A stretch of 64,000 nucleotides of DNA from Cornus controversa. Taxonomy: Eukaryota; Streptophyta; Magnoliopsida; Cornales; Cornaceae. The stretch lies in assembly GCA_026545225.1 (NCBI GenBank), contig CM048845.1:91204533-91268532 (forward strand). The letters are read 5' to 3'. Shown here piece by piece: positions 1 to 64,000 of this stretch (position 1 is the stretch's first letter; every line of letters begins with the position of its first letter). The notes under the pieces were generated by a model. That model was not told the origin of the DNA. It was given only the letters and a program-made list of their open reading frames with translations, and made no database searches. Position numbers and translations under genes: made by a program.

Positions 1-1393
1 AAGACAATCCTGGAAACAATATTATGAAGAGAAATGCTAAACATCATGAAATTATTTTATGAATTTGTATCATGAATGATGTGGCAGGTAACGTGGAGAG
101 TTAGTATTGGTGGAATTCGGTGATAATATCATGGGACTCTGTGTATGGGGGAATCTTACCAATACTAACTCTTCACGTTACCTGCCACATCATTCATGAT
201 ACAAATTCATGAAATAATTTCATGACGTGTAGCATTACTCTATTATGAACATATATCAAAGTGCTGATCTCATTTTTTTTATAAAAAAATTGACATTAAA
301 CACCTGTTAGTGGACAAAAACATAATTATAATGACAAGATAGGAAAATAATACCATATATAATACAATATATATATTTTTATATTCGAATAACTTCGCCT
401 TCTAACATGTAACTTTACTATAAAATTTATAAATTAATTAAAATTATATAATTATCTTATTTAATAGAAATATAAGTAAAAATTCAGATTTATATTATTG
501 CAGCAATAAATTAAAGTCTCTATTCAGCAGAAACAACTTGATATCATCAATCACCACACCAAAAAGAACGTCAGATGAGAGGGGTAGTGTACGTGTAGAT
601 TAATAATCACCCTCAATAATGACATTTGAATAACCCCAACTTTGGAGTAGATTAAATCCAGTCTCAGCACCAGACACCCCGCTAAATCCACAGATCTAAC
701 ATTCTGGAAGAAGCCGAAAGCAACCCTCATTACCTTACCATAAACACATGACAATCCTGGAAACAATAGTATGAATATACATTAAAGTGCCCAACCTTTT
801 TTTTTCCTTTAAAAAATTGACATTAATCATATGTTAATAAACAAAAACATAATTATAATAACAAGATAGGAGAACAATATCATATATAATATAATATATT
901 ATTTTTTATATTCAAATAACTTCACCTTCTAACTTATGTAACTTTACTATAAAATTTATAAATTAATTAAAATTTTAAAATTATCTTATTCAATAGAAAT
1001 ATAAATAAAATTTTATATTTATATTATTACAGTGAGAAATCAAAGTCTCTATTTTGGAGAACCAACTTGATATCATAAATCACCATACTAGAAACAGGGT
1101 AAGAGGAGAGTAGCCATGTCCGTGTAAATTAATAATCACCTCAATAATGATCTTTGAATAATCCCAACTTTCAAGTATATTAACACTCAGTTTCAGTAAT
1201 AGGGACTCTGCTAGATCAGCCGATCTAACATTCTGGAATAAGCCCGAAGCAACCCTCACTGCCCTATCACAAACACATGATGGAAATAATATTATGAACA
1301 TACATTAAAGAAGTGTCTAACCTTTTTTTTTCTTTAAAAAATTGACATTAAACACATGTTAATGAACAAAAACATAATCATAATGACAAAATT
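1..1393. repeat. Tandem duplication of a ~530-bp unit, about 2.2 copies
   Basis: The segment starting at position 3 recurs from about 751 and again, partially, from about 1280. Shared landmarks are the opening 'aatcctggaaacaat', a T-run followed by 'aaaaaattgacatta', the block 'aaaacataattataat', a 'cttctaac...aactttactataaaatt' block, and 'gatctaacattctgga' near the end of each unit. Units one (after removing the inserted MITE at 29-240) and two are both close to 528 bp. The third copy breaks off near 1393. Minus-strand reading of each unit gives similar short peptides ('FQNVRS' in both), so a gene fragment may be embedded, but I cannot name it. Confidence 0.85.
29..240. mobile_element. Mutator-type MITE (foldback, ~80-bp TIRs, 9-bp TSD)
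   Basis: The left arm (29-112) and right arm (157-240) are near-perfect inverted repeats beginning 'gagaaatgct' and, read inward from the right end, 'gagtaatgct'. The element is flanked by the 9-bp direct repeat 'tattatgaa' at 20-28 and 241-249. A 9-bp duplication with long TIRs is the signature of the Mutator superfamily. It has no coding capacity. The related tandem units near 768 and 1290 lack the insert and show the uninterrupted site, which fixes the borders. Confidence 0.9.
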
Positions 1394-1654
1394 TTCATTT
1401 TACCTTTACCCTTTGTAATTTATTAAAATATCACTTAGTTTTTAGTTTTACTTAGTTTTTAGTTTTTTTTTTTCTTTAAAATGAGTCTAGGGGTTTTGAA
1501 GAAAACATGTGATGTCCGAGAACATCTAATTTAATGTTTACCATATTCATTTTAGCTTTCATATTCAACCATTCAAACTCGAAACAACAACAAAGACATG
1601 AACATTGATTTAGATTTCTCTCTCCAATCTCTACTTCATCTATCCTCTCTCTCA
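250..1654. other. AT-rich repeat DNA, no gene recognised
   Basis: This is the remainder of the tandem units, then about 260 bp of T-rich sequence (1394-1654). Only short chance reading frames are present. Confidence 0.6.
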
Positions 1655-1969
1655 TAGGGTGTTCATTTGATCTGTGAATCTGATATGATTCAATCCAATC
1701 TTCCAGTTCAGATTGATTTTTTTGTCCATCGATTCGGTAGCGAATTCATAAATAAATAATTCATAGGGATTGAATCATATCATGGATTTGGATCTCAAAA
1801 ATTAATCCGGTTTGTTACCTATATATATATATAAATTAGTTTTAAATTTCACAAACTGAATCGGATGGATTTAAGAATTCTATCAAATTGAATTAGTTTT
1901 AAGTTTTATAAATTCATTGGGATCATTGATTTGGTTTTATGTCTACTCCGAACTAACTGTGCACCCCTA
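1655..1969. mobile_element. hAT-type MITE, 315 bp
   Basis: The left end reads 'tagggtgttca' and the right end, reverse-complemented, 'taggggtgcaca'. These are related short terminal inverted repeats of the TAGGGGTGCA type. The flanks are 'ctctctca' (1647-1654) and 'ctctctct' (1970-1977), an 8-bp duplication matching at 7 of 8 positions, as expected of hAT elements. The CT-rich flank weakens the TSD evidence. The interior has several 'ggattgaat' / 'gattcaatc' motifs in both orientations and no reading frame. It shares termini with the clearer element at 40424-41053. Confidence 0.6.
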
Positions 1970-1977
1970 CTCTCTCT

Positions 1978-2863
1978 ACTAGGGCGGGGATAAAAAAGGA
2001 ATTTGGAGTGGTAAACCGTTGTTGCCCCCAGGAGGAGCAGAACAATATTCAAACCATCCTTCGTCAAGGTGTGATTTTATTGGCTGCTACTATGGTAAGT
2101 TTGACAAAGGGTGAAGGTAGCAATAAGTGAGTAAAAGAAATACTATATAGAATTGAAGTTCCGCACATTACGGCCATGTATTGTTGGAGAGAACACAGTG
2201 TGATGATTTCGAAAATGACAACTGAAGTCTCATGATCCAATGGTTGCAAGAAATCTGCCGGCCTTTTGGGTTTAACATGGATGTGTTACAGGGAATCATT
2301 GTTATCCCCCAAAAAGAATCGCATAGGGTCATTACGTGTCACATTGATACTGCAGTATAGTCACGTCACATCACATATGGATGAGGTAAAGATGATTTTC
2401 TCCATTAAGTACAAAATTATTATTAATTATCGGGAAGGTGTTATAGTCGGTGCAATGTGGCAATAATTCTTAAGAATTATTCAATTTAAAGTTATGATAT
2501 ATATAGTTGAAATTCAGACGTGTCCCAAATTATGCAGTCGTGTTCACTGCCCCCACTCACATAATGCTATTTTCCATAAATTATTAATTTTCAATTTATT
2601 CTTTTAACACATGAAATCATAGCATGAAAGGTGAAAAGATTAAACTGATTAAATAATGCATAATACAAGTGACTAATAGATGGTTATAAGATGACATGAC
2701 GTACAATAATATTTACAATAATTTGAATGTTTCGAAAATCATTTATGCGAGTGAGGTGGACGATATGTGGTGAAGTCCACTACTCTCACTCACAAAACAC
2801 ACGTTCGAAAGAGACATTAGAATAATGGAGTAGACGTAATCATCTATATCTATATCTATATCT
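1978..2863. other. 3' flank of ABCC8, no gene recognised
   Basis: AT-rich DNA. A short ATATCT-type microsatellite at about 2841-2863 directly abuts the ABCC8 stop codon. No convincing coding sequence is seen. Confidence 0.5.
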
Positions 2864-5800
2864 CTACTGATCATAATAGGCAAATTTCTGAGAGGAGTTC
2901 CTCCTGCAACTGGACCAGTATTCAGCTACAAGCTTGGCAAAAGGGGAGTTATTAGTCTCCATAAGCTTTGAAGGCTCATCATACTCCACCAGCTTCCCTG
3001 CAATGCCATGACAACCCACAATTGCATCAATAAGCTTCCTATCAAATTATCAATAACCCAAGATATAAAAGCCTCTATACCTACTTCAATCCAACTATTG
3101 TATTTCAAAAAAGGTGCATGGGTTGCTTATTTGATTTACTCTGACCTGTTACATATATGCATATTATGTATCAGGAAGAGGTGGGAATAGAAGCATACCA
3201 AAAGAAAGAACCATGACCATGTCACTGTCTAGGACAGTAGGGACTCTGTGAGCTACAGTTATCACTGTGCAATTTGAAAATTCTTCCCTTATGATTCTCT
3301 GTAGGATAGCATCTGTGGCAGAATCAATTGAAGCAGTTGCTTCATCTAGAACTAGAATTCTGTTTCTCTTTAGAAGCACCCTTCCAAGACAGAAGAGTTG
3401 GCGTTGTCCGGCACTCCAATTCTCGCCTTCATCGCTCACTGATGAGACATAAACAGAAACAGAAAGCAATGATCTTCATTTGCTTGATCAACTTACAAGA
3501 AAATATAATGGATAAGAGGTGTGCATAAAATGCAACTTCAATTAGAGATTCAGTGAAAAAAAAAAAAAAACTTAAAAGTTGCTTCCAGTTTCCTGGATTC
3601 AACTCACCTGAAGAATCTAACATGTTAGGAAGACTGCTGATGATAGCCTTAAGTTGACACTTCTCTAAAGCCTGAAAATCAAGAACCAAAAAGATTTGTG
3701 AGGAACTTACTGACAGCTTGTTCCAAGATTACCGGAAAAATAAAAAAAAAACTGATAAACAGTAGAACATTGTTATTGTATACTCCATATTTATGAAGAT
3801 TAGGATGATTTGGCTTGCCTTCCATATCTCTTCATCAGAGTAGAGGCCTAAAGGGTCCAAGTTAGTTCGAATGCTGCCTCTGAAAAGAGTTGGCTCTTGA
3901 GGAATGACGCTGAGTTTCATCCTTAAATCCTTAAGACCTATAGAGCAAATGTCAAGACCATCTATAAGAATTCTTCCACTGTCAGGCTCCACTAAGCGAA
4001 ACAAAGCACTCATTAGTGTAGTTTTGCCGCTTCCAGTCCTTCCGACAACTCCTACTCTAGTCCCTTCTTTGAAAGTGCAACTGATCCCTTTGAGGGCTAG
4101 TGGAGCATTAGGACGGTATCTAATCTGAGACCAACCAAAGAATCATTTGTCAAATTATTGTGTATCTATATGCTCAAATTAGAAATCTCTGGTATGTAAT
4201 CTCTCAAGTCTCAAGGAAGAGTGGCTTCTGATCATCTCCAAAGCTTGTCTTGGAAATTGCGTGGTATCAATCAGGATTGATCATAAATAGAACAACAAAG
4301 ACAGTAGACTTGCTTGGAGATCAAAATGTGAATGAGTACCAAACATTCAGAAAGCATATAGCACTTATTCTGGAGAAGTTAATTAACAAACACAACAAAT
4401 TAATTTCTTAACTCATGAAAGATGTTTAAAATCTTACTTGTTTAGATCATTTCAGTGTCAATCAGAAGCCACTCTTTCATGAAATTTCTAAGAAACTCAT
4501 CCTTCTAAAAAGGTGAACTTAACTAAAATAGTTACCTTCAGCTCCTCCAACTCTATCCTACCAATGGATGGCCATGAAGATGGTGGCCTCCTTTCCTCCA
4601 CAATTGCTGGTGGCTCTGGTGGTATGTGCATGAACTGTTTGATCCGTTCTACGGATATAATGTAGTTAGATAAGCTGCTATACCATCTAGTCAAGAACAC
4701 TTGGGTACCCGTTAATGCCAGAGCATAAGAAAGAGAGAGTCCCACAAGCCCTGCAAGAGTTCAACATCTTTGAACAATCTAAAATAGCATTGATAAGCTA
4801 CAAATAAACCATTTGAATGAACACTAGACATAGATACCTGGAGCTACATAACCCTTGGGAATTAAAACCAGGAGTAAGGCAGCAGTGAATAGGGTCAGGT
4901 TTTGAAGTGCTTCTACTCTCATAATCAACCATTCCAATGCTGTATTAGAGTAAAAGAAAAGTTTTGCATCTGTGTCGATGAGCTTTAGGTAGTTTTGGAA
5001 GAACCTCTCTGCCATGTAAAATGCTCTTATGGTGATCACTCCAAGTGATGTCTCGGATGCATAATTCATGACTGGAGCTTTAGTTGTTCCATTGATTCTC
5101 ATTAGTTCCCTTGCAGAAGCTTGATAATAATCCTTCAGACAGAAAAGAAATAAGATAATTGATTTTTTCCCCTTTATCAACAAGAGATAAAGAGATTGAT
5201 TATAATGTGAAATGAGATTTACCTGAACATATTTTGAAGCTACCATAGCAAAGATGGCTACAATGAGAACTTGCCATGTGACTGCGGACATGACCCCAAT
5301 GATTGGCAGCAGCTCAGTTCCAGCAGCCATTGTATAGGCAATTGAGAAAGGTATGTCAAAATCCAACACAGTTAAATCTGATGAAGCCTGCACAACAAAC
5401 ATTGACATGAATGCGAAAAATAAATAATCTGGGGTCAGTAGGTACATAATCTCTCATAAGATTGGCTGAAAGAAAAGAAAATTTTACTCTTGTCAAAATC
5501 CGCCCAACTGGGGTAGAGTCAAAAAAGAGCATGGGAGCATTGAAAATTGAATTGGTGAAGCCCAAGAAGAAGGCCTTAGAAGCTTTTAATCCCAGAAGAG
5601 CAGCAAATAGGGACCTTAGATATACAAATACGGCACTCGTTGTTGAAATTGCAGCATAAACACCAATTAAGGTGCCATTGCTGATTTTGGGAATTTGGAT
5701 GGCAAATGCTAGCCAATAACTAGAGGCAGCCTGAAGACCAACAAAGCAAAACTGAGTTAATAAACTTGAGCACAGTAAACTCGATCCCTTTGAGACGAGG

Positions 5801-8800
5801 ATGTAATCCAAGAACGGCTTCCACCCAACATCACCAATCTCCTTCTCTTCCTCCTCTGTCAGCTGTACTCCTGGCAGACCCTTCATGGAAATCTCCCCCT
5901 CACTGTTTTCTTTTGTAAGGTAATACTGGTTTAATGCTTCCGGCCAATCCATATTCCCGTTTGATGGTTCACTTCTGTTTTCATTGGTTGAAGAATCCAA
6001 TATTGTTACTGCAGTTTTATGAGCATTCACAAGCTGCTCAAATGCTGTCCCTGCAGTCAAGAGTTCCTCATAGCTTCCTGATTGAGTAACTTTTCCACCT
6101 TCCATAACCTTGAAGATAAAAAAACAAGGTTAGTTTATGCAAATAATTGAAAATCCACATGAAATACATGTCAATCCCTCATTACCAAAATTATATCAAC
6201 TTCTGAAAGAAACTCCACTTGATGTGTAACTAGAATTACAGTTTTTTTCTCTAGAGCAGTCATGGCACAGTCCTGCATTTACATCATTGAAGTTCAGTAA
6301 CAAGAAATCACGTTCGCGTCATGCAAATAATTTATGCATGCCTATTAACATTACATTAAAAAGAATTGCAGCTGTATGTGCATCTACTGCACTAAAAGGG
6401 TCATCAAGAAGATAGATATCAGCATCGTTGTAGACAGCTCGAGCAAGTTGAATCCTCTGTTTCTGTCCCCCACTCATGTTAAGCCCTCTCTGACCTATCT
6501 CTGTGAGATCACCATGCTCAAAACTGTTAATATCTTTATCTAAAGCACATGCTTTCATGGCCTTCTCATATTTGGTTTTGTCCATTGGCTTTCCATAGAG
6601 TATGTTATCCCGAATTGTCCCACTTTGGATCCACGAAGTTTGAGAAACATAAGCAATGGATCCAAATACATCCACCTACATGAAAGCAACAAGAAACTAC
6701 AATTAGTGACATAAATCTAAGCGCATGATTTATAAATAAGCACTCTTTTGTAACTCACATTTCCTGAAATCTTGGGTATTTCTCGGAGTATGGCGTATAG
6801 AAGTGATGACTTCCCAGCCCCAACTTGCCCACAGACAGCAATTTTCTGTCCCCTTCGTACTTCCAAGCTCACATTTCTCAGTGTTGGAATGACTGATTCT
6901 GTGTCCCAACTGAAATTCCCGGCTTGTATTCTAATACTGATATCTGAATCCCTTGATGTAATTCTATTTATTTTCTCAGTTTTGATTTCATCATCAAGCA
7001 AAAAGGAATTGATCCGATCAAAAGAGACCTTGACCTGGATTATTGCAGAAAGAGCCTCGGGTATTAGTTTGACAGGTTCTGCCATACTGCGCAATGCAGC
7101 CAGAATTGTGAAGATAGTGCCAGCATCTAATGGCGCACTTTTGAAGAGGACACATCCATAGAAGATGACTGAGGATACAATGGTTGGAGATATCCAATAC
7201 AAGGCAGTGCCATAAACCTTCTTATGCTGAGATTCAGCCAACCATCTGAATTCACTGTCTCGATTGGATTCAACCAAGTTCTTGAATTTATCTTCCCAAG
7301 ACTGTAACTTGATGATTTTCATATTGTTCAAGATTTCAGAAGTGAACCTGAGTCTCTTGTCTTGTGCAATCATAAATTCAGATTGACACTTCTGAAGTAA
7401 CTTGGCGAATGGCACGTTTAGAAGCCCACAGATGAGAAGAGGGACTAAACCAGGAAGAGCACCAAGACCCACAACCCCGAAAAGGACACAGATGGCTAGA
7501 AAAATTTGCACCCCAAAACTCCACCCCACATGAAACCACATAGGAAATTCCCCCATTCGGTAGGCATCAACTGAGATATAATTCACGACCTCCCCAGTTG
7601 AATGCCTTTGCCTTCCCAAACTAGAAAGTTTGAGTTGCTTTTGATAAACTGCCACCATTAAAGCTGATCTCATCTTCATCCCAGTCCGCCTTGATTGGAA
7701 AAAGAAATGCCTCTGGGACAAAGATTCAACGGCCTTAACAATGACTAAGATCCCAACTAAGATGAGACCTTCATATGTATTCTCCTTTTCCCGGTTTGAA
7801 TAACGGACAAAGGCATAGAGTAACAAAGGAGCAGCAACTACAGAAACTGTCCTCAGAAGTGCACAGATTCCTACAAACACCATTTCTTTCATATAAACTC
7901 TCACTGTTGCCCAAAGAACCAAGTTCCTAGTACTGCCTAAGGTCTCGTCTCTTTGAAGTAAATCCCATTCTCGAGCAAATTTCTCATAGGCTAAAACTGC
8001 TTCATCTTCAGGGGCTAGACCAGGAATGTCTTCAAGAACTAATGGCCTTGAATAACCCAATCGAAGCAAAGGACTAATCCAAGAAAATGTCAATCTGCTG
8101 AGCAAACTGGCCTGGCCAAGTTGGCTACTGTTATTTTCCGGCTCATTGACTATTAGAGGTTCTGATAAACACTTGTCCGGAGTACGTTGAGAAACTAAGT
8201 AACTGAAGTTCCTCAATGCACAAAAGAGAAGCAAGAAGTTGACAGGCCAGGGTATCAGGTCCAAGATATTGATCTCGTGTGTTCTTAGTAAAACCTCGGT
8301 GTTTAGAGCTGAAACCGATAGAAAGAACACTACCCACCAGACAGAAATCAGAATTTTGATCCATTTTGATCTTTGCACAAGCACAGATACAGTCAAGGAG
8401 ATCCAAATTAGTCCTCTGACAAAGTGAACCACCCAGCTCAAATGACTCAACCCTTCATTTGGTGCTATCGGACCCCATAGACCAGCTCCAAGATATGCAA
8501 TGCTAGTAAGAGCACAACAAATTGAAACAGCTAGAGTGGCCCAATCCCTTCTAACATACCCAGTACTTGTGGTATGTTTTCTAATAGAACCCACAAGCAA
8601 AAACAGATAGAAAACAAAGAGGACTAGTAGGTTCACTAAATCTATGACAGCTCTTTGAAAGCAAGAAGAACCCAAATCAAATTTCCCCTCACAAATCCAA
8701 GAGAAGTACACTATAATATCATGAGAAGAGAAACAGTTAGGATCATAACACTTCCAAACAAATATAATTTCATACAGTTAAAGAAGTGTCAAAAAGCACA

Positions 8801-9197
8801 TAAACTAGAAATGTTGATACTACAATAGTAGGAAATGAAGACAAACCTCATGGAATTCAAAGTCATTGTACACACACACACAGATAAGAGGTAAAATTGC
8901 AACTTATAAGGGGGAAAAGAAAGCCAAGAAGAAGTAATAAATATATATCTAAATATTCCCAATAATGGTAGTGCATGTATTTTATCAATGGTGCATTTGG
9001 ACACACTAAAATCAAGAAGCAAAACCACAATAACAGTGGAAAATCTAATATACTAAACAGCAACTGAATTCACTGAACTAATAAGAACAATTGAAATTCA
9101 CACACACCCAAACACATCCCACTGCCATCAAGAGAAATTATAGACATGGAAAATCAGGAAATTAGATTTTACCAAGTGACATTCCCGAGAAAGCCAT
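2864..9197 (-). CDS. ABCC8: ABC transporter C family member 8-like (MRP type), full length, 12 exons
   Basis: Predicted full-size ABCC exporter of 1474 aa; the family pumps conjugates and other organic anions across membranes, and the substrate here is unknown. Exons, read on the minus strand: 9197-9173, 8710-6759, 6675-6355, 6272-6186, 6108-5488, 5387-5223, 5132-4838, 4750-4536, 4124-3819, 3671-3608, 3438-3199, 2997-2864. Frame is kept throughout. The N-terminal TMD0 has several hydrophobic helices (about 20-190). TMD1 follows, then NBD1 with Walker A GQVGAGKS (636-643), signature NMSGGQ (about 725) and Walker B YLLDDP. TMD2 is encoded by exons 5-8. NBD2 has Walker A GRTGSGKT (1255-1262), the variant signature WSAGQ (about 1358) and Walker B ILVLDEA. 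The length matches the roughly 1460-aa Arabidopsis ABCC8. The start lies in a 25-nt first exon (MAFSGMSL), and the joined N-terminus '[15 protein letters not shown]' fits this subfamily. Intron 9 has a GC donor. Subfamily assignment is from remembered sequence. Confidence 0.9.
3672..3818 (-). other. ABCC8: GC-AG intron 9 of ABCC8
   Basis: The exon 9 end reads AAG|GCAAGC and the acceptor is TTTTCAG|GCT. Joining them gives the family-typical '[13 protein letters not shown]' across the junction in NBD2. No GT donor at or next to this point keeps the conserved sequence. The nearest GT (inside 'ggagtatac') would add unconserved residues. GC-AG introns are a known minor class with a strong AG|GCAAGT consensus. 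Confidence 0.75.
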
Positions 9198-9358
9198 TGT
9201 TGATGGAGTGTCTCTTATCAACTATTGTTAGTTTGCAACACCAACATAAGAGGGAGAGCTCAGAAGTCATCCGCAGAATGAAGCGCAACACTACTTTTTT
9301 AGTTTGATCAGTCTATCATGACAGCAGCCTATACAAATTAAATGACACATCAACATTT

Positions 9359-9367
9359 TTTTATATA
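9359..9367 (-). promoter_or_regulatory. Candidate TATA box of ABCC8
   Basis: The minus strand reads 'tatataaaa' about 165 bp upstream of the ATG at 9197. This would give a 5' leader of roughly 130 nt. It is inferred from motif and distance only. Confidence 0.35.
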
Positions 9368-9399
9368 ACCTTTCTTTTGTTTCTTTAATTGATGATTAC

Positions 9400-11911
9400 T
9401 TTTTTTACTTTTTGTCTTCATTTGCTAATTCAAGTTCCAATTTCTTGCACTTGTCTGTCTTACTGACCACAATCATGGCCTTTAATTGACCACATTCCAA
9501 ACACATTCACCTTGGTACACATTTATTACTACTACTGTTACATTTGACATTACTGAATCTTAGTATACCAAGCACCACGGAGACGACGAGACCTGTGACT
9601 CAGTAATATTTTCTCTCCTTTTAAAATGAAAGATAAATTCAGTGAGAACACATTCACAATAACTAGGAAAAAATATTTGAATTTTCTTAGATACTTGTTA
9701 TGTGGTACTTTCGAAAAATAAATATTCACTGTTTCTCTTGATATAATCCGAGACGGAGTACTACATTCTCGGTACCCGAGTTCTAATAGTTTCTTCCACA
9801 ATAGACTCTATATGTATGGTCAAAACAATTTTCTGGTTCTAAAAGAAATACCAATTAATTCAATCTCACTTGTGACACATATATACACACATATATGGGA
9901 TGACATAAAAACTTTTATCTAAAGAAGTAGGTTAGATCAGGTTATTCTCAAGAACAAAATCTAACCCTGGTAATGTCACTCCTTATATTCCAGCCTTTTT
10001 CTTTCCCTTTGCTATTCTAAATCTATAATTTTGCGATAATGTTATCTTTATTTAGTTTATTTCTTCCTGGGTTACTATGACAATGAAATGTAAATTTATT
10101 TTATTAATGTATGCATAGGTATTTTTTGATCCCGAATTTTTAACTGATACTATGTATTATACACATACGTATTTGTATTTTTACATTTCTACTTTTTATG
10201 ACCGAATTTTTGTAATGTATTATAAAAAATAAAAATCAAATTATATTCGTACGTTTCCGAATTCGTTTTTTTGGGTACCATATTTTACTAACTTGTTGGA
10301 ATGGTGTATGTGAGGGTAATAAATGAGAAATGATTACATGTGAGCATGTAATAATTTCTGGAGAACATGTGCAATTCTTGATATAAAAAGCTGCTATAGG
10401 GATCCAATAAATCTCAGCAACTATCTTTGTTGTCTTTCTACTTTTTTCTCTGTCTTCCAGTTTTCTAACTTGAGTCCATAATCTTGCATTTTATGATAGG
10501 GATTAAATCAACTTATAGTTCAAACAATTAGAATAATCAATTTTTTGTTAGCTAAAGGTTTGGGTTTGGGTTATAATATGGTTAATTGATCCCTAATTAT
10601 TTTATTTATGGGGGTTAAATCAATTTTTAGTTCAAATCATTAGTTTACTCCACTAATTGGTGGCTAATGATCTGGACTATATAAAAAGATTAAAATAAAT
10701 ATTTTTGTCTAACAAAATTCTTTAAGGATGAAAATTTGTTGGACCAGATAACTATATACTAATAGTAGACGTGTTGACAATTCAATCTCATCTCCAAACA
10801 ATTAAATATATATAAGCTTAAAACATGTTTGAAGCCTTGCATGTAATTTTAAAATTTGAACTTGTTTATTTAATAGATGACATGCCACTATGCCAGTCAT
10901 CCAATCACTTGTCAGTGTTAAAAATATTCATAAACACAAATTTAATTTAAAATGTATATTAATATATATTAAAATAATGTGTCATTGCCAATTAATTATT
11001 TTCTTTCAAACTCTTTTTGATTGAATTTGACTTGACTTCTACATTTAGACATCGGTTCCTTTTAAAAATAAAAAATAAAATAATAATAAAAAAAAAAAAC
11101 CCCAACCCTCGGTTTAGTTGAGTGACATTTTGAGTTTAATTTAAAACTAGTCCCCAATTATACTTGGAGAGAGAATGGTGTCAAATTACATACAAAATTG
11201 TGGGCATAAAAAAAGAAAAAGAAAATATATGGTCAATTTCATAGAATGCTAAATTGTGTTTGTTTTCATCAGAATTATTGCTGATGGGCCAAAGGTTGTT
11301 GCTGACACTTTCTCAATTGATGATTGATCGTGAAGCCACAGCAGAGAAAAATCATATCATATGGCAAATTCATACTACACCACTAGCTAGGTTGTCCACA
11401 CTCACATAATGTGGCTCAAAAAATATATATATATATATCAAACAAAGACACTGCCGAGGAATCTAAACTCTGATGATAACTCCAAGCAGGTAAGAATGAA
11501 AATAGAATGTCCATTTCATTCTTAGCTGTTTGGAGTTATCTTTGATACAGTATATTGCCGATGGCTTCCCTGTACCTATACAGTATATATATATATTTTA
11601 CACACATATGCATGCGTGTTGGAATTTTTGTTTGGGTCTTATTAACTGGCAATTAGAATCAAAGTTGAACACAATGTCTCTACCCTGTTGTCTTTTTAAG
11701 CACATGACATTTGAATTTATTTGTGTTTTTTGTATTCTTGGGTTTTGGACAAACGTAGTGAGTCATCGGCAATTTTTGAACATTGAATGAATGGATTATT
11801 ACAGTAAATTAGCCAGTGCCATAATGAGAACAGAATCACTTCTAATGGATGATGTTTATGGGTCATCATTGTAAGACACAGAAGACATTGTATCCTCAGA
11901 GAACTGGAATT
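9400..11911. other. AT-rich intergenic DNA, no gene recognised
   Basis: This is the upstream flank of ABCC8. I see no coding sequence. A partly repeated motif (about 'ttaaatcaa...agttcaaa') occurs near 10500 and again near 10615. A compact hairpin at 11475-11540 is listed separately. TA-dinucleotide runs lie near 11430 and 11585. Confidence 0.5.
11475..11540. repeat. 66-nt near-perfect hairpin
   Basis: Arms 11475-11501 and 11514-11540 (27 nt each) pair at about 25 of 27 positions around a 12-nt loop. The arm core is 'gataactccaagcag'. It could be a miniature foldback or a short small-RNA precursor. Nothing else in the sequence decides between them. Confidence 0.7.
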
Positions 11912-11929
11912 CACTACAACAAATTCGGT

Positions 11930-12560
11930 CTTTTGCGACAAAATAGTTTGTCGCTGAAAGTGCTTATTTTGTCACACAAAAGTTATTGCGACAACAATAG
12001 CTTTGTCGCAAGGTCGTCGCTATAAGCGCGTCACTAGATGTTTTTTGCCATAAAAAAATATTTGTCGCTAAAGGTGTAATATATTGCGACAAAGTTATTT
12101 CGTCATAAAAAGACAACCAAATCGCGACAAAATGTTTGTCAAGAAACACTTACTGATTTGTCGCCTTATACAACCCAACCTTAATGCCATTTGTCGCTAT
12201 TCATCAATATTTAGTGACAACTAGATTTTTGTCGCGAGATACATATCATTTTGCGACCACCACTCTGTCATTATATATGATTTTATTGTGACAAAATATT
12301 TTGTCGTGATATATCAATATTTTTGCGACAAATTTTTTGTCATTATAAGTTATTTTATTGCGACAATATAACTTTTGTCACTTTATAGATAAAATTTTGC
12401 GCCAAACGCTTTGTCACTATATGTTAATTTGTTATGACAAGATCTCTTGTCTCTAAACATTAACATATGCGACAATTAAACTTGTCGCTAATATGCAATT
12501 TTGTCCCTAAATATACACCTTATGTGACAAAATGTTTTTTTTTTTACAAAGAAAATTCGT
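11930..12560. repeat. CACTA subterminal repeats (GCGACAA / TTGTCGC)
   Basis: At least a dozen exact or near copies of 'gcgacaa' or its complement 'ttgtcgc' occur in both orientations within about 600 bp of the CACTA end, plus decayed variants. In En/Spm relatives such motifs bind the element's own proteins. Confidence 0.85.
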
Positions 12561-12599
12561 CGCTAAATATCTATATTTTTATCCTAATGTTTTTTGTAA

Positions 12600-13207
12600 T
12601 ATAATATTTTTTTTCAACGTTATGAAACCTAGAATTTAGATCCTAGGACTTCAATGAAAATAATAAAATTAAGAAATCTAAACTAAGATCCAAGGATCTC
12701 ACTCAAAATCAACATATGTAATAGTCAAACTTAAAAGATAAAAACATATATGTCATTAATTAAGAATCCAAATATTAAATTGTGCAAACATTTAGACATA
12801 ACCACATCAAAATCAAAAAATACTAATCCGATAAGCATATTAAATTGTCCAAATATTTAGACAACTGCATCAAAATCGATCACAAAAGAAATCTAGGATC
12901 CGAATCCAAAATAGAAGCCAAATTGCAAATCAATGTCAAACCTGCAAAAAAGAAAACGAAAAAAATAACATTAGTTAAAGAAGAGCAGTTGAAGCCAAAT
13001 AATACTATTTTTTATTTATTATTTTGAAAAGGTAACCGATTTTATATATCAAGCAAACATGTGCAAAAACAGAAGGAGGTATATTCTTTAGTGGTCTTAT
13101 TAATGGCTATACATTTCTTGTTAGCATATGATAATTTCAATAGAAAGTATACAATTAAATTGATTTATAAAGAAAAGAGTCATTTAGCTAAACTTAAATG
13201 TAACTTA
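12600..13207. other. CACTA internal non-coding segment
   Basis: AT-rich DNA between the subterminal repeats and the last exon of the accessory gene. No coding signal is seen. Confidence 0.5.
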
Positions 13208-13812
13208 CTAAGTGGGACGAGTAGCACCCATATAAGAGTTTTGTGCTCCCAAAAGCTGCTGCACCACTGAGGATAGATTAGCAATCTGAGACTGCAAAGA
13301 AGTAATCAAACCACGTTGATCCTCCATCTCCACTTGGTGATTCTGAGACTGCTCTCGTAATTGTTCCTCTAGCTGTGTCGACCTCTGTCTAGCCTCGATA
13401 ATATCTGCCTGGCTACAACGTGACGATGCGGGGGGCATCTCACCATGACCAAGCCCATTAACGTATCCTGACCTATGACCAACTATATCGTGGAAAACTT
13501 GATTTCGGATTGAATGTGTAGATCCCAATGGGGATGCCTCGTCAGAAGGCTGACTCTCGAGCAGCTGAATCATATCCCTCTGCAAGTATAAAGTGTTGGA
13601 AGAATTATATATAAACAAAAATTGTGCAACTAAAACCTATTAATTATTCCATAACATACGTGGAGCTTTTCAGATTGTGGTGTGACCCATGTTCCATTCT
13701 TTCTGCAATGTGTATGCTCATAAAAGGTCACCATGTCAGGCTCCTCCTGAGTTTCTGGGTCTCGCTATTACATTTAACAAAAAATAAAAGATATAAGCGA
13801 CTATGAACTAAC

Positions 13813-13851
<39 letters not shown>

Positions 13852-15704
13852 CAAGCCTAAGATCTTAAGGCAATGCTTTTTTCATGCTGACAAGGTTTCT
13901 ATGATGCTTTTTTCAGTGGTTATTTAGGGTGTTTGGCAAGAGAGAAATATCGGACTTAATAGCGGTGTCATGAGATATGCTGATACGCTTGCTAGAAGTA
14001 TTCTTTTTTATGTCCTTAGAGGGAAAAAAATGTGACCTTAGCAAACTAAAATATCATGAAACTAAACATGAAAAGAACCCAAGTAAAAACATGACAGGGA
14101 CTAAAGATCATGAAACTAAACATGAAAAGAACCCAAGTAAAAACATAACAGGGGCTAAAGATCATGAAACTAAAGAAGAACACCACCTACTAATCTTCAG
14201 AGTAGCAATTTCAGAACATATTGATAGAGACTTGTATCAGGAATTGTTACCACAAGCCCAAAACACATAAAAGAAAAAATATATATAATTCTTACAACCA
14301 ATTTCATGATCTAATAGGAAGTTGATACTAAAATCATTAGCAGTAAAATCAAACTTTTTGTAATCATAAACTAAAGGGGAAAAAAAGTAAAAGAAGGAAG
14401 TAAAATAACTAAATTAAAAAAAAAAGTTAAAAGAAATAAAATAATTGAAAAGTAAAAGTAAAACCTAACTTAATTCAAGGAAGAAAACAATCAATTAAAT
14501 AACTAAATTTAATAAAAGTAAAATGCATGAAAAAAAAACAAACCATCTCATATCGGATTGTGACAAAAGGCTTCGAGCCACCGCAATGATTAGTCAAATT
14601 CTTTGACATATTTCCAATATTAATTCTACTTCTTTCCTGCATTCCAATTCAATGAATTATTATTTAATAGTCTAGGTATCAAAAACCACAACATAAACTG
14701 AAAAATTTTCACACCTTAAAAGTTGGATCCATGAAATTATCACATATGACCTGCCAATCCTCCACTCTAACATTGTCATAAGGATGTCTTCGTGCTTCCT
14801 CTACATTATTCCCAAATGATTTAAAGTGCTTGTGCATGTGAAACTTATGTGTTCGAAACGCCTTTGCTAGCCATTTATCAAGTCCAATTTGAACGTTAGT
14901 AGCATTCATGTCTATTTCATACTTATCCTGGAAAAAAAGGAAGTTATATTATGAGCATCTTAACAAGGATCGGCTAATGAATGTTAAAAATAATATAAAA
15001 TACCACCAAACAAAAGTTTTATGTTCAATAACTGTAATATGGTAGTATATATTGGCCTTATCTGCTGGATCCATATGAGACCACGATACACAAGTGATGG
15101 GAGCATGCTCACGGCATAGTACACCCACATGTGCCCTAAACATCTTCGATGAAGGCCCAACAGGCCTCATTTTCCCCGGGAGAAAAGTAATACGAGGTTT
15201 CTGACCACCATGTTTTCTATATTTTTTATATTCTTTCCCACGTGACCGCCCACGTCCTTTTGTAGGAGCTACAATAACAAAAAAGAAAAGAAGGAATATT
15301 CTGATTTTTACAACTGTTTAATGGAGCATAATATTTTATTTAACAACATAATTCTTAATTTTAAAATATTTTATTTTCAGTTTATTAGAATATAATAGCA
15401 TAACCCTGAAAAGAAAAAGTAAAAACCTATTCACCAATAAACAAAACAACTGAAAAAATAAAGTAAAGTAAATCTTACCCACAATTGATGAGTTGGGCGG
15501 AGAGGGCGTGCCCACGACTGTGTCAATAGGTGTGAATGTGTTTGTGCCTGTGGCCACGGGAGTATGAATAGGCAAGGATGTTGGTGACGACGTGGGCATG
15601 GTGGTAGGCTCTGGCTGAGAAACTGTAGGCAATGATTTGGCTGTCAATGTGGGCATGGCATTAAGCACTGACTGAGATACTCGCCTATGACGACCAGGTG
15701 CCAT
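13208..15704 (-). CDS. CACTA accessory protein, Ptta/En/Spm plant transposase family (PF03004-like)
   Basis: This is a multi-exon gene read on the minus strand. Exon 1 (about 15704-15479) encodes an ATG start and a Pro/Thr/Ser-rich leader. A GT-AG junction joins it in frame to an exon at about 15268-15003 (basic RGRSRGKEYKK, then a GQKPRITF segment). An exon at about 14930-14709 carries the diagnostic DKWLAKAFRTHKF and RVEDWQVICDNF, then a short exon near 14625-14545. An exon at about 13773-13662 reads RDPETQEEPDMVTFYEHTH, and the last begins near 13581 and ends in a coiled coil rich in Gln/Glu. This family accompanies TNP2 transposases and probably binds the subterminal repeats. The reading frames look largely intact, unlike the neighbouring transposase. 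Exact boundaries of the middle exons are approximate. Confidence 0.7.
14053..14174. repeat. 54-bp tandem repeat, 2.3 copies
   Basis: Units 14053-14106 and 14107-14160 differ at only a few bases, and a third, partial copy starts at 14161. It lies in an intron-like gap of the CACTA accessory gene. Confidence 0.85.
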
Positions 15705-16327
15705 ATCTACCTGAAAGAAATTAGTGCCTCATATGCCAATAAAATATCATAACTACATGGCATGCTTCAATTCCCACGAAGTGTAGAAAAAAAATGGTTG
15801 GTTTTATTTATTCTATATTGGAGCAACCCCATTCTAAAATCTCATAATGACCAATAATATGCCTAACAAAAATAAAAAAATTTAGAATACATCTAACAAA
15901 ATTCAAAGCTTCTATAAACCATTTCTTGGAGAATCACATCAACTTAGAGAACAAACTAGATTATAGAGGAAAACTAATATAATAAAAGTAAAATTACGAA
16001 AACAAGTTCAACTCATACTTGGGTCACCACTACTTGAAAGAACAAAAAGAATAAAACAAGGGTACTGACAGTCACTTAATTTAGGACATCCTTTTCAGTC
16101 TTTGATAAGTATAAAAAAATCACATTACCAAGAATTATAATAACATCCAATAATGAACATTTACCTAAAAATAAAAAGTCTTATATTTTGTAGTATGTCA
16201 TATGTTTCTACTTGATGAAAATAATTAATTTAAGAAGCATATGTTAGCATATAAACTGCTACTTAACAATTTTCTGTGTAATGCCTTATTCAAAAAGAAG
16301 GAAATATTCATTAAAGAAGCATGCCAA

Positions 16328-19085
16328 TCATTCTATATCACTGTCGTCATCAACAGATAACAATTCATCATCACAATCTTCCTCATCATCACAATAATCG
16401 ATCAATGTATCATCTTCGTGCTCGCTCATATCATCATTAATGAAATCTTCATCTACATGATCGCCTGTTGCATTTTCAGTCTGAAGAATAGCTGTATCAA
16501 CATATGATGGGTCAACATCTTCCCTATGCAATGGTTCAAAATCTCTGTCATCATATTGGACGGTTGCATCAACATTTCCTGAATCTTCGACTTCATATAA
16601 ATTAGCATCTGTATCTACACTTTCATTAACTAATGTCATCTCCTCAATGTGATACAAACTCCTAGGCTCCACCTTTTGTACAACATGCCACTGACCACCA
16701 TACTTTATATCTTTCATATAAAACACTTGCTTAGCTTGGTATGCTAACACATAAGGATCGTTGTTGTACCACTTCTTTGCAAAATTTACACTTGTGATGT
16801 GCTCATCAGAATGTATTCCTGTTCTTGAACCAACATCCCACCAATCGCACTTGAAGATATATACATTATTTTCTCCTAAATATTGTAACTCTATAATATC
16901 TAATAGAACACCATAGAAGTCAATTTCTTTAGAATTATGTTCTCCTTTCACAATAACTCCACTATTTTGTGTACTACGGTACTTGTCACGATCAGATGTG
17001 TGAAACCTAATCCCATTGATGATACATCCCGAATATCGGGCAACCATTTGAGCAGGACCACAAGCTAAACAGTAGAGTTGCTCGGTAGCTTCTGGCGCTT
17101 TATGTTCGTACAATCTTTTCATCTATGGATCACATGAATTTTTTTTAGTGAGATTATAAACAATAAATTTATAAAAAATTACTGAACCTTGTCTAAAAAC
17201 TTACACGCTTCTCAAACCATCGAGGAAATTGTTGTTCGTGTTGTGCATCAGTCAAGCCCCGACTCTTGACAATCTCTATGTGTTCACTTCACAGAAAGTA
17301 TGTAAAATTATAAGCTTGAACTACACTAACTAATATATAATTAAATACACAAAATAAAAAAATTTATTACATGTATTACTCACTTAACATAAGGCAGCAC
17401 TTCATCACAATTGTTCAATACATACATATGAGCCTTATCAAGATTAGCCAGTGGCATATCAAAATAGGTCGGGGCTCCCAAAGTACGTACATCTTGAATG
17501 AAAACATAAAGGCCTGACCTTTATTTCCTCGACTGCCATCGTAATTCCGTTCATCTCGATTAAACACTGTCTCAACCCCTTTGAGATACATCGAACAAAA
17601 AGTTAGGCATTCTCTATCAATATATGCCTCAGCAATCGATCCCTCTGGTTTGGCTTTATTTCGAACTGTTGTCTTTAAAGAATGTAAGAACCTATTAAAA
17701 TTTTATTTAAGTGAATAATAGATAAATAATATTAATATAAGGCTTCTAACAATGATTATAAAATATTGAGTAGCATATCACCTTTCAATTGGATACATCC
17801 AGCGATATGGCACAGGTCCAGCAAGGATGGCCTCACGAGGAAGGTGAATTGCTAAGTGGACCATTACGTCAAAAAAGGCAGGGGGGAATATCCGCTCCAG
17901 CTTGCATAATATAATGACAATGTCTTTTTCCATTTGCTCTAACTCATCCAACTGTAATGTCCTTGAACACAATTTCTTGAAAAAGAAACTAAGCTCAGTT
18001 AACGTGGTACATACATCCTTGCGAAGGTGGCCACGTAATGCTACTGGGAGTAAATGTTGCAAAAGAACATGACAATCATGACTTTTCATTCCATTTGGAA
18101 CTAGATGTAATTCTTTCTTGACACCCATTTTCATCAAATCCATACGAGCCTTGACAGTGTCCTTTGTTTTTCCATCTATATCCAACAACGTTCCAATAAC
18201 ATTATCGCATATGTTCTTCTCAATGTGCATGACATCTAGATTATGTCGTAATTTAAGCATATGCCAATAAGGCAATTTAAACAAAATGCTCCTCTTTGTC
18301 CAATTGAGCTCATAGTCTTGACGCTTTCTCTTTAGGCTATTTGGTCCCTTACCAAACCTCGTGTCAGGAATTTTATTTAATTGCTCCAGTAAATCATTGC
18401 CAGATAATTCATTAGGTTTCTGCCTAAGCTCCTGTGATCCATCAAATGCTTGCTTATTTCTTCGCCAATTATGATCATCCGGTAAAAATCGACGATGACA
18501 CTGGTAACAAAGTTTCCTTCTATGTTCCAACCAATATGAAGAAATCTCCTTATTACAGCTTGGACATGCCAATTTTCCTTTAGTCATCCACCCAGACATA
18601 ATCGCATATGCAGGGAAGTCATTTATCGTCCACAACAATGCAGCATGCAATTGGAAATTTTGTTTTTTCGAAGCATCGAATGTATCTACACCATGTTCCC
18701 ATAGCTCTTTCAGCTCGTCAATCAGTGGTTGCAAGTACACATCAATGTCCTTACCAGGTGACTTTGGTCCAGGTATGAGCAATGACATCATGAAAAAAGG
18801 CTCTTTCATACATTTCCAAGGTGGTAAATTGTAAGCCATTAGAATTATAGGCCACGTGCTATAAGAGGTGGACATGTTTCCAAATGGATTGAACCCATCA
18901 GTTGCTAATGCAAGGCGGATATTTCGAGGATCTTTAGCAAACCAATCATGTTGCTTATCAAAATCCTTCCAGGTTTCAGAATCTGCTGGATGTCTCAATA
19001 CCCCATCATCAACCCTCTTTTCTTTATGCCAAGACATATCGGCAGCTGTCTTTCTAGACATAAATGACAAAAATGTTTTCAACAA
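16328..19085 (-). pseudogene. TNP2-type CACTA transposase, N-terminally truncated
   Basis: The main block (19085-17778) shows the TNP2 domain: LATDGFNPFG with a likely catalytic Asp, PGPKSPGKDIDVYLQPL, a Cys-rich CPSCNKE...CYQCHRRF stretch, and LDVMHIEKNICDNVIGTLL. A DUF4218-like end follows (SHDCHVLLQHLLPVALRG ... PYRWMYPIER). After a short GT-AG intron, an exon continues at about 17695-17390 (VRNKAKPEGSIAEAYI ... VFIQDVRTLGAP). It needs a change of frame near 17500-17520. A DUF4216-like block lies at 17122-16328 (IFKCDWWD) and ends in a long Asp/Glu-rich tail. Relatives have about 150-200 more N-terminal residues; upstream of about 19100 only garbled remnants remain. The apparent start at 19085 is TTG, not ATG, and is not a real start. 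The element is probably immobile on its own. Confidence 0.8.
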
Positions 19086-19249
19086 AGTACTTTTTTATTT
19101 TTGGGTAGGTAAACAAATGTAATAATTCAAGCCCTCTTGCCAGTAAATAACGCCCTCAATGAGACAAAATAGAGAAAGAAAAAAACATTTTATTGATGGT
19201 TTCTGCAATAGACTAGGCTTTTAGTTATGTGTATTTTATTTAATTATTA

Positions 19250-20777
19250 GGGTAAATTTTATTATTGACACCTTATGAGGTTTTCTCACGCGGTTATAAT
19301 TTTGTATAATTTTGTCACCAACATTCTCTGAGGTTTGTGTCGTATATCACATACACTCTTTTCGGTCAAAAGTAGGTTGTATCAGATCACTTTTTGATGG
19401 TGAGAAGACCATACTACCTTTGATTTTTGATCTAACTTTTTTTAATACTAAAATTAACTATTTAACCCTGTCTAACGGACCAAAATGCCCCCAACTATGC
19501 CATATTATTACATACCCACTTCACTGTTATTACATTATATATATATATATGCCGAGCACTACTGCCACCAACCACAACCACAACCACCACCACCACTCCA
19601 ATTGCAACCTAACCGAGGTTGGCATTGACGAAGTACTGGTTGGAGTAGGTGGAGGCGCTAGAGATGAGAGGGAGTTGGGTATTTTGCGGCGGCGTAGGGC
19701 GAGGAAGAGGATGGAAAGACGGTGGGATATTGGAGGAGAGAGCTTCAGATGGGGGAAGAAAATTGACAAAGTACGGCACCCAATTTCACCTGCCACTCTT
19801 TGTCTTTTGATCGCACCGGAGATGAGAGGGAGTTAGGGATTTTGTAGCGGCGTAGGGTTGGGAAGAGGACAGAGAGATGGTGGGCATCGGAGGAGAAAGC
19901 TTTAGATGGGAAAGAAAATCAATAGAGCATGGCAAATCTCCACCCAATTTCACCCGCCGCTCTCTGTCTTTGATCGCTTCGTTGTCCTAGCCGTATTCGA
20001 CTATGATTCCAATGCTTCCTCCAATAGCTTCGCCTGAATGTCTCACCGGAGAAGATGACACATAATATCTAATTCTAATCCCCAATGCCTCTCTTCTCTT
20101 TCTTGTCGAACAAGAGTGCACTCATGTATCTGTCTGTGAATATGGTTTTTGGTTAATGTTGATGGTATGGGTATAGACTTTGTTTTGAATTTTTTTTTGC
20201 TGTTTGGATGATGAATTTTTTCGTTGGGAAGGCTAATGTTCTAGCAAAGGAAATCATTGATGATCAGAAGGTTGTATCTTTGTTTTAGATATTAAGGTTT
20301 GAAGGCAATCAATGGAGTAATGGTGTTAAATTGTTGGGATGTTATCTCAATCTGCCACTCCACTCTATGCCTAATCTGGTTGGGATTGTGGTGGTTATGG
20401 TTGTGGTTGGTGGCAGTGGTGGTGGTGGTTATGGTTGTGGTTGGTGGTAGTTTGCTTAGGTTAGGTTGCGATTGGAGTTCGACAGTGGTGGTTTTGCTGC
20501 CTGTGATGGTGGTTGTGGTTGTGGTTTGTGGCAATGGTGGTTGGAGGAGGAGATGAGAGAGATGGTGGTTGGTGTTTTGTGTGTTGGTGAATAAAGGGCA
20601 TTATAGTCATTTACGTATTTTGATATTTTTATATTAAAATATATTTAAATAATCAGGGGTAGTCAAGACAATTCACTTATTAAAAATTCTGAAAGGGGGT
20701 GTTGGTAACAAAATTGCACAAAGTTGTAGCCACGTGATAATACCTCAAACCTCAAGGGGTGTCGATGAAGTTTACCC
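19250..20777. mobile_element. Non-autonomous Mutator-like element, 1.53 kb, perfect 9-bp TSD
   Basis: The ends read 'gggtaaattttattattga' and, from the right inward, 'gggtaaacttcatcgaca'. Imperfect TIR similarity continues for about 80 bp and includes a shared 'tcacg.ggtta/cta' block. The 9-bp sequence 'taattatta' occurs exactly at 19241-19249 and 20778-20786. The interior holds inverted CCA/TGG-rich tracts (about 19556-19600 and 20390-20480) and a direct duplication of about 165 bp (starting near 19630 and 19815), with a GC-richer stretch around 19620-20100 that could be captured gene sequence. I identify no transposase. Confidence 0.9.
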
Positions 20778-20917
20778 TAATTATTATTATTATTATTTTG
20801 TAAGTAAGACACATACATGCATAATGCATTATTGCCCCATAAGGGACCAATGTTCGCAGTCGTGGTTGCGACTGTAGTAACGGACACGAACGTAGTGTAA
20901 CAGACTCGAGCCTGTAT

Positions 20918-21350
20918 TGTTGGGAATATATGCGAAAGACAATCAGAAGATAAAACAATTGCATAAAAATATAATAAATTTACTTGGTTCACCCTAACAA
21001 TGGGTTACATTCAATGAGTACACCGAACAATTTCACTATGAAAAATATGATGGAAGATTACAATCACTCAAACTCTTTTCTCTCTTATTTTCACCAATTT
21101 CACAAAATTGAATTTATTCGGTTCACAATTGTTCTCACAATTTGATACACCATTTAGGGTTACACAAAAATCATATTTATAAAGAGAGATATCTTGGCCA
21201 CCAAGTTGTCTTGGTGACCAAGTCTTCAGGTTTGAAAAGGAAAGTTCAATTAAAAATTAAATTCCTAAATAAGTCCAAAAATAATAAGAAACAAATCTTT
21301 TAGCAATTAACTTTCCAAAAACCATTGTCCTTGGCTCTATAACCACAACA
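20918..21350 (-). repeat. Copia 3' LTR
   Basis: Begins TGTTGGGAATATATG and ends CCACAACA in plus-strand reading. It is 433 bp and similar along its length to 25056-25467. Confidence 0.85.
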
Positions 21351-24300
21351 ATCTCCCACTTGAAGACTGGAGAACTAATGAATCTTCATCATCAACTCTC
21401 TCTGTGCAACACAATGCACTTCAGTGTGCTTATCTTCTGTCTTCAAGCTGGAAGACCTACTGAAGCTACGCAAAGCTTCAGTTTCTCCATCGTCATTGCT
21501 TTGGTTAATATGTTAGCAGGATTTTTGGTGCCAAGTATCTTCTCAAGTAACAACACTCCATTTTCTAACAGCGAGCGAATGAAGTGATATCGAAATCCTA
21601 TTTGCTTGGTCCTTAAATGAAATGCAAAATTCTTCGCCAAGTGTATCTCACTCTAACTGTCACTGTGCAAATCATTCTTCACCTGCTTGAATCCTAACTC
21701 TACCAACATATCTTGTAACCAAATCATCTCTTTACTGGCCTCTGTGACTGCTATGTACTCTGCCTTTATTGTGAACAACGCTACAATCTTTTGTAACTGT
21801 GAAACCCAACTGACTACAATAGTACTAACTTTGAACACATACCCGATCATACTCCGTAAGTGATCAACTTCTCCGACAAAATCAGCATCTACAAAACCAT
21901 GTAGTTGCACGTCGCTTCTGTCAATGCATATGAATTTTTCTGTGGTACCACTAGATATTACAATATCCACTTCACTGCTTCCCAATGTAGTTTTCCTGGA
22001 TCACTCATGAACCTACTCACAGCTCCCACTGCATAAGCAATGTTAGGTCTCGTGCACACCATGTCATACATTAAACTTTCAATGGCTGAAGCATACGGAA
22101 CTTTAGCCATGAAGTTATTTTCTTAATTTGTCCTCGGACACTGATCCTTGGATAAGCAAAAATGGCTTGCTAAGGGTGGCTCACTGGCTTAGCGTTGTTC
22201 ATGTTGAATCTCTTCAAGATACGTTCAACATAGTTGGCCTGAGAAAATTGGAAATTACCTTTCTATTTGTCCCTTATAATCCTTATCCCAAGTATCTGAT
22301 TCGCGGCACCAATATCATTCATTTCGAACTCAATCGATAACTACTTCTTTAACTTGTCGATTTCTTTAAAATCAGAACCTGCTACTAACATGTCATTAAC
22401 ATAAAGTAGCAGTATGATGTAACTCGCATCAAACCTTTTGAAGTAACAACAATGGTTAGTGTTGCATTTGTTGTAGCCACGTCTCTGCATAAAACTGTCA
22501 AATTTCTTGTACCACTACTTCAGGGCTTATTTCAAGCTATACAATAAGCTGTACAAACTCTTTATCAACTTGCACACAAGTTTTTCTTTTCATTTGACTG
22601 AGAAACTCTCTAGTTGTGCATGTAAATCTCCTCATCTAGGTCTCAATGAAGGAAATCAGTTTTCACATCTAATTGCTTAAGATGCAAATCTTTAGACGCA
22701 ACAATGCTCAAAACTGAACGAATGGTATTCAGTTTTACAATCGGAGAAAAGATGTTAGTGTAGTCAATCCCTTCCTTCTGTTGAAAGCCTTTGACCACCT
22801 ATCTAGGCTTTCTTTACAATAGGTAATTTGACTAGCTTCCATGTACAATTAGAGATAAGGGACTTCATCTCATCTCTCATCGCTAGCTCCCACTTGCTCG
22901 AGTCCTCTACTTAACATGCTTCATCGTAGCATTCGGGTTCTCCACCATCTGCCAGCAACAGAAAATTCATGTACTTCCGATTTGGTACACGTGGACTCTC
23001 ATGTACTCATAGCTCATGAAAGTTCATGTATTCATAGTTAAGCTCTGTGGTGCTCGCTGTTTTATAAGCTCTTCAAGCTGAGGACTCTCACCAACCTGCT
23101 GTGCCACACTTCTTACTGGATCGTTATCTAACTCGACGTACTCTGAATTTTCTTGTACCAGTCTAGTAGGTTATGTAATACCTCTATTTTTTCATTAAAA
23201 ATCATGTCTCTACTACGAATGATCTTCTTATTTTGGTAATCCCAAAGTCGATAACCAAACTCATCTCCTCCATATCCAATGAACTTTAGTGACTTGGGCA
23301 GTTTTTCCCTAACATAGTCACTAATATGCGCATAAGCAATACAACCAAACACTTTTAGCTATAAAAGATTTACCTCCTTGTCGTTCCAGACTTCTTCTGG
23401 TATTTGGTGCTCTAACGGCACTGAAGGTCCTCGATTAATAAGGTAGACTATTGTATTGACTGCCTCGACCCAAAATTGCTTGGGTAGACCTGACTGAATG
23501 TGCATACTTCTAGCTCTTTCTGTCAACGTTCGGTTCAATTGTTCTGCCACTCCGTTTTGCTGTGGGGTTCCTTTTACAATCCGTTCCAAACAAATCTTAT
23601 TATCAAAACAAAATTTCTTGAACCCAGTGTTTTCACACTCACCACCGTTGTTTGACATCAACCTTTTGATCTTCAAGTCCATCTCATTCTCTACCATAGC
23701 CTTCCATTTTTTAAACACCCCCAAATACCTCAGATTTGTGCGTAAAAAAATATACCCATACCTTTCGTCTATGATCATTGATGAAAGTCACAAACTAAGA
23801 CTTTTCACCAATAGATAAGACCGGGGCTGGCCCCCAGACATCTGTGTGAATTAACTCAAGCTTCTCACTCTTGAGAATTCTTTCACTCTTCTTAAAACTA
23901 ACCTTCTTCTGTTTGCCGCACACACAATTATCACAGAAGTCGATATCAATCGATTTTAGCCCTAATAGTTTTCCTAACTAGTGCATGACTTTGAGCCCTT
24001 TTTCACTAATGTGACCTAATCTCTGGTGCCATAGGTTGCGATATTCTTTGCTTTCAATAATCGCTATTGCTACTTTAGCACTGACAGTTGTGTAGAGAGA
24101 GTCATTCTTCTTACCACGTACTATGATCATAGCGCCTTTGAAGACTTTCCACAAATCCCCAATGAAGTTTATAACATAACCTTTATCTGATAATTGACCA
24201 ACAGAAATCAAATTCTTCCTCAAATCTAGGATGTGTCTCACATCCTTCAGCTTCCAAACAGATCCAGTCAGCTTGATTTGTACATCACCATTGCCGACTA

Positions 24301-25055
24301 CGTCGTATGGCTGATCATCACTAAGATACACCTTACTTCTGCCTCTACTTTCGACGTTCAACGCCGAACCACTGGTAGAAACGCAATATGATTGCCTTCT
24401 GATTTCTTCAGTCATAATCATGTTTACAACGTCATCGAACTCCAACTTTGATTTTCTTGGAGAATTATTGATTGTAGTAACTGTGTCACTCCAACTCTCG
24501 AGTAACTGTCCTAGAATTAGAAGTGCGCGGACCTTATCTTTGAAGTCGATTTTAACAGATTCTAATTGTCCAACGATCTCGTTGAACACATTGAGATGCT
24601 CGTTGAATCTTTCACCTTCAGACATCTTTAAGTTAAACAACTTCTTTATAAAATATACTTTATTCATTGCAGACGGCTATTCGTACATATCAGAAAGGAC
24701 TTCCATGAAAGATGTAGTTATTTTCTCATTTTTGATGTTGAAGGCGACCGATTTTGATAACGTCAATCTGATCGTTGCAAGAGCATTCCGATCAAACTTG
24801 ATCCATTCATCTTCTTTCATCCCTGCTGGCTTCTTTTCAAGTGGTAGATCTAGATCTTTCTGGATCAGATAGTCTTCTCTATCTACATTTTTCAGAAACT
24901 AAAGTTTGTGCCATCAAACTTCTCAATCCTTGATGCTCTATCTCCTAACGCCATACTCCCACTCAAATAGATAAATCTGTAGTGATAAACTTCGCCAAAA
25001 TTTCGTCAATCACTTATTGTGCCCTTGATATGCAATCCAAGACTTTGATACCAGT

Positions 25056-25467
25056 TGTTAGGAATATATGCGGAAATACAATCAAAAGATAAAGCAATCA
25101 CACAAAAAACACAAGAGATTTACTTAGTTTACCTTAACAATGGATTACGTCCAAGGAACACGCCGAACAATTTCACTATGAAAAATATGATGGAGGATTA
25201 CAATTACTCAAACTCTCTTCCTCTCACCAATTTCACAAAATTGAATTTCTTCGGCTTACAATTGTTCTCACAATTTGATACACCATTTAGGGTTACACAA
25301 AACTCTAATTTACAAAGAGAGATATATTGGTCACCAAGTCTTTAGGTTTCAGAAAAAAAGTTTAATTAAGAATTAAATTCTCAAACAAGTCCAATAATAA
25401 TAGAAAATAAATCTTCCAGCAGTCAACTTTCTAAAAACCATCGTCCTCAAGCTCCATAACCACAACA
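25056..25467 (-). repeat. Copia 5' LTR
   Basis: Begins TGTTAGGAATATATG and ends CCACAACA in plus-strand reading. It is 412 bp, shorter than its partner through small indels. The primer-binding site adjoins it at about 25035-25053. Confidence 0.85.
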
Positions 25468-26386
25468 TATATCGACGTAACGTAACGTAACGAAATCGGT
25501 TATCCAAGACATGAATATTTTTTGACCTTGCACATAAAGCAAAAAACCGATACACTACTTTTTACAACACAATTCAATAAACATGAATTTTTAATAAATT
25601 TTAGTGATTTTTGTTGAATTATGTAAGACCATTTAACACAAAATAGTGACCTATGTATAAATTCTAATTCATTGTTTTTATTAAAATGACGTGGTAATAA
25701 TATTCTAAATTGATGAATAATAATATATTTAAGTATTAAATAAATTAAAATTCATATAATATATAATATATGAGAAGAGAAAATTAAATTAAAAAATATA
25801 TAATACAAGTCAACAATATAATTTCTAAAGAAATTAAAATAAATATGTTATAGTAATATTAATAAATAAAATTAAATTGCATTCTTAAAAAAAGTTATTG
25901 GATTTTACCTTTTTAATTCAAATAGCAATCCTAAATATTGATTATATTTAATTGTTAAAGCATAATGGATGCAAGTGACCTGTGGCATAGTGGGTAGAGA
26001 TTTGAGAGTTCATTACTGAACAGTTTCCTCTTTTTGTTAAAACAAAAACACGATATTGCAACCTGGAATGTGGCCGGTTCGGTGAGAAACGTCCTTTGTT
26101 TTTCTCTTCAAAAAGTTCGGTTGATTCAGGTGTGAATCCGAGTCCATACTCAGTATACCGGTCGAAACGTTATCGGCCCAGTTCGGCGTCCCGTGTTTGG
26201 GACACAAACTGTTAATATTTCAAATATTTATTGCATCCATTCATAATATTTGTGTACTTATTAACAATTTTTAATATTAGAATAGTAATTTTAGCTAATA
26301 ATTATTAACACTACAACTTCAGTATATTATGTTATTGTTTTAAATTAATATTAGTATTAACTTGTATTTATATATATATACACACA
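25468..26386. other. AT-rich intergenic DNA, no gene recognised
   Basis: Low-complexity AT-rich sequence, with a GC-richer island at about 25975-26210 that has a tRNA-A-box-like 'tggcatagtggg' but no convincing SINE structure. Confidence 0.5.
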
Positions 26387-26559
26387 CAGGGGCGTAATCA
26401 GGAATTTGTACAAGTGAGTACGAACGAAAAAGCTCGGGCCATAATTAATTTTTAATAAAACTAAGTAGATACATTACTTGGGATTTAATAAGTCCTCCCA
26501 GTTCTAAACCCCCAAAAATTGTATTTACGATATGTAAAAATTTTGTAGCTACGCCCTTG
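26387..26559. mobile_element. hAT-type MITE, 173 bp
   Basis: Ends 'caggggcgtaatcaggaatt' and, read inward from the right, 'caagggcgtagctacaaaat' form imperfect TIRs of the CAGGGGCG type. The flanks 'tacacaca' (26379-26386) and 'tatacaca' (26560-26567) match at 7 of 8, consistent with the 8-bp hAT duplication, though the flank is a CA microsatellite. It is non-coding. Confidence 0.65.
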
Positions 26560-28360
26560 TATACACACACATAAATATTTGTATAATCATATTTGAATAA
26601 TTACCTCAATTCACTACTTAGCTGAAGAAATTCGGACATTTTCACTCCACGTTTTAGTCCTAAAAATATGAATGAAAGTACCAAACTCTTCACCAGAAGG
26701 TGAGAGCAACCACTAATAGTGGGTGTCTCATTCCCGAAGGAATGAGACTTCCATTCTCAATTGTTTGGTTACATTTCATGACATGTCAAAATTCTTTACT
26801 CAGACTCTTGAGTGTAATGAGCCAAATATTTTTCTTTCAATTGGACACCACGATGAACCCATCAAAATGAGCAAGTATACGTTATGTCTGGCGCACCGTG
26901 CGTTATGTCTGGCGCATTATGCGTCAAGTGTATCTGAATCATTGGTGTTTAATATGCACAGTAAAATTCATGACACGTGTAATGCATCGATGGCCCAGAT
27001 GCACTCAGTACATGTGAGCGGACGCACCCAATATCTATTCCATCAAAATATCACTTCATGCTCACCTACCATTGTCTCCATGATAATGACGATTCGTCAG
27101 TGTGATAATTTGATGGCAATGTTTCTGACTTGCAATACTAAGGATCACAATGAAAGCTAAGAGCTACTTGTATGGACATGAATATTAAACTAAATAAAAG
27201 CATGATATATTCTCCTTATAACTCAATTATTTTTCACTAAAAAACTCTAGCAATTTGAAACTTTTGTTATGTTTTTCCTAATAATTATTGTTTGATACAA
27301 TACTAAAATATTGCATTTTAAAATGCATCAAACATGTTATCAGACTATTTCAAATGTATCAGTATCTATACCTGCTCAAAATATGAAAATATTTAGGCTC
27401 TATTTCGTTACAAAATTTTCAATTTTGGGTTTTTTTTTTTTATAGAAAAAATTTATGAAAAACTTAGGCATTTATGAGAAGTAAATTTTTCTCAAAATTT
27501 TTCCTTTCTTGCAGACCAAACTTTTAAAGTATTCAAAAAAAATTCATTACCTTTCTTTTCTTGCTACTTCCATCTAACCAAACAAACCCTTAGATGGAAA
27601 CTAATATGAAAAGTGAAAGTAAAAGAAAGTAAAGTGAAAGAAAATTACAAAATAATTTGATTTTAGTGACCAAAATGAAATAAAATAGCTTTAAAGTTTC
27701 AAAATGAAGGATAGTCATCGATCTTAAAACAATATTGCTCTTCATTGATGATTTGAGACTAAATTTCATAAAAGGGTGTAATAGTTATCCCCACCCAAAA
27801 AAAAAAAAAAAAACACAGAAAAAGGAGACTAGCAATTCAATTCAATTTGCCTTCTTTTTTTTCTTTTTTGATGAAAACAGAATATGAAAAACGTAGTATG
27901 AGGATTCAAACATTACAAGACAAATGAAATACTGAACTAAAAATGTATGAAGATTTAAATAGTGGCTGCAAGTCTCCTTTGATTGGCAGTCACGGTTCAA
28001 AATATTGGTCTGAAAATTTGTGGTGCAAGGTGATCATGCTAGGATACAGAGAAACCATAGCTTCCATTGATCAACTGATTGAATTTTGGGTATATGAATT
28101 GGTTGCGGGAGAGACAGAGGAGGGAGAGAAAGCTTAAGAGAGAGAGAGAGAGGGGTTTAATTATTTAATTATTTTTAGTAAGCAAATAAAATATTTTGAC
28201 AAAATTATCTTCAAATGATCATTAAAGAGCAATTTTGTGCCATGATTGATGACTATTCATCTTTTTATAACTTTAAGGTAACTTTAAAGTAATTTTCTTT
28301 AATTTTAGTAACTGAAATTTATGAGTTTCAAACATTCATTTGAATATATATATATATATA
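26560..28360. other. Intergenic DNA, no gene recognised
   Basis: Includes a perfect 10-bp-stem hairpin (26725-26748) and a 16-bp direct repeat (26880-26916). Long A and T tracts lie at about 27430-27800, and a GA run at 28137-28154. A 64-codon frame at 27943-28137 has no recognisable domain. Confidence 0.5.
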
Positions 28361-29235
28361 CTAGTAAAAAGGCATGTGCTATGCACATGGTTAAACGTCA
28401 ACTTCAAACTTTAATTAAAATTTCTTTGCATGTTTATAATAATTTTAGAGTATCATATCAAGGACTAAAACAAAATTTTGATAAAGAAAATTATTCTCAC
28501 ATGAATAAAATGAAAATTTTAATGAGTCAAACATTCTCAATACGATTAAAAGAATATTTACCCATTTGAATTGAAAAAGAAAAACAATTATAAAGTGATT
28601 TTTCTTAAACTAAAGTGCGAAAAAGTGTCTCCATTGTTAATTTATTTTTATTAATTAAAGGCCAAATTTTCTACACATTGTTTTCAATAGTGAAAATAAA
28701 AAATTAAAAGAAAAAAATTAAATTGAAAGAAAAGGCAAATATGAGATGTAATTGATTAAAAATGATCAAGATATGAATAAAACACTAAGAAAGAAATACA
28801 TATAGCATTACAATGTTAAGGGCTATCAAATCAATAAAATAAATAAATTTTAAATATAAAGCTTAAATTTATACTTGCACCAATAAATAAAATATAGCTT
28901 AAATTGATATACTTAGTACCTAAATATATTAATTTAACATCAACCAACACTTGCTTTAGTCTCTGTTTGTAGTGACATAAATCCCTTATTACATCTTGGG
29001 ATATGATGTAAACTTGGCAATCATTGCTACGTGTAGTTACAAATTTTACCTTTAAAGTAATAGCACAAATTAAAAAAAAAATTGAGAAGACAAAAAAAAC
29101 GTATGCCTTATATAATTTGTGTCTATTTTTTTAATAACAAAAAAAAGTGAACTGAAACTTAAAAAACTCTTTATACTTTTAATAGTAGTATAGAATAGAT
29201 AGATATAGAATTTGTTAGGTAATTTTTTTATTACG

Positions 29236-29276
<41 letters not shown>

Positions 29277-31570
29277 CTCTTTTTTTTCTTTTACCATTCT
29301 TATTTTATTTTAATATAATTCTCATACTTCCAATAAAATGTGTTGTTAAGAGTGAGAAATCAATAATAAAAAAAAAGAATTCTAGTATAATTGGTAACTT
29401 TCTTTATATATATTAAAGAGGTAAAAAAAGAAAAAGAAAAAATGTGTGCTTATATAATTTATGTGTCTATTTTTTTAATAAAAAAAAAAAGTGTATTGAA
29501 ACTTAAAAAATCCTTTGTACTTTTAATAGTAGTATAGATATCCATTTATTCATCAATTTCAATACCCAAATTTCAGATTATATATATATAACAAAACAAC
29601 CCTAATTTCAAATTGAAAATCCTAAAAACCCCTAAATTACATGCATGAAAATTATGTTTTAATTAGTTTAATTTGCTTATGGCTTAAGTTTATTATTTAA
29701 ATTTTAATAAAAGTAGTAGCATGCTTTATTTGATTAATGAAACCATAATTTGTAACCCAAATAAAAAAAAATCTTTATTTTCTGACCTTCAGCTATTAGA
29801 GGCCTTAGATGGGTTAGATTTTCATATCCTAAAAGCCAAGACCAATAAACATTTGATTTGAAACTTATTGATTTTTCTTTTATTTTTTTACACTTTTCTT
29901 GACAACTAAAAGAAAAATTAGCTATAAAAGATCATACATATATATATATATATAACCAAACAACCCTAATTGAAAAACCTTAATTCCAGTTTTGAAACCC
30001 TTTTCGAAAAGTCCTATTGAAAATCCTAAAAACCCCTAACTTACATGTATGAAAATTATGTTTTAAATTTTAGATCATATATATGTTTATAAACAAAATT
30101 GAAAAACTCTAATTCCAAATTAAAAGCAAATATACCCAATTACTGATTGAAGGAGAAAAAATGATTACATAGTTACTTATATATTTATACAATCAACTTG
30201 AATTTTTGATAAAATATATATTAAATTTTGATCATTTAGTTTTATACTAATTCCAATAATACTAAAATATTAAATTATGGTTACTTTCTACTTACATAGT
30301 TTATGCAAGTTTATCTAGCATCTCAATCACATCTCTTCTTTGAACTTCTATCAAACTGAAATCAGGTAATCGACATACTTTCAGAAACTATTGGAATTGC
30401 TACTCTCTCAATTTTTTTTTCTTTCAAATTATTTTTTTCTCTTTGTTTATACATCTAATCACATGAACAAATATACAATAAAAAGCCTCATTGGGAGAAA
30501 AATTAAAGAAAACAAATAATAATAAAAAAAGAGAAAGAAAATATTTGCATACAAGAAAAACTTACTTGGGGAAAAAATTAAAGAAAATAAATAATAAAAA
30601 AGGAAAAAAAAAAAACTCACATGAGAGTTGATGTGAGTCAAGAGAAAATTGAGTTGGAATGTATGTTGATTAAATAGTAAGAAAATACAGAAATCCATGA
30701 ATAATAAATAGCAAGAAAAGACAAAAATTCATGAATAATAAATAGCATAGAGCATCTAATCACATGAACAAACATACAAGAAAAAATCTTACTTGGGGAA
30801 AAAATTAAAAGAAACTCACATGAGAGTTGATGTGAGTCGAGAGAAAATCGAATTGGAATGTTTGTTGATGAGAGTTGATGAGAGAGCTGTGAGGAAGAAT
30901 CAACTGTTGATGAGAGCCGTGTTTGTGTCTATGGTTTTAGGATTTGGTTTATGTTATAGCTCTATTTTCTATTTAAAAATAAATAAATAATATAAGACAT
31001 TGAAAAAGGGTTTTGTATAAGTTATAACTCTATTTTTTCTTTCAAATTATTTTTTTGTCCTTATTTATACATCTAATCACATGAATAAATATACAATAAA
31101 AAGCCTATTTGGAGGAAAAATTAAAGAAAACAAATAATAATAATAATAAATTGTAATAATTAAATAACAAGAAAAGACAGAAATCCATGGATAATAAATA
31201 GCATAGAGTATCTAATCACATGAACAAACATACAAGAAAAAACCATACTAGGAGAAAAAATTAAAGAAAACAAATAATAAAAAAAAGGAAAGAGAAAATA
31301 AACTCACATGAGAGTTGATGTGAGTCGAGAGGAAATCGAAATCAAATTAGAATGCCTGAAAGAATCAATTGTTAATGAGAGTCATGTCTGTGTTTATAAT
31401 TTAGGGGTTTCAGGGTTTGGTTTATGTTATAACTCTATTTTCTATTTAAAAATATAGTGACATTAAAAAAGGATTTTGTATAAGTTATAACTTTATTTTT
31501 TTAATTTAAAAATAAAAAAATAGTGTACTGAAACAAAAAAATTCCTTTGTACTTTTAATAGTAGTATAGA
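28361..31570 (-). mobile_element. Non-autonomous Helitron, 3.2 kb
   Basis: Read on the minus strand, the element starts TCTATACTACTATTAAAAG at 31570, preceded by A. It ends ...CCTTTTTACTAG at 28361, followed by T. A stem-loop of 7-bp stem and 3-nt loop (28373-28389) lies 8 bp inside the 3' end. TC start, CTAG end, terminal hairpin and insertion between A and T are Helitron hallmarks. It encodes no Rep/helicase. Two further copies of the 5'-end sequence face the same 3' end, at 29194 and 29538. Confidence 0.8.
30405..31525. repeat. Internal ~610-bp duplication with sub-repeats inside the Helitron
   Basis: The block starting near 30415 ('tttctttcaaattattttttt', then 'catctaatcacatgaa') recurs near 31038. 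The sub-repeat 'cacatgagagttgatgtgag' appears near 30618, 30817 and 31306. Copies are diverged by indels. Confidence 0.8.
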
Positions 31571-32210
31571 TATGTATATTGCACGAGAAGAAGGAATTTT
31601 ATTGAAAAAAAAAAACCAAAATACACGTCAATGCATCACTATATCTTTTGTTAGGAGACTACTTTCGTAAAACCAGTTGAACAAAATTTTTTGGTGGCTG
31701 TTGACAAGCGCGTAATAGGAAATTAAAATATAAAAACACAAGTTTTACAAAAAAACTAAAATTTTTGCGTGTTGAATTAAGCAGTTACTAAATCATAACT
31801 TTCCCTTTCCTTCAAACCAAATTTTTAAAAAAAATTAATTTTTTTATTTTCCTGTTCCTTCCCTTAAAAATTTAAAACACTTATCTAGAAATGTAAAAAA
31901 TATATCACTTGGTAACGGATTCAATAAAAATGATATAGAATAGCCATGATTGATAGATTGGTCATACATATTAAACAATATAAGCTTTGATGCAAGTGAC
32001 ATATTTTTAGAATTATAACTTCAATAATAATTAACCACTTTTCTTGGTTGTATTCATTTGTTTTTTGAAATTTTGACTTGATTTGACCATGGATTAAAAA
32101 AAATCCCTATCAGGTGCATTATTGAAAGACTATGCCATCGTTGAATTGGTCTCTTGCACACTTTACGCAAGAGGTATTGATTTGCGTGTCTAACTTTTTT
32201 GATATTTTTA
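31571..32210. other. AT-rich intergenic DNA, no gene recognised
   Basis: No coding signal. The last 50 bp are the first unit of the tandem repeat noted at 32160-32640. Confidence 0.5.
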
Positions 32211-32640
32211 GGGTAATGTTATTCAGGCAGAATTCGTAGGCAGAATTAATAAACAGAAAGTATTATATCCATTGGATGCATGTGGTAGGCCCACCACATA
32301 CACTCACCACATGCATCCAATGGATATAATACTTTCTGCCTATGAATTCTGTCTACGAATTCTGCTTGAGTAGCATTACCCTATGTTTTAACACTTTCGC
32401 AAATTTTAGGTAAGCGGTATTAAAGCCAAGTGTTACTTTTTCTTTTATATTCGAATAATTTTGCATATTTTAGGTAAGAGTTCAATCAAGCTAAGTGTTA
32501 ATCTTTTGTAATATATATGTTCCAAAAAGTTTTGCTCTTAGATAGGAGGTATTAAAGTTGAGTGTTTAACTTTTTGTAATATGTTTAAGCAATTTTGCAA
32601 ATTTTAAGTAAGAGGTTTTAAAGTTGAGTGTTAAGTTTTT
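32160..32640. repeat. Decayed ~70-80-bp tandem repeat, about 4 units, interrupted by a MITE
   Basis: The phrases 'ttttaggtaag', 'aggtattaaag' and 'agtgtt(t)aac...tttttg' recur at about 32170, 32395, 32470, 32535 and 32600 with differences. The MITE at 32211-32381 sits inside the first unit. Confidence 0.65.
32211..32381. mobile_element. Foldback MITE, 171 bp, probably Mutator type
   Basis: Left end 'gggtaatgttattcaggcag' and right end read inward 'gggtaatgctactcaagcag' form arms of about 75 bp around a short centre. The flanks 'tattttta' (32203-32210) and 'tatgtttta' (32382-32390) fit a 9-bp duplication in which one base was lost from the left copy. It is non-coding. Confidence 0.75.
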
Positions 32641-34848
32641 GACATGGAAAATGGAAGAGGAAAACATTTTTTTAGGATTGTGTATAATGTTACATACCAC
32701 GACAATATGAAGACAACTGTGATATATATATATATATATTAGACTAATACTATTATATTACAAAGACTGAAAATTAAGTTCTACTGGGTTGGGCTTAAAA
32801 TAAACTAACATTGGGTTGCACTAATATTTTGTTACAAAGTGATTAATATTTTATTGCTATTGGGTTGGGCTTAAAATAAACTAAATTATGAGTTTGTTGC
32901 AATTGGGTTTAAAACTAAAGACTCAATGATTATTTGGTGGGGCCCAATTTGGGCATATGTAAATTTATTACCAATGGCCCACGTAGCTATAAAAAAATTC
33001 AAAATTTGGGGGCAGTGTCATTCTCATTGGTTTTTAAATTCTCATTTTGTATATAAATTTATTTACTATCTTTTTTTGCTTCCCTTTTCTAAGGAAATTC
33101 AAAAAATTTGCTATTAGTCTGCAAGGAATAGAAACAATTCAATTGGAATTTCTTCTTGTACGGCCATGTTTTATGATTTGGCATAAGGTTTTGGTGAGTT
33201 GAGCTAAGCATAGGAATTATTTGTATAACTTAAATAATTTATTAAGAGTATAATAGTTAATTTATTTGTCATTTACTTCCACAGAATTAACTGATGAAAA
33301 ATAATAAATAAACATGGAAATAAAAAAACCAGTCAACACATACAATTGGATTAGGATATATAGGTAGCAGATTATGGCAACAATGCCACAAACAGAGGTA
33401 TTCAGACCAGAATCTGATCCAAAGAAATGGTACAAAGATTAAACAGCATATATATATATATATATAAAACATGCAGGCAACACCTAAATATATAGAATGT
33501 AGGATCTTTGACTGATGGTGCACATAAAAACATATAACAATAGTGAAAGAAGTCTGAGATATATATAGGCAATAGGTAAGCATTAAAACGTGACATAAAT
33601 TTGTGTCTCGTAATATTTTGATGGGAGATGCTAATCTCTTTGGGTAGGTTTGAAATTATTTGTGAAAGAAAGTGAAGTAAAAGGAATAAAAATCTATTCT
33701 GTCCTATGCATTTCCACTGCTTCTTCAACAATTTTATGGCAACTTATACATTTTTTTTTTTAGTGACTCTATGCAACATTCCAAGAATATTTAGTATCTT
33801 ACTTATAGTTAAAATTGTTAATCAAACAAATCTTTGCAGCTTTGTGATAAGCTAGAAAGTACGGACGCAAAATAAGAGTACAACACGACATGACAATACC
33901 AAATTATTTTTAAAAAAAAGGACACAAACACGAAAAGAATATAGTTATAGAATAATAATATAATATATTAATATATATTAATTATTCAATAAAAATACTA
34001 TATTACAAATATATTTCAATTCATTATCAAGCAATTAAGAACGATCAAACTTATAAACAAAAATAGACAAATAAATTACAATAAATTGAAGAACTAGACT
34101 TATTTAGTCTTCTACATATATTTAGCTTAAATATTCAATCATAACTTAGTAGCATATAATTTTCATTCGAAATATTTGAATATACATCACTTACAAAGTG
34201 TCCGACATATATTCGAAAAGTGTCCAAGAAGTCCAAAAGTATTCGAGAAGTATCATAAAAAGAAAAATGTCAAAATATTTTTTTTAAATATTTGATACGT
34301 GTCTAAAAAGTGTGTGACACGAGTATGAGTCGTATGACACCCGATAAAGTATCCCAACTTTCTAGGTGACAAGTACTCGAAGGTTGCAATCTTGTGATAA
34401 TTTTTTTTTTTTTTACAAGTGGAGTACATTAAGCAAAAAGTAATGGGTTGCACCCGCGGCAACCAAAATATTTGCCCTCCAAATAGACTTACATTTATTC
34501 CACTGTACCCTTTTTCAAAATTACTGTTGGCTGGTTGTTAGGAAAAGTTTTTACAAGTTAATAGATATTTTAGAAAATACAAAATCTTTTTATATTAGAT
34601 TCTCAAATCAGATGAATTTTAGAACAAATTTTTTTTTTTTATAGAAAAAAGACCGTAACTATTTTGGGCACCAAAATCAAAGCCACACGTTCTCAGCGCC
34701 AAGAGCTGGAAAGAATCCGAATCCCAGAAGCACTTCTCAAAAGTCACAACACACATACGAAATAATAAGATGAGAAATAAGCTACAAAACAAAAAAACTA
34801 AAACAAATCGAAAGCGTTGCAAGTTGCAACTAAAACAGAACACTACCA
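32391..34848. other. AT-rich intergenic DNA, no gene recognised
   Basis: The rest of the tandem repeat to about 32640, a TA run near 32722-32741 and another near 33448-33467. A stretch at 33860-34400 has recurring 'gtgtc' and 'gacac' words and looks like decayed repeat DNA. Short minus-strand frames around 33287-33731 look like chance. Confidence 0.5.
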
Positions 34849-35427
34849 CTAAGTCGAAGAAGAAGAAGAGGCGACGCCGCCGTCGGCCAACAAGCCACCG
34901 GTTCCGGCGGCTTCTTCGTCCAAGAACAAGTCGTCAGTCTTCCTCAGAGCGGCGTGAACAGCCACAACCACCACTCCAATCAACAGCGACACCAGAATGT
35001 TGACCGTCGCGTCAGTCAAGAAGAGGAAAACGAGCGTGAGAACCGATAGCACGATCAGCACCACCCGATCGTCGATCATGTGGTGGAAAACCACCAGAGG
35101 CTCGTCCCGGAGGAAGTAGAGGAACAGCCAAATGGCCATCATGACGATGAACACGATCAGCGAGATCGGGTGCCAGAGAAGGCTGAGGAAGATGATCAAG
35201 AGGACGACCATGGCGTAGTTCATCCGGAAGTAGGCGACGTTCGTTCTGATCCTTCCGATTGCGTCGTTGAAGCTCGCCGGAAGGTTGACTGACCGGAAGT
35301 TCAACATCTCTTTCCACGGCCGTCGATCTCCGAGGCCAGCTCTCATCTGTTCCTTCGCACGGGCAAGGTACTCCAGGTTTGGACCACCCGTAGGAGATGA
35401 CGTCGGAATCGTCCCATATGTCGTCAT
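34849..35427 (-). CDS. PRA1F: PRA1 family protein, PRA1.F type (prenylated Rab acceptor)
   Basis: Intronless gene for a 192-aa protein. PRA1 proteins are small multi-pass membrane proteins of the endoplasmic reticulum, Golgi and endosomes that bind prenylated Rab GTPases and assist vesicle traffic. The N-terminus [11 protein letters not shown] and the C-terminal [12 protein letters not shown] are typical of the plant F subgroup. The PRA1 domain covers about residues 30-165. It has the signature [20 protein letters not shown] (about 69-88), YFLRDEPL (about 104-111) and [15 protein letters not shown] (about 119-133), giving two hydrophobic hairpins. The Ser-rich end is cytosolic in known members. 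The chosen ATG at 35427 starts the conserved motif directly. The coding sequence is clearly GC-richer than its surroundings, so long shadow frames appear in the other frames. The subfamily is from memory. Confidence 0.92.
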
Positions 35428-36863
35428 TTCCGACGAGTCTCCGGCGAATGCAAGTCGATTCCCCTCTCTCTCTCGATCGAGTGTTTGGGAAGATGAGAAA
35501 AATAAGAAAATGAAAAGGCGGTGTAAATAAGAAAGCGTACGTGATCAACTGAATAAATTAAGTCAAGAGGTCCTATACAATACAACTGAGTTATATCCAT
35601 TATCATGGAGGCTCCATTAGAAGAAAAGAAAAAAATAATAGAAAATAAATGTGTAAAAGAAATAAAATAAGTTTTTTAGCTTATGCTTGGTTAGAAGTTA
35701 GAATTAAAGTTTTAAGAACCTTACCCCAAAAAAAAAAAAAAATCTAAATTTTGTAAGAAAGTTGTTGAAGATATTGTGTATAAATTACAAGAAAATGTAG
35801 TTATTGTCCTAAATTATCCTCATATATATATATTTTTCTTTTTAGAAAATAAAAAAAATATTAAAAATTTACTAAATAATTTTATAGAAACAGTTGGAAA
35901 GAGAACAACAGACTACCATAGCATTTCTTTAAAAAAAAAAAAATTGTGCATAAATTAGTTTTATTTTACTGAAATAAAAAAAATGACATAATTATAAATC
36001 AAACATTGTACATAGAAACTAGAAAGTGAAAATTATGTTTTTTAATTTTTTTTCCTGTTATCTAATTTATTATTTATTAATCTCTATCAAAACCAAATCA
36101 AGTCATGATGTATTGAAGTGAAGTGGAAGAACACCGCATGTGATGATCAGCAGGGGCATGGGATGATGATGATGGACGGTTGATAGAAGGTGGTGGTGTG
36201 AATGATATATATATTATAATTAATATGATAGTTGTATATAGACCCGACATTTTCAACTACTATTCTATGGGCTGGGGGGTGGGGAAAGGTGGGACAAGAC
36301 CACACCAATCGTTGTTGGGACGGCGATGATGTAAAGACGGCGAGATAGCAACGAGGCCGGTCAGGCCTACCACGTGTAAATGTTGGAAAGTCCAGTGAAA
36401 GTTGTCAATGTAGGAGTAGTATTTTATAAGAATCCCTGTTCTGTTGCTGTGAATTGTGATTGTGATTGAAAAAAAGTAAAAGGCACAATAATATGCATAC
36501 GTTACGTGGTAGGATGTTATCAGGATAAAAACACCATCTAATTAATGGCACTACAAACCAAATAAGTCAAGTCAAATTCAACAGGCTGGTTGTTCAAAAT
36601 TGGTTATCTTAAATTAGAACCGTTTTGAAGTCAACCTATAAAAACAAGTGTTTTAACTTGATAAATTGTGTTAAGCACGATCGCGTGAAGAATTATTAGA
36701 TGGTTCGAATTACGTGATTTTAATTAATTATAAACTGTCACAAAAAAAAAAAAAAAAAGATTGATAATTTTTATTATGTTGCTTATGATTGATTGGATCA
36801 CACAATTTTAGACCATCTAATAATTTCTTTAAGAGTTAAATTATCTGATCTTTCTTTAAATTT
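35428..36863. other. PRA1F upstream region, no gene recognised
   Basis: A CT-rich leader (about 35430-35480 when read on the minus strand) is followed by AT-rich DNA with A-runs at 35728-35742 and 35932-35942. A mixed segment at 36120-36420 has no coding signal. Confidence 0.5.
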
Positions 36864-37096
36864 GATCTAATTACACACAGATGCTATGTTTCTAAAATAG
36901 TTATACTCACCTCCCTATATTTGTAAGATAGTTACATTCACATTCCTTCAACATGTTGAAATGATCATTATGCCCCTATTATTTGAAAATGATTGTTCTT
37001 ATTATTTATAAAATGGAGTGCATTTTAGTCAATATTTAGATAAGAGGAAGGTGAGTGTAATTTTTTTACAAACATAACACTTGTATTCAATTAGAA
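36864..37096. mobile_element. Foldback MITE-like element, ~230 bp
   Basis: The left arm ('gatctaattacacacagatg', then 'ctatgtttctaaaa', then 'actcacctccct') pairs imperfectly with the right arm, which read inward has 'gttctaattgaatacaagtg', 'ttatgtttgtaaa' and 'actcaccttcct'. Arms are about 60 bp. The 'acactcacctccct' theme is shared with the larger foldback at 57801-58872. No clear target duplication is seen. Confidence 0.55.
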
Positions 37097-37427
37097 CTTT
37101 TTTTAATTGTGATTGTGCACACACAAATCTTAATTTGTGAATTTCACATGTTCACAAAATTTAAGGACTATTTTTGTGCGGCTCCAAGTCCGGTTTAGTG
37201 TTTATTCATCTAAGTTTGGTATAAGCTAAAATTCGAGGTTGATAAAAAAATAATAAATAAATAATCAATTACTAATTTGGGTTGTACACCAACTCTTTAT
37301 GATGAGAAAGATAGAGTTGTTTGGATTTGATTTTGTAATAAATGAGTGGAAAATACTAATCAAACTCTATTCAGTTAATAACTAAATGCATACCATTTGC
37401 TTTTTAGGATAACTGATCAAATCAATA

Positions 37428-38064
37428 AATTGGATTCGGATTTGACCCGCTGAAAATGCACCAACAAGATTGGGTACACCTTTACTACAAAGCCTTTATA
37501 TATAGTTGCTACGTAGTTAACACCTACCATATGGAAGATGCCATTTCCATGTGCCTTTTTTGTGTGCCCCAAGTCACACAAATTTTCTTTCAGCATTGCA
37601 TTTAGTTAAATTCAGGTTCTAAAGGCAAATTCTTTTTCAATTTGCGAATTCACTTTTTCAATTCTTGAATTCAATTTCTGAATCCTTAAATTCATAACAA
37701 TTTCTTATTCCTTGAATTATAAACAATTACACTTGACAAATATAATATATGTTTATTATATTATAATTCTTTAAAGTAATCTTTTTATGTACGAAAATTT
37801 AAATAATATCTCTTTAAGAATCTAGAATAAATGTATAAATTTCTTATATTACATTTTTTTTAAAACAAAAAATATAATATAATTTTTGTATTTTAATTAT
37901 TAACATAGAAGAAATAAAATTACTTATAACTCAAATACATTTTCTCCTGCTTATGAAATTATATTTTTATTATTACACGGTATATAATATAATAACCTTT
38001 AGCACATGCACTCCCAAGGCGCTCCCACTTTAATCAAATTTTAGATTGGATGATACATGAGTAC

Positions 38065-38119
<55 letters not shown>

Positions 38120-38520
38120 AAGTGGTGGTCATTTTCTATCATTATTGACAATTGCATATGCAAATGATTGACGTCTTTAGAGAGACCACGAAGGGTTGTT
38201 ACGGTACATTTTTTATCTTAAAGGTTCAATAAAAAAAAAAAGTGAGTTGAAAATAGATTGGGATTTGACACACTGAAAATACACCAAGAAGATTGAGTAC
38301 ACCTTTACTACAAAGCCTTTTAGTTGCTACGTAGTTAACATCTACCCGATGGAAGATGCCATTTCCATGTAGTGTTTGTGCCTTTTTGGTGTGCCTCTCA
38401 TCATTTGGGGGAGATCTTCGATGGTACAAAAGCAATGATATATATATATATATATCAAGTGGTGGTCACTTTCTATCATTATTGACAATTGGATGTGCAA
38501 TCATTGAAATCTTAATCGTT
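37428..38520. repeat. Direct duplication, two copies ~815 bp apart
   Basis: The block 37437-37560 (markers 'cacctttactacaaagcc' and 'gatgccatttccatgt') recurs at about 38262-38372. The block about 38118-38170 ('tttctatcattattgacaat') recurs at about 38457-38505. In the first copy the two blocks are separated by about 560 bp of AT-rich DNA, in the second by less than 100 bp. Confidence 0.8.
38067..38117. repeat. (TA)n microsatellite
   Basis: About 50 bp of pure TA dinucleotide, the longest in the window. A shorter TA run sits at the equivalent place in the second duplicate (38438-38455). Confidence 0.95.
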
Positions 38521-38993
38521 TGGATTGAGGGATTTGGAAGGATAAGGAGAGAAAAGAAAGGAGAGGATAGGGGATATTGTGTTTGGGTGAGTATTTTTAA
38601 AAGAAAAGAAAGGATAAGGAGGGATAAGGAGGGATAGCAATCCTTCCTTATCCCTCAATTGCAATCCTCCCAAAAATGAGAAGATTGGGAGGGAAATGAT
38701 TGAAACTTAAGTATAAGTTTTATAATACCAAAATTGACCTCAATATTTTAACACATAAAATTCTTATACTCTTCCATAAACTTAAGTAAAAGGGTATGTT
38801 AGTAATTTGATTGTTATCCTTTCTTTTCTTTTCTCTATCCAAACAAAATTACTATCTTTCCCTTTCTTTTCTCTCATGTTTATCCAAACATAAATAGAGG
38901 TTATTGCTATCCTCTCCTCTCCTCTCCTTTCTCTCATAACTAATGGTATCTTCTCCTTTCTTTTCTCCCCACTTTATCCAAACGGACCCTAAG
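38510..38993. mobile_element. Foldback element with GTTTGGAT-type ends, ~480 bp
   Basis: The left end has 'ttaatcgtttggattgaggg' and the right end, read inward, 'cttagggtccgtttggataa'. Both continue into 'gagaaaagaaaggaga'. A second inverted repeat of 'ggataaggaggga' type lies inside (about 38595-38660). The 'agggtccgtttggat' end is common in plant MITEs. I see no clear target duplication, so the superfamily is undecided. Confidence 0.6.
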
Positions 38994-40058
38994 AGGGAGG
39001 GGTTAAAAAACAATAAATACCTAGTGCGGTTCATATGGTGTACTGAATAATTACAGTTTTATGTGTACAGTATGCAGTGTAAATCTCATTATACATGTTG
39101 TAGTTGTTCATACAGGACTATAATGCGTCCAGTACAACGTTCACAAAACTCACCAAATATCTTCTTGTTAAAACAGAACCATTAAATGAGAAGGAATTCC
39201 AACTTTCAACTAAAGATTCCTTTTATGTCAAATGAAATTACTTAGATGTGTGCATAAAGTAACAAACTAGCAATACTTAAACTGTAATAAATTTTTGTAA
39301 CACATTGTTCAACTCAAAAGCTTTGATATTATACTATTACTCAGTGTTGGAGAATGATTAGATTTGAAAAAATTATTAATTAGTTCTATTTTTAAATTTT
39401 AAAGACAAATAAGTCTTATAAAATTTTTAAAAAAATAAAAAAATCTTACTTTTAAACATTAATGACAAATAAGTCGTATAAAATTAAAGTTCTCATTAGA
39501 GTTTAAAAGTAGAATTTTTTTTGTCTTTATGAAAATTTTATAGAACTTATTTGTTTTTAAAGTTTAAAAGTAAGATTTATTAATAAATTTATTTTAAATT
39601 TTTGAAAAGTCAGGTAGATGTGTGAGAAAATCTTATCCATATAAAAAATAAAAAAAGATAATTTGATACCATTTCGGAAAACAAGTGACATTTTAGTTAC
39701 TTGTTTTGCTTCAGCAGTAAGACTGACTGAAAAGTCCTAGAAAACCTAAAAATATTGAGTTTAGGTAAGGAAAACCCAAAAAGAAAAAATAATAATAAAA
39801 CTATGAGTTCATTTGTATAATAAAAATAAAAATAGGTAGGACAGTTACTAACTTCCTTGTCGTTTGTCTTTTTACTTTCCCTCCCACAGGTACTAAAATA
39901 ACCAAAAACATATTCAATGTGTTGAACAAGCTCCTCCATCTCTCCTATTCATTTCATTTTCTCCTTATTTATAATTTATAAACCAAATTAAGAGAGAAAA
40001 TTCTCTCTCATCTTTCCTCCCAACTCATCCATTAACTGCGATGAGCACCGGTTAAGGA

Positions 40059-40116
<58 letters not shown>

Positions 40117-40415
40117 TCAATGACTCAATCATCATTTTTGGACAAGGTCCAAGAAAATAGAATAGAGACAACCCTTTCACAAAGTTAGGGTAAATTACAC
40201 CGATAACCTAGAAGTTTAACATATAAATATGAAGCTTGGATAAACAAATATTTTTTGATAGAGTATGAAATGCCTTTTTTTTTTTTTTTCTCGAAAGAGT
40301 TCACGTACATACATTCACAATATTGCTTCTAATAAGGTTCGAACACTAAACCTCGCCTTTACACTCTCTCTCTCTCTCTCTCTCACCCACAGGGAAACCG
40401 AAGTTGACTAGACAG
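38994..40415. other. Intergenic DNA, no gene recognised
   Basis: Several related 'acaaataagt(c)(t/g)tataaaat' phrases occur in both orientations between 39350 and 39560, probably a decayed foldback. A TA run then a GA run lie at 40061-40117, and a CT run at 40365-40384. Confidence 0.5.
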
Positions 40416-40423
40416 GTTAAAAG

Positions 40424-41053
40424 TAGGGGTGCACACGGTACGGTTCCTCACGGTTCTTGGTAGAACAGGAACCAGAACCATTACCAACGGTTTCTGATTT
40501 TTGGAACCGGAACCGTTAAAGGTTGGAACCGTGAGGAACCGAACCACGGTTCTCGGTTCGGTTCCGAACCGCGGTTCCTTAAGAATTTTTTTTTTTTTAA
40601 TGAAGCTTGAAAATACAAAATATATATATATATTCATTAAATAAATGTGAGACCTACAATCTAAAAATGGCACCCTATATATATAATTATTATATTGTAT
40701 TATATATATATATACATTACATATAATAATTATATATAATGTATATATATTATATATAATTATTATATATAATATATATACATTATATATAATTATTATA
40801 TTATATATATATATATATATACACATATTTAATATAAAACGGTTCCGGTTTCGGTTCGGTTCGGTTCCAAGAAACCGTTACCCCCAACGGTTCCGATTCC
40901 GGTACGGTTCTACTGGTCCTGGAACCGAAACCAGAACCGTTGGTAACGGTTCCTAATTTTAGGAACCGGAACCGGAACCGTAGCCACGGTTCAGTACGGT
41001 TCCCCTCGGTTCTGGTTCCGGTTTCGGTTCCGATGATTCTTTGTGCACCCCTA
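40424..41053. mobile_element. hAT-type foldback MITE, 630 bp, perfect 8-bp TSD
   Basis: Termini TAGGGGTGCACA (left) and its complement TGTGCACCCCTA (right) are perfect 12-bp TIRs. The 8-bp sequence GTTAAAAG occurs exactly at 40416-40423 and 41054-41061, the hAT target-duplication length. Both sub-terminal regions (about 40435-40580 and 40840-41035) are packed with 'ggttc', 'ggttcc' and 'aaccg' motifs in both orientations. The centre (40600-40825) is nearly pure AT with 'tatata' and 'ataattat' runs. It is non-coding. Confidence 0.9.
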
Positions 41054-41061
41054 GTTAAAAG

Positions 41062-41909
41062 GGACACTCCCTTGTTGCATGTACTGTGAATTTGTAATGG
41101 CCCTGTTCATATGGTTACCGACCATAAAGAGAAAGAAAGATTGCAATACAAAGAGAAAGCAATGGGCTGGTAACTCAAATTAGGATTAAACACAAATGTA
41201 TAATAATAATTCATTATTAGATAATAGTTTCATTTATTTTATTTATTTGATTTACAAATTAAATTTATATTTAATATGTATATGAAAAATATATTTACAT
41301 ATATACTAGTCAAGGTACTACTTAAGAAAAAACTTAGCAAATTAAATTAAGTAATTTTATTCTCGATTTTTTTCCTTAATTAATTAATTAGTGCCTTGAC
41401 CAATAATAATATAAAAAATATATTTTTTCAAATACATATAATATTCAACTAGATATTTTTTAATGTGTATGTGTAAATATATAATTTGAAAATTTAATAT
41501 TTTAAAGTTTACAAATTAAATTTATATAAAATATGTACTAATAATTCTAATTTGCATAAAATTATATATTAACCTTTTAAAATTGAAAGTTTAATTCTTA
41601 ATAAATAATAACCTATTTATATTTAATTTATTAAACTTTTTTATAATAATAATTTTAAATATAATTAAACAACAATAAATAACTTATCAAATCATGATTT
41701 TATACCAATCAACACACATGAGCAGATACACACTTTTACACTATTAAAATGTGTTTCAATTTAAAATACAACTCAATGACACAATGATCAGTGGGAAAAA
41801 AAAATCAAACAGTTTATTGTGATTAGAATTCTTAATCCCTGGGCTTATATTAATTTAAAAAGTTGAGCTTTAATATTATCTTATTGATAACACTCTACTC
41901 AATAATCAA
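41062..41909. other. AT-rich intergenic DNA, no gene recognised
   Basis: Very AT-rich, with a partly inverted-repeat look around 41320-41400 ('actagtcaaggtact' versus 'agtgccttgacca'). No coding signal. Confidence 0.5.
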
Positions 41910-42648
41910 GGGAGGTGATATTCGCACTCCCATTTTATTAGATTGCACTACACTTCCTTTTTCTTTTAAAGCAAATGACAAGAAGATCCTTAAACTAATT
42001 AATACATCATCCCCTATTTTATAATACCACAACTACCTTTTATACTATAAACATAAACTTTTTTTTTAGCTTCTTTACTTTTTGTATTACATTTTTTTTT
42101 TTTTTGGTTTCAGTCAAAAAATAATTTTTTTTTTGTCTTCATTAGTACTTTTTTTTTTTGCTCCTTTCAAAAGAGATAACTTTTTCTTAGGTTTTTATTT
42201 TTATTATTTTTTTATCCTGTCAAAAGAGATAATTTATTCAACAAAGATTACTTTTTTTTTCAAAAGAGATAATTTATTTAACAGAGATAATTTATTTAAT
42301 TTTTTGTTCCTGCCAAAAGAGATAATTTATTTAACAGAGATAATTTTTTTTGGTCTTGTTAAAAGATAATTTATTCAACATATATAACTTTTTTTGGGTC
42401 ATGTAAAAAGAGAACTTTTTTTTTTTTGGTTATTTTTTTTGGGTATTTTTTGTTTTGGTTCTTTTTGTTTATTCTATCAAAAGAATCCGAAAATAATGAA
42501 TATTGGAGACAGAGAGAGGATATCTAAAATGGTAGTTTAGTATTTTGAAAAAAGGTAATCATTCACATGTGAAGTTAAGGTTAGAAATGACATTTCTTTT
42601 AAAATGAGAGTGCAAATGAAGAAAAGAGGAGTGCGAATATCGCCTTCC
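41910..42648. mobile_element. Mutator-type non-autonomous element, 739 bp
   Basis: The left end is 'gggaggtgatattcgcactc' and the right end read inward 'ggaaggcgatattcgcactc', each followed by a looser repeat. The flanks 'aataatcaa' (41901-41909) and 'aataaccaa' (42649-42657) match at 8 of 9, as for a 9-bp Mutator duplication. The interior has four to five copies of 'aaaagagataatttatt(c/t)aaca' at about 42220-42380, set among long T-runs. It has no real gene; the frame at 42082-42369 is T-run artefact. Confidence 0.8.
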
Positions 42649-42657
42649 AATAACCAA

Positions 42658-43912
42658 TAACATTCATAATTCTTGTTTAAGTAATTTAAAGATGTAATTT
42701 GTTTCTAATTTAAAAATAATATAATGTTAAATATGTATAGAAATTCTACGTAAATTTAATAGTAGTATGAGATATAGAATATATTAGATAAATAATATAA
42801 ATAAAAGTTATAGAAATTCTATGTATAATTTAACTCTTTTAAAAACTAATACTCGATGGTTTACCATTTAGTCTACATATACAAATTGAATGCAAACGCT
42901 ACTAAAGTATATTATTTATAAATGCCAAATTTCATGCTTTAAGTAACAAATTAAATTGATTCAAACAATGAGAAAAAATAAATGTAAAGAAAAAAGTTGT
43001 GTAGGACGAACACATACAGAGAGAGAGAGATTCAAATACACATTAATAAAAAAAATTAAAAGAAACTCGACCTCCCAAAGTCATCAATCTTGTAGGTATT
43101 GGCTGAGTTTTTGTCCGCTAAAATTTCACATTTGAAGTTTTTGAATGCTAACAGATGCAAAAATCAAACTTAAAAATAATACCCAAATAAGAACCTTCCT
43201 CGAATGTGAATTTGGTGCAATTTGTTGTTAAAGAAAATAACCATTGATAAGTAGAAGTTTGATGTAAACACATAAAATATATAGCATAAAGAAAAAACAT
43301 AATTGAAGAACAAAGAAACAAAAATGGTGAATAATAGAGAGAAAAAACGTAAACACATAAAATATATAGTATAAACTATTGATTTTAAATTGTACAGTAT
43401 GAACATATACATACATATATATATATATAGAGAGAGAGAGAGAGGGGGAGAGAGATTCAAATACACATTAATCAAAAAAATCTGACCTCCCAAAGATATC
43501 GATCTTTTAAACGTTGGCTGAGTTTTTGTCCTGCCAAAATTTCACATGTGGAAAAGTTTTTCAATGTTAATAGATACAAAAACCAAACTTAAAATTAATA
43601 CTCATTGCCCAAAAATTATCTTCTTCCTCCCAAAATGGAAACTCATATTTTGAAAAGGATAAAAAAAATAGAAAAATGATAGTTCTAGTGAAAATGTAAA
43701 ACTAAAACCCGAATGGAGAGGCCATTTTTACATACACACTCATATTTATTAGGTTTCAGATTTTTTTTTTTAAAGAGAGTTCCCTTTTGACTTTGACTTA
43801 TTTTCTTCTTTTCTTATGTTGTCAATTATATATAAATAAATATATGTTTTTGGATTAAATTAAATAATATCTTATTTACGTAAATTTAACAGTCGTGTGT
43901 GTGTGTGTATAT
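42658..43912. other. AT-rich intergenic DNA with a ~165-bp direct duplication
   Basis: 43019-43182 recurs as 43440-43602: shared 'gagagattcaaatacacatt', 'gacctcccaaag', 'ggctgagtttttgtcc' and 'aaatttcaca' blocks. Between them 'acacataaaatatatag' is itself repeated (about 43267 and 43353). No gene is seen. Confidence 0.7.
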
Positions 43913-44682
43913 GGGTACAACTAACTTCCCCTCGTAAGTAAGGGAAAAATAAGTTTATCTCCAGTTTTTATTGGACAAATATGACCTTAGTACAACACTG
44001 TAACCATATAATGATAAAGGTTATTTTTGTCCAATTTATAACTTTACAAAATGTGTGTATGTTTTTTTTTATCACCGTTACCCTCCAAATGCAATGCTAA
44101 CACCACCACCACAATTGGTAGTGACACTACTACCAAATCAATGATGCCACCACCACCATTCCCACTCCTATATCCACCACCACCACCACCATCCCCACCA
44201 CCACAAGTACCACTACCATCTCCATCCCCACAACCACCACCACGGCTACATGTATTATGGCGATTGCCTACACCACCACAATTAGTGGTGCCACCATGCC
44301 CACACTCACAACAATCATTGGCGCCATAACTACCCCACCCACCCCCATAATCACAACCAACACTCACACCCCCACAACCATCATAACCCTGTGTATTCTA
44401 GCAAAACAACATTGCCAAAGATCTAACGCTCAGCGATGGCAAAATTCAGACGACAATAGTGGCAGCGTGGTTCACGTTGGTGGTGAGGTGCAAACAGTGG
44501 AGCGAATGGTCTCAACAATGGGATTGATATGAATTAGTAGGGAGCTTAGCCATTTTTTGTGTTAAATTATATGATTGTGCATGATTTTTTTGAGTTGACA
44601 TGTTTTAATGGGCTTATTTTTGTCCAATAAAAATTGGAGATAAGCTTATCCTCCCCGTGAAAGAGGGGAGGTTAGGTTTTCC
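43913..44682. mobile_element. Foldback element with CCA-rich core, 770 bp
   Basis: The left end ('gggtacaactaacttcccct', then 'aataagtttatctccagttt' and 'ttattggacaaa') pairs with the right end read inward ('ggaaaacctaacctcccctc', 'taagcttatctcca', 'ttattggacaaaaata'). The core (about 44100-44400) is CCA/CAC-rich low-complexity DNA that creates long chance frames on both strands. No exact target duplication is visible. Confidence 0.65.
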
Positions 44683-45191
44683 TTGTATAGATATGTTTAA
44701 GAGAATTGATTAGAGGAGTTTGTTTAATACGTATATTTATTCCTTTAAATAATATCATATAAAAATTTTAAAAATTAGTGTTAGGTTTTCACTATTATAT
44801 ATCTTTTGACTTATTTTGGACTTTTTTTTACGGGTTCCTTGTAGTGTTAGGTTTTATCTATTAGATATCTTTTGACTTTTTTTATGTTGATAGGTTTCTT
44901 ATTTTGACTTTCCTTATATATATACTATATATATACATACATATATATAGTAATTGAGCGTGCTTGAGTAAAATTGTAACTAGAAAATGTTAATAGGTTT
45001 GATAACAATCGTATTCTAATTAGAATTTTTTTACCTCTTTAATTTATATTTAAAATTTATTTAATATTAGCTTATTGATAATATTTTTATATTCATTCTA
45101 TGGTCATTACATATATAATATCTATGGCCAAAATACCTATATGAATCTATAAAAATCGTCTTTTTTTTGTTTTTTTTTTTCCCAGTAGGTT
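44683..45191. other. AT-rich intergenic DNA, no gene recognised
   Basis: Contains a repeated phrase 'gtgttaggtttt...tatta..tatcttttgactt' at about 44780 and 44850. No coding signal. Confidence 0.5.
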
Positions 45192-45196
45192 CACAT

Positions 45197-46344
45197 TGTG
45201 GATAAGTACATTACAGAGCAAGGAAAGAAGGAATGGGACAGAAAGAAGGAATGGGACAGGAAGCCTCATATATACATAGACCTCACGCGGAGGCATTCTC
45301 CCCGCGTATGGGATAATCCCGCGGGGGCCACGCACCCGCGTGGTTAACCCATGCGCGGGCAACATCCCCCCGCGCAGGGTCAACCCATTCCCGCGGAGGG
45401 ATGATCCTCTTCCCGCGTAGGGGTATTTACATAAAAGGAATCCTCAATCCCCATGGGGGGTTAGCAAAGCATACAGAAGCACAGGGAGTGAGAAGATTGG
45501 GGGCAATCCTCTCTGACGGGCATGTTATGTTTGGTAATTAGATTGTGTTTTCTAGGACCAACTCTGAAAGGAGTATGATTCTATGAAACACTTCTAAATT
45601 AATAAATATGGCATACTCTCAGGGTTACAAGGAACCATGGATGAATGGACCATTGTGTGGCTTAACCAGCTCACAATCCCGAGTGGTTATCCTTGTAACA
45701 GGGGCTATGTAGAGGACTATTAATTCCTTTCTTCAATATGGAAAGTAACTTGTCGCGACGTTACTTCTAGCATTGAGGAGTGGGAATTAGTATGAGGCTA
45801 CGGTGTCCCACAGACCATTTTAGGCACAGATACAGGCTGTGATATGGTCTGGGCGATCATGGTGTTATAATGAAGCATATGGCGTCATGGTCCCAGGCGG
45901 GAAGGTGGGTTGAGTGTGGTATGGAGGATTGAGAGGAAGGCTCGTTGGGCCATGGGTATCTAAAAGTTGCGCTAGTGTGACTCTACACGGGCACCATCAC
46001 AACATTTCTCGCGGGTATGACCAAACCCGCGAGGGGTATAGACTCATGGTTACAACCGGGAGTGGTAAAGGAAGGGATACGCGGCCAAGTGCCACGTAGG
46101 ATGACAGCTGTCATAAGCCCCATGCCTGAGGTCTATAAATACCCCATGGCATGGTGACATGTGGATCATCCTGGTGCCCCCTCCCTCTCTGAATCACTCT
46201 TGCTTTCTCTCTCTCCCATCTAGCACCCAGCTCACATTCCTATTATTGTTTCCTGGTTATTTCATCAGCTTGATCCTATTCAGTTCTTACAACTCAGTCC
46301 TGTGATAGTCATTCCTCATAGCAGAACTCTTCTACCTATTTACA
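45197..46344 (+). repeat. Gypsy 5' LTR
   Basis: Starts TGTGGATAAG and ends CTATTTACA. A GC-rich block at 45280-45430 carries repeated CCCGCG-type words. A 'ctataaatacccc' TATA-like motif lies at about 46132-46145, suiting a promoter about 200 bp before the LTR end. Confidence 0.95.
46132..46141 (+). promoter_or_regulatory. Candidate TATA box of the gypsy 5' LTR
   Basis: 'ctataaatac' in the 3' third of the LTR; the identical motif is in the other LTR near 57348. Assignment is by motif and position only. Confidence 0.5.
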
Positions 46345-46378
46345 ATTGGCGACTCCACTGGGGAGGATTGCCTTTCAC

Positions 46379-48565
46379 ATGGCTGGTCAGCAGAATGTTA
46401 AGCGGAAAGGGAAGCAAGCTGCACCAAGTTCTCAGAGAGCTGATCAAAATCCAGAGCCGGCCAATCCTGTCAATTCAGGTGTTCCTCAACAAAGGCGTAA
46501 AGTACAAAGAAGGCAGAATCCACCAATCAATGTGGCTCCTCCACAATCTCAAGATAATATCCCCCCAATGATGCTCCAAGTACTAGCAAACATCCAAGAA
46601 ACTCAAGTGCAGATCCTACAGTTTTTGCGAACTCAGCAGTCTAGTCCCAGAACAGAGCGATCACCTGTTCCCGGTCGAGGACAATCACCTCAGATAATAG
46701 GTCCGGATGTGACAGAAAATCCTGGCCGAAAGGAATCTGACAATGATAACCAGCACAATGTTAATGCCTCGTTCGTGACCATTGAGCAATTGCAAGCAAT
46801 TCTTAATTCCAAAAAGAATACAACTGTTGATATTGAGGTCCCACCGCCTTATGATCCCACCATATTATTAATGCCATATCCGGAGGGATATTTTTCTCCA
46901 AAATTCAGACAGTTTGACTGTAGGGAAGGAGATGCAAGGGAGCATATCGCGCGATTTGTGGACGCGTTAGGTGCCTACAGAAATGATGAACAGCTTAAGC
47001 TCAGGGAATTCTCAAAATCCCTTACAGGAAGAGCTAACACCTGGTACATGAATTTAGTGCCAGGAACAGTGTTAACTTGGGCAGAAATGCTGGCTAAATT
47101 CTACGAAAAATTCTTCACCACTGAGGAGCGAGTCACAATGCTGTCGTTAACTCGGCACAAGCAAAAGTTGGGCGAAGAGGTAGTCACATATGTCAAACGT
47201 TTCCGCGAGATGTCATTGGAATGTTTCGAGCCAACCTCAGAAGAGCAACTGATAAAAATATGTGTGGATGGTTTGTTGAGAGAGTATCGGGTGCATTTGG
47301 TTAATCATGAGATAAAGACCTTCTCTGCCCTAATGAATAGCGCTAGACGCCTGGGAGAAATTATTCCACCACCGGCAAAGGGAAATGTCTTCCCGCGAAG
47401 GGCCACTGTGGCAGCAACTCCGAGTCAGATAAGCAGCAATACAGGGAGAATACGACGGTCGGAACCCGCACCTTTGCCATTTGGTATTAAGGAGGCAATA
47501 TCATTATTAACTCAGTGGATCAAGGATGGTGTTGTCACCTTACCCGCGGTAGAAAGACTTCCTAGCAGAGAAGAAAAGGCAAAGTCGAACTACTGCCCCT
47601 TTCACCGAGCTGTGCGACATTGTCTAACTGATTGCTGGGCATTCAGGGGAATAGTACATAAAAAGATCGCTGAAAAGAGCATAGATATTGCTGGAAACAA
47701 TGTTGTCAACAATCCATTCCCCCAGCATGTAGCAACTGTTGGTGTAACTGATCCAATGGATGAAGGAGAATACCAAGTTATGAATACGGATACAAATGCT
47801 CACATACATTGTTTCTTCAATGATCTGTCAATCCCAGAACAGATTAAGGAATTTTTAATAAATCAAACCGTGGCAACACTGATTCACACTCGCAATGAAC
47901 CATCTAAACAAGATGTGACCAAGCAAGGAGAGATTGTCTTTTCAATGGCAGATAAGCAAGTCCCTTTCCCTCACAATCGACCGCTGTATGTACCAGTTAC
48001 AGTCAATGGTCGAGATTTGAAACGAGCTTTTCTTGATAGCGGGGCTTCAGTAAATATCATGCCATTGACCACTTTGAAGGCAATACAATTCCCGGAGGTG
48101 AAAATCGTTCACCAACCTATAAACGTTACAGCTTTCAATGGTGAACAACAAGCTACAATCGGATATGCAACGGTCGATCTAAAAGTAGGGAAAATCAGAG
48201 CCCCTACCAAGTTTCATGTCATAAAAGGTGAACCATCTTATCAGTTGTTGTTAGGCAGACCCTGGATGCATGCGTACGGGGTTGTCCCATCCTCTTATCA
48301 TCAAGTTATGAAGGCTAATTGGGGAAAGGGCACTATGACGCTCCGAGCTTCTAAAGATCCTTTTTGTCCTTCGGAGGCTCATTTTGCCGATGCAATTTTC
48401 TTTAATGAATATACGGATGAAATGGCCAATGAGGAGGTTCAGGCTATTCCGCTTCCCAAATGGGAGGATCTACAAGTAAGAGTATCTCCTAAGAGGCCCG
48501 CAGAGAAGGAAGTAAACTGGACTAAAGTAAAAATGGCGGATGGAAGGGTTGTATACAAGTTATGA
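46379..48565 (+). other. Gypsy gag and aspartic protease region
   Basis: Part of the gypsy element. The gag core (retrotransposon gag domain, about 46900-47350) includes the family words 'REHIARFVDALGAY' and 'KSLTGRANTWYMNLVPGT'. The retropepsin-like motif FLDSGASVNIMP lies near 48030, followed by LLLGRPWMH near 48250. The conserved start is probably the ATG at 46379, just downstream of the primer site. Confidence 0.9.
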
Positions 48566-48733
48566 CGGGGCGCGGGGACCGGACTCCCACCTGAAGTTCG
48601 TGTCCCCAATGTTGCCGAGGTTCTCATATATGAGGATGCCATAAGACTTTCAGAGGAAAATGATGCAAGTTTTCTGATAGAGGAAGAGCTGGAAGAAATA
48701 GATATCGGAGATAGGGTCTCTCCGCGGCCCACA

Positions 48734-51034
48734 TTGATCAACAAGAAACTTGATTCAAACTTAAAAATGGCCATTATACAGTTGTTGAAAGAGTACCAGG
48801 ATGTGTTTGCATGGGCATATGATCAGATGCCCGGACTTGACCCTAACTTAGTTGCTCACCAGCTTAACATAAATCCTTCCGCGGTGCCTGTCAAGCAGAA
48901 ACAGAGGGCTTATCGTCCGGATTTGGAGATACGAATCAAAGAAGAAATCCAGAAGCTACTCAAAGCAGGGTTCATAAAACCCACTCAGCATCCCACATGG
49001 CTTGCTAACATTGTGCCTGTACAAAAGAAAAACGGCCAGATTCGGATATGCGTTGATTATAGAGATCTCAACAAGGCTTGTCCAAAAGATGAATTTCCGC
49101 TTCCAAATATTGACACAATGGTAGATGCCACGGCAGGTCACGAGTTATTTTCATTAATGGATGGATTCAGTGGATATAATAAAATAAAGATGGCCCCCGA
49201 AGATGCGGAGAAAACAGCCTTCCGAACACCAATTGGAAATTTTCATTACACAGTCATGCCCTTCGGACTAAAGAATGCAGGCGCTACTTACCAACGGGCT
49301 ATGACAGCAATTTTTCATGACATGATCCACCATGAAGTAGAAGATTATGTGGATGATCTAGTGGTGAAATCAAAGAAATGCATAGAGCACATACGAGATT
49401 TAGATAAAGTTCTCCATAGATGCCGTGAATATAACCTAAAGATGAACCCGATGAAATGTGCCTTCAGTGTCCAACAAGGAAAATTTTTGGGATGTATAGT
49501 CCACAGGCAGGGTATTGATTTAGATCCCAGCAAGGCTAAAGCAATAATCGAAATGGATTCGCCGCGGACAAGAAAATTATTACGGGGTTTCATGGGGAAA
49601 GTATCATACTTAAGGCGTTTTATCCCAGCACTGGCAGAGGTTACTCATCCTTTAATCCCGTTAATGAAGGATAAAATCCCTTATGTATGGAATGCCGAGC
49701 ATCAGGCTGCATTCGAGAAGGTAAAGGGAATCCTGACATCACCACAGACAATGACGGCTCCGACACCTGGAAAAGGATTGATCATGTACTTAACTTCTAC
49801 TGAGAAATCTATCGGTGCTTTGTTGGCCCAGGAGCATGAGCAAATGGAAAAACCTGTGTACTATATTAGTAGAGTACTTCGAGGAGCAGAGGTGCGTTAT
49901 ACACCGATAGAAAGACACTGTTTATCTCTGGTCTTCGCAGCACAGAAATTCAGGCACTATCTGTTGGCACATCCAGTTGAATTGATCACAAAGAGCGACC
50001 CCGTCAGATATTTGTTGTCAAAACCACTATTGTCAGGAAAATTGGCTCGTTGGTTGCTCGCCCTATCCAAATATCAGATTATATGTTCAAACCCCAAAGC
50101 AGTAAAAAGTCAAGCTCTCGCTGATTTATTGGCTATGTTCCCGCGGGGGGAGTCTGAACCGGAAAGCATCTTTGATGTTTCAATTGGTGATGAAATTTCA
50201 TCAGAAGAAACAGATCCCTGGAAATTGGAATTTGATGGATCCTCCACAGAAAGAGGAAATGGCGCTGGTTTCATAATGACCAATGAAAAGACAAAAGAGG
50301 AAATTGCTATGTCATACAGACTAGACTTCCCTTGTACTAATAACATGGCCGAATATGAGGCGTTGATACTAGGTCTGTCTGCAAGCTTGGCAGCAGGAAT
50401 ACAGAAAATGGTGGTCTACGGTGATTCTAACTTGATAATCAAGCAAATCAGAGGAGAATACTCGGTAAAAGAGCCTCGCCTTGCCACCTATCGGGATATT
50501 GTGCAAGAAATGATGAAAAACTTTCAATACATAAAATTCGAGCACAAACCCCGAGCAAGTAACAGGCGATCTGATGCATTGGCTACTTTGGGGTCTCAAT
50601 TGGAATTAAGAGAAAATATGACAATGGTCAATCTTCTTCGTCGAACTCAGCCCGCGACAATATTTTATGATCACCCAGAAGAGGAAGAAAGTGATTGGAG
50701 GAAGACAGTTATAGAAAAACTCAAACAGTTGGGTGGGGTTAAAGATATGGCATTAGAAAAACAGTACCAACTGGTTGCTAATAGACTCTATCATCGCGGG
50801 CCAGACGGGGTATTGTCAAGATGTCTCGGGCCCAAAGAGGCTGAAAAAATATTGACAGAAGTACACAAGTCTTCTTGTGAAACGACAGATATTAGCCTGT
50901 ACCGAAGATTACAAAGACAAGGGTACTTCTGGCCGACAATGAAAGAAGAGGCAGTAAAAGTACAAGAAGCATGTTCAGGCTGTTGCTGTCTTACTGCGCA
51001 CACTGAAACAAATTTTGTTGAGATCTCAGACTAG
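48734..51034 (+). other. Gypsy reverse transcriptase and RNase H region
   Basis: Part of the gypsy element. Reverse transcriptase shows the words 'RICVDYRDLNKACPKDEFPL' and YVDDLVVKS (near 49350). A first RNase H domain follows (about 49750-50100). A second RNase H-like segment (about 50220-50600, 'LEFDGSS' and 'NNMAEYEALILGL') is a known feature of the Tat lineage. Confidence 0.92.
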
Positions 51035-51046
51035 AGAGGCCAATAT

Positions 51047-52249
51047 GTGGAATACTTGCGAAAACAAACTCTACCTAGAGACAAAAAGGAGGCTTTTCGT
51101 CTACAAAGGAGAGCGAAGAGATTTTTTGAGGAAAATGGGGTATTATACCGGAAAGGGTTTAATGGTCGACCTTTGAGATGTTTGAAAGAAGAAGAAGCCC
51201 GGGAAGTCCTAAAACAAACGCATGATATGGGACATCAAGGAGGACACAAACTCTTCCACCAATTGGTCACGGCGGGATATTATTGGCCTACCATGGAAAA
51301 AGATGCTTTGGATTATACGAAAAGGTGTCATATTTGCCAAGTTCACGGGTCTATGATAAATGCCCCCGCGGCAAGCTTGCACAGCTTGATAACTCCATGG
51401 CCGTTTCACACTTGGGCGTTGGATATTATTGGACCAATTACACCAGCATCACGGGGGCACATATGGCTTCTAGTGGCTACAGAATTATTCTCAAAATGGG
51501 TAGAGGCTTCTCCATTAAAAAAGATTGCGGCGGTTAATGTGGTTAGATTCATAAAGGAAAACATTATTTGCCGATTTGGAATACCAAAGGTATTACTTTC
51601 GGACAATGGTACACCATTTGTTAACTCAACAGTTAGAGAATTATTGGGCAACTATATGGTGTCCCATCACAGATCAACGCCTTACTATCCAAAGGGGAAT
51701 GGACAAGCCGAGGCCAGTAATAAAACACTCATTCGGATTCTAAGTCGTTTGGTTCACGAAAAGCAAAAAGAATGGGTCGAACAGCTACCAATCGCATTAT
51801 GGGCATATAGAATTACTCGGAAAAATTCCACAGGAGAAACACCCTACGCGTTGGTATATGGCGCAGAAGCAGTGCTTCCCGCGGAGCTTCAAATTGAGGC
51901 AATAAGATTGGTAGGGAGGAGCGCAGATACTCAGAGACTAAGCCAATTAGAAGCCCTGGATGAAAAGAGGGAAAATGCCCAAAACCATCACAAGGCTTAT
52001 TTGGCAAGTCAGTCACGACATTATAACAAGAAGATACACCCGCGAGAATTTAAAGTCGGAGAGTTAGTGCTCAAGGTGGTACCTGCAATCATGAGGGGGC
52101 AAGGGGTTCGGAAATTTCAACCAAAATGGGAAGGACCTTTTGAAGTAAAGGAAGCGAATGAAAGTGGTTATTACAAGCTTGAAGAATTGGGAACCAACTT
52201 TAAGACAGGGCCTATAAATGTCAAATGGATAAAGAAATATTTAGCATAG
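51047..52249 (+). other. Gypsy integrase region
   Basis: Part of the gypsy element. A zinc-binding HHCC segment is visible (GHQGGHKLFHQL then CHICQVHG, about 51230-51345). The catalytic core follows ('WALDIIGPITPAS' and 'LLSDNGTPFVN'). A C-terminal KVVPAIMRGQG and 'FQPKWEGPFEV' segment is present, with no obvious chromodomain, as in Tat elements. Confidence 0.92.
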
Positions 52250-52359
52250 AAATATTTGTTACTTGTACTACAAAAGAGTTCAATAATAAGAATAAAAGGT
52301 GCAGTTACAAAATACTAGCAAAATACAGTTCAAAAAACATGAGTCATCAAAAGAAAAAA

Positions 52360-55300
52360 TTACAGAAGATCTTTGAATATTAGATCTGAGGGAACGACAC
52401 CAAAGGATGCCACTTTCCTCGAAATGGTAGCTGCAAGATCTGCTGCTTTTGCTTTATTCACAGCAATACGATCCTCTAAAAGCACCAGGTGTTGACGTGT
52501 AACATCAGCCTCAGCCACATCCTTTGCAAGTTCAGCAGCCAAGGAAGCTTGTTGATCATTCAGGACTTGTATTTCATAACTGTGAACAATGTCTTGCAAA
52601 CGAGAATCTAGCCAAGGGAGTGATAAGCCAACAGCCCGCCAATCACTAATACGTCTCCGAAGACTTGGGATTGTCACAGGATCAATACTGGACAATGGCT
52701 GATCATCAAGGGAGATAAGAAAGTCAGCCACAGCATCTAAAAAGAAACGCTAATACAAAGGATCTTGAAAAGCAAAATTGGCAAAGGTCTCAGGATAACG
52801 GCGGTAGATCCTATTAAGCATCCCCACATTACGAAAGCTACAGGAGAAGGAGCGCCATTCGACAGGGTCATCAGGCTTTAAATTCTGAGGATTCAGAAAT
52901 ACTTCGAGATCTGAACGCAGACCTTCACTAAAAACGGAATCGGAATCCACAGCGGAAGTCTGAGGATCATACTCTACGAGATAGGAGGGAGAACGTCAGA
53001 AAAATTGGATGAAATTGGACGAAAGTATATATATTAAGGAAATTATATAAAATATAGCGAATACCTGGCCTGGGGGAAGACTTGTCGGTAGTAACAACAT
53101 TATCAATATCAGGAATCTGAGCCGCGGGAACAGGGCGGGATAAAGCAGGGGGGTGACTAGCTTCACCCGCGGGAGGAATATCATCGGTATCCTTTAAAAT
53201 CTGAAGGTCATCACCAGGACTCCCGAAAATGTCTCTTGATAGTTGGGCAGTATCCTTGTTCGTTGCCGCCAATTCTCCAGCAAGGTCGGAAACATTATCC
53301 GCAGGTGCAGATGGATCTCCAGCTCCAAGTTTAGTCATCATGAGATTCACTAATGGATCTTGACTGACAGAAGGCTCAACCTCTTCCGCGGGCTCACTTT
53401 CTTGCGAAAACACTAAGTGGCCGGCATCATGCCTTATACGAGCAAGGTCATCTTCGGGTGAATTTAAGGAAGAAGATAAAACAATAGCAGGAGAGGGGAT
53501 TACAGGAATCGGGGATGAAGGTCGTTGGCTAGATTGAGGGTGAGAGTCTTGCAAGATTGTGGGTTTATGAAGGGATAACAAGGCAGAAATAGGGATGCGA
53601 TCCTCCTCATCGACAGAGGCAGTAGTCACAGATTTAGGAGGCAAAGGTGGAGAGGGGTCTACGGGCAAGTCAGGAGCAACAGAGGGATAACCCTCCGCGG
53701 CAGAACCCAAGTCAGAGTCATTCTCCTCGGTATCAGGTTGGGCAAATAATCCACCCGCGGAGGATCCTTCCGCATGGGTGGCTTGTTCAAAGGCTGCATC
53801 AAGCCTCCCGGGCCCTATTGGAAGGAAATGGGGAGGATCACTGCCCGAAATAGAAGCCTCTTTATAGGCAACAGGTTTCCGCGGACGGAGAGCCTGGGCA
53901 AATGAAACAAAAGAAAATATGTTTATGAGGACAGGAAAGGAAAATTTTTTAAGAGCCGAAACAGGTAGAAATCTTACCATACGGATTTTCTTGTTTTCAG
54001 GCTCGTAGTCTGCTACAGAAGAAACATCCGCATCAACAATTGGAACTCCTCGGGTTAATCGCTTTCCGCGGAAAGGTTCTTTTATGCACTGACTCAAAGG
54101 ACCACGCGATTCATGATCCTGGGGGCATTTGAGAGTAATATCGTCTTTGAATACTTTAACAGTTTCTGGTATTACAGGAGGACTCTCAACGAAATCTTTG
54201 AATAAAGTATGCATGTGCTCTAAGTATCGGAGATAGCTGGACGAACAATGACCCCTCCTGTGGACTGAGGGTATTTCAACATATGAAGAGAAGCGACGTT
54301 TCTGCAACTCACATTTTTTCCGATAAAAAAGAATGGAATCATCAAAGGTTTCGCCCCATAAAAAATTTAAGGTAGGAATGTTCTGATCAAAGCCAAATTG
54401 TCGAGCCACCTTCATAGGATAATAGCCCATCCTCTTTAGGCGAAATTCACTCACCGCGGGTAGAGCTGCGCCAGTTACCATGGCGCAAAACATCAGCTCT
54501 TGCAAACTGGGCTTTGTGTCTTCCAGCAGGATGGTGTCTTCAGAATAAAATTTTGGGAATTGGATACCATCGTACTGAATGGTATAAGGTCGAAACTCAA
54601 AAAATTCTTCGCAATCCAAAGAATCACCAATGTCCCCAATGTGACCTAGGCCATTCCATCTCATAGCATGACAATTATCGATGATAAGACCATTACTATC
54701 AAAAGGTTCAAAAACATGGGGAATACCCGCGTACCGCGGGAAGCGCTCAAAAAGGAATAACATGAGGAAAAGGCAGGATACATAAGTGCTAATTTCATAA
54801 CGGCCTTTCGAACGGTGATAATCTACTGCAATAGTATCCAAACGATTGTAAAGAGTACCGAGGAACATAGGGGCTAAAGGTAGGCTCTCACCTTTTGCTA
54901 AAGTAGCCGCAAGAAGGAATGAATCTCTATCAGGGCCATCTTGAGGACGACCTTCGAAAATAAAACGGTCCAACCAGTATACAAGGAAAGCGGCGAGCTC
55001 ATGAGCCTTACCAAATTCGGGACCTTCCACAAATTGGCGGACACGCTGATTGTCACGAATCTCTTTAGTCTTTTTCTCATAATCTCTGAAGAAGTAACGA
55101 TACCAAGCAGTGTATGAGAGTTTAGGGGACTTCATTTTGGGGCGAGTCTTGAGTTTTTTGGAACCTCTAAAAATAGAGTCTAATCGCATGGCCTCGTCTG
55201 CAAAGGTATTCAAGGCATCGCGAATGGTGAGAGCATCCGGTGAAGCAATAGGATCGGCCACCTCTCCCGAACATAAAATAGGTAGCCTAAAAAGTACGGC

Positions 55301-55804
55301 TACATCTTCTAAAGTGGGAGTAAACTCACCCCAAACAGTAGCAAAAGTGTGACTGGTAGTACTCCACCTTGAGATCACAGCGGTAAGTCCATCAGCATCC
55401 CTTTTCACAGATAATTCAGAAAAGAGCTTAACAGATTGAAGGATTTTTGCTTTCTGGAGAACGGCACAATAATCTGGGACCCCAAGGATATAGTGTGACC
55501 ATTCAGTCCATTCTACCGTCGTACCCATATGAGACTCGTACTCAGTAAAACTGAAGGGATAATCTCCTCTTTCTAACCGGAGTCGTGGAATGGATTCGGG
55601 GACAATTGCAAAGGCCTCTATACTGTCGTCCAAGCCAAGGGTTAAAATATCATCGGACACTTCCATATCAGGAACGAACTCTTCCATGGAACTCCAAAAA
55701 TGATCGTGCTTTACTTCGAAAAAAGGTGCCTTACGCCATTCGGAAGAAGGAGGAACAGGGGGAACGGTCCCATTGGCCATGGTCATTTGTTTCTTTTTTG
55801 TCAT
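52360..55804 (-). other. Antisense plant mobile domain (PMD, PF10536-like) gene carried by the gypsy element
   Basis: This lies between integrase and 3' LTR on the opposite strand to gag-pol. The long N-terminal part (about 55804-54000) has the plant mobile domain signature: 'AVISRWSTTSHTFATVWGE' directly followed by FTPTLEDVAVLFRLP. The domain is known from host proteins such as MAIN and MAIL1 and from several transposon types. The middle (about 53900-53050) is acidic, Pro/Ser-rich and probably disordered. The end (about 52950-52370) is helical. It reads as several consecutive segments, probably exons. It may act in silencing evasion or expression control of the element; this is inference. 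The leading coding part looks well kept, in line with the element's youth. Confidence 0.8.
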
Positions 55805-56412
55805 AATGAGCTAAGTCAAGTGTCAGAAGTAAGGAAGGAGGGACAAAGAGAGCAGAGAAAACAGAGTAAATGATAAGGGAGTACAGATGAAAGGTGTAAA
55901 CAGTGGGTTATATAAGCACCGGGCGCGGAAACCGAAACGACGCGGACGGTTACAAAGGAACCGAAGAGACACTGAAGCCAGTCGCAAATGGTACCTCACC
56001 CGCGTAGGGATTTCTAGCTCTAAATTACGCGGACGAAGTAAAAAAGGACTTTTTACATTAAGGGAGGAAGCATTGCATCTGTAAAAATTCTCCGAGGCAT
56101 TTAATCAAACAGGAAGTAGGCGTGAAAGAAGGCATTACAGCAAAGGGAAGGGATATGAGTCAGAAACAAGCAAAGAGAGAATGAAGGAAAAAAAAAAGCA
56201 CCAAATAAAGGAGTTATCAAGGCCACGAAAAAAGGAAGAAAATACAGCCAAGTTACAAATAAGCAGGGGAATCGCAAAGACAGAAAGCAGTGATCAAAGA
56301 GGAAAGGGCTCCGTCGAGCAAAGAGTGGACAAAACAACTATGAAAGTAGGCACAGAAAGAAAAGGTTACAAACAAAACTTCAGGAAGAAATATTATTTGC
56401 AAGGGGGCATAA
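55805..56412. other. Gypsy 3' non-coding segment and polypurine tract
   Basis: An upstream leader of the antisense gene, then A/G-rich DNA, ending in a polypurine-tract candidate 'tgcaagggggcataa' immediately before the 3' LTR. Confidence 0.7.
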
Positions 56413-57560
56413 TGTGGATAAGTACATTACAGAGCAAGGAAAGAAGGAATGGGACAGAAAGAAGGAATGGGACAGGAAGCCTCATATATACATAGACCTC
56501 ACGCGGAGGCATTCTCCCCGCGTATGGGATAATCCCGCGGGGGCCACGCACCCGCGTGGTTAACCCATGCGCGGGCAACATCCCCCCGCGCAGGGTCAAC
56601 CCATTCCCGCGGAGGGATGATCCTCTTCCCGCGTAGGGGTATTTACATAAAAGGAATCCTCAATCCCCATGGGGGGTTAGCAAAGCATACAGAAGCACAG
56701 GGAGTGAGAAGATTGGGGGCAATCCTCTCTGACGGGCATGTTATGTTTGGTAATTAGATTGTGTTTTCTAGGACCAACTCTGAAAGGAGTATGATTCTAT
56801 GAAACACTTCTAAATTAATAAATATGGCATACTCTCAGGGTTACAAGGAACCATGGATGAATGGACCATTGTGTGGCTTAACCAGCTCACAATCCCGAGT
56901 GGTTATCCTTGTAACAGGGGCTATGTAGAGGACTATTAATTCCTTTCTTCAATATGGAAAGTAACTTGTCGCGACGTTACTTCTAGCATTGAGGAGTGGG
57001 AATTAGTATGAGGCTACGGTGTCCCACAGACCATTTTAGGCACAGATACAGGCTGTGATATGGTCTGGGCGATCATGGTGTTATAATGAAGCATATGGCG
57101 TCATGGTCCCAGGCGGGAAGGTGGGTTGAGTGTGGTATGGAGGATTGAGAGGAAGGCTCGTTGGGCCATGGGTATCTAAAAGTTGCGCTAGTGTGACTCT
57201 ACACGGGCACCATCACAACATTTCTCGCGGGTATGACCAAACCCGCGAGGGGTATAGACTCATGGTTACAACCGGGAGTGGTAAAGGAAGGGATACGCGG
57301 CCAAGTGCCACGTAGGATGACAGCTGTCATAAGCCCCATGCCTGAGGTCTATAAATACCCCATGGCATGGTGACATGTGGATCATCCTGGTGCCCCCTCC
57401 CTCTCTGAATCACTCTTGCTTTCTCTCTCTCCCATCTAGCACCCAGCTCACATTCCTATTATTGTTTCCTGGTTATTTCATCAGCTTGATCCTATTCAGT
57501 TCTTACAACTCAGTCCTGTGATAGTCATTCCTCATAGCAGAACTCTTCTACCTATTTACA
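56413..57560 (+). repeat. Gypsy 3' LTR
   Basis: Same length as, and by eye identical to, 45197-46344. Followed by the CACAT target duplication. Confidence 0.95.
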
Positions 57561-57800
57561 CACATTTACCATCATTGAGATTCTAAATAGTTTCTACCCA
57601 TGTTATTTATACATCAGACTCATTGTACACAAATATTTTTCATCACTCCCTTTACATATTTGCCCAAACTAACAAATCAAAACTCTTACTCTTGTCTAAC
57701 CAAACACCACTACAATCAAAAAATAATTATACACACTAATTCAAAAAATCCATCACCCACTAGAACATTGTATCATACTATAATACTATTATTTTAAAAA

Positions 57801-58872
57801 AATTACACTCACTTCTCTTCTAGATTGGATTTATTACACTTACCTCCTCTGTATTTTAGTATATTACATTTACCGTCAATGACACTAGCAGTCAACAATG
57901 GTCAATGCTGATGTGGCCAAATTTAAAAATATATATGACAAAAATACCGTTCATATTGGATAAATTACACTTACCTCCCTCTAGATTGACTTATTACACT
58001 CGTCACTTCTGTGTTTTGGAATATTACACTTACTCCCCCCTCTAATTTGGACGTTTAACATCATTAACACTAACTGGCAGCAATGCTCAATGCTAATGTG
58101 ACAAAATTTAAAAATTATATGACGAAAATGTGAAATTATGCTTGTGCCCTTGTTATTGTATAAATAATTTTAACTAAAAACTATTATATCACAGTAATAT
58201 TATACCCTCACACAGATTTTCATAAATCCTAAAGGCTGAAACGTTTCAAAGGAACAAAACTCATTCCATTTTATTCAAAGTATCTTTCAAACACTTAGAA
58301 CAAAGAGGCACTCCAAAATCTATTAGCTTTCATCGTTCATCATTTGCTGAATCAATAATCGATATAATCGAAGGCCAACAAGGACTTAAAATGAAGGATA
58401 TATTGATAGATATATAGATATAAATGACAATAGATTTAGAGAGAGAGAAGATGAAAGGCGAATGTGTAAAAGAAAAGATCTATGCATTTTCTTTAGTTGG
58501 GGTTAGATTTGTCTTTTCGCACAAGCAACATAGGACAAAATGACAAATATTTGAAAAGTATTTTTTATATATAAATCTTCAAATTTGGCCACGTCAGCAT
58601 TGACTATCGCTGATAGTTAGTGTTATTGACAACAAGGGAGTATTTGTTACAAACGTCTAAATTAGAGGGGGTAAATGTAATAATCCAAAACACAGAGTGG
58701 TGAGTGTAATAAGTCAATCTAGAGGGGAGGTAAGTGCAAAGGGCATAGGAGAAATTTTACATTTTTCATTAACAATTGTTAACATCTGTCAGTGAGAGGG
58801 GAGTAAGTGTAATACATTAATCTAGAGATGAGGTAATTGTAATAAATCCAATTTAGAGGAAGGTGAGTGTAA
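57801..58872. mobile_element. Nested foldback element (foldback within a related foldback)
   Basis: The outer arms are about 57801-57870 ('aattacactcac', 'attggatttattacac') and about 58790-58872, which read inward has 'aattacactcac' and 'attggatttattaca'. Inside them a second, related pair (about 57958-58060 and 58640-58735) has 'tagattgacttattacact' on both arms. Between the pairs are copies of 'tggccacgtcagcattga' and 'aatgctgatgtggcc'. Target duplications are not clear. It is non-coding. Confidence 0.65.
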
Positions 58873-60032
58873 TTTGCCTTATAATTTTTTAAACAATTTC
58901 AAGGATAATGGAAAATATTTAAAATTATATCCATAACTAGTAGTATCATAAGAAAGGTTTATGAGAGAGATAATGAATTATTTTTTTGAATATTAGTAAT
59001 TGCAACTTCATATTTTTGGTGATTGTAATGGTAATTTTCGAAAATTTACTTTTTGCAAATCAAATATATTGGATCGATGAACTGAAAAAAACATGATATT
59101 ATAATTTTTTTTGAAATAATTCACATAAAAACTAGAGTTTACATTTAATTAGAAAACCTATAATGAGACTAACAAAATTACTTGGACAAAAAAAGGAAAA
59201 CAATAGTCAAATGAAGCCTTACCCGACCAACTAAGTCGCCTAAAGGTTGAGCGGCGATGGTACAAAATGAGGAATGAGTAAAGTCAACCCATTGCTTTTG
59301 TTTCCTCTTTTCTTTTCTTCCTTCAAGTCTATTCCACCAAGTATGAGACAATTTTTGACGCAAATGTTGTTTGCTTTTGTTTGCTCTTTTCTTTCTTCCT
59401 TCAAGTCTATTCCACCAAGTATGAGACAATTTTGGGCGCAAATGCTGTGACGAATTAGAAAGATGGCTTAGGAGACAAATTTAGATCTTATAATAATGAC
59501 CAAACCATTTAACTTATTTTTAGAAGTTGGATCCTTTGTTAGATTTTAAATCCACATATTTCATATATAATAGCAAAGTTGGCATAACATATTTCAGACT
59601 ACTTGTATTTGGCCAAACCTCGGTCAAGTAATGGCTAGTTGACCAGGGCTTAATGCTTATCTAATCTTATGGAAGGATACACAAATGCTTACAGTTTTTG
59701 ATTCCATTCATTTGGTAAGGAAAACGAGTAAGTTTACATTAAAAAACTTCAGCTTAAAGGATAATTTAAATGGTAGACTTGAGAGTTGCTCCTAAGACTA
59801 GATAGATAGATATGCATAGTTTCACAAGTTTTTCCAACCGCCAACTCATTCAATTGCATCCCAAGTCTTCAACATTCATATATATATATATATATATATA
59901 CACACCTGCCTTTATATATGAATGGTGACATGACACTTTCTCCTTGCATGCCAAAACAATACTCTCTCTCTCTCTAAACGAATATAAAGAAGGTTGTTAA
60001 TTTGAAGCAGTTTGTTTGAAGCTAGAACATTA
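58873..60032. other. Upstream region of PLD alpha4
   Basis: AT-rich DNA. A 78-bp tandem duplication lies at about 59292-59447 (unit contains 'tcaagtctattccaccaagt'). A TA run is at 59879-59900 and a CT run in the probable 5' leader at 59962-59976. No other gene is seen. Confidence 0.6.
59911..59918 (+). promoter_or_regulatory. Candidate TATA box of PLD alpha4
   Basis: 'tttatata' about 115 bp before the ATG, followed by a CT-rich leader, as is common in plant promoters. The adjacent TA microsatellite makes the call uncertain. Confidence 0.4.
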
Positions 60033-62915
60033 ATGGAGGGAAAGCACCAGTTTTTCCATGGAACACTTGAAGCTACCATCTTCCATGCCACACCTTGCAA
60101 CACACCATTCCCCTTCAGTGTAAGTTACAAATGAGTTTATATACAGCACTCAGATTGAAATAGGTATTGTCTCGTTTTGTTAAACTTGATTAGAATGCTA
60201 TTAAGCTGTTAATACATAAAATTACAATTCCTTTATATAATAAAGTTTTGTTGTCCCAAACAGTAGAAAATCTGATTAACTGGAACTCTATTTTTGCAGT
60301 GTATATTTGGGAATGGAAAGCCAGCCTATGTGACCATCAAGATAGACCAAAAGAAGGTAGCAACAACAAGCCATGAGAGTGACCGTGTTTGGAACCAAAC
60401 CTTTCAAATCCTTTGTGCTCATCCATCCAACTCAACCATAACCATTACAATGAAGACAAAGTGCTCAATCTTGGGGAAAATCCAAATCCAAGCCAATCAG
60501 ATACTGAATGAATTGAGTTTGATCAATGGATTCTTCCCACTCAACATGGAAAATGGAAAGTCAAACCCCGAACTCAAACTACGATTCATGTTATGGTTTA
60601 AACCAGCAGAATTTGAACCAAGCTGGGGAAAATTACTTGAGCTTGGAGAATTCCAGGGGCTAAAGAATGCTACATTTCCACTAAGGTCTAATTGCAGCAT
60701 CACGCTATATCAAGATGCTCACCATCTCACTTCCTTTCAACCACCATCTCATCTCTGTGGGAGCCCAAGAAAGTTATGGGAGGATGTGTATAAAGCACTT
60801 GAGGGTGCCAAGCATTTGATTTACATTGCAGGGTGGTCTTTCAATCCTAAGATGGTGCTGGTAAAAACAACACCACCACACTATGTCTAAGCTAATGTTA
60901 TCGGACAAGGATCCTCTCCAGCCAAACCAAATCTCCCTCTTGAATTCCGCAGACTTCAATTTGTGGTCCAGATTCAGCCAAGTCATCATCTTATTCAACT
61001 TTATCACTTACAATTTCAGTTCTAGCATAAATTTCATCATTGAGTTTAACAAGACAATGACGTGACTGAATCTGAACCACAAAATTGAAATTTGCGAAGT
61101 TTAGGAGAGAGATTTGACTGAAGAAGATCCATTTCCTCACTATGCCCTTTTTGTATTCAAAGTCTGATTTGCTTTTTGCAGGTTCGCAATCCTCAAACTG
61201 ACATTCCACACGCATGTGGAGTAAAGCTTGGTGAATTGTTGAAGAAGAAGGCAGAGGAAGGTGTAGCTGTGAGGGTCATGATTTGGGATGACGAGACTTC
61301 CTTGCCAATTATCAAGAATAAAGGAGTGATGAGAACTCATGATGAAGATGCCTTCGCATACTTCAAGCACACCAAGGTAGTATGCAGATTGTGCCCCCGG
61401 TTTCACCACAAGTTCCCCACGGTCTTCACCCATCATCAAAAAACCGTAACTGTTGACACGCGAGGACGCTTCTCTTCAAGCAATCGAGAGATCATGAGTT
61501 TTGTTGGTGGATTAGACCTCTGTGATGGCCGGTATGACACAGAGCAGCATTCATTGTTTCACACCCTCAATACAGAATCCCATTGTAATGATTTCTATCA
61601 GACAAACATTTCTGGAGCTAGTCTTCAAAAAGGTGGGCCGAGAGAGCCATGGCATGATTCTCATGCCTGTATTATTGGTGAAGCTGCTAGGGATGTTCTG
61701 ACCAATTTCGAGCAAAGGTGGACAAAGCAATGTGACCCTTCTCTGCTCGTCCCCGTTAGCACCATAGCAGATCTCTGCCACCACCCTACTCCTACAAGCA
61801 TTTCCACTGAAAGGGATTGGAAAGTTCAAGTCTTTCGATCAATTGACCATGTGTCTGCAACCCAATTGTCAAACAGCTTTACTGTTGAGAGAAGCGTCCA
61901 AGAAGCTTATGTAGAGGCAATTCGTCGTGCTGAGAGGTTCATATATATAGAGAACCAATACTTCATTGGAGGATGCCATTTGTGGGAGAAAGATCAGCAT
62001 TGTGGCTGCAGAAACTTGATCCCTATTGAGATTGCACTCAAGGTAGCAAGCAAAATCAAAGCAAAAGAGAGATTTGCAGTGTATATTCTAATACCAATGT
62101 GGCCAGAAGGAGTACCAGAAAGCGAACCAGTCCAAGATATATTGCATTGGACAAGAGAAACAATGAAGATGATGTACAGGTTGATTGGAGATGCAATACA
62201 AGAAAGTGGCGAACCGGGACACCCAAGAGACTACTTGAACTTCTTCTGCCTCGCTAACAGGGAAGTAGAGGGCAAAGGAGAATTCATTCCTCCATATTCT
62301 CCTCACCCTGCAACAGAGTACTGGAATGCTCAAAAACATAGGAGGTTCATGATTTATGTACATTCCAAGCTCATGATAGGTATGATCTCTATTCTTCTTC
62401 ACTTGTCCATTAATCCATGACAATGAAGTTTATGTACTAACTATAGCTTTGTTTGTGATTTGCTACTTGTTTCTTCAGTGGATGACACCTACATGTTGAT
62501 AGGATCAGCGAATGTGAACCAGCGATCCATGGATGGGCAACGCGACACAGAAATTGCAATAGGATGCTACGAATTAAGAAATGGTGAACAAAAAGGAGTG
62601 AGTGATGGGGATATTCAAGCATACCGTATGTCAGTGTGGTACGAGCATAGTGGACGAGCAGAGGAGCTGCTCCGAGAACCTGAGAGCTTGGAATGTGTGC
62701 AGATGATCCGTTCCATAGGAGAGCAGATGTGGGAAGTGTATTGTGGAGAGGAAATAGTAGACATGGAAGGTGTTCATCTGGTCACATACCCTGTGAGAAT
62801 AGGCAATGATGGTTGTGTTGATGATCTTAAGGACAGTGATGGCCACTTTCCAGACACTAAAACTCCAGTGAAGGGAAAGAAATCAAAATTTCTACCTCCT
62901 ATATTCACCACATAA
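60033..62915 (+). CDS. PLDALPHA4: Phospholipase D alpha 4 / epsilon type, full length, 4 exons
   Basis: The enzyme hydrolyses membrane phospholipids to phosphatidic acid and a free head group. Exons 60033-60119, 60300-60860, 61182-62379 and 62479-62915 join in frame to 760 aa; Arabidopsis PLD epsilon is about 762 aa. The N-terminal C2 domain (about 1-140, MEGKHQFFHGTLEATIF) is the calcium/lipid-binding module. The first catalytic HxKxxxxD is HQKTVTVD (301-308). The second, HSKLMIVD (610-617), spans the exon 3/4 junction. FIYIENQYF lies between them, and FVGGLDLCDGRYD after the first motif. The C-terminus 'FPDTKTPVKGKKSKFLPP' matches the alpha4/epsilon subtype as I remember it. In Arabidopsis this isoform is plasma-membrane bound and linked to nitrogen signalling. 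Intron 2 carries a MITE. All key residues are present. Confidence 0.95.
60898..61143. mobile_element. Foldback MITE in intron 2 of PLD alpha4
   Basis: The left arm (about 60898-60995: 'ggatcctctccag', 'caaatctccctct', 'ttgtggtccagattcag') pairs with the right arm read inward ('ggatcttcttcag', 'caaatctctctcct', 'ttgtggttcagattcag'). Arms are about 95 bp with several mismatches. The element makes up most of the 321-bp intron and leaves both splice sites intact. No clear target duplication is seen. Confidence 0.75.
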
Positions 62916-64000
62916 GCGCAATTCATCATATATTAGGTCACTGTTGGATACATATGATAAGCTCATTTTTTTATTTTATTTAATTTTTTTGCATTGGGAA
63001 GACTCATTTTTTGGTATGTCCAAATGCAACATGAAAATAAACCAATCTGTCATCTTCAAAAGCCATATATAGACTGACAAATCAGATTGTACATACTATT
63101 TCATTCTATTACATTTCTAGTTGTATAAGAATGTTCAACATTACAATAACTAAATCTATTTCTTTGCTTCTTTCTCCATGAAAGTATTGTAATGTTGAAC
63201 ACCTGCAATGGAATTAACACATCATTATTGCAATGGTTAATTCGGTAACTTTAGACAATGGCCATCCTCTGTTTAGCATTTCCCATTTCAATCATGTGCA
63301 GTAAATATGAACAACTTCGATCTTTATTGAGGGTTTCAAACTTTTAAAATTATATATATATATACATGTTAATGGGTGATTTTAAACTCAAACAAAAATT
63401 TACTACAATAACAAGAACAGGGCTATAAATAAAAGCAGAAATTGAAAATTTTAGTGGCTACTGAATTGATCAACATTTGAATGCCTCTCTCTCTCTCCCC
63501 TTTTAATTCTTTTTCCTTCCCCATGAATGTCCTTCATATAGAAAATCCAGGTAGGCACAATAAGATGGTTATTATCCCTCAATTTTAAATTTATCTGTAT
63601 AACTATTATTTAATTTCAATTTTCCATACTATAATTAGTTGTTTAGCTAATCGTATGTTTAATGACATAATAGAAGTGGATCACCGGAAATTAACTGAAC
63701 TATGGCTAATCCTGGCAACCCTGTGCAGTGTGTATTGTGGGATATTTTATTGTTTTGTCGTTTTGAAGGATTTCAATAAATAAGCTTATTTGCCTAGGGT
63801 TTTTTCTTTCTGCTCCCTTTGGGCTTGTTTGACAACGGTTTTTGTTGCGTGTTTTGTGTTACGAGTAATGTACCGTAACATATTTGGGTAATCGGTTAGT
63901 CATTTTGAATAGTACCACTTCTGTTGTTGAAAAGAGATGCAAATAGGAAGAAAAAAATGTGGCAAGCCTTTTTTATACTTTCATGCAACACTTTTTTACC
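62916..64000. other. 3' flank of PLD alpha4, no further gene
   Basis: AT-rich DNA with a long hairpin at 63132-63201 (listed separately), a TA run at 63352-63364 and a CT run at 63485-63498. The last 150 bp become GC-richer ('gcttgtttgacaacggtttt'), possibly the edge of another repeat cut by the window end. Confidence 0.5.
63132..63201. repeat. Hairpin with a perfect 17-bp stem 3' of PLD alpha4
   Basis: Arms 63132-63148 'tgttcaacattacaata' and 63185-63201 are exact complements around a 36-nt loop. They lie about 220-290 bp after the PLD stop codon, so they may be in or just beyond the 3' UTR. Confidence 0.85.

Follow-up and report, generated by a model that had tools for sequence, protein, structure and literature searches.

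A recently inserted Ogre-type retrotransposon in Cornus controversa carries an antisense plant mobile domain gene that appears intron-bearing and exchanged among relatives

The window analyzed here, a stretch of 64,000 nucleotides from the genome of Cornus controversa, contains a very recently inserted Ogre-type Ty3/gypsy LTR retrotransposon of known kind. Direct alignment of 45197-46344 with 56413-57560 revealed two LTRs identical at 1148 of 1148 bp without gaps, each starting with TG and finishing with CA as read from the sequence. The 5-bp target duplication CACAT is present on both sides; the identical LTRs and perfect duplication reported by the first-pass annotation are thus confirmed. 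The copy is young but not intact: a single in-frame stop interrupts pol, and another the final exon of the antisense gene. The features are as follows.

45192..45196, no strand: target site duplication CACAT, left (sequence)
45197..46344, plus strand: 5' LTR (1148/1148 match to the 3' LTR)
45286..45417, no strand: U3 array of eight CGCGG sites, spacing 16-22 bp (repeated in the 3' LTR at 56502-56633)
46347..46364, plus strand: primer binding site, complementing the 3' end of tRNA-Arg(ACG)
46379..48565, plus strand: gag and protease ORF, 728 aa (ORF and domain reading)
48566..51034, plus strand: pol part 1, with RT, RNase H and a second RNase H (aRH), ending at the in-frame stop at 51032
51227..52249, plus strand: pol part 2, integrase, in the same frame as part 1 (ORF and domain reading)
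52250..55940, no strand: exchanged segment, approximate (borders from 150-bp bins), antisense gene of type A, surrounding frame of type B
52360..52973, minus strand: antisense exon 3, up to the conserved stop, with an earlier in-frame stop inside the exon in this copy (copy comparison)
52974..53064, minus strand: antisense intron 2, GT-AG, 91 bp, shifting the frame if retained (copy comparison)
53065..53893, minus strand: antisense exon 2, Ser/Pro-rich linker (copy comparison)
53894..53977, minus strand: antisense intron 1, GT-AG, 84 bp (copy comparison)
53978..55804, minus strand: antisense exon 1, 609 codons, containing the plant mobile domain (PMD) (domain and copy comparison)
55908..55914, minus strand: predicted TATA box, 110 bp upstream of the ATG of the antisense gene
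56401..56408, plus strand: polypurine tract (sequence)
56413..57560, plus strand: 3' LTR (LTR alignment)
57561..57565, no strand: target site duplication CACAT, right (sequence)

The sense strand encodes gag, protease, RT, two RNase H domains and integrase, in that order. The aRH (RVT_3, residues 489-607) is located downstream of RT_RNaseH (335-436) and upstream of INT, the placement that marks the Tat clade. Ogre elements are primed by tRNA-Arg (PMC9289625), and all three scanned tRNA loci of this genome that fit the primer site are tRNA-Arg genes. In these respects, and in a PMD gene and a gag-PR and RT-INT region that reads as two ORFs, the element resembles PMD-bearing Ogre (Tat, Ty3/gypsy, OTA; PMC6317226). 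The PMD gene is common but not defining in Ogre, occurring in 57% of elements (PMC6317226). The identical LTRs, the domain order and a PF10536 match support the original description: a gypsy element of Tat/Ogre type, inserted very recently and bearing a PMD gene in antisense. The PMD does not, as was also suggested, make the system unusual; it is a common and published Ogre feature (PMC6317226, PMC5418596). Ogre is characterized by a spliced region between its two ORFs. Unlike the Ogre elements of PMC6317226, in which a region averaging 274 bp separates the gag-PR and RT-INT ORFs, the two ORFs here share one frame and are parted by a single in-frame stop at 48563, found in all three copies read, with no long spacer. 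The pol stop at 51032, ahead of integrase, occurs only in this copy among the three.

The antisense gene lies between pol and the 3' LTR, as in the Retand-lineage elements Grande, RIRE2 and Retand (PMC11963269, PMC7264820). Antisense genes of that lineage typically encode TRP28/Transposase_28 (PMC11963269, PMC7264820), whereas here PMD was the sole Pfam domain found in the antisense ORF and Transposase_28, common but not defining in Retand, was not among the matches there. The Grande antisense gene has its own promoter and a nuclear product; for the present gene a promoter of its own is predicted and a nuclear role is proposed.

The antisense ORF at 52967-55804 (945 aa) matches Pfam PF10536 (E 1.8e-29, residues 127-480). 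The large antisense PMD gene of the first-pass annotation is upheld by this match, but the 945-aa ORF was rejected as the product: it is an unspliced reading across two introns, the second of which shifts the frame. Intron 1 measures 84, 84, 79, 85, 83 and 83 bp in the six copies with both ends located; in the other two of the eight (L040, L041) the script missed at least one end, and in the old copy L034 the GT donor is gone. The predicted transcript would shed both introns to encode approximately 1,089 residues, comprising the PMD, the Ser/Pro-rich linker and a C-terminal domain. The introns may survive retrotransposition because they would not be introns in the sense genomic RNA. A Pfam search of exons 2 and 3 in relatives gave no match, the predicted structure of the protein has a mean pLDDT of 38.1, and a search of solved structures returned only two matches (E 0.12 and 0.2), judged to be chance. 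An intron-bearing, copy-exchanged antisense gene is not described for Ogre in the available text of PMC6317226, where extra ORFs are uninterrupted calls, and the word "intron" does not occur in the available text of PMC11963269 on Retand-lineage antisense genes. Surveys restricted to uninterrupted ORFs will misread such genes; the introns also offer a simple RNA test of antisense expression.

A scored list for this genome contains 73 places encoding this PMD exon, of which 63 have a listed integrase within 8 kb, on the opposite strand in 63 of 63. None was listed within that distance for the other 10. The pairing analysis also took in 33 other PMD matches, hand-picked from 143. The antisense placement is not chance, given that 63 of 73 places are paired and all of these are on opposite strands. 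The gene is therefore kept in related elements, rather than absent from them as the first-pass annotation had allowed for. Purifying selection on the antisense gene (dN/dS 0.17 and 0.14) is comparable to that on gag-pol (0.11-0.17), which argues that the protein serves the element. The wrong reading frames of exon 1 give dN/dS values of 1.16-1.53, and in the spliced frame the exon 3 differences number 35, 23 and 78 at the first, second and third codon positions. Exon 2 is weakly constrained (0.43 and 0.28), and against the 99% sister exon 1 reaches 0.70, a value based on few changes. Taken together, this appears to be a genuine gene with introns that selection maintains and that relatives swap as a cassette; introns, promoter and selection suggest that it is expressed.

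The element PMD is separate from the C8 cluster in a tree of this genome's PMDs (support 100/98). C8 is host by presumption, since it is tandem and has no listed integrase nearby. Element PMDs standing apart from genic ones is the pattern of the Gypsy-borne clade PMD-A, seen here within one genome and with C8 only presumed genic. The phylogeny with host PMD proteins proposed at the outset thus places the element clade apart from a presumed host cluster, with rows from this genome only. The element PMD is approximately 25% identical to the best-scoring PMD loci. Given the separate clade and this low identity, the idea that a host PMD gene was captured recently was rejected, with reserve, as the comparison covers PMDs of this genome and C8 is presumed host. 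PMD clades found exclusively in Gypsy elements have been published before, and the ancestry of element and genic PMDs has been called fully open (PMC5418596). The host proteins MAIN and MAIL1 share the Pfam domain with the element PMD (PMC5418596), a likeness by domain and not by sequence comparison.

Compared with one relative, gag-pol has a dS of 0.02-0.10, whereas the synonymous sites of PMD exon 1 are saturated. The antisense-gene tree conflicts with the integrase tree across 25 rows, made up of 17 of the 20 exon-1 copies, seven earlier copies and this copy; L064 (no exon-1 match), L058 (cut) and L063 (integrase sequence not retrieved) were left out. Several antisense types (A-E) are mutually saturated at synonymous sites, and each is under purifying selection. 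Types were assigned by exon-1 distances ahead of the INT tree; type A later took in C4_39, at a dS of 0.64 from that type, and type D took in L054, at 0.37, and L101, L102, L103 and L105 were typed by exon-1 identity (94-95%) with no tree. By sequence comparison, this copy is a member of a young recombinant subfamily with a type-B frame and a type-A antisense gene; a stretch within exon 3 of the exchanged segment is type-B-like again. A fast mutation rate was rejected as the cause of exon 1 saturation, since median within-type exon-1 dS does not exceed INT dS in four of the five multi-row types (A, B, D and E); in type C it is slightly higher (0.02 versus 0.009). LTR identity to this copy is 90.6-97% over the main alignment (19 copies), and LTR type was rejected as a tracker of antisense type because the subfamily of this copy breaks the match. 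In one genome, closely related gag-pol frames carry several antisense types that separated long ago, which amounts to a natural swap experiment. Types that share a frame can be compared for expression, methylation and copy number, providing a handle on the role of the PMD gene in Ogre.

The element also contains 49 sites of a CGCGG motif, noticed post hoc and not predicted beforehand. The sites occur in both orientations and are enriched in several coding segments, where the excess persists when the protein and its codon usage are kept constant; the excess over codon-usage expectation runs through pol and the antisense gene. Among internal CGCG 5-mers, CGCGG occurs 43 times versus 10 for CGCGA, 9 for CGCGT and 4 for CGCGC.

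The best overall explanation is a recent Ogre-type insertion with a selection-kept, exchanged antisense PMD gene (probability roughly 0.65). The sense RNA would carry gag-PR and RT-RH-aRH-INT, and on the opposite strand the accessory gene would be driven by a TATA promoter of its own, located just internal to the 3' LTR. Selection has retained the protein in the active lineage about as strictly as gag-pol, which argues that it serves the element, and family members exchange anciently separated versions of the gene. Template switching among RNAs packaged together is the most likely route; the mosaic could also stem from gene conversion among copies in the genome. It is plausible that the protein interferes with host silencing. 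An anti-silencing role for PMD has been raised as a speculation for MULE elements (PMC5418596). That it is a nuclear regulator sustaining element expression against host silencing is a tentative proposal. There is nearly an even chance that this is an ordinary young Ogre with the usual PMD gene, the mosaic reflecting neutral within-family recombination and the motif excess being functionless. The frequency of PMD genes in Ogre agrees with this, as do ONSEN bursts, during which recombination is frequent and new insertions are mosaic among family members (PMC5668417). ONSEN recombination joins members of one small copia family; the exchange in the present family involves an entire accessory gene that has diverged to saturation. 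Neutral recombination can account for mosaics, but it does not account for several mutually saturated types each under purifying selection, and it leaves the CGCGG excess unexplained at fixed protein and codon usage. It is improbable that antisense transcription is itself the function, with the RNA pairing with genomic RNA to limit copy number via small RNAs and the protein secondary. The predicted promoter does face pol from inside the 3' LTR, and dsRNA-based control through antisense transcripts is discussed in PMC7264820, but exons 1 to 3 evolve as protein (dN/dS 0.14-0.17, against the values above 1 in wrong exon 1 frames).

The CGCGG array could act as an enhancer recognized by a host CGCG-box factor, such as CAMTA, independent of the antisense protein. 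This seems rather unlikely; the U3 array is dense, evenly spaced and in both orientations, yet CGCGG also exceeds codon-usage expectation in pol and the antisense gene, and CGCGG is the only CGCG 5-mer that is high. A very speculative alternative is sequence-specific self-recognition, in which the PMD protein encoded in antisense, or a partner of it, would recognize the dense CGCGG sites across U3 and the rest of the element and thereby sustain its activity. Types A-E would then be interchangeable because all serve the one motif. Such a system, if true, would parallel VANC in a retrotransposon, with the PMD acting as the reader. VANC of VANDAL likewise has a short, family-specific motif that is dense and rare elsewhere (PMC5735166), a likeness drawn by analogy. 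Most VANC motifs are found outside coding DNA and share a single orientation, and their binding is shown (PMC5735166), whereas CGCGG lies in both orientations, in coding DNA too, and is known from sequence. A different PMD family has an array of its own, CTACGGATAAAC, which under self-recognition would represent another specificity.

The element is a known kind of retrotransposon. In the literature, PMD is the most frequent non-canonical Gypsy domain (PMC9289625) and is present in 57% of Ogre elements (PMC6317226), and a review treats antisense genes with their own promoter as already known and calls for a search for antisense and spliced transcripts (PMC7264820). The listings of a literature search (Steinbauerova et al. 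2011 and Gomez-Orte et al. 2013 outside its scope) mentioned neither introns in antisense PMD genes nor exchange of the antisense gene, and the listing searched for the CGCGG array had no mention of it either. The parts worth following are the exchange and the CGCGG motif.

Features of the window and of two loci (L026, L029) of a second PMD element family
45197-57560, 12,364 bp, the element; LTR ends TG..CA, CACAT on either side
46379-48565, plus strand, gag and protease (ORF and domain search)
45286-45417 and 56502-56633, U3 motif array; eight sites, spacing 16, 17, 17, 18, 16, 21, 22 bp
L029:3714-4006 and L026:3631-3867, CTACGGATAAAC-like array upstream of the antisense gene
4824-7892, minus strand, ABC transporter exons
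16328-19061, minus strand, remains of a CACTA-type transposon (domain matches to Transposase_21 (tnp2), DUF4218, DUF4216)
23978-24667, minus strand, copia-type gag fragment
34849-35427, minus strand, PRA1 family gene
61278-62420, plus strand, ORF with a weak, below-cutoff phospholipase D motif

The LTR identity and perfect target duplication proposed by the first-pass annotation were both confirmed: exact alignment of the 5' and 3' LTRs gave 1148/1148 identical bp, and CACAT occurs at both flanks. A commonly used substitution rate is 1.3e-8 per site and year. Because the LTRs have zero differences, this rate places the upper bound of insertion age at about 0.1 million years. The window is part of contig C1 in a genome of 771.7 Mb. 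In a sister copy at C1:113.47 Mb, alignment of the two LTRs with each other shows 0 mismatches and 1 gap (1155 aligned positions, flank included), and each differs from the window LTR at 12/1148 positions. The two copies are otherwise 97-100% identical; inside the integrase a 300-bp bin (51197-51497) is only 90.7% identical, perhaps a second mosaic segment.

Gag-protease, RT, RNase H, a second RNase H and integrase follow one another in a single frame. The primer site matches 11 places in this genome (4 exact), and 3/3 of those scanned for tRNA are tRNA-Arg(ACG). Protease and RT are parted by a stop at 48563 in 3/3 copies read; a second stop, at 51032 and 5' of integrase, occurs only in the window copy among these three. 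Many relatives, among the matches listed, carry integrase within a 1227-aa open frame. The window copy is therefore young, yet its pol is interrupted.

The minus-strand antisense gene has a TATA box 110 bp ahead of the ATG, two GT-AG introns predicted from sequence, and a predicted full product of about 1,089 residues. Both ends of intron 1 were located by script in six of eight copies examined, with lengths of 84, 84, 79, 85, 83 and 83 bp in the window, L031, L034, L032, L038 and L039, respectively; one of these six, the decayed L034, has lost the GT donor. In L040 and L041 the script did not locate both ends, and open frames break near equivalent places. The 91-bp intron 2 introduces a frameshift, and exon 3, read in the spliced frame, differs from L032 at 35, 23 and 78 sites in codon positions 1, 2 and 3. 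Exon 3 of the window copy stops 129 residues short of the conserved end. The spliced gene has a dN/dS of 0.17 (0.13-0.24) against L034 and 0.14 (0.11-0.17) against L032; gag-PR, RT and INT give 0.11-0.17 in these comparisons, and exon 1 in both wrong frames gives 1.16-1.53. Exon 2 is under looser constraint (0.43 and 0.28), and exon 1 against the 99%-identical sister gives 0.70 with few changes. Stops in the spliced gene of the old copies (three in L034, six in L032) are as expected of decayed insertions.

Related elements keep the antisense gene; its absence from them would have counted against the first-pass annotation. Exon 1 matches at least 73 places in the genome (best candidates of a scored list). 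Among the matches listed, integrase lies at most 8 kb away in 63/73, on the opposite strand in 63/63, with no listed integrase within 8 kb for the other 10. PMD hits of other families, 33 chosen by hand from 143 listed, pair with integrase in 28 cases (opposite strand in 28/28; five unpaired). Twenty further copies were fetched; 19 have exon 1 at least partly, and L064 is without it. The copy at C9:18.0 Mb (L086, L104) is without the counterpart of 48108-52498, which covers most of pol, and retains exon 1 at 99% identity, its frame open.

The antisense gene is exchanged between elements like a cassette, and its relationships differ from those of the frame that carries it. Integrase is at least 90% but exon 1 at most 77% identical to the window's in 42/63 pairs (hand count, among the matches listed). 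Gag-pol of the C2:18.9 Mb copy matches the window at 97.9% identity over 5849 bp without gaps, with dS of 0.021 (gag-PR), 0.099 (RT) and 0.095 (INT); for exon 1 the synonymous difference is 0.78, which is saturation, and dN is 0.166. A fast exon-1 rate was considered as the cause and rejected, since median exon-1 dS inside types is 0.02-0.30. In the exon-1 tree, types A-E are each a single clade (100/100). In the INT tree, type C forms a clade and A, B, D and E do not (AU p 0.016, 5e-9, 0.047 and 0.0016, respectively); type labels require 9 changes on this tree, from a short alignment with 4/22 branches well supported, versus 4 on the exon-1 tree.

Similarity of the window copy to type B ends just downstream of integrase, resumes just upstream of the TATA box, and is again 90-92% inside exon 3. 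The upstream stretch and first 110 bp of LTR of the window copy align to 4/4 type-B copies (LTR start 73-80% identity), to 0/5 other type-A, 0/2 type-C and 0/3 type-E copies, and partially to type D (63-79% over 47-122 positions). The C9:18.0 Mb copy, type A by exon 1, has the same arrangement as the window copy. Template switching is the likely route of exchange, because PMC5668417 describes such recombination, between co-packaged transcripts, in the copia family ONSEN; gene conversion could be an alternative route to the same mosaic.

CCGCGG ranks first among the 6-mers of the element. CGCGG/CCGCG occurs at 49 sites in its 12,364 bp, with both LTRs included and palindromes counted once. Over the two strands, CGCGG has 13 occurrences per LTR and 43 internally, versus 7 in the window's other 51,626 bp. 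Sites are also dispersed between both U3 arrays. Against shuffles of coding sequence that preserve both the protein and its codon usage (n=300), CCGCGG is in excess in RT-RH-aRH (4 observed, 0.32 expected) and antisense exon 2 (6 observed, 0.61 expected), with 0/300 shuffles as high in either. The excess is less clear in other segments: shuffles were as high in 27/300 for gag-PR, and in 71/300 and 21/300 for exon 1 of types D and E; type-B gag-PR has zero CCGCGG sites. Sites fall partly at differing codons between types, with 2-7 positions listed for each exon 1 and 1 for the outgroup. The CGCGG excess is common to relatives of types A-E, and L065, L035 and L029 have none. Other 6-mers, such as GAACCG, are enriched elsewhere in the window; motif enrichment alone is therefore not rare. 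In the second family, a CTACGGATAAAC-like motif occurs in 7 copies in L029 and 6 in L026 within ~300 bp upstream of the antisense gene, perhaps in U3. VANC (PMC5735166) offers an analogy to the CGCGG motif, and any binding of the motif here is hypothetical.

In a PMD protein tree of 28 rows from this genome only (L029 entered twice; the tool warned of long branches meeting), the window family groups with the second element family (L026, L029, L030), separate from the PMD loci clustered in tandem on contig C8, 6.6-6.9 Mb (100/98). This placement appears to agree with the Gypsy-only clades PMD-A1 and A2 published in PMC5418596. The C8 cluster served as the genic comparison, its loci (6.64-6.92 Mb) being presumed host genes. 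These tandem loci (L001-L007) have high PMD scores of 364-401 bits, and one open frame of 1262 aa in the cluster carries two PMD matches.
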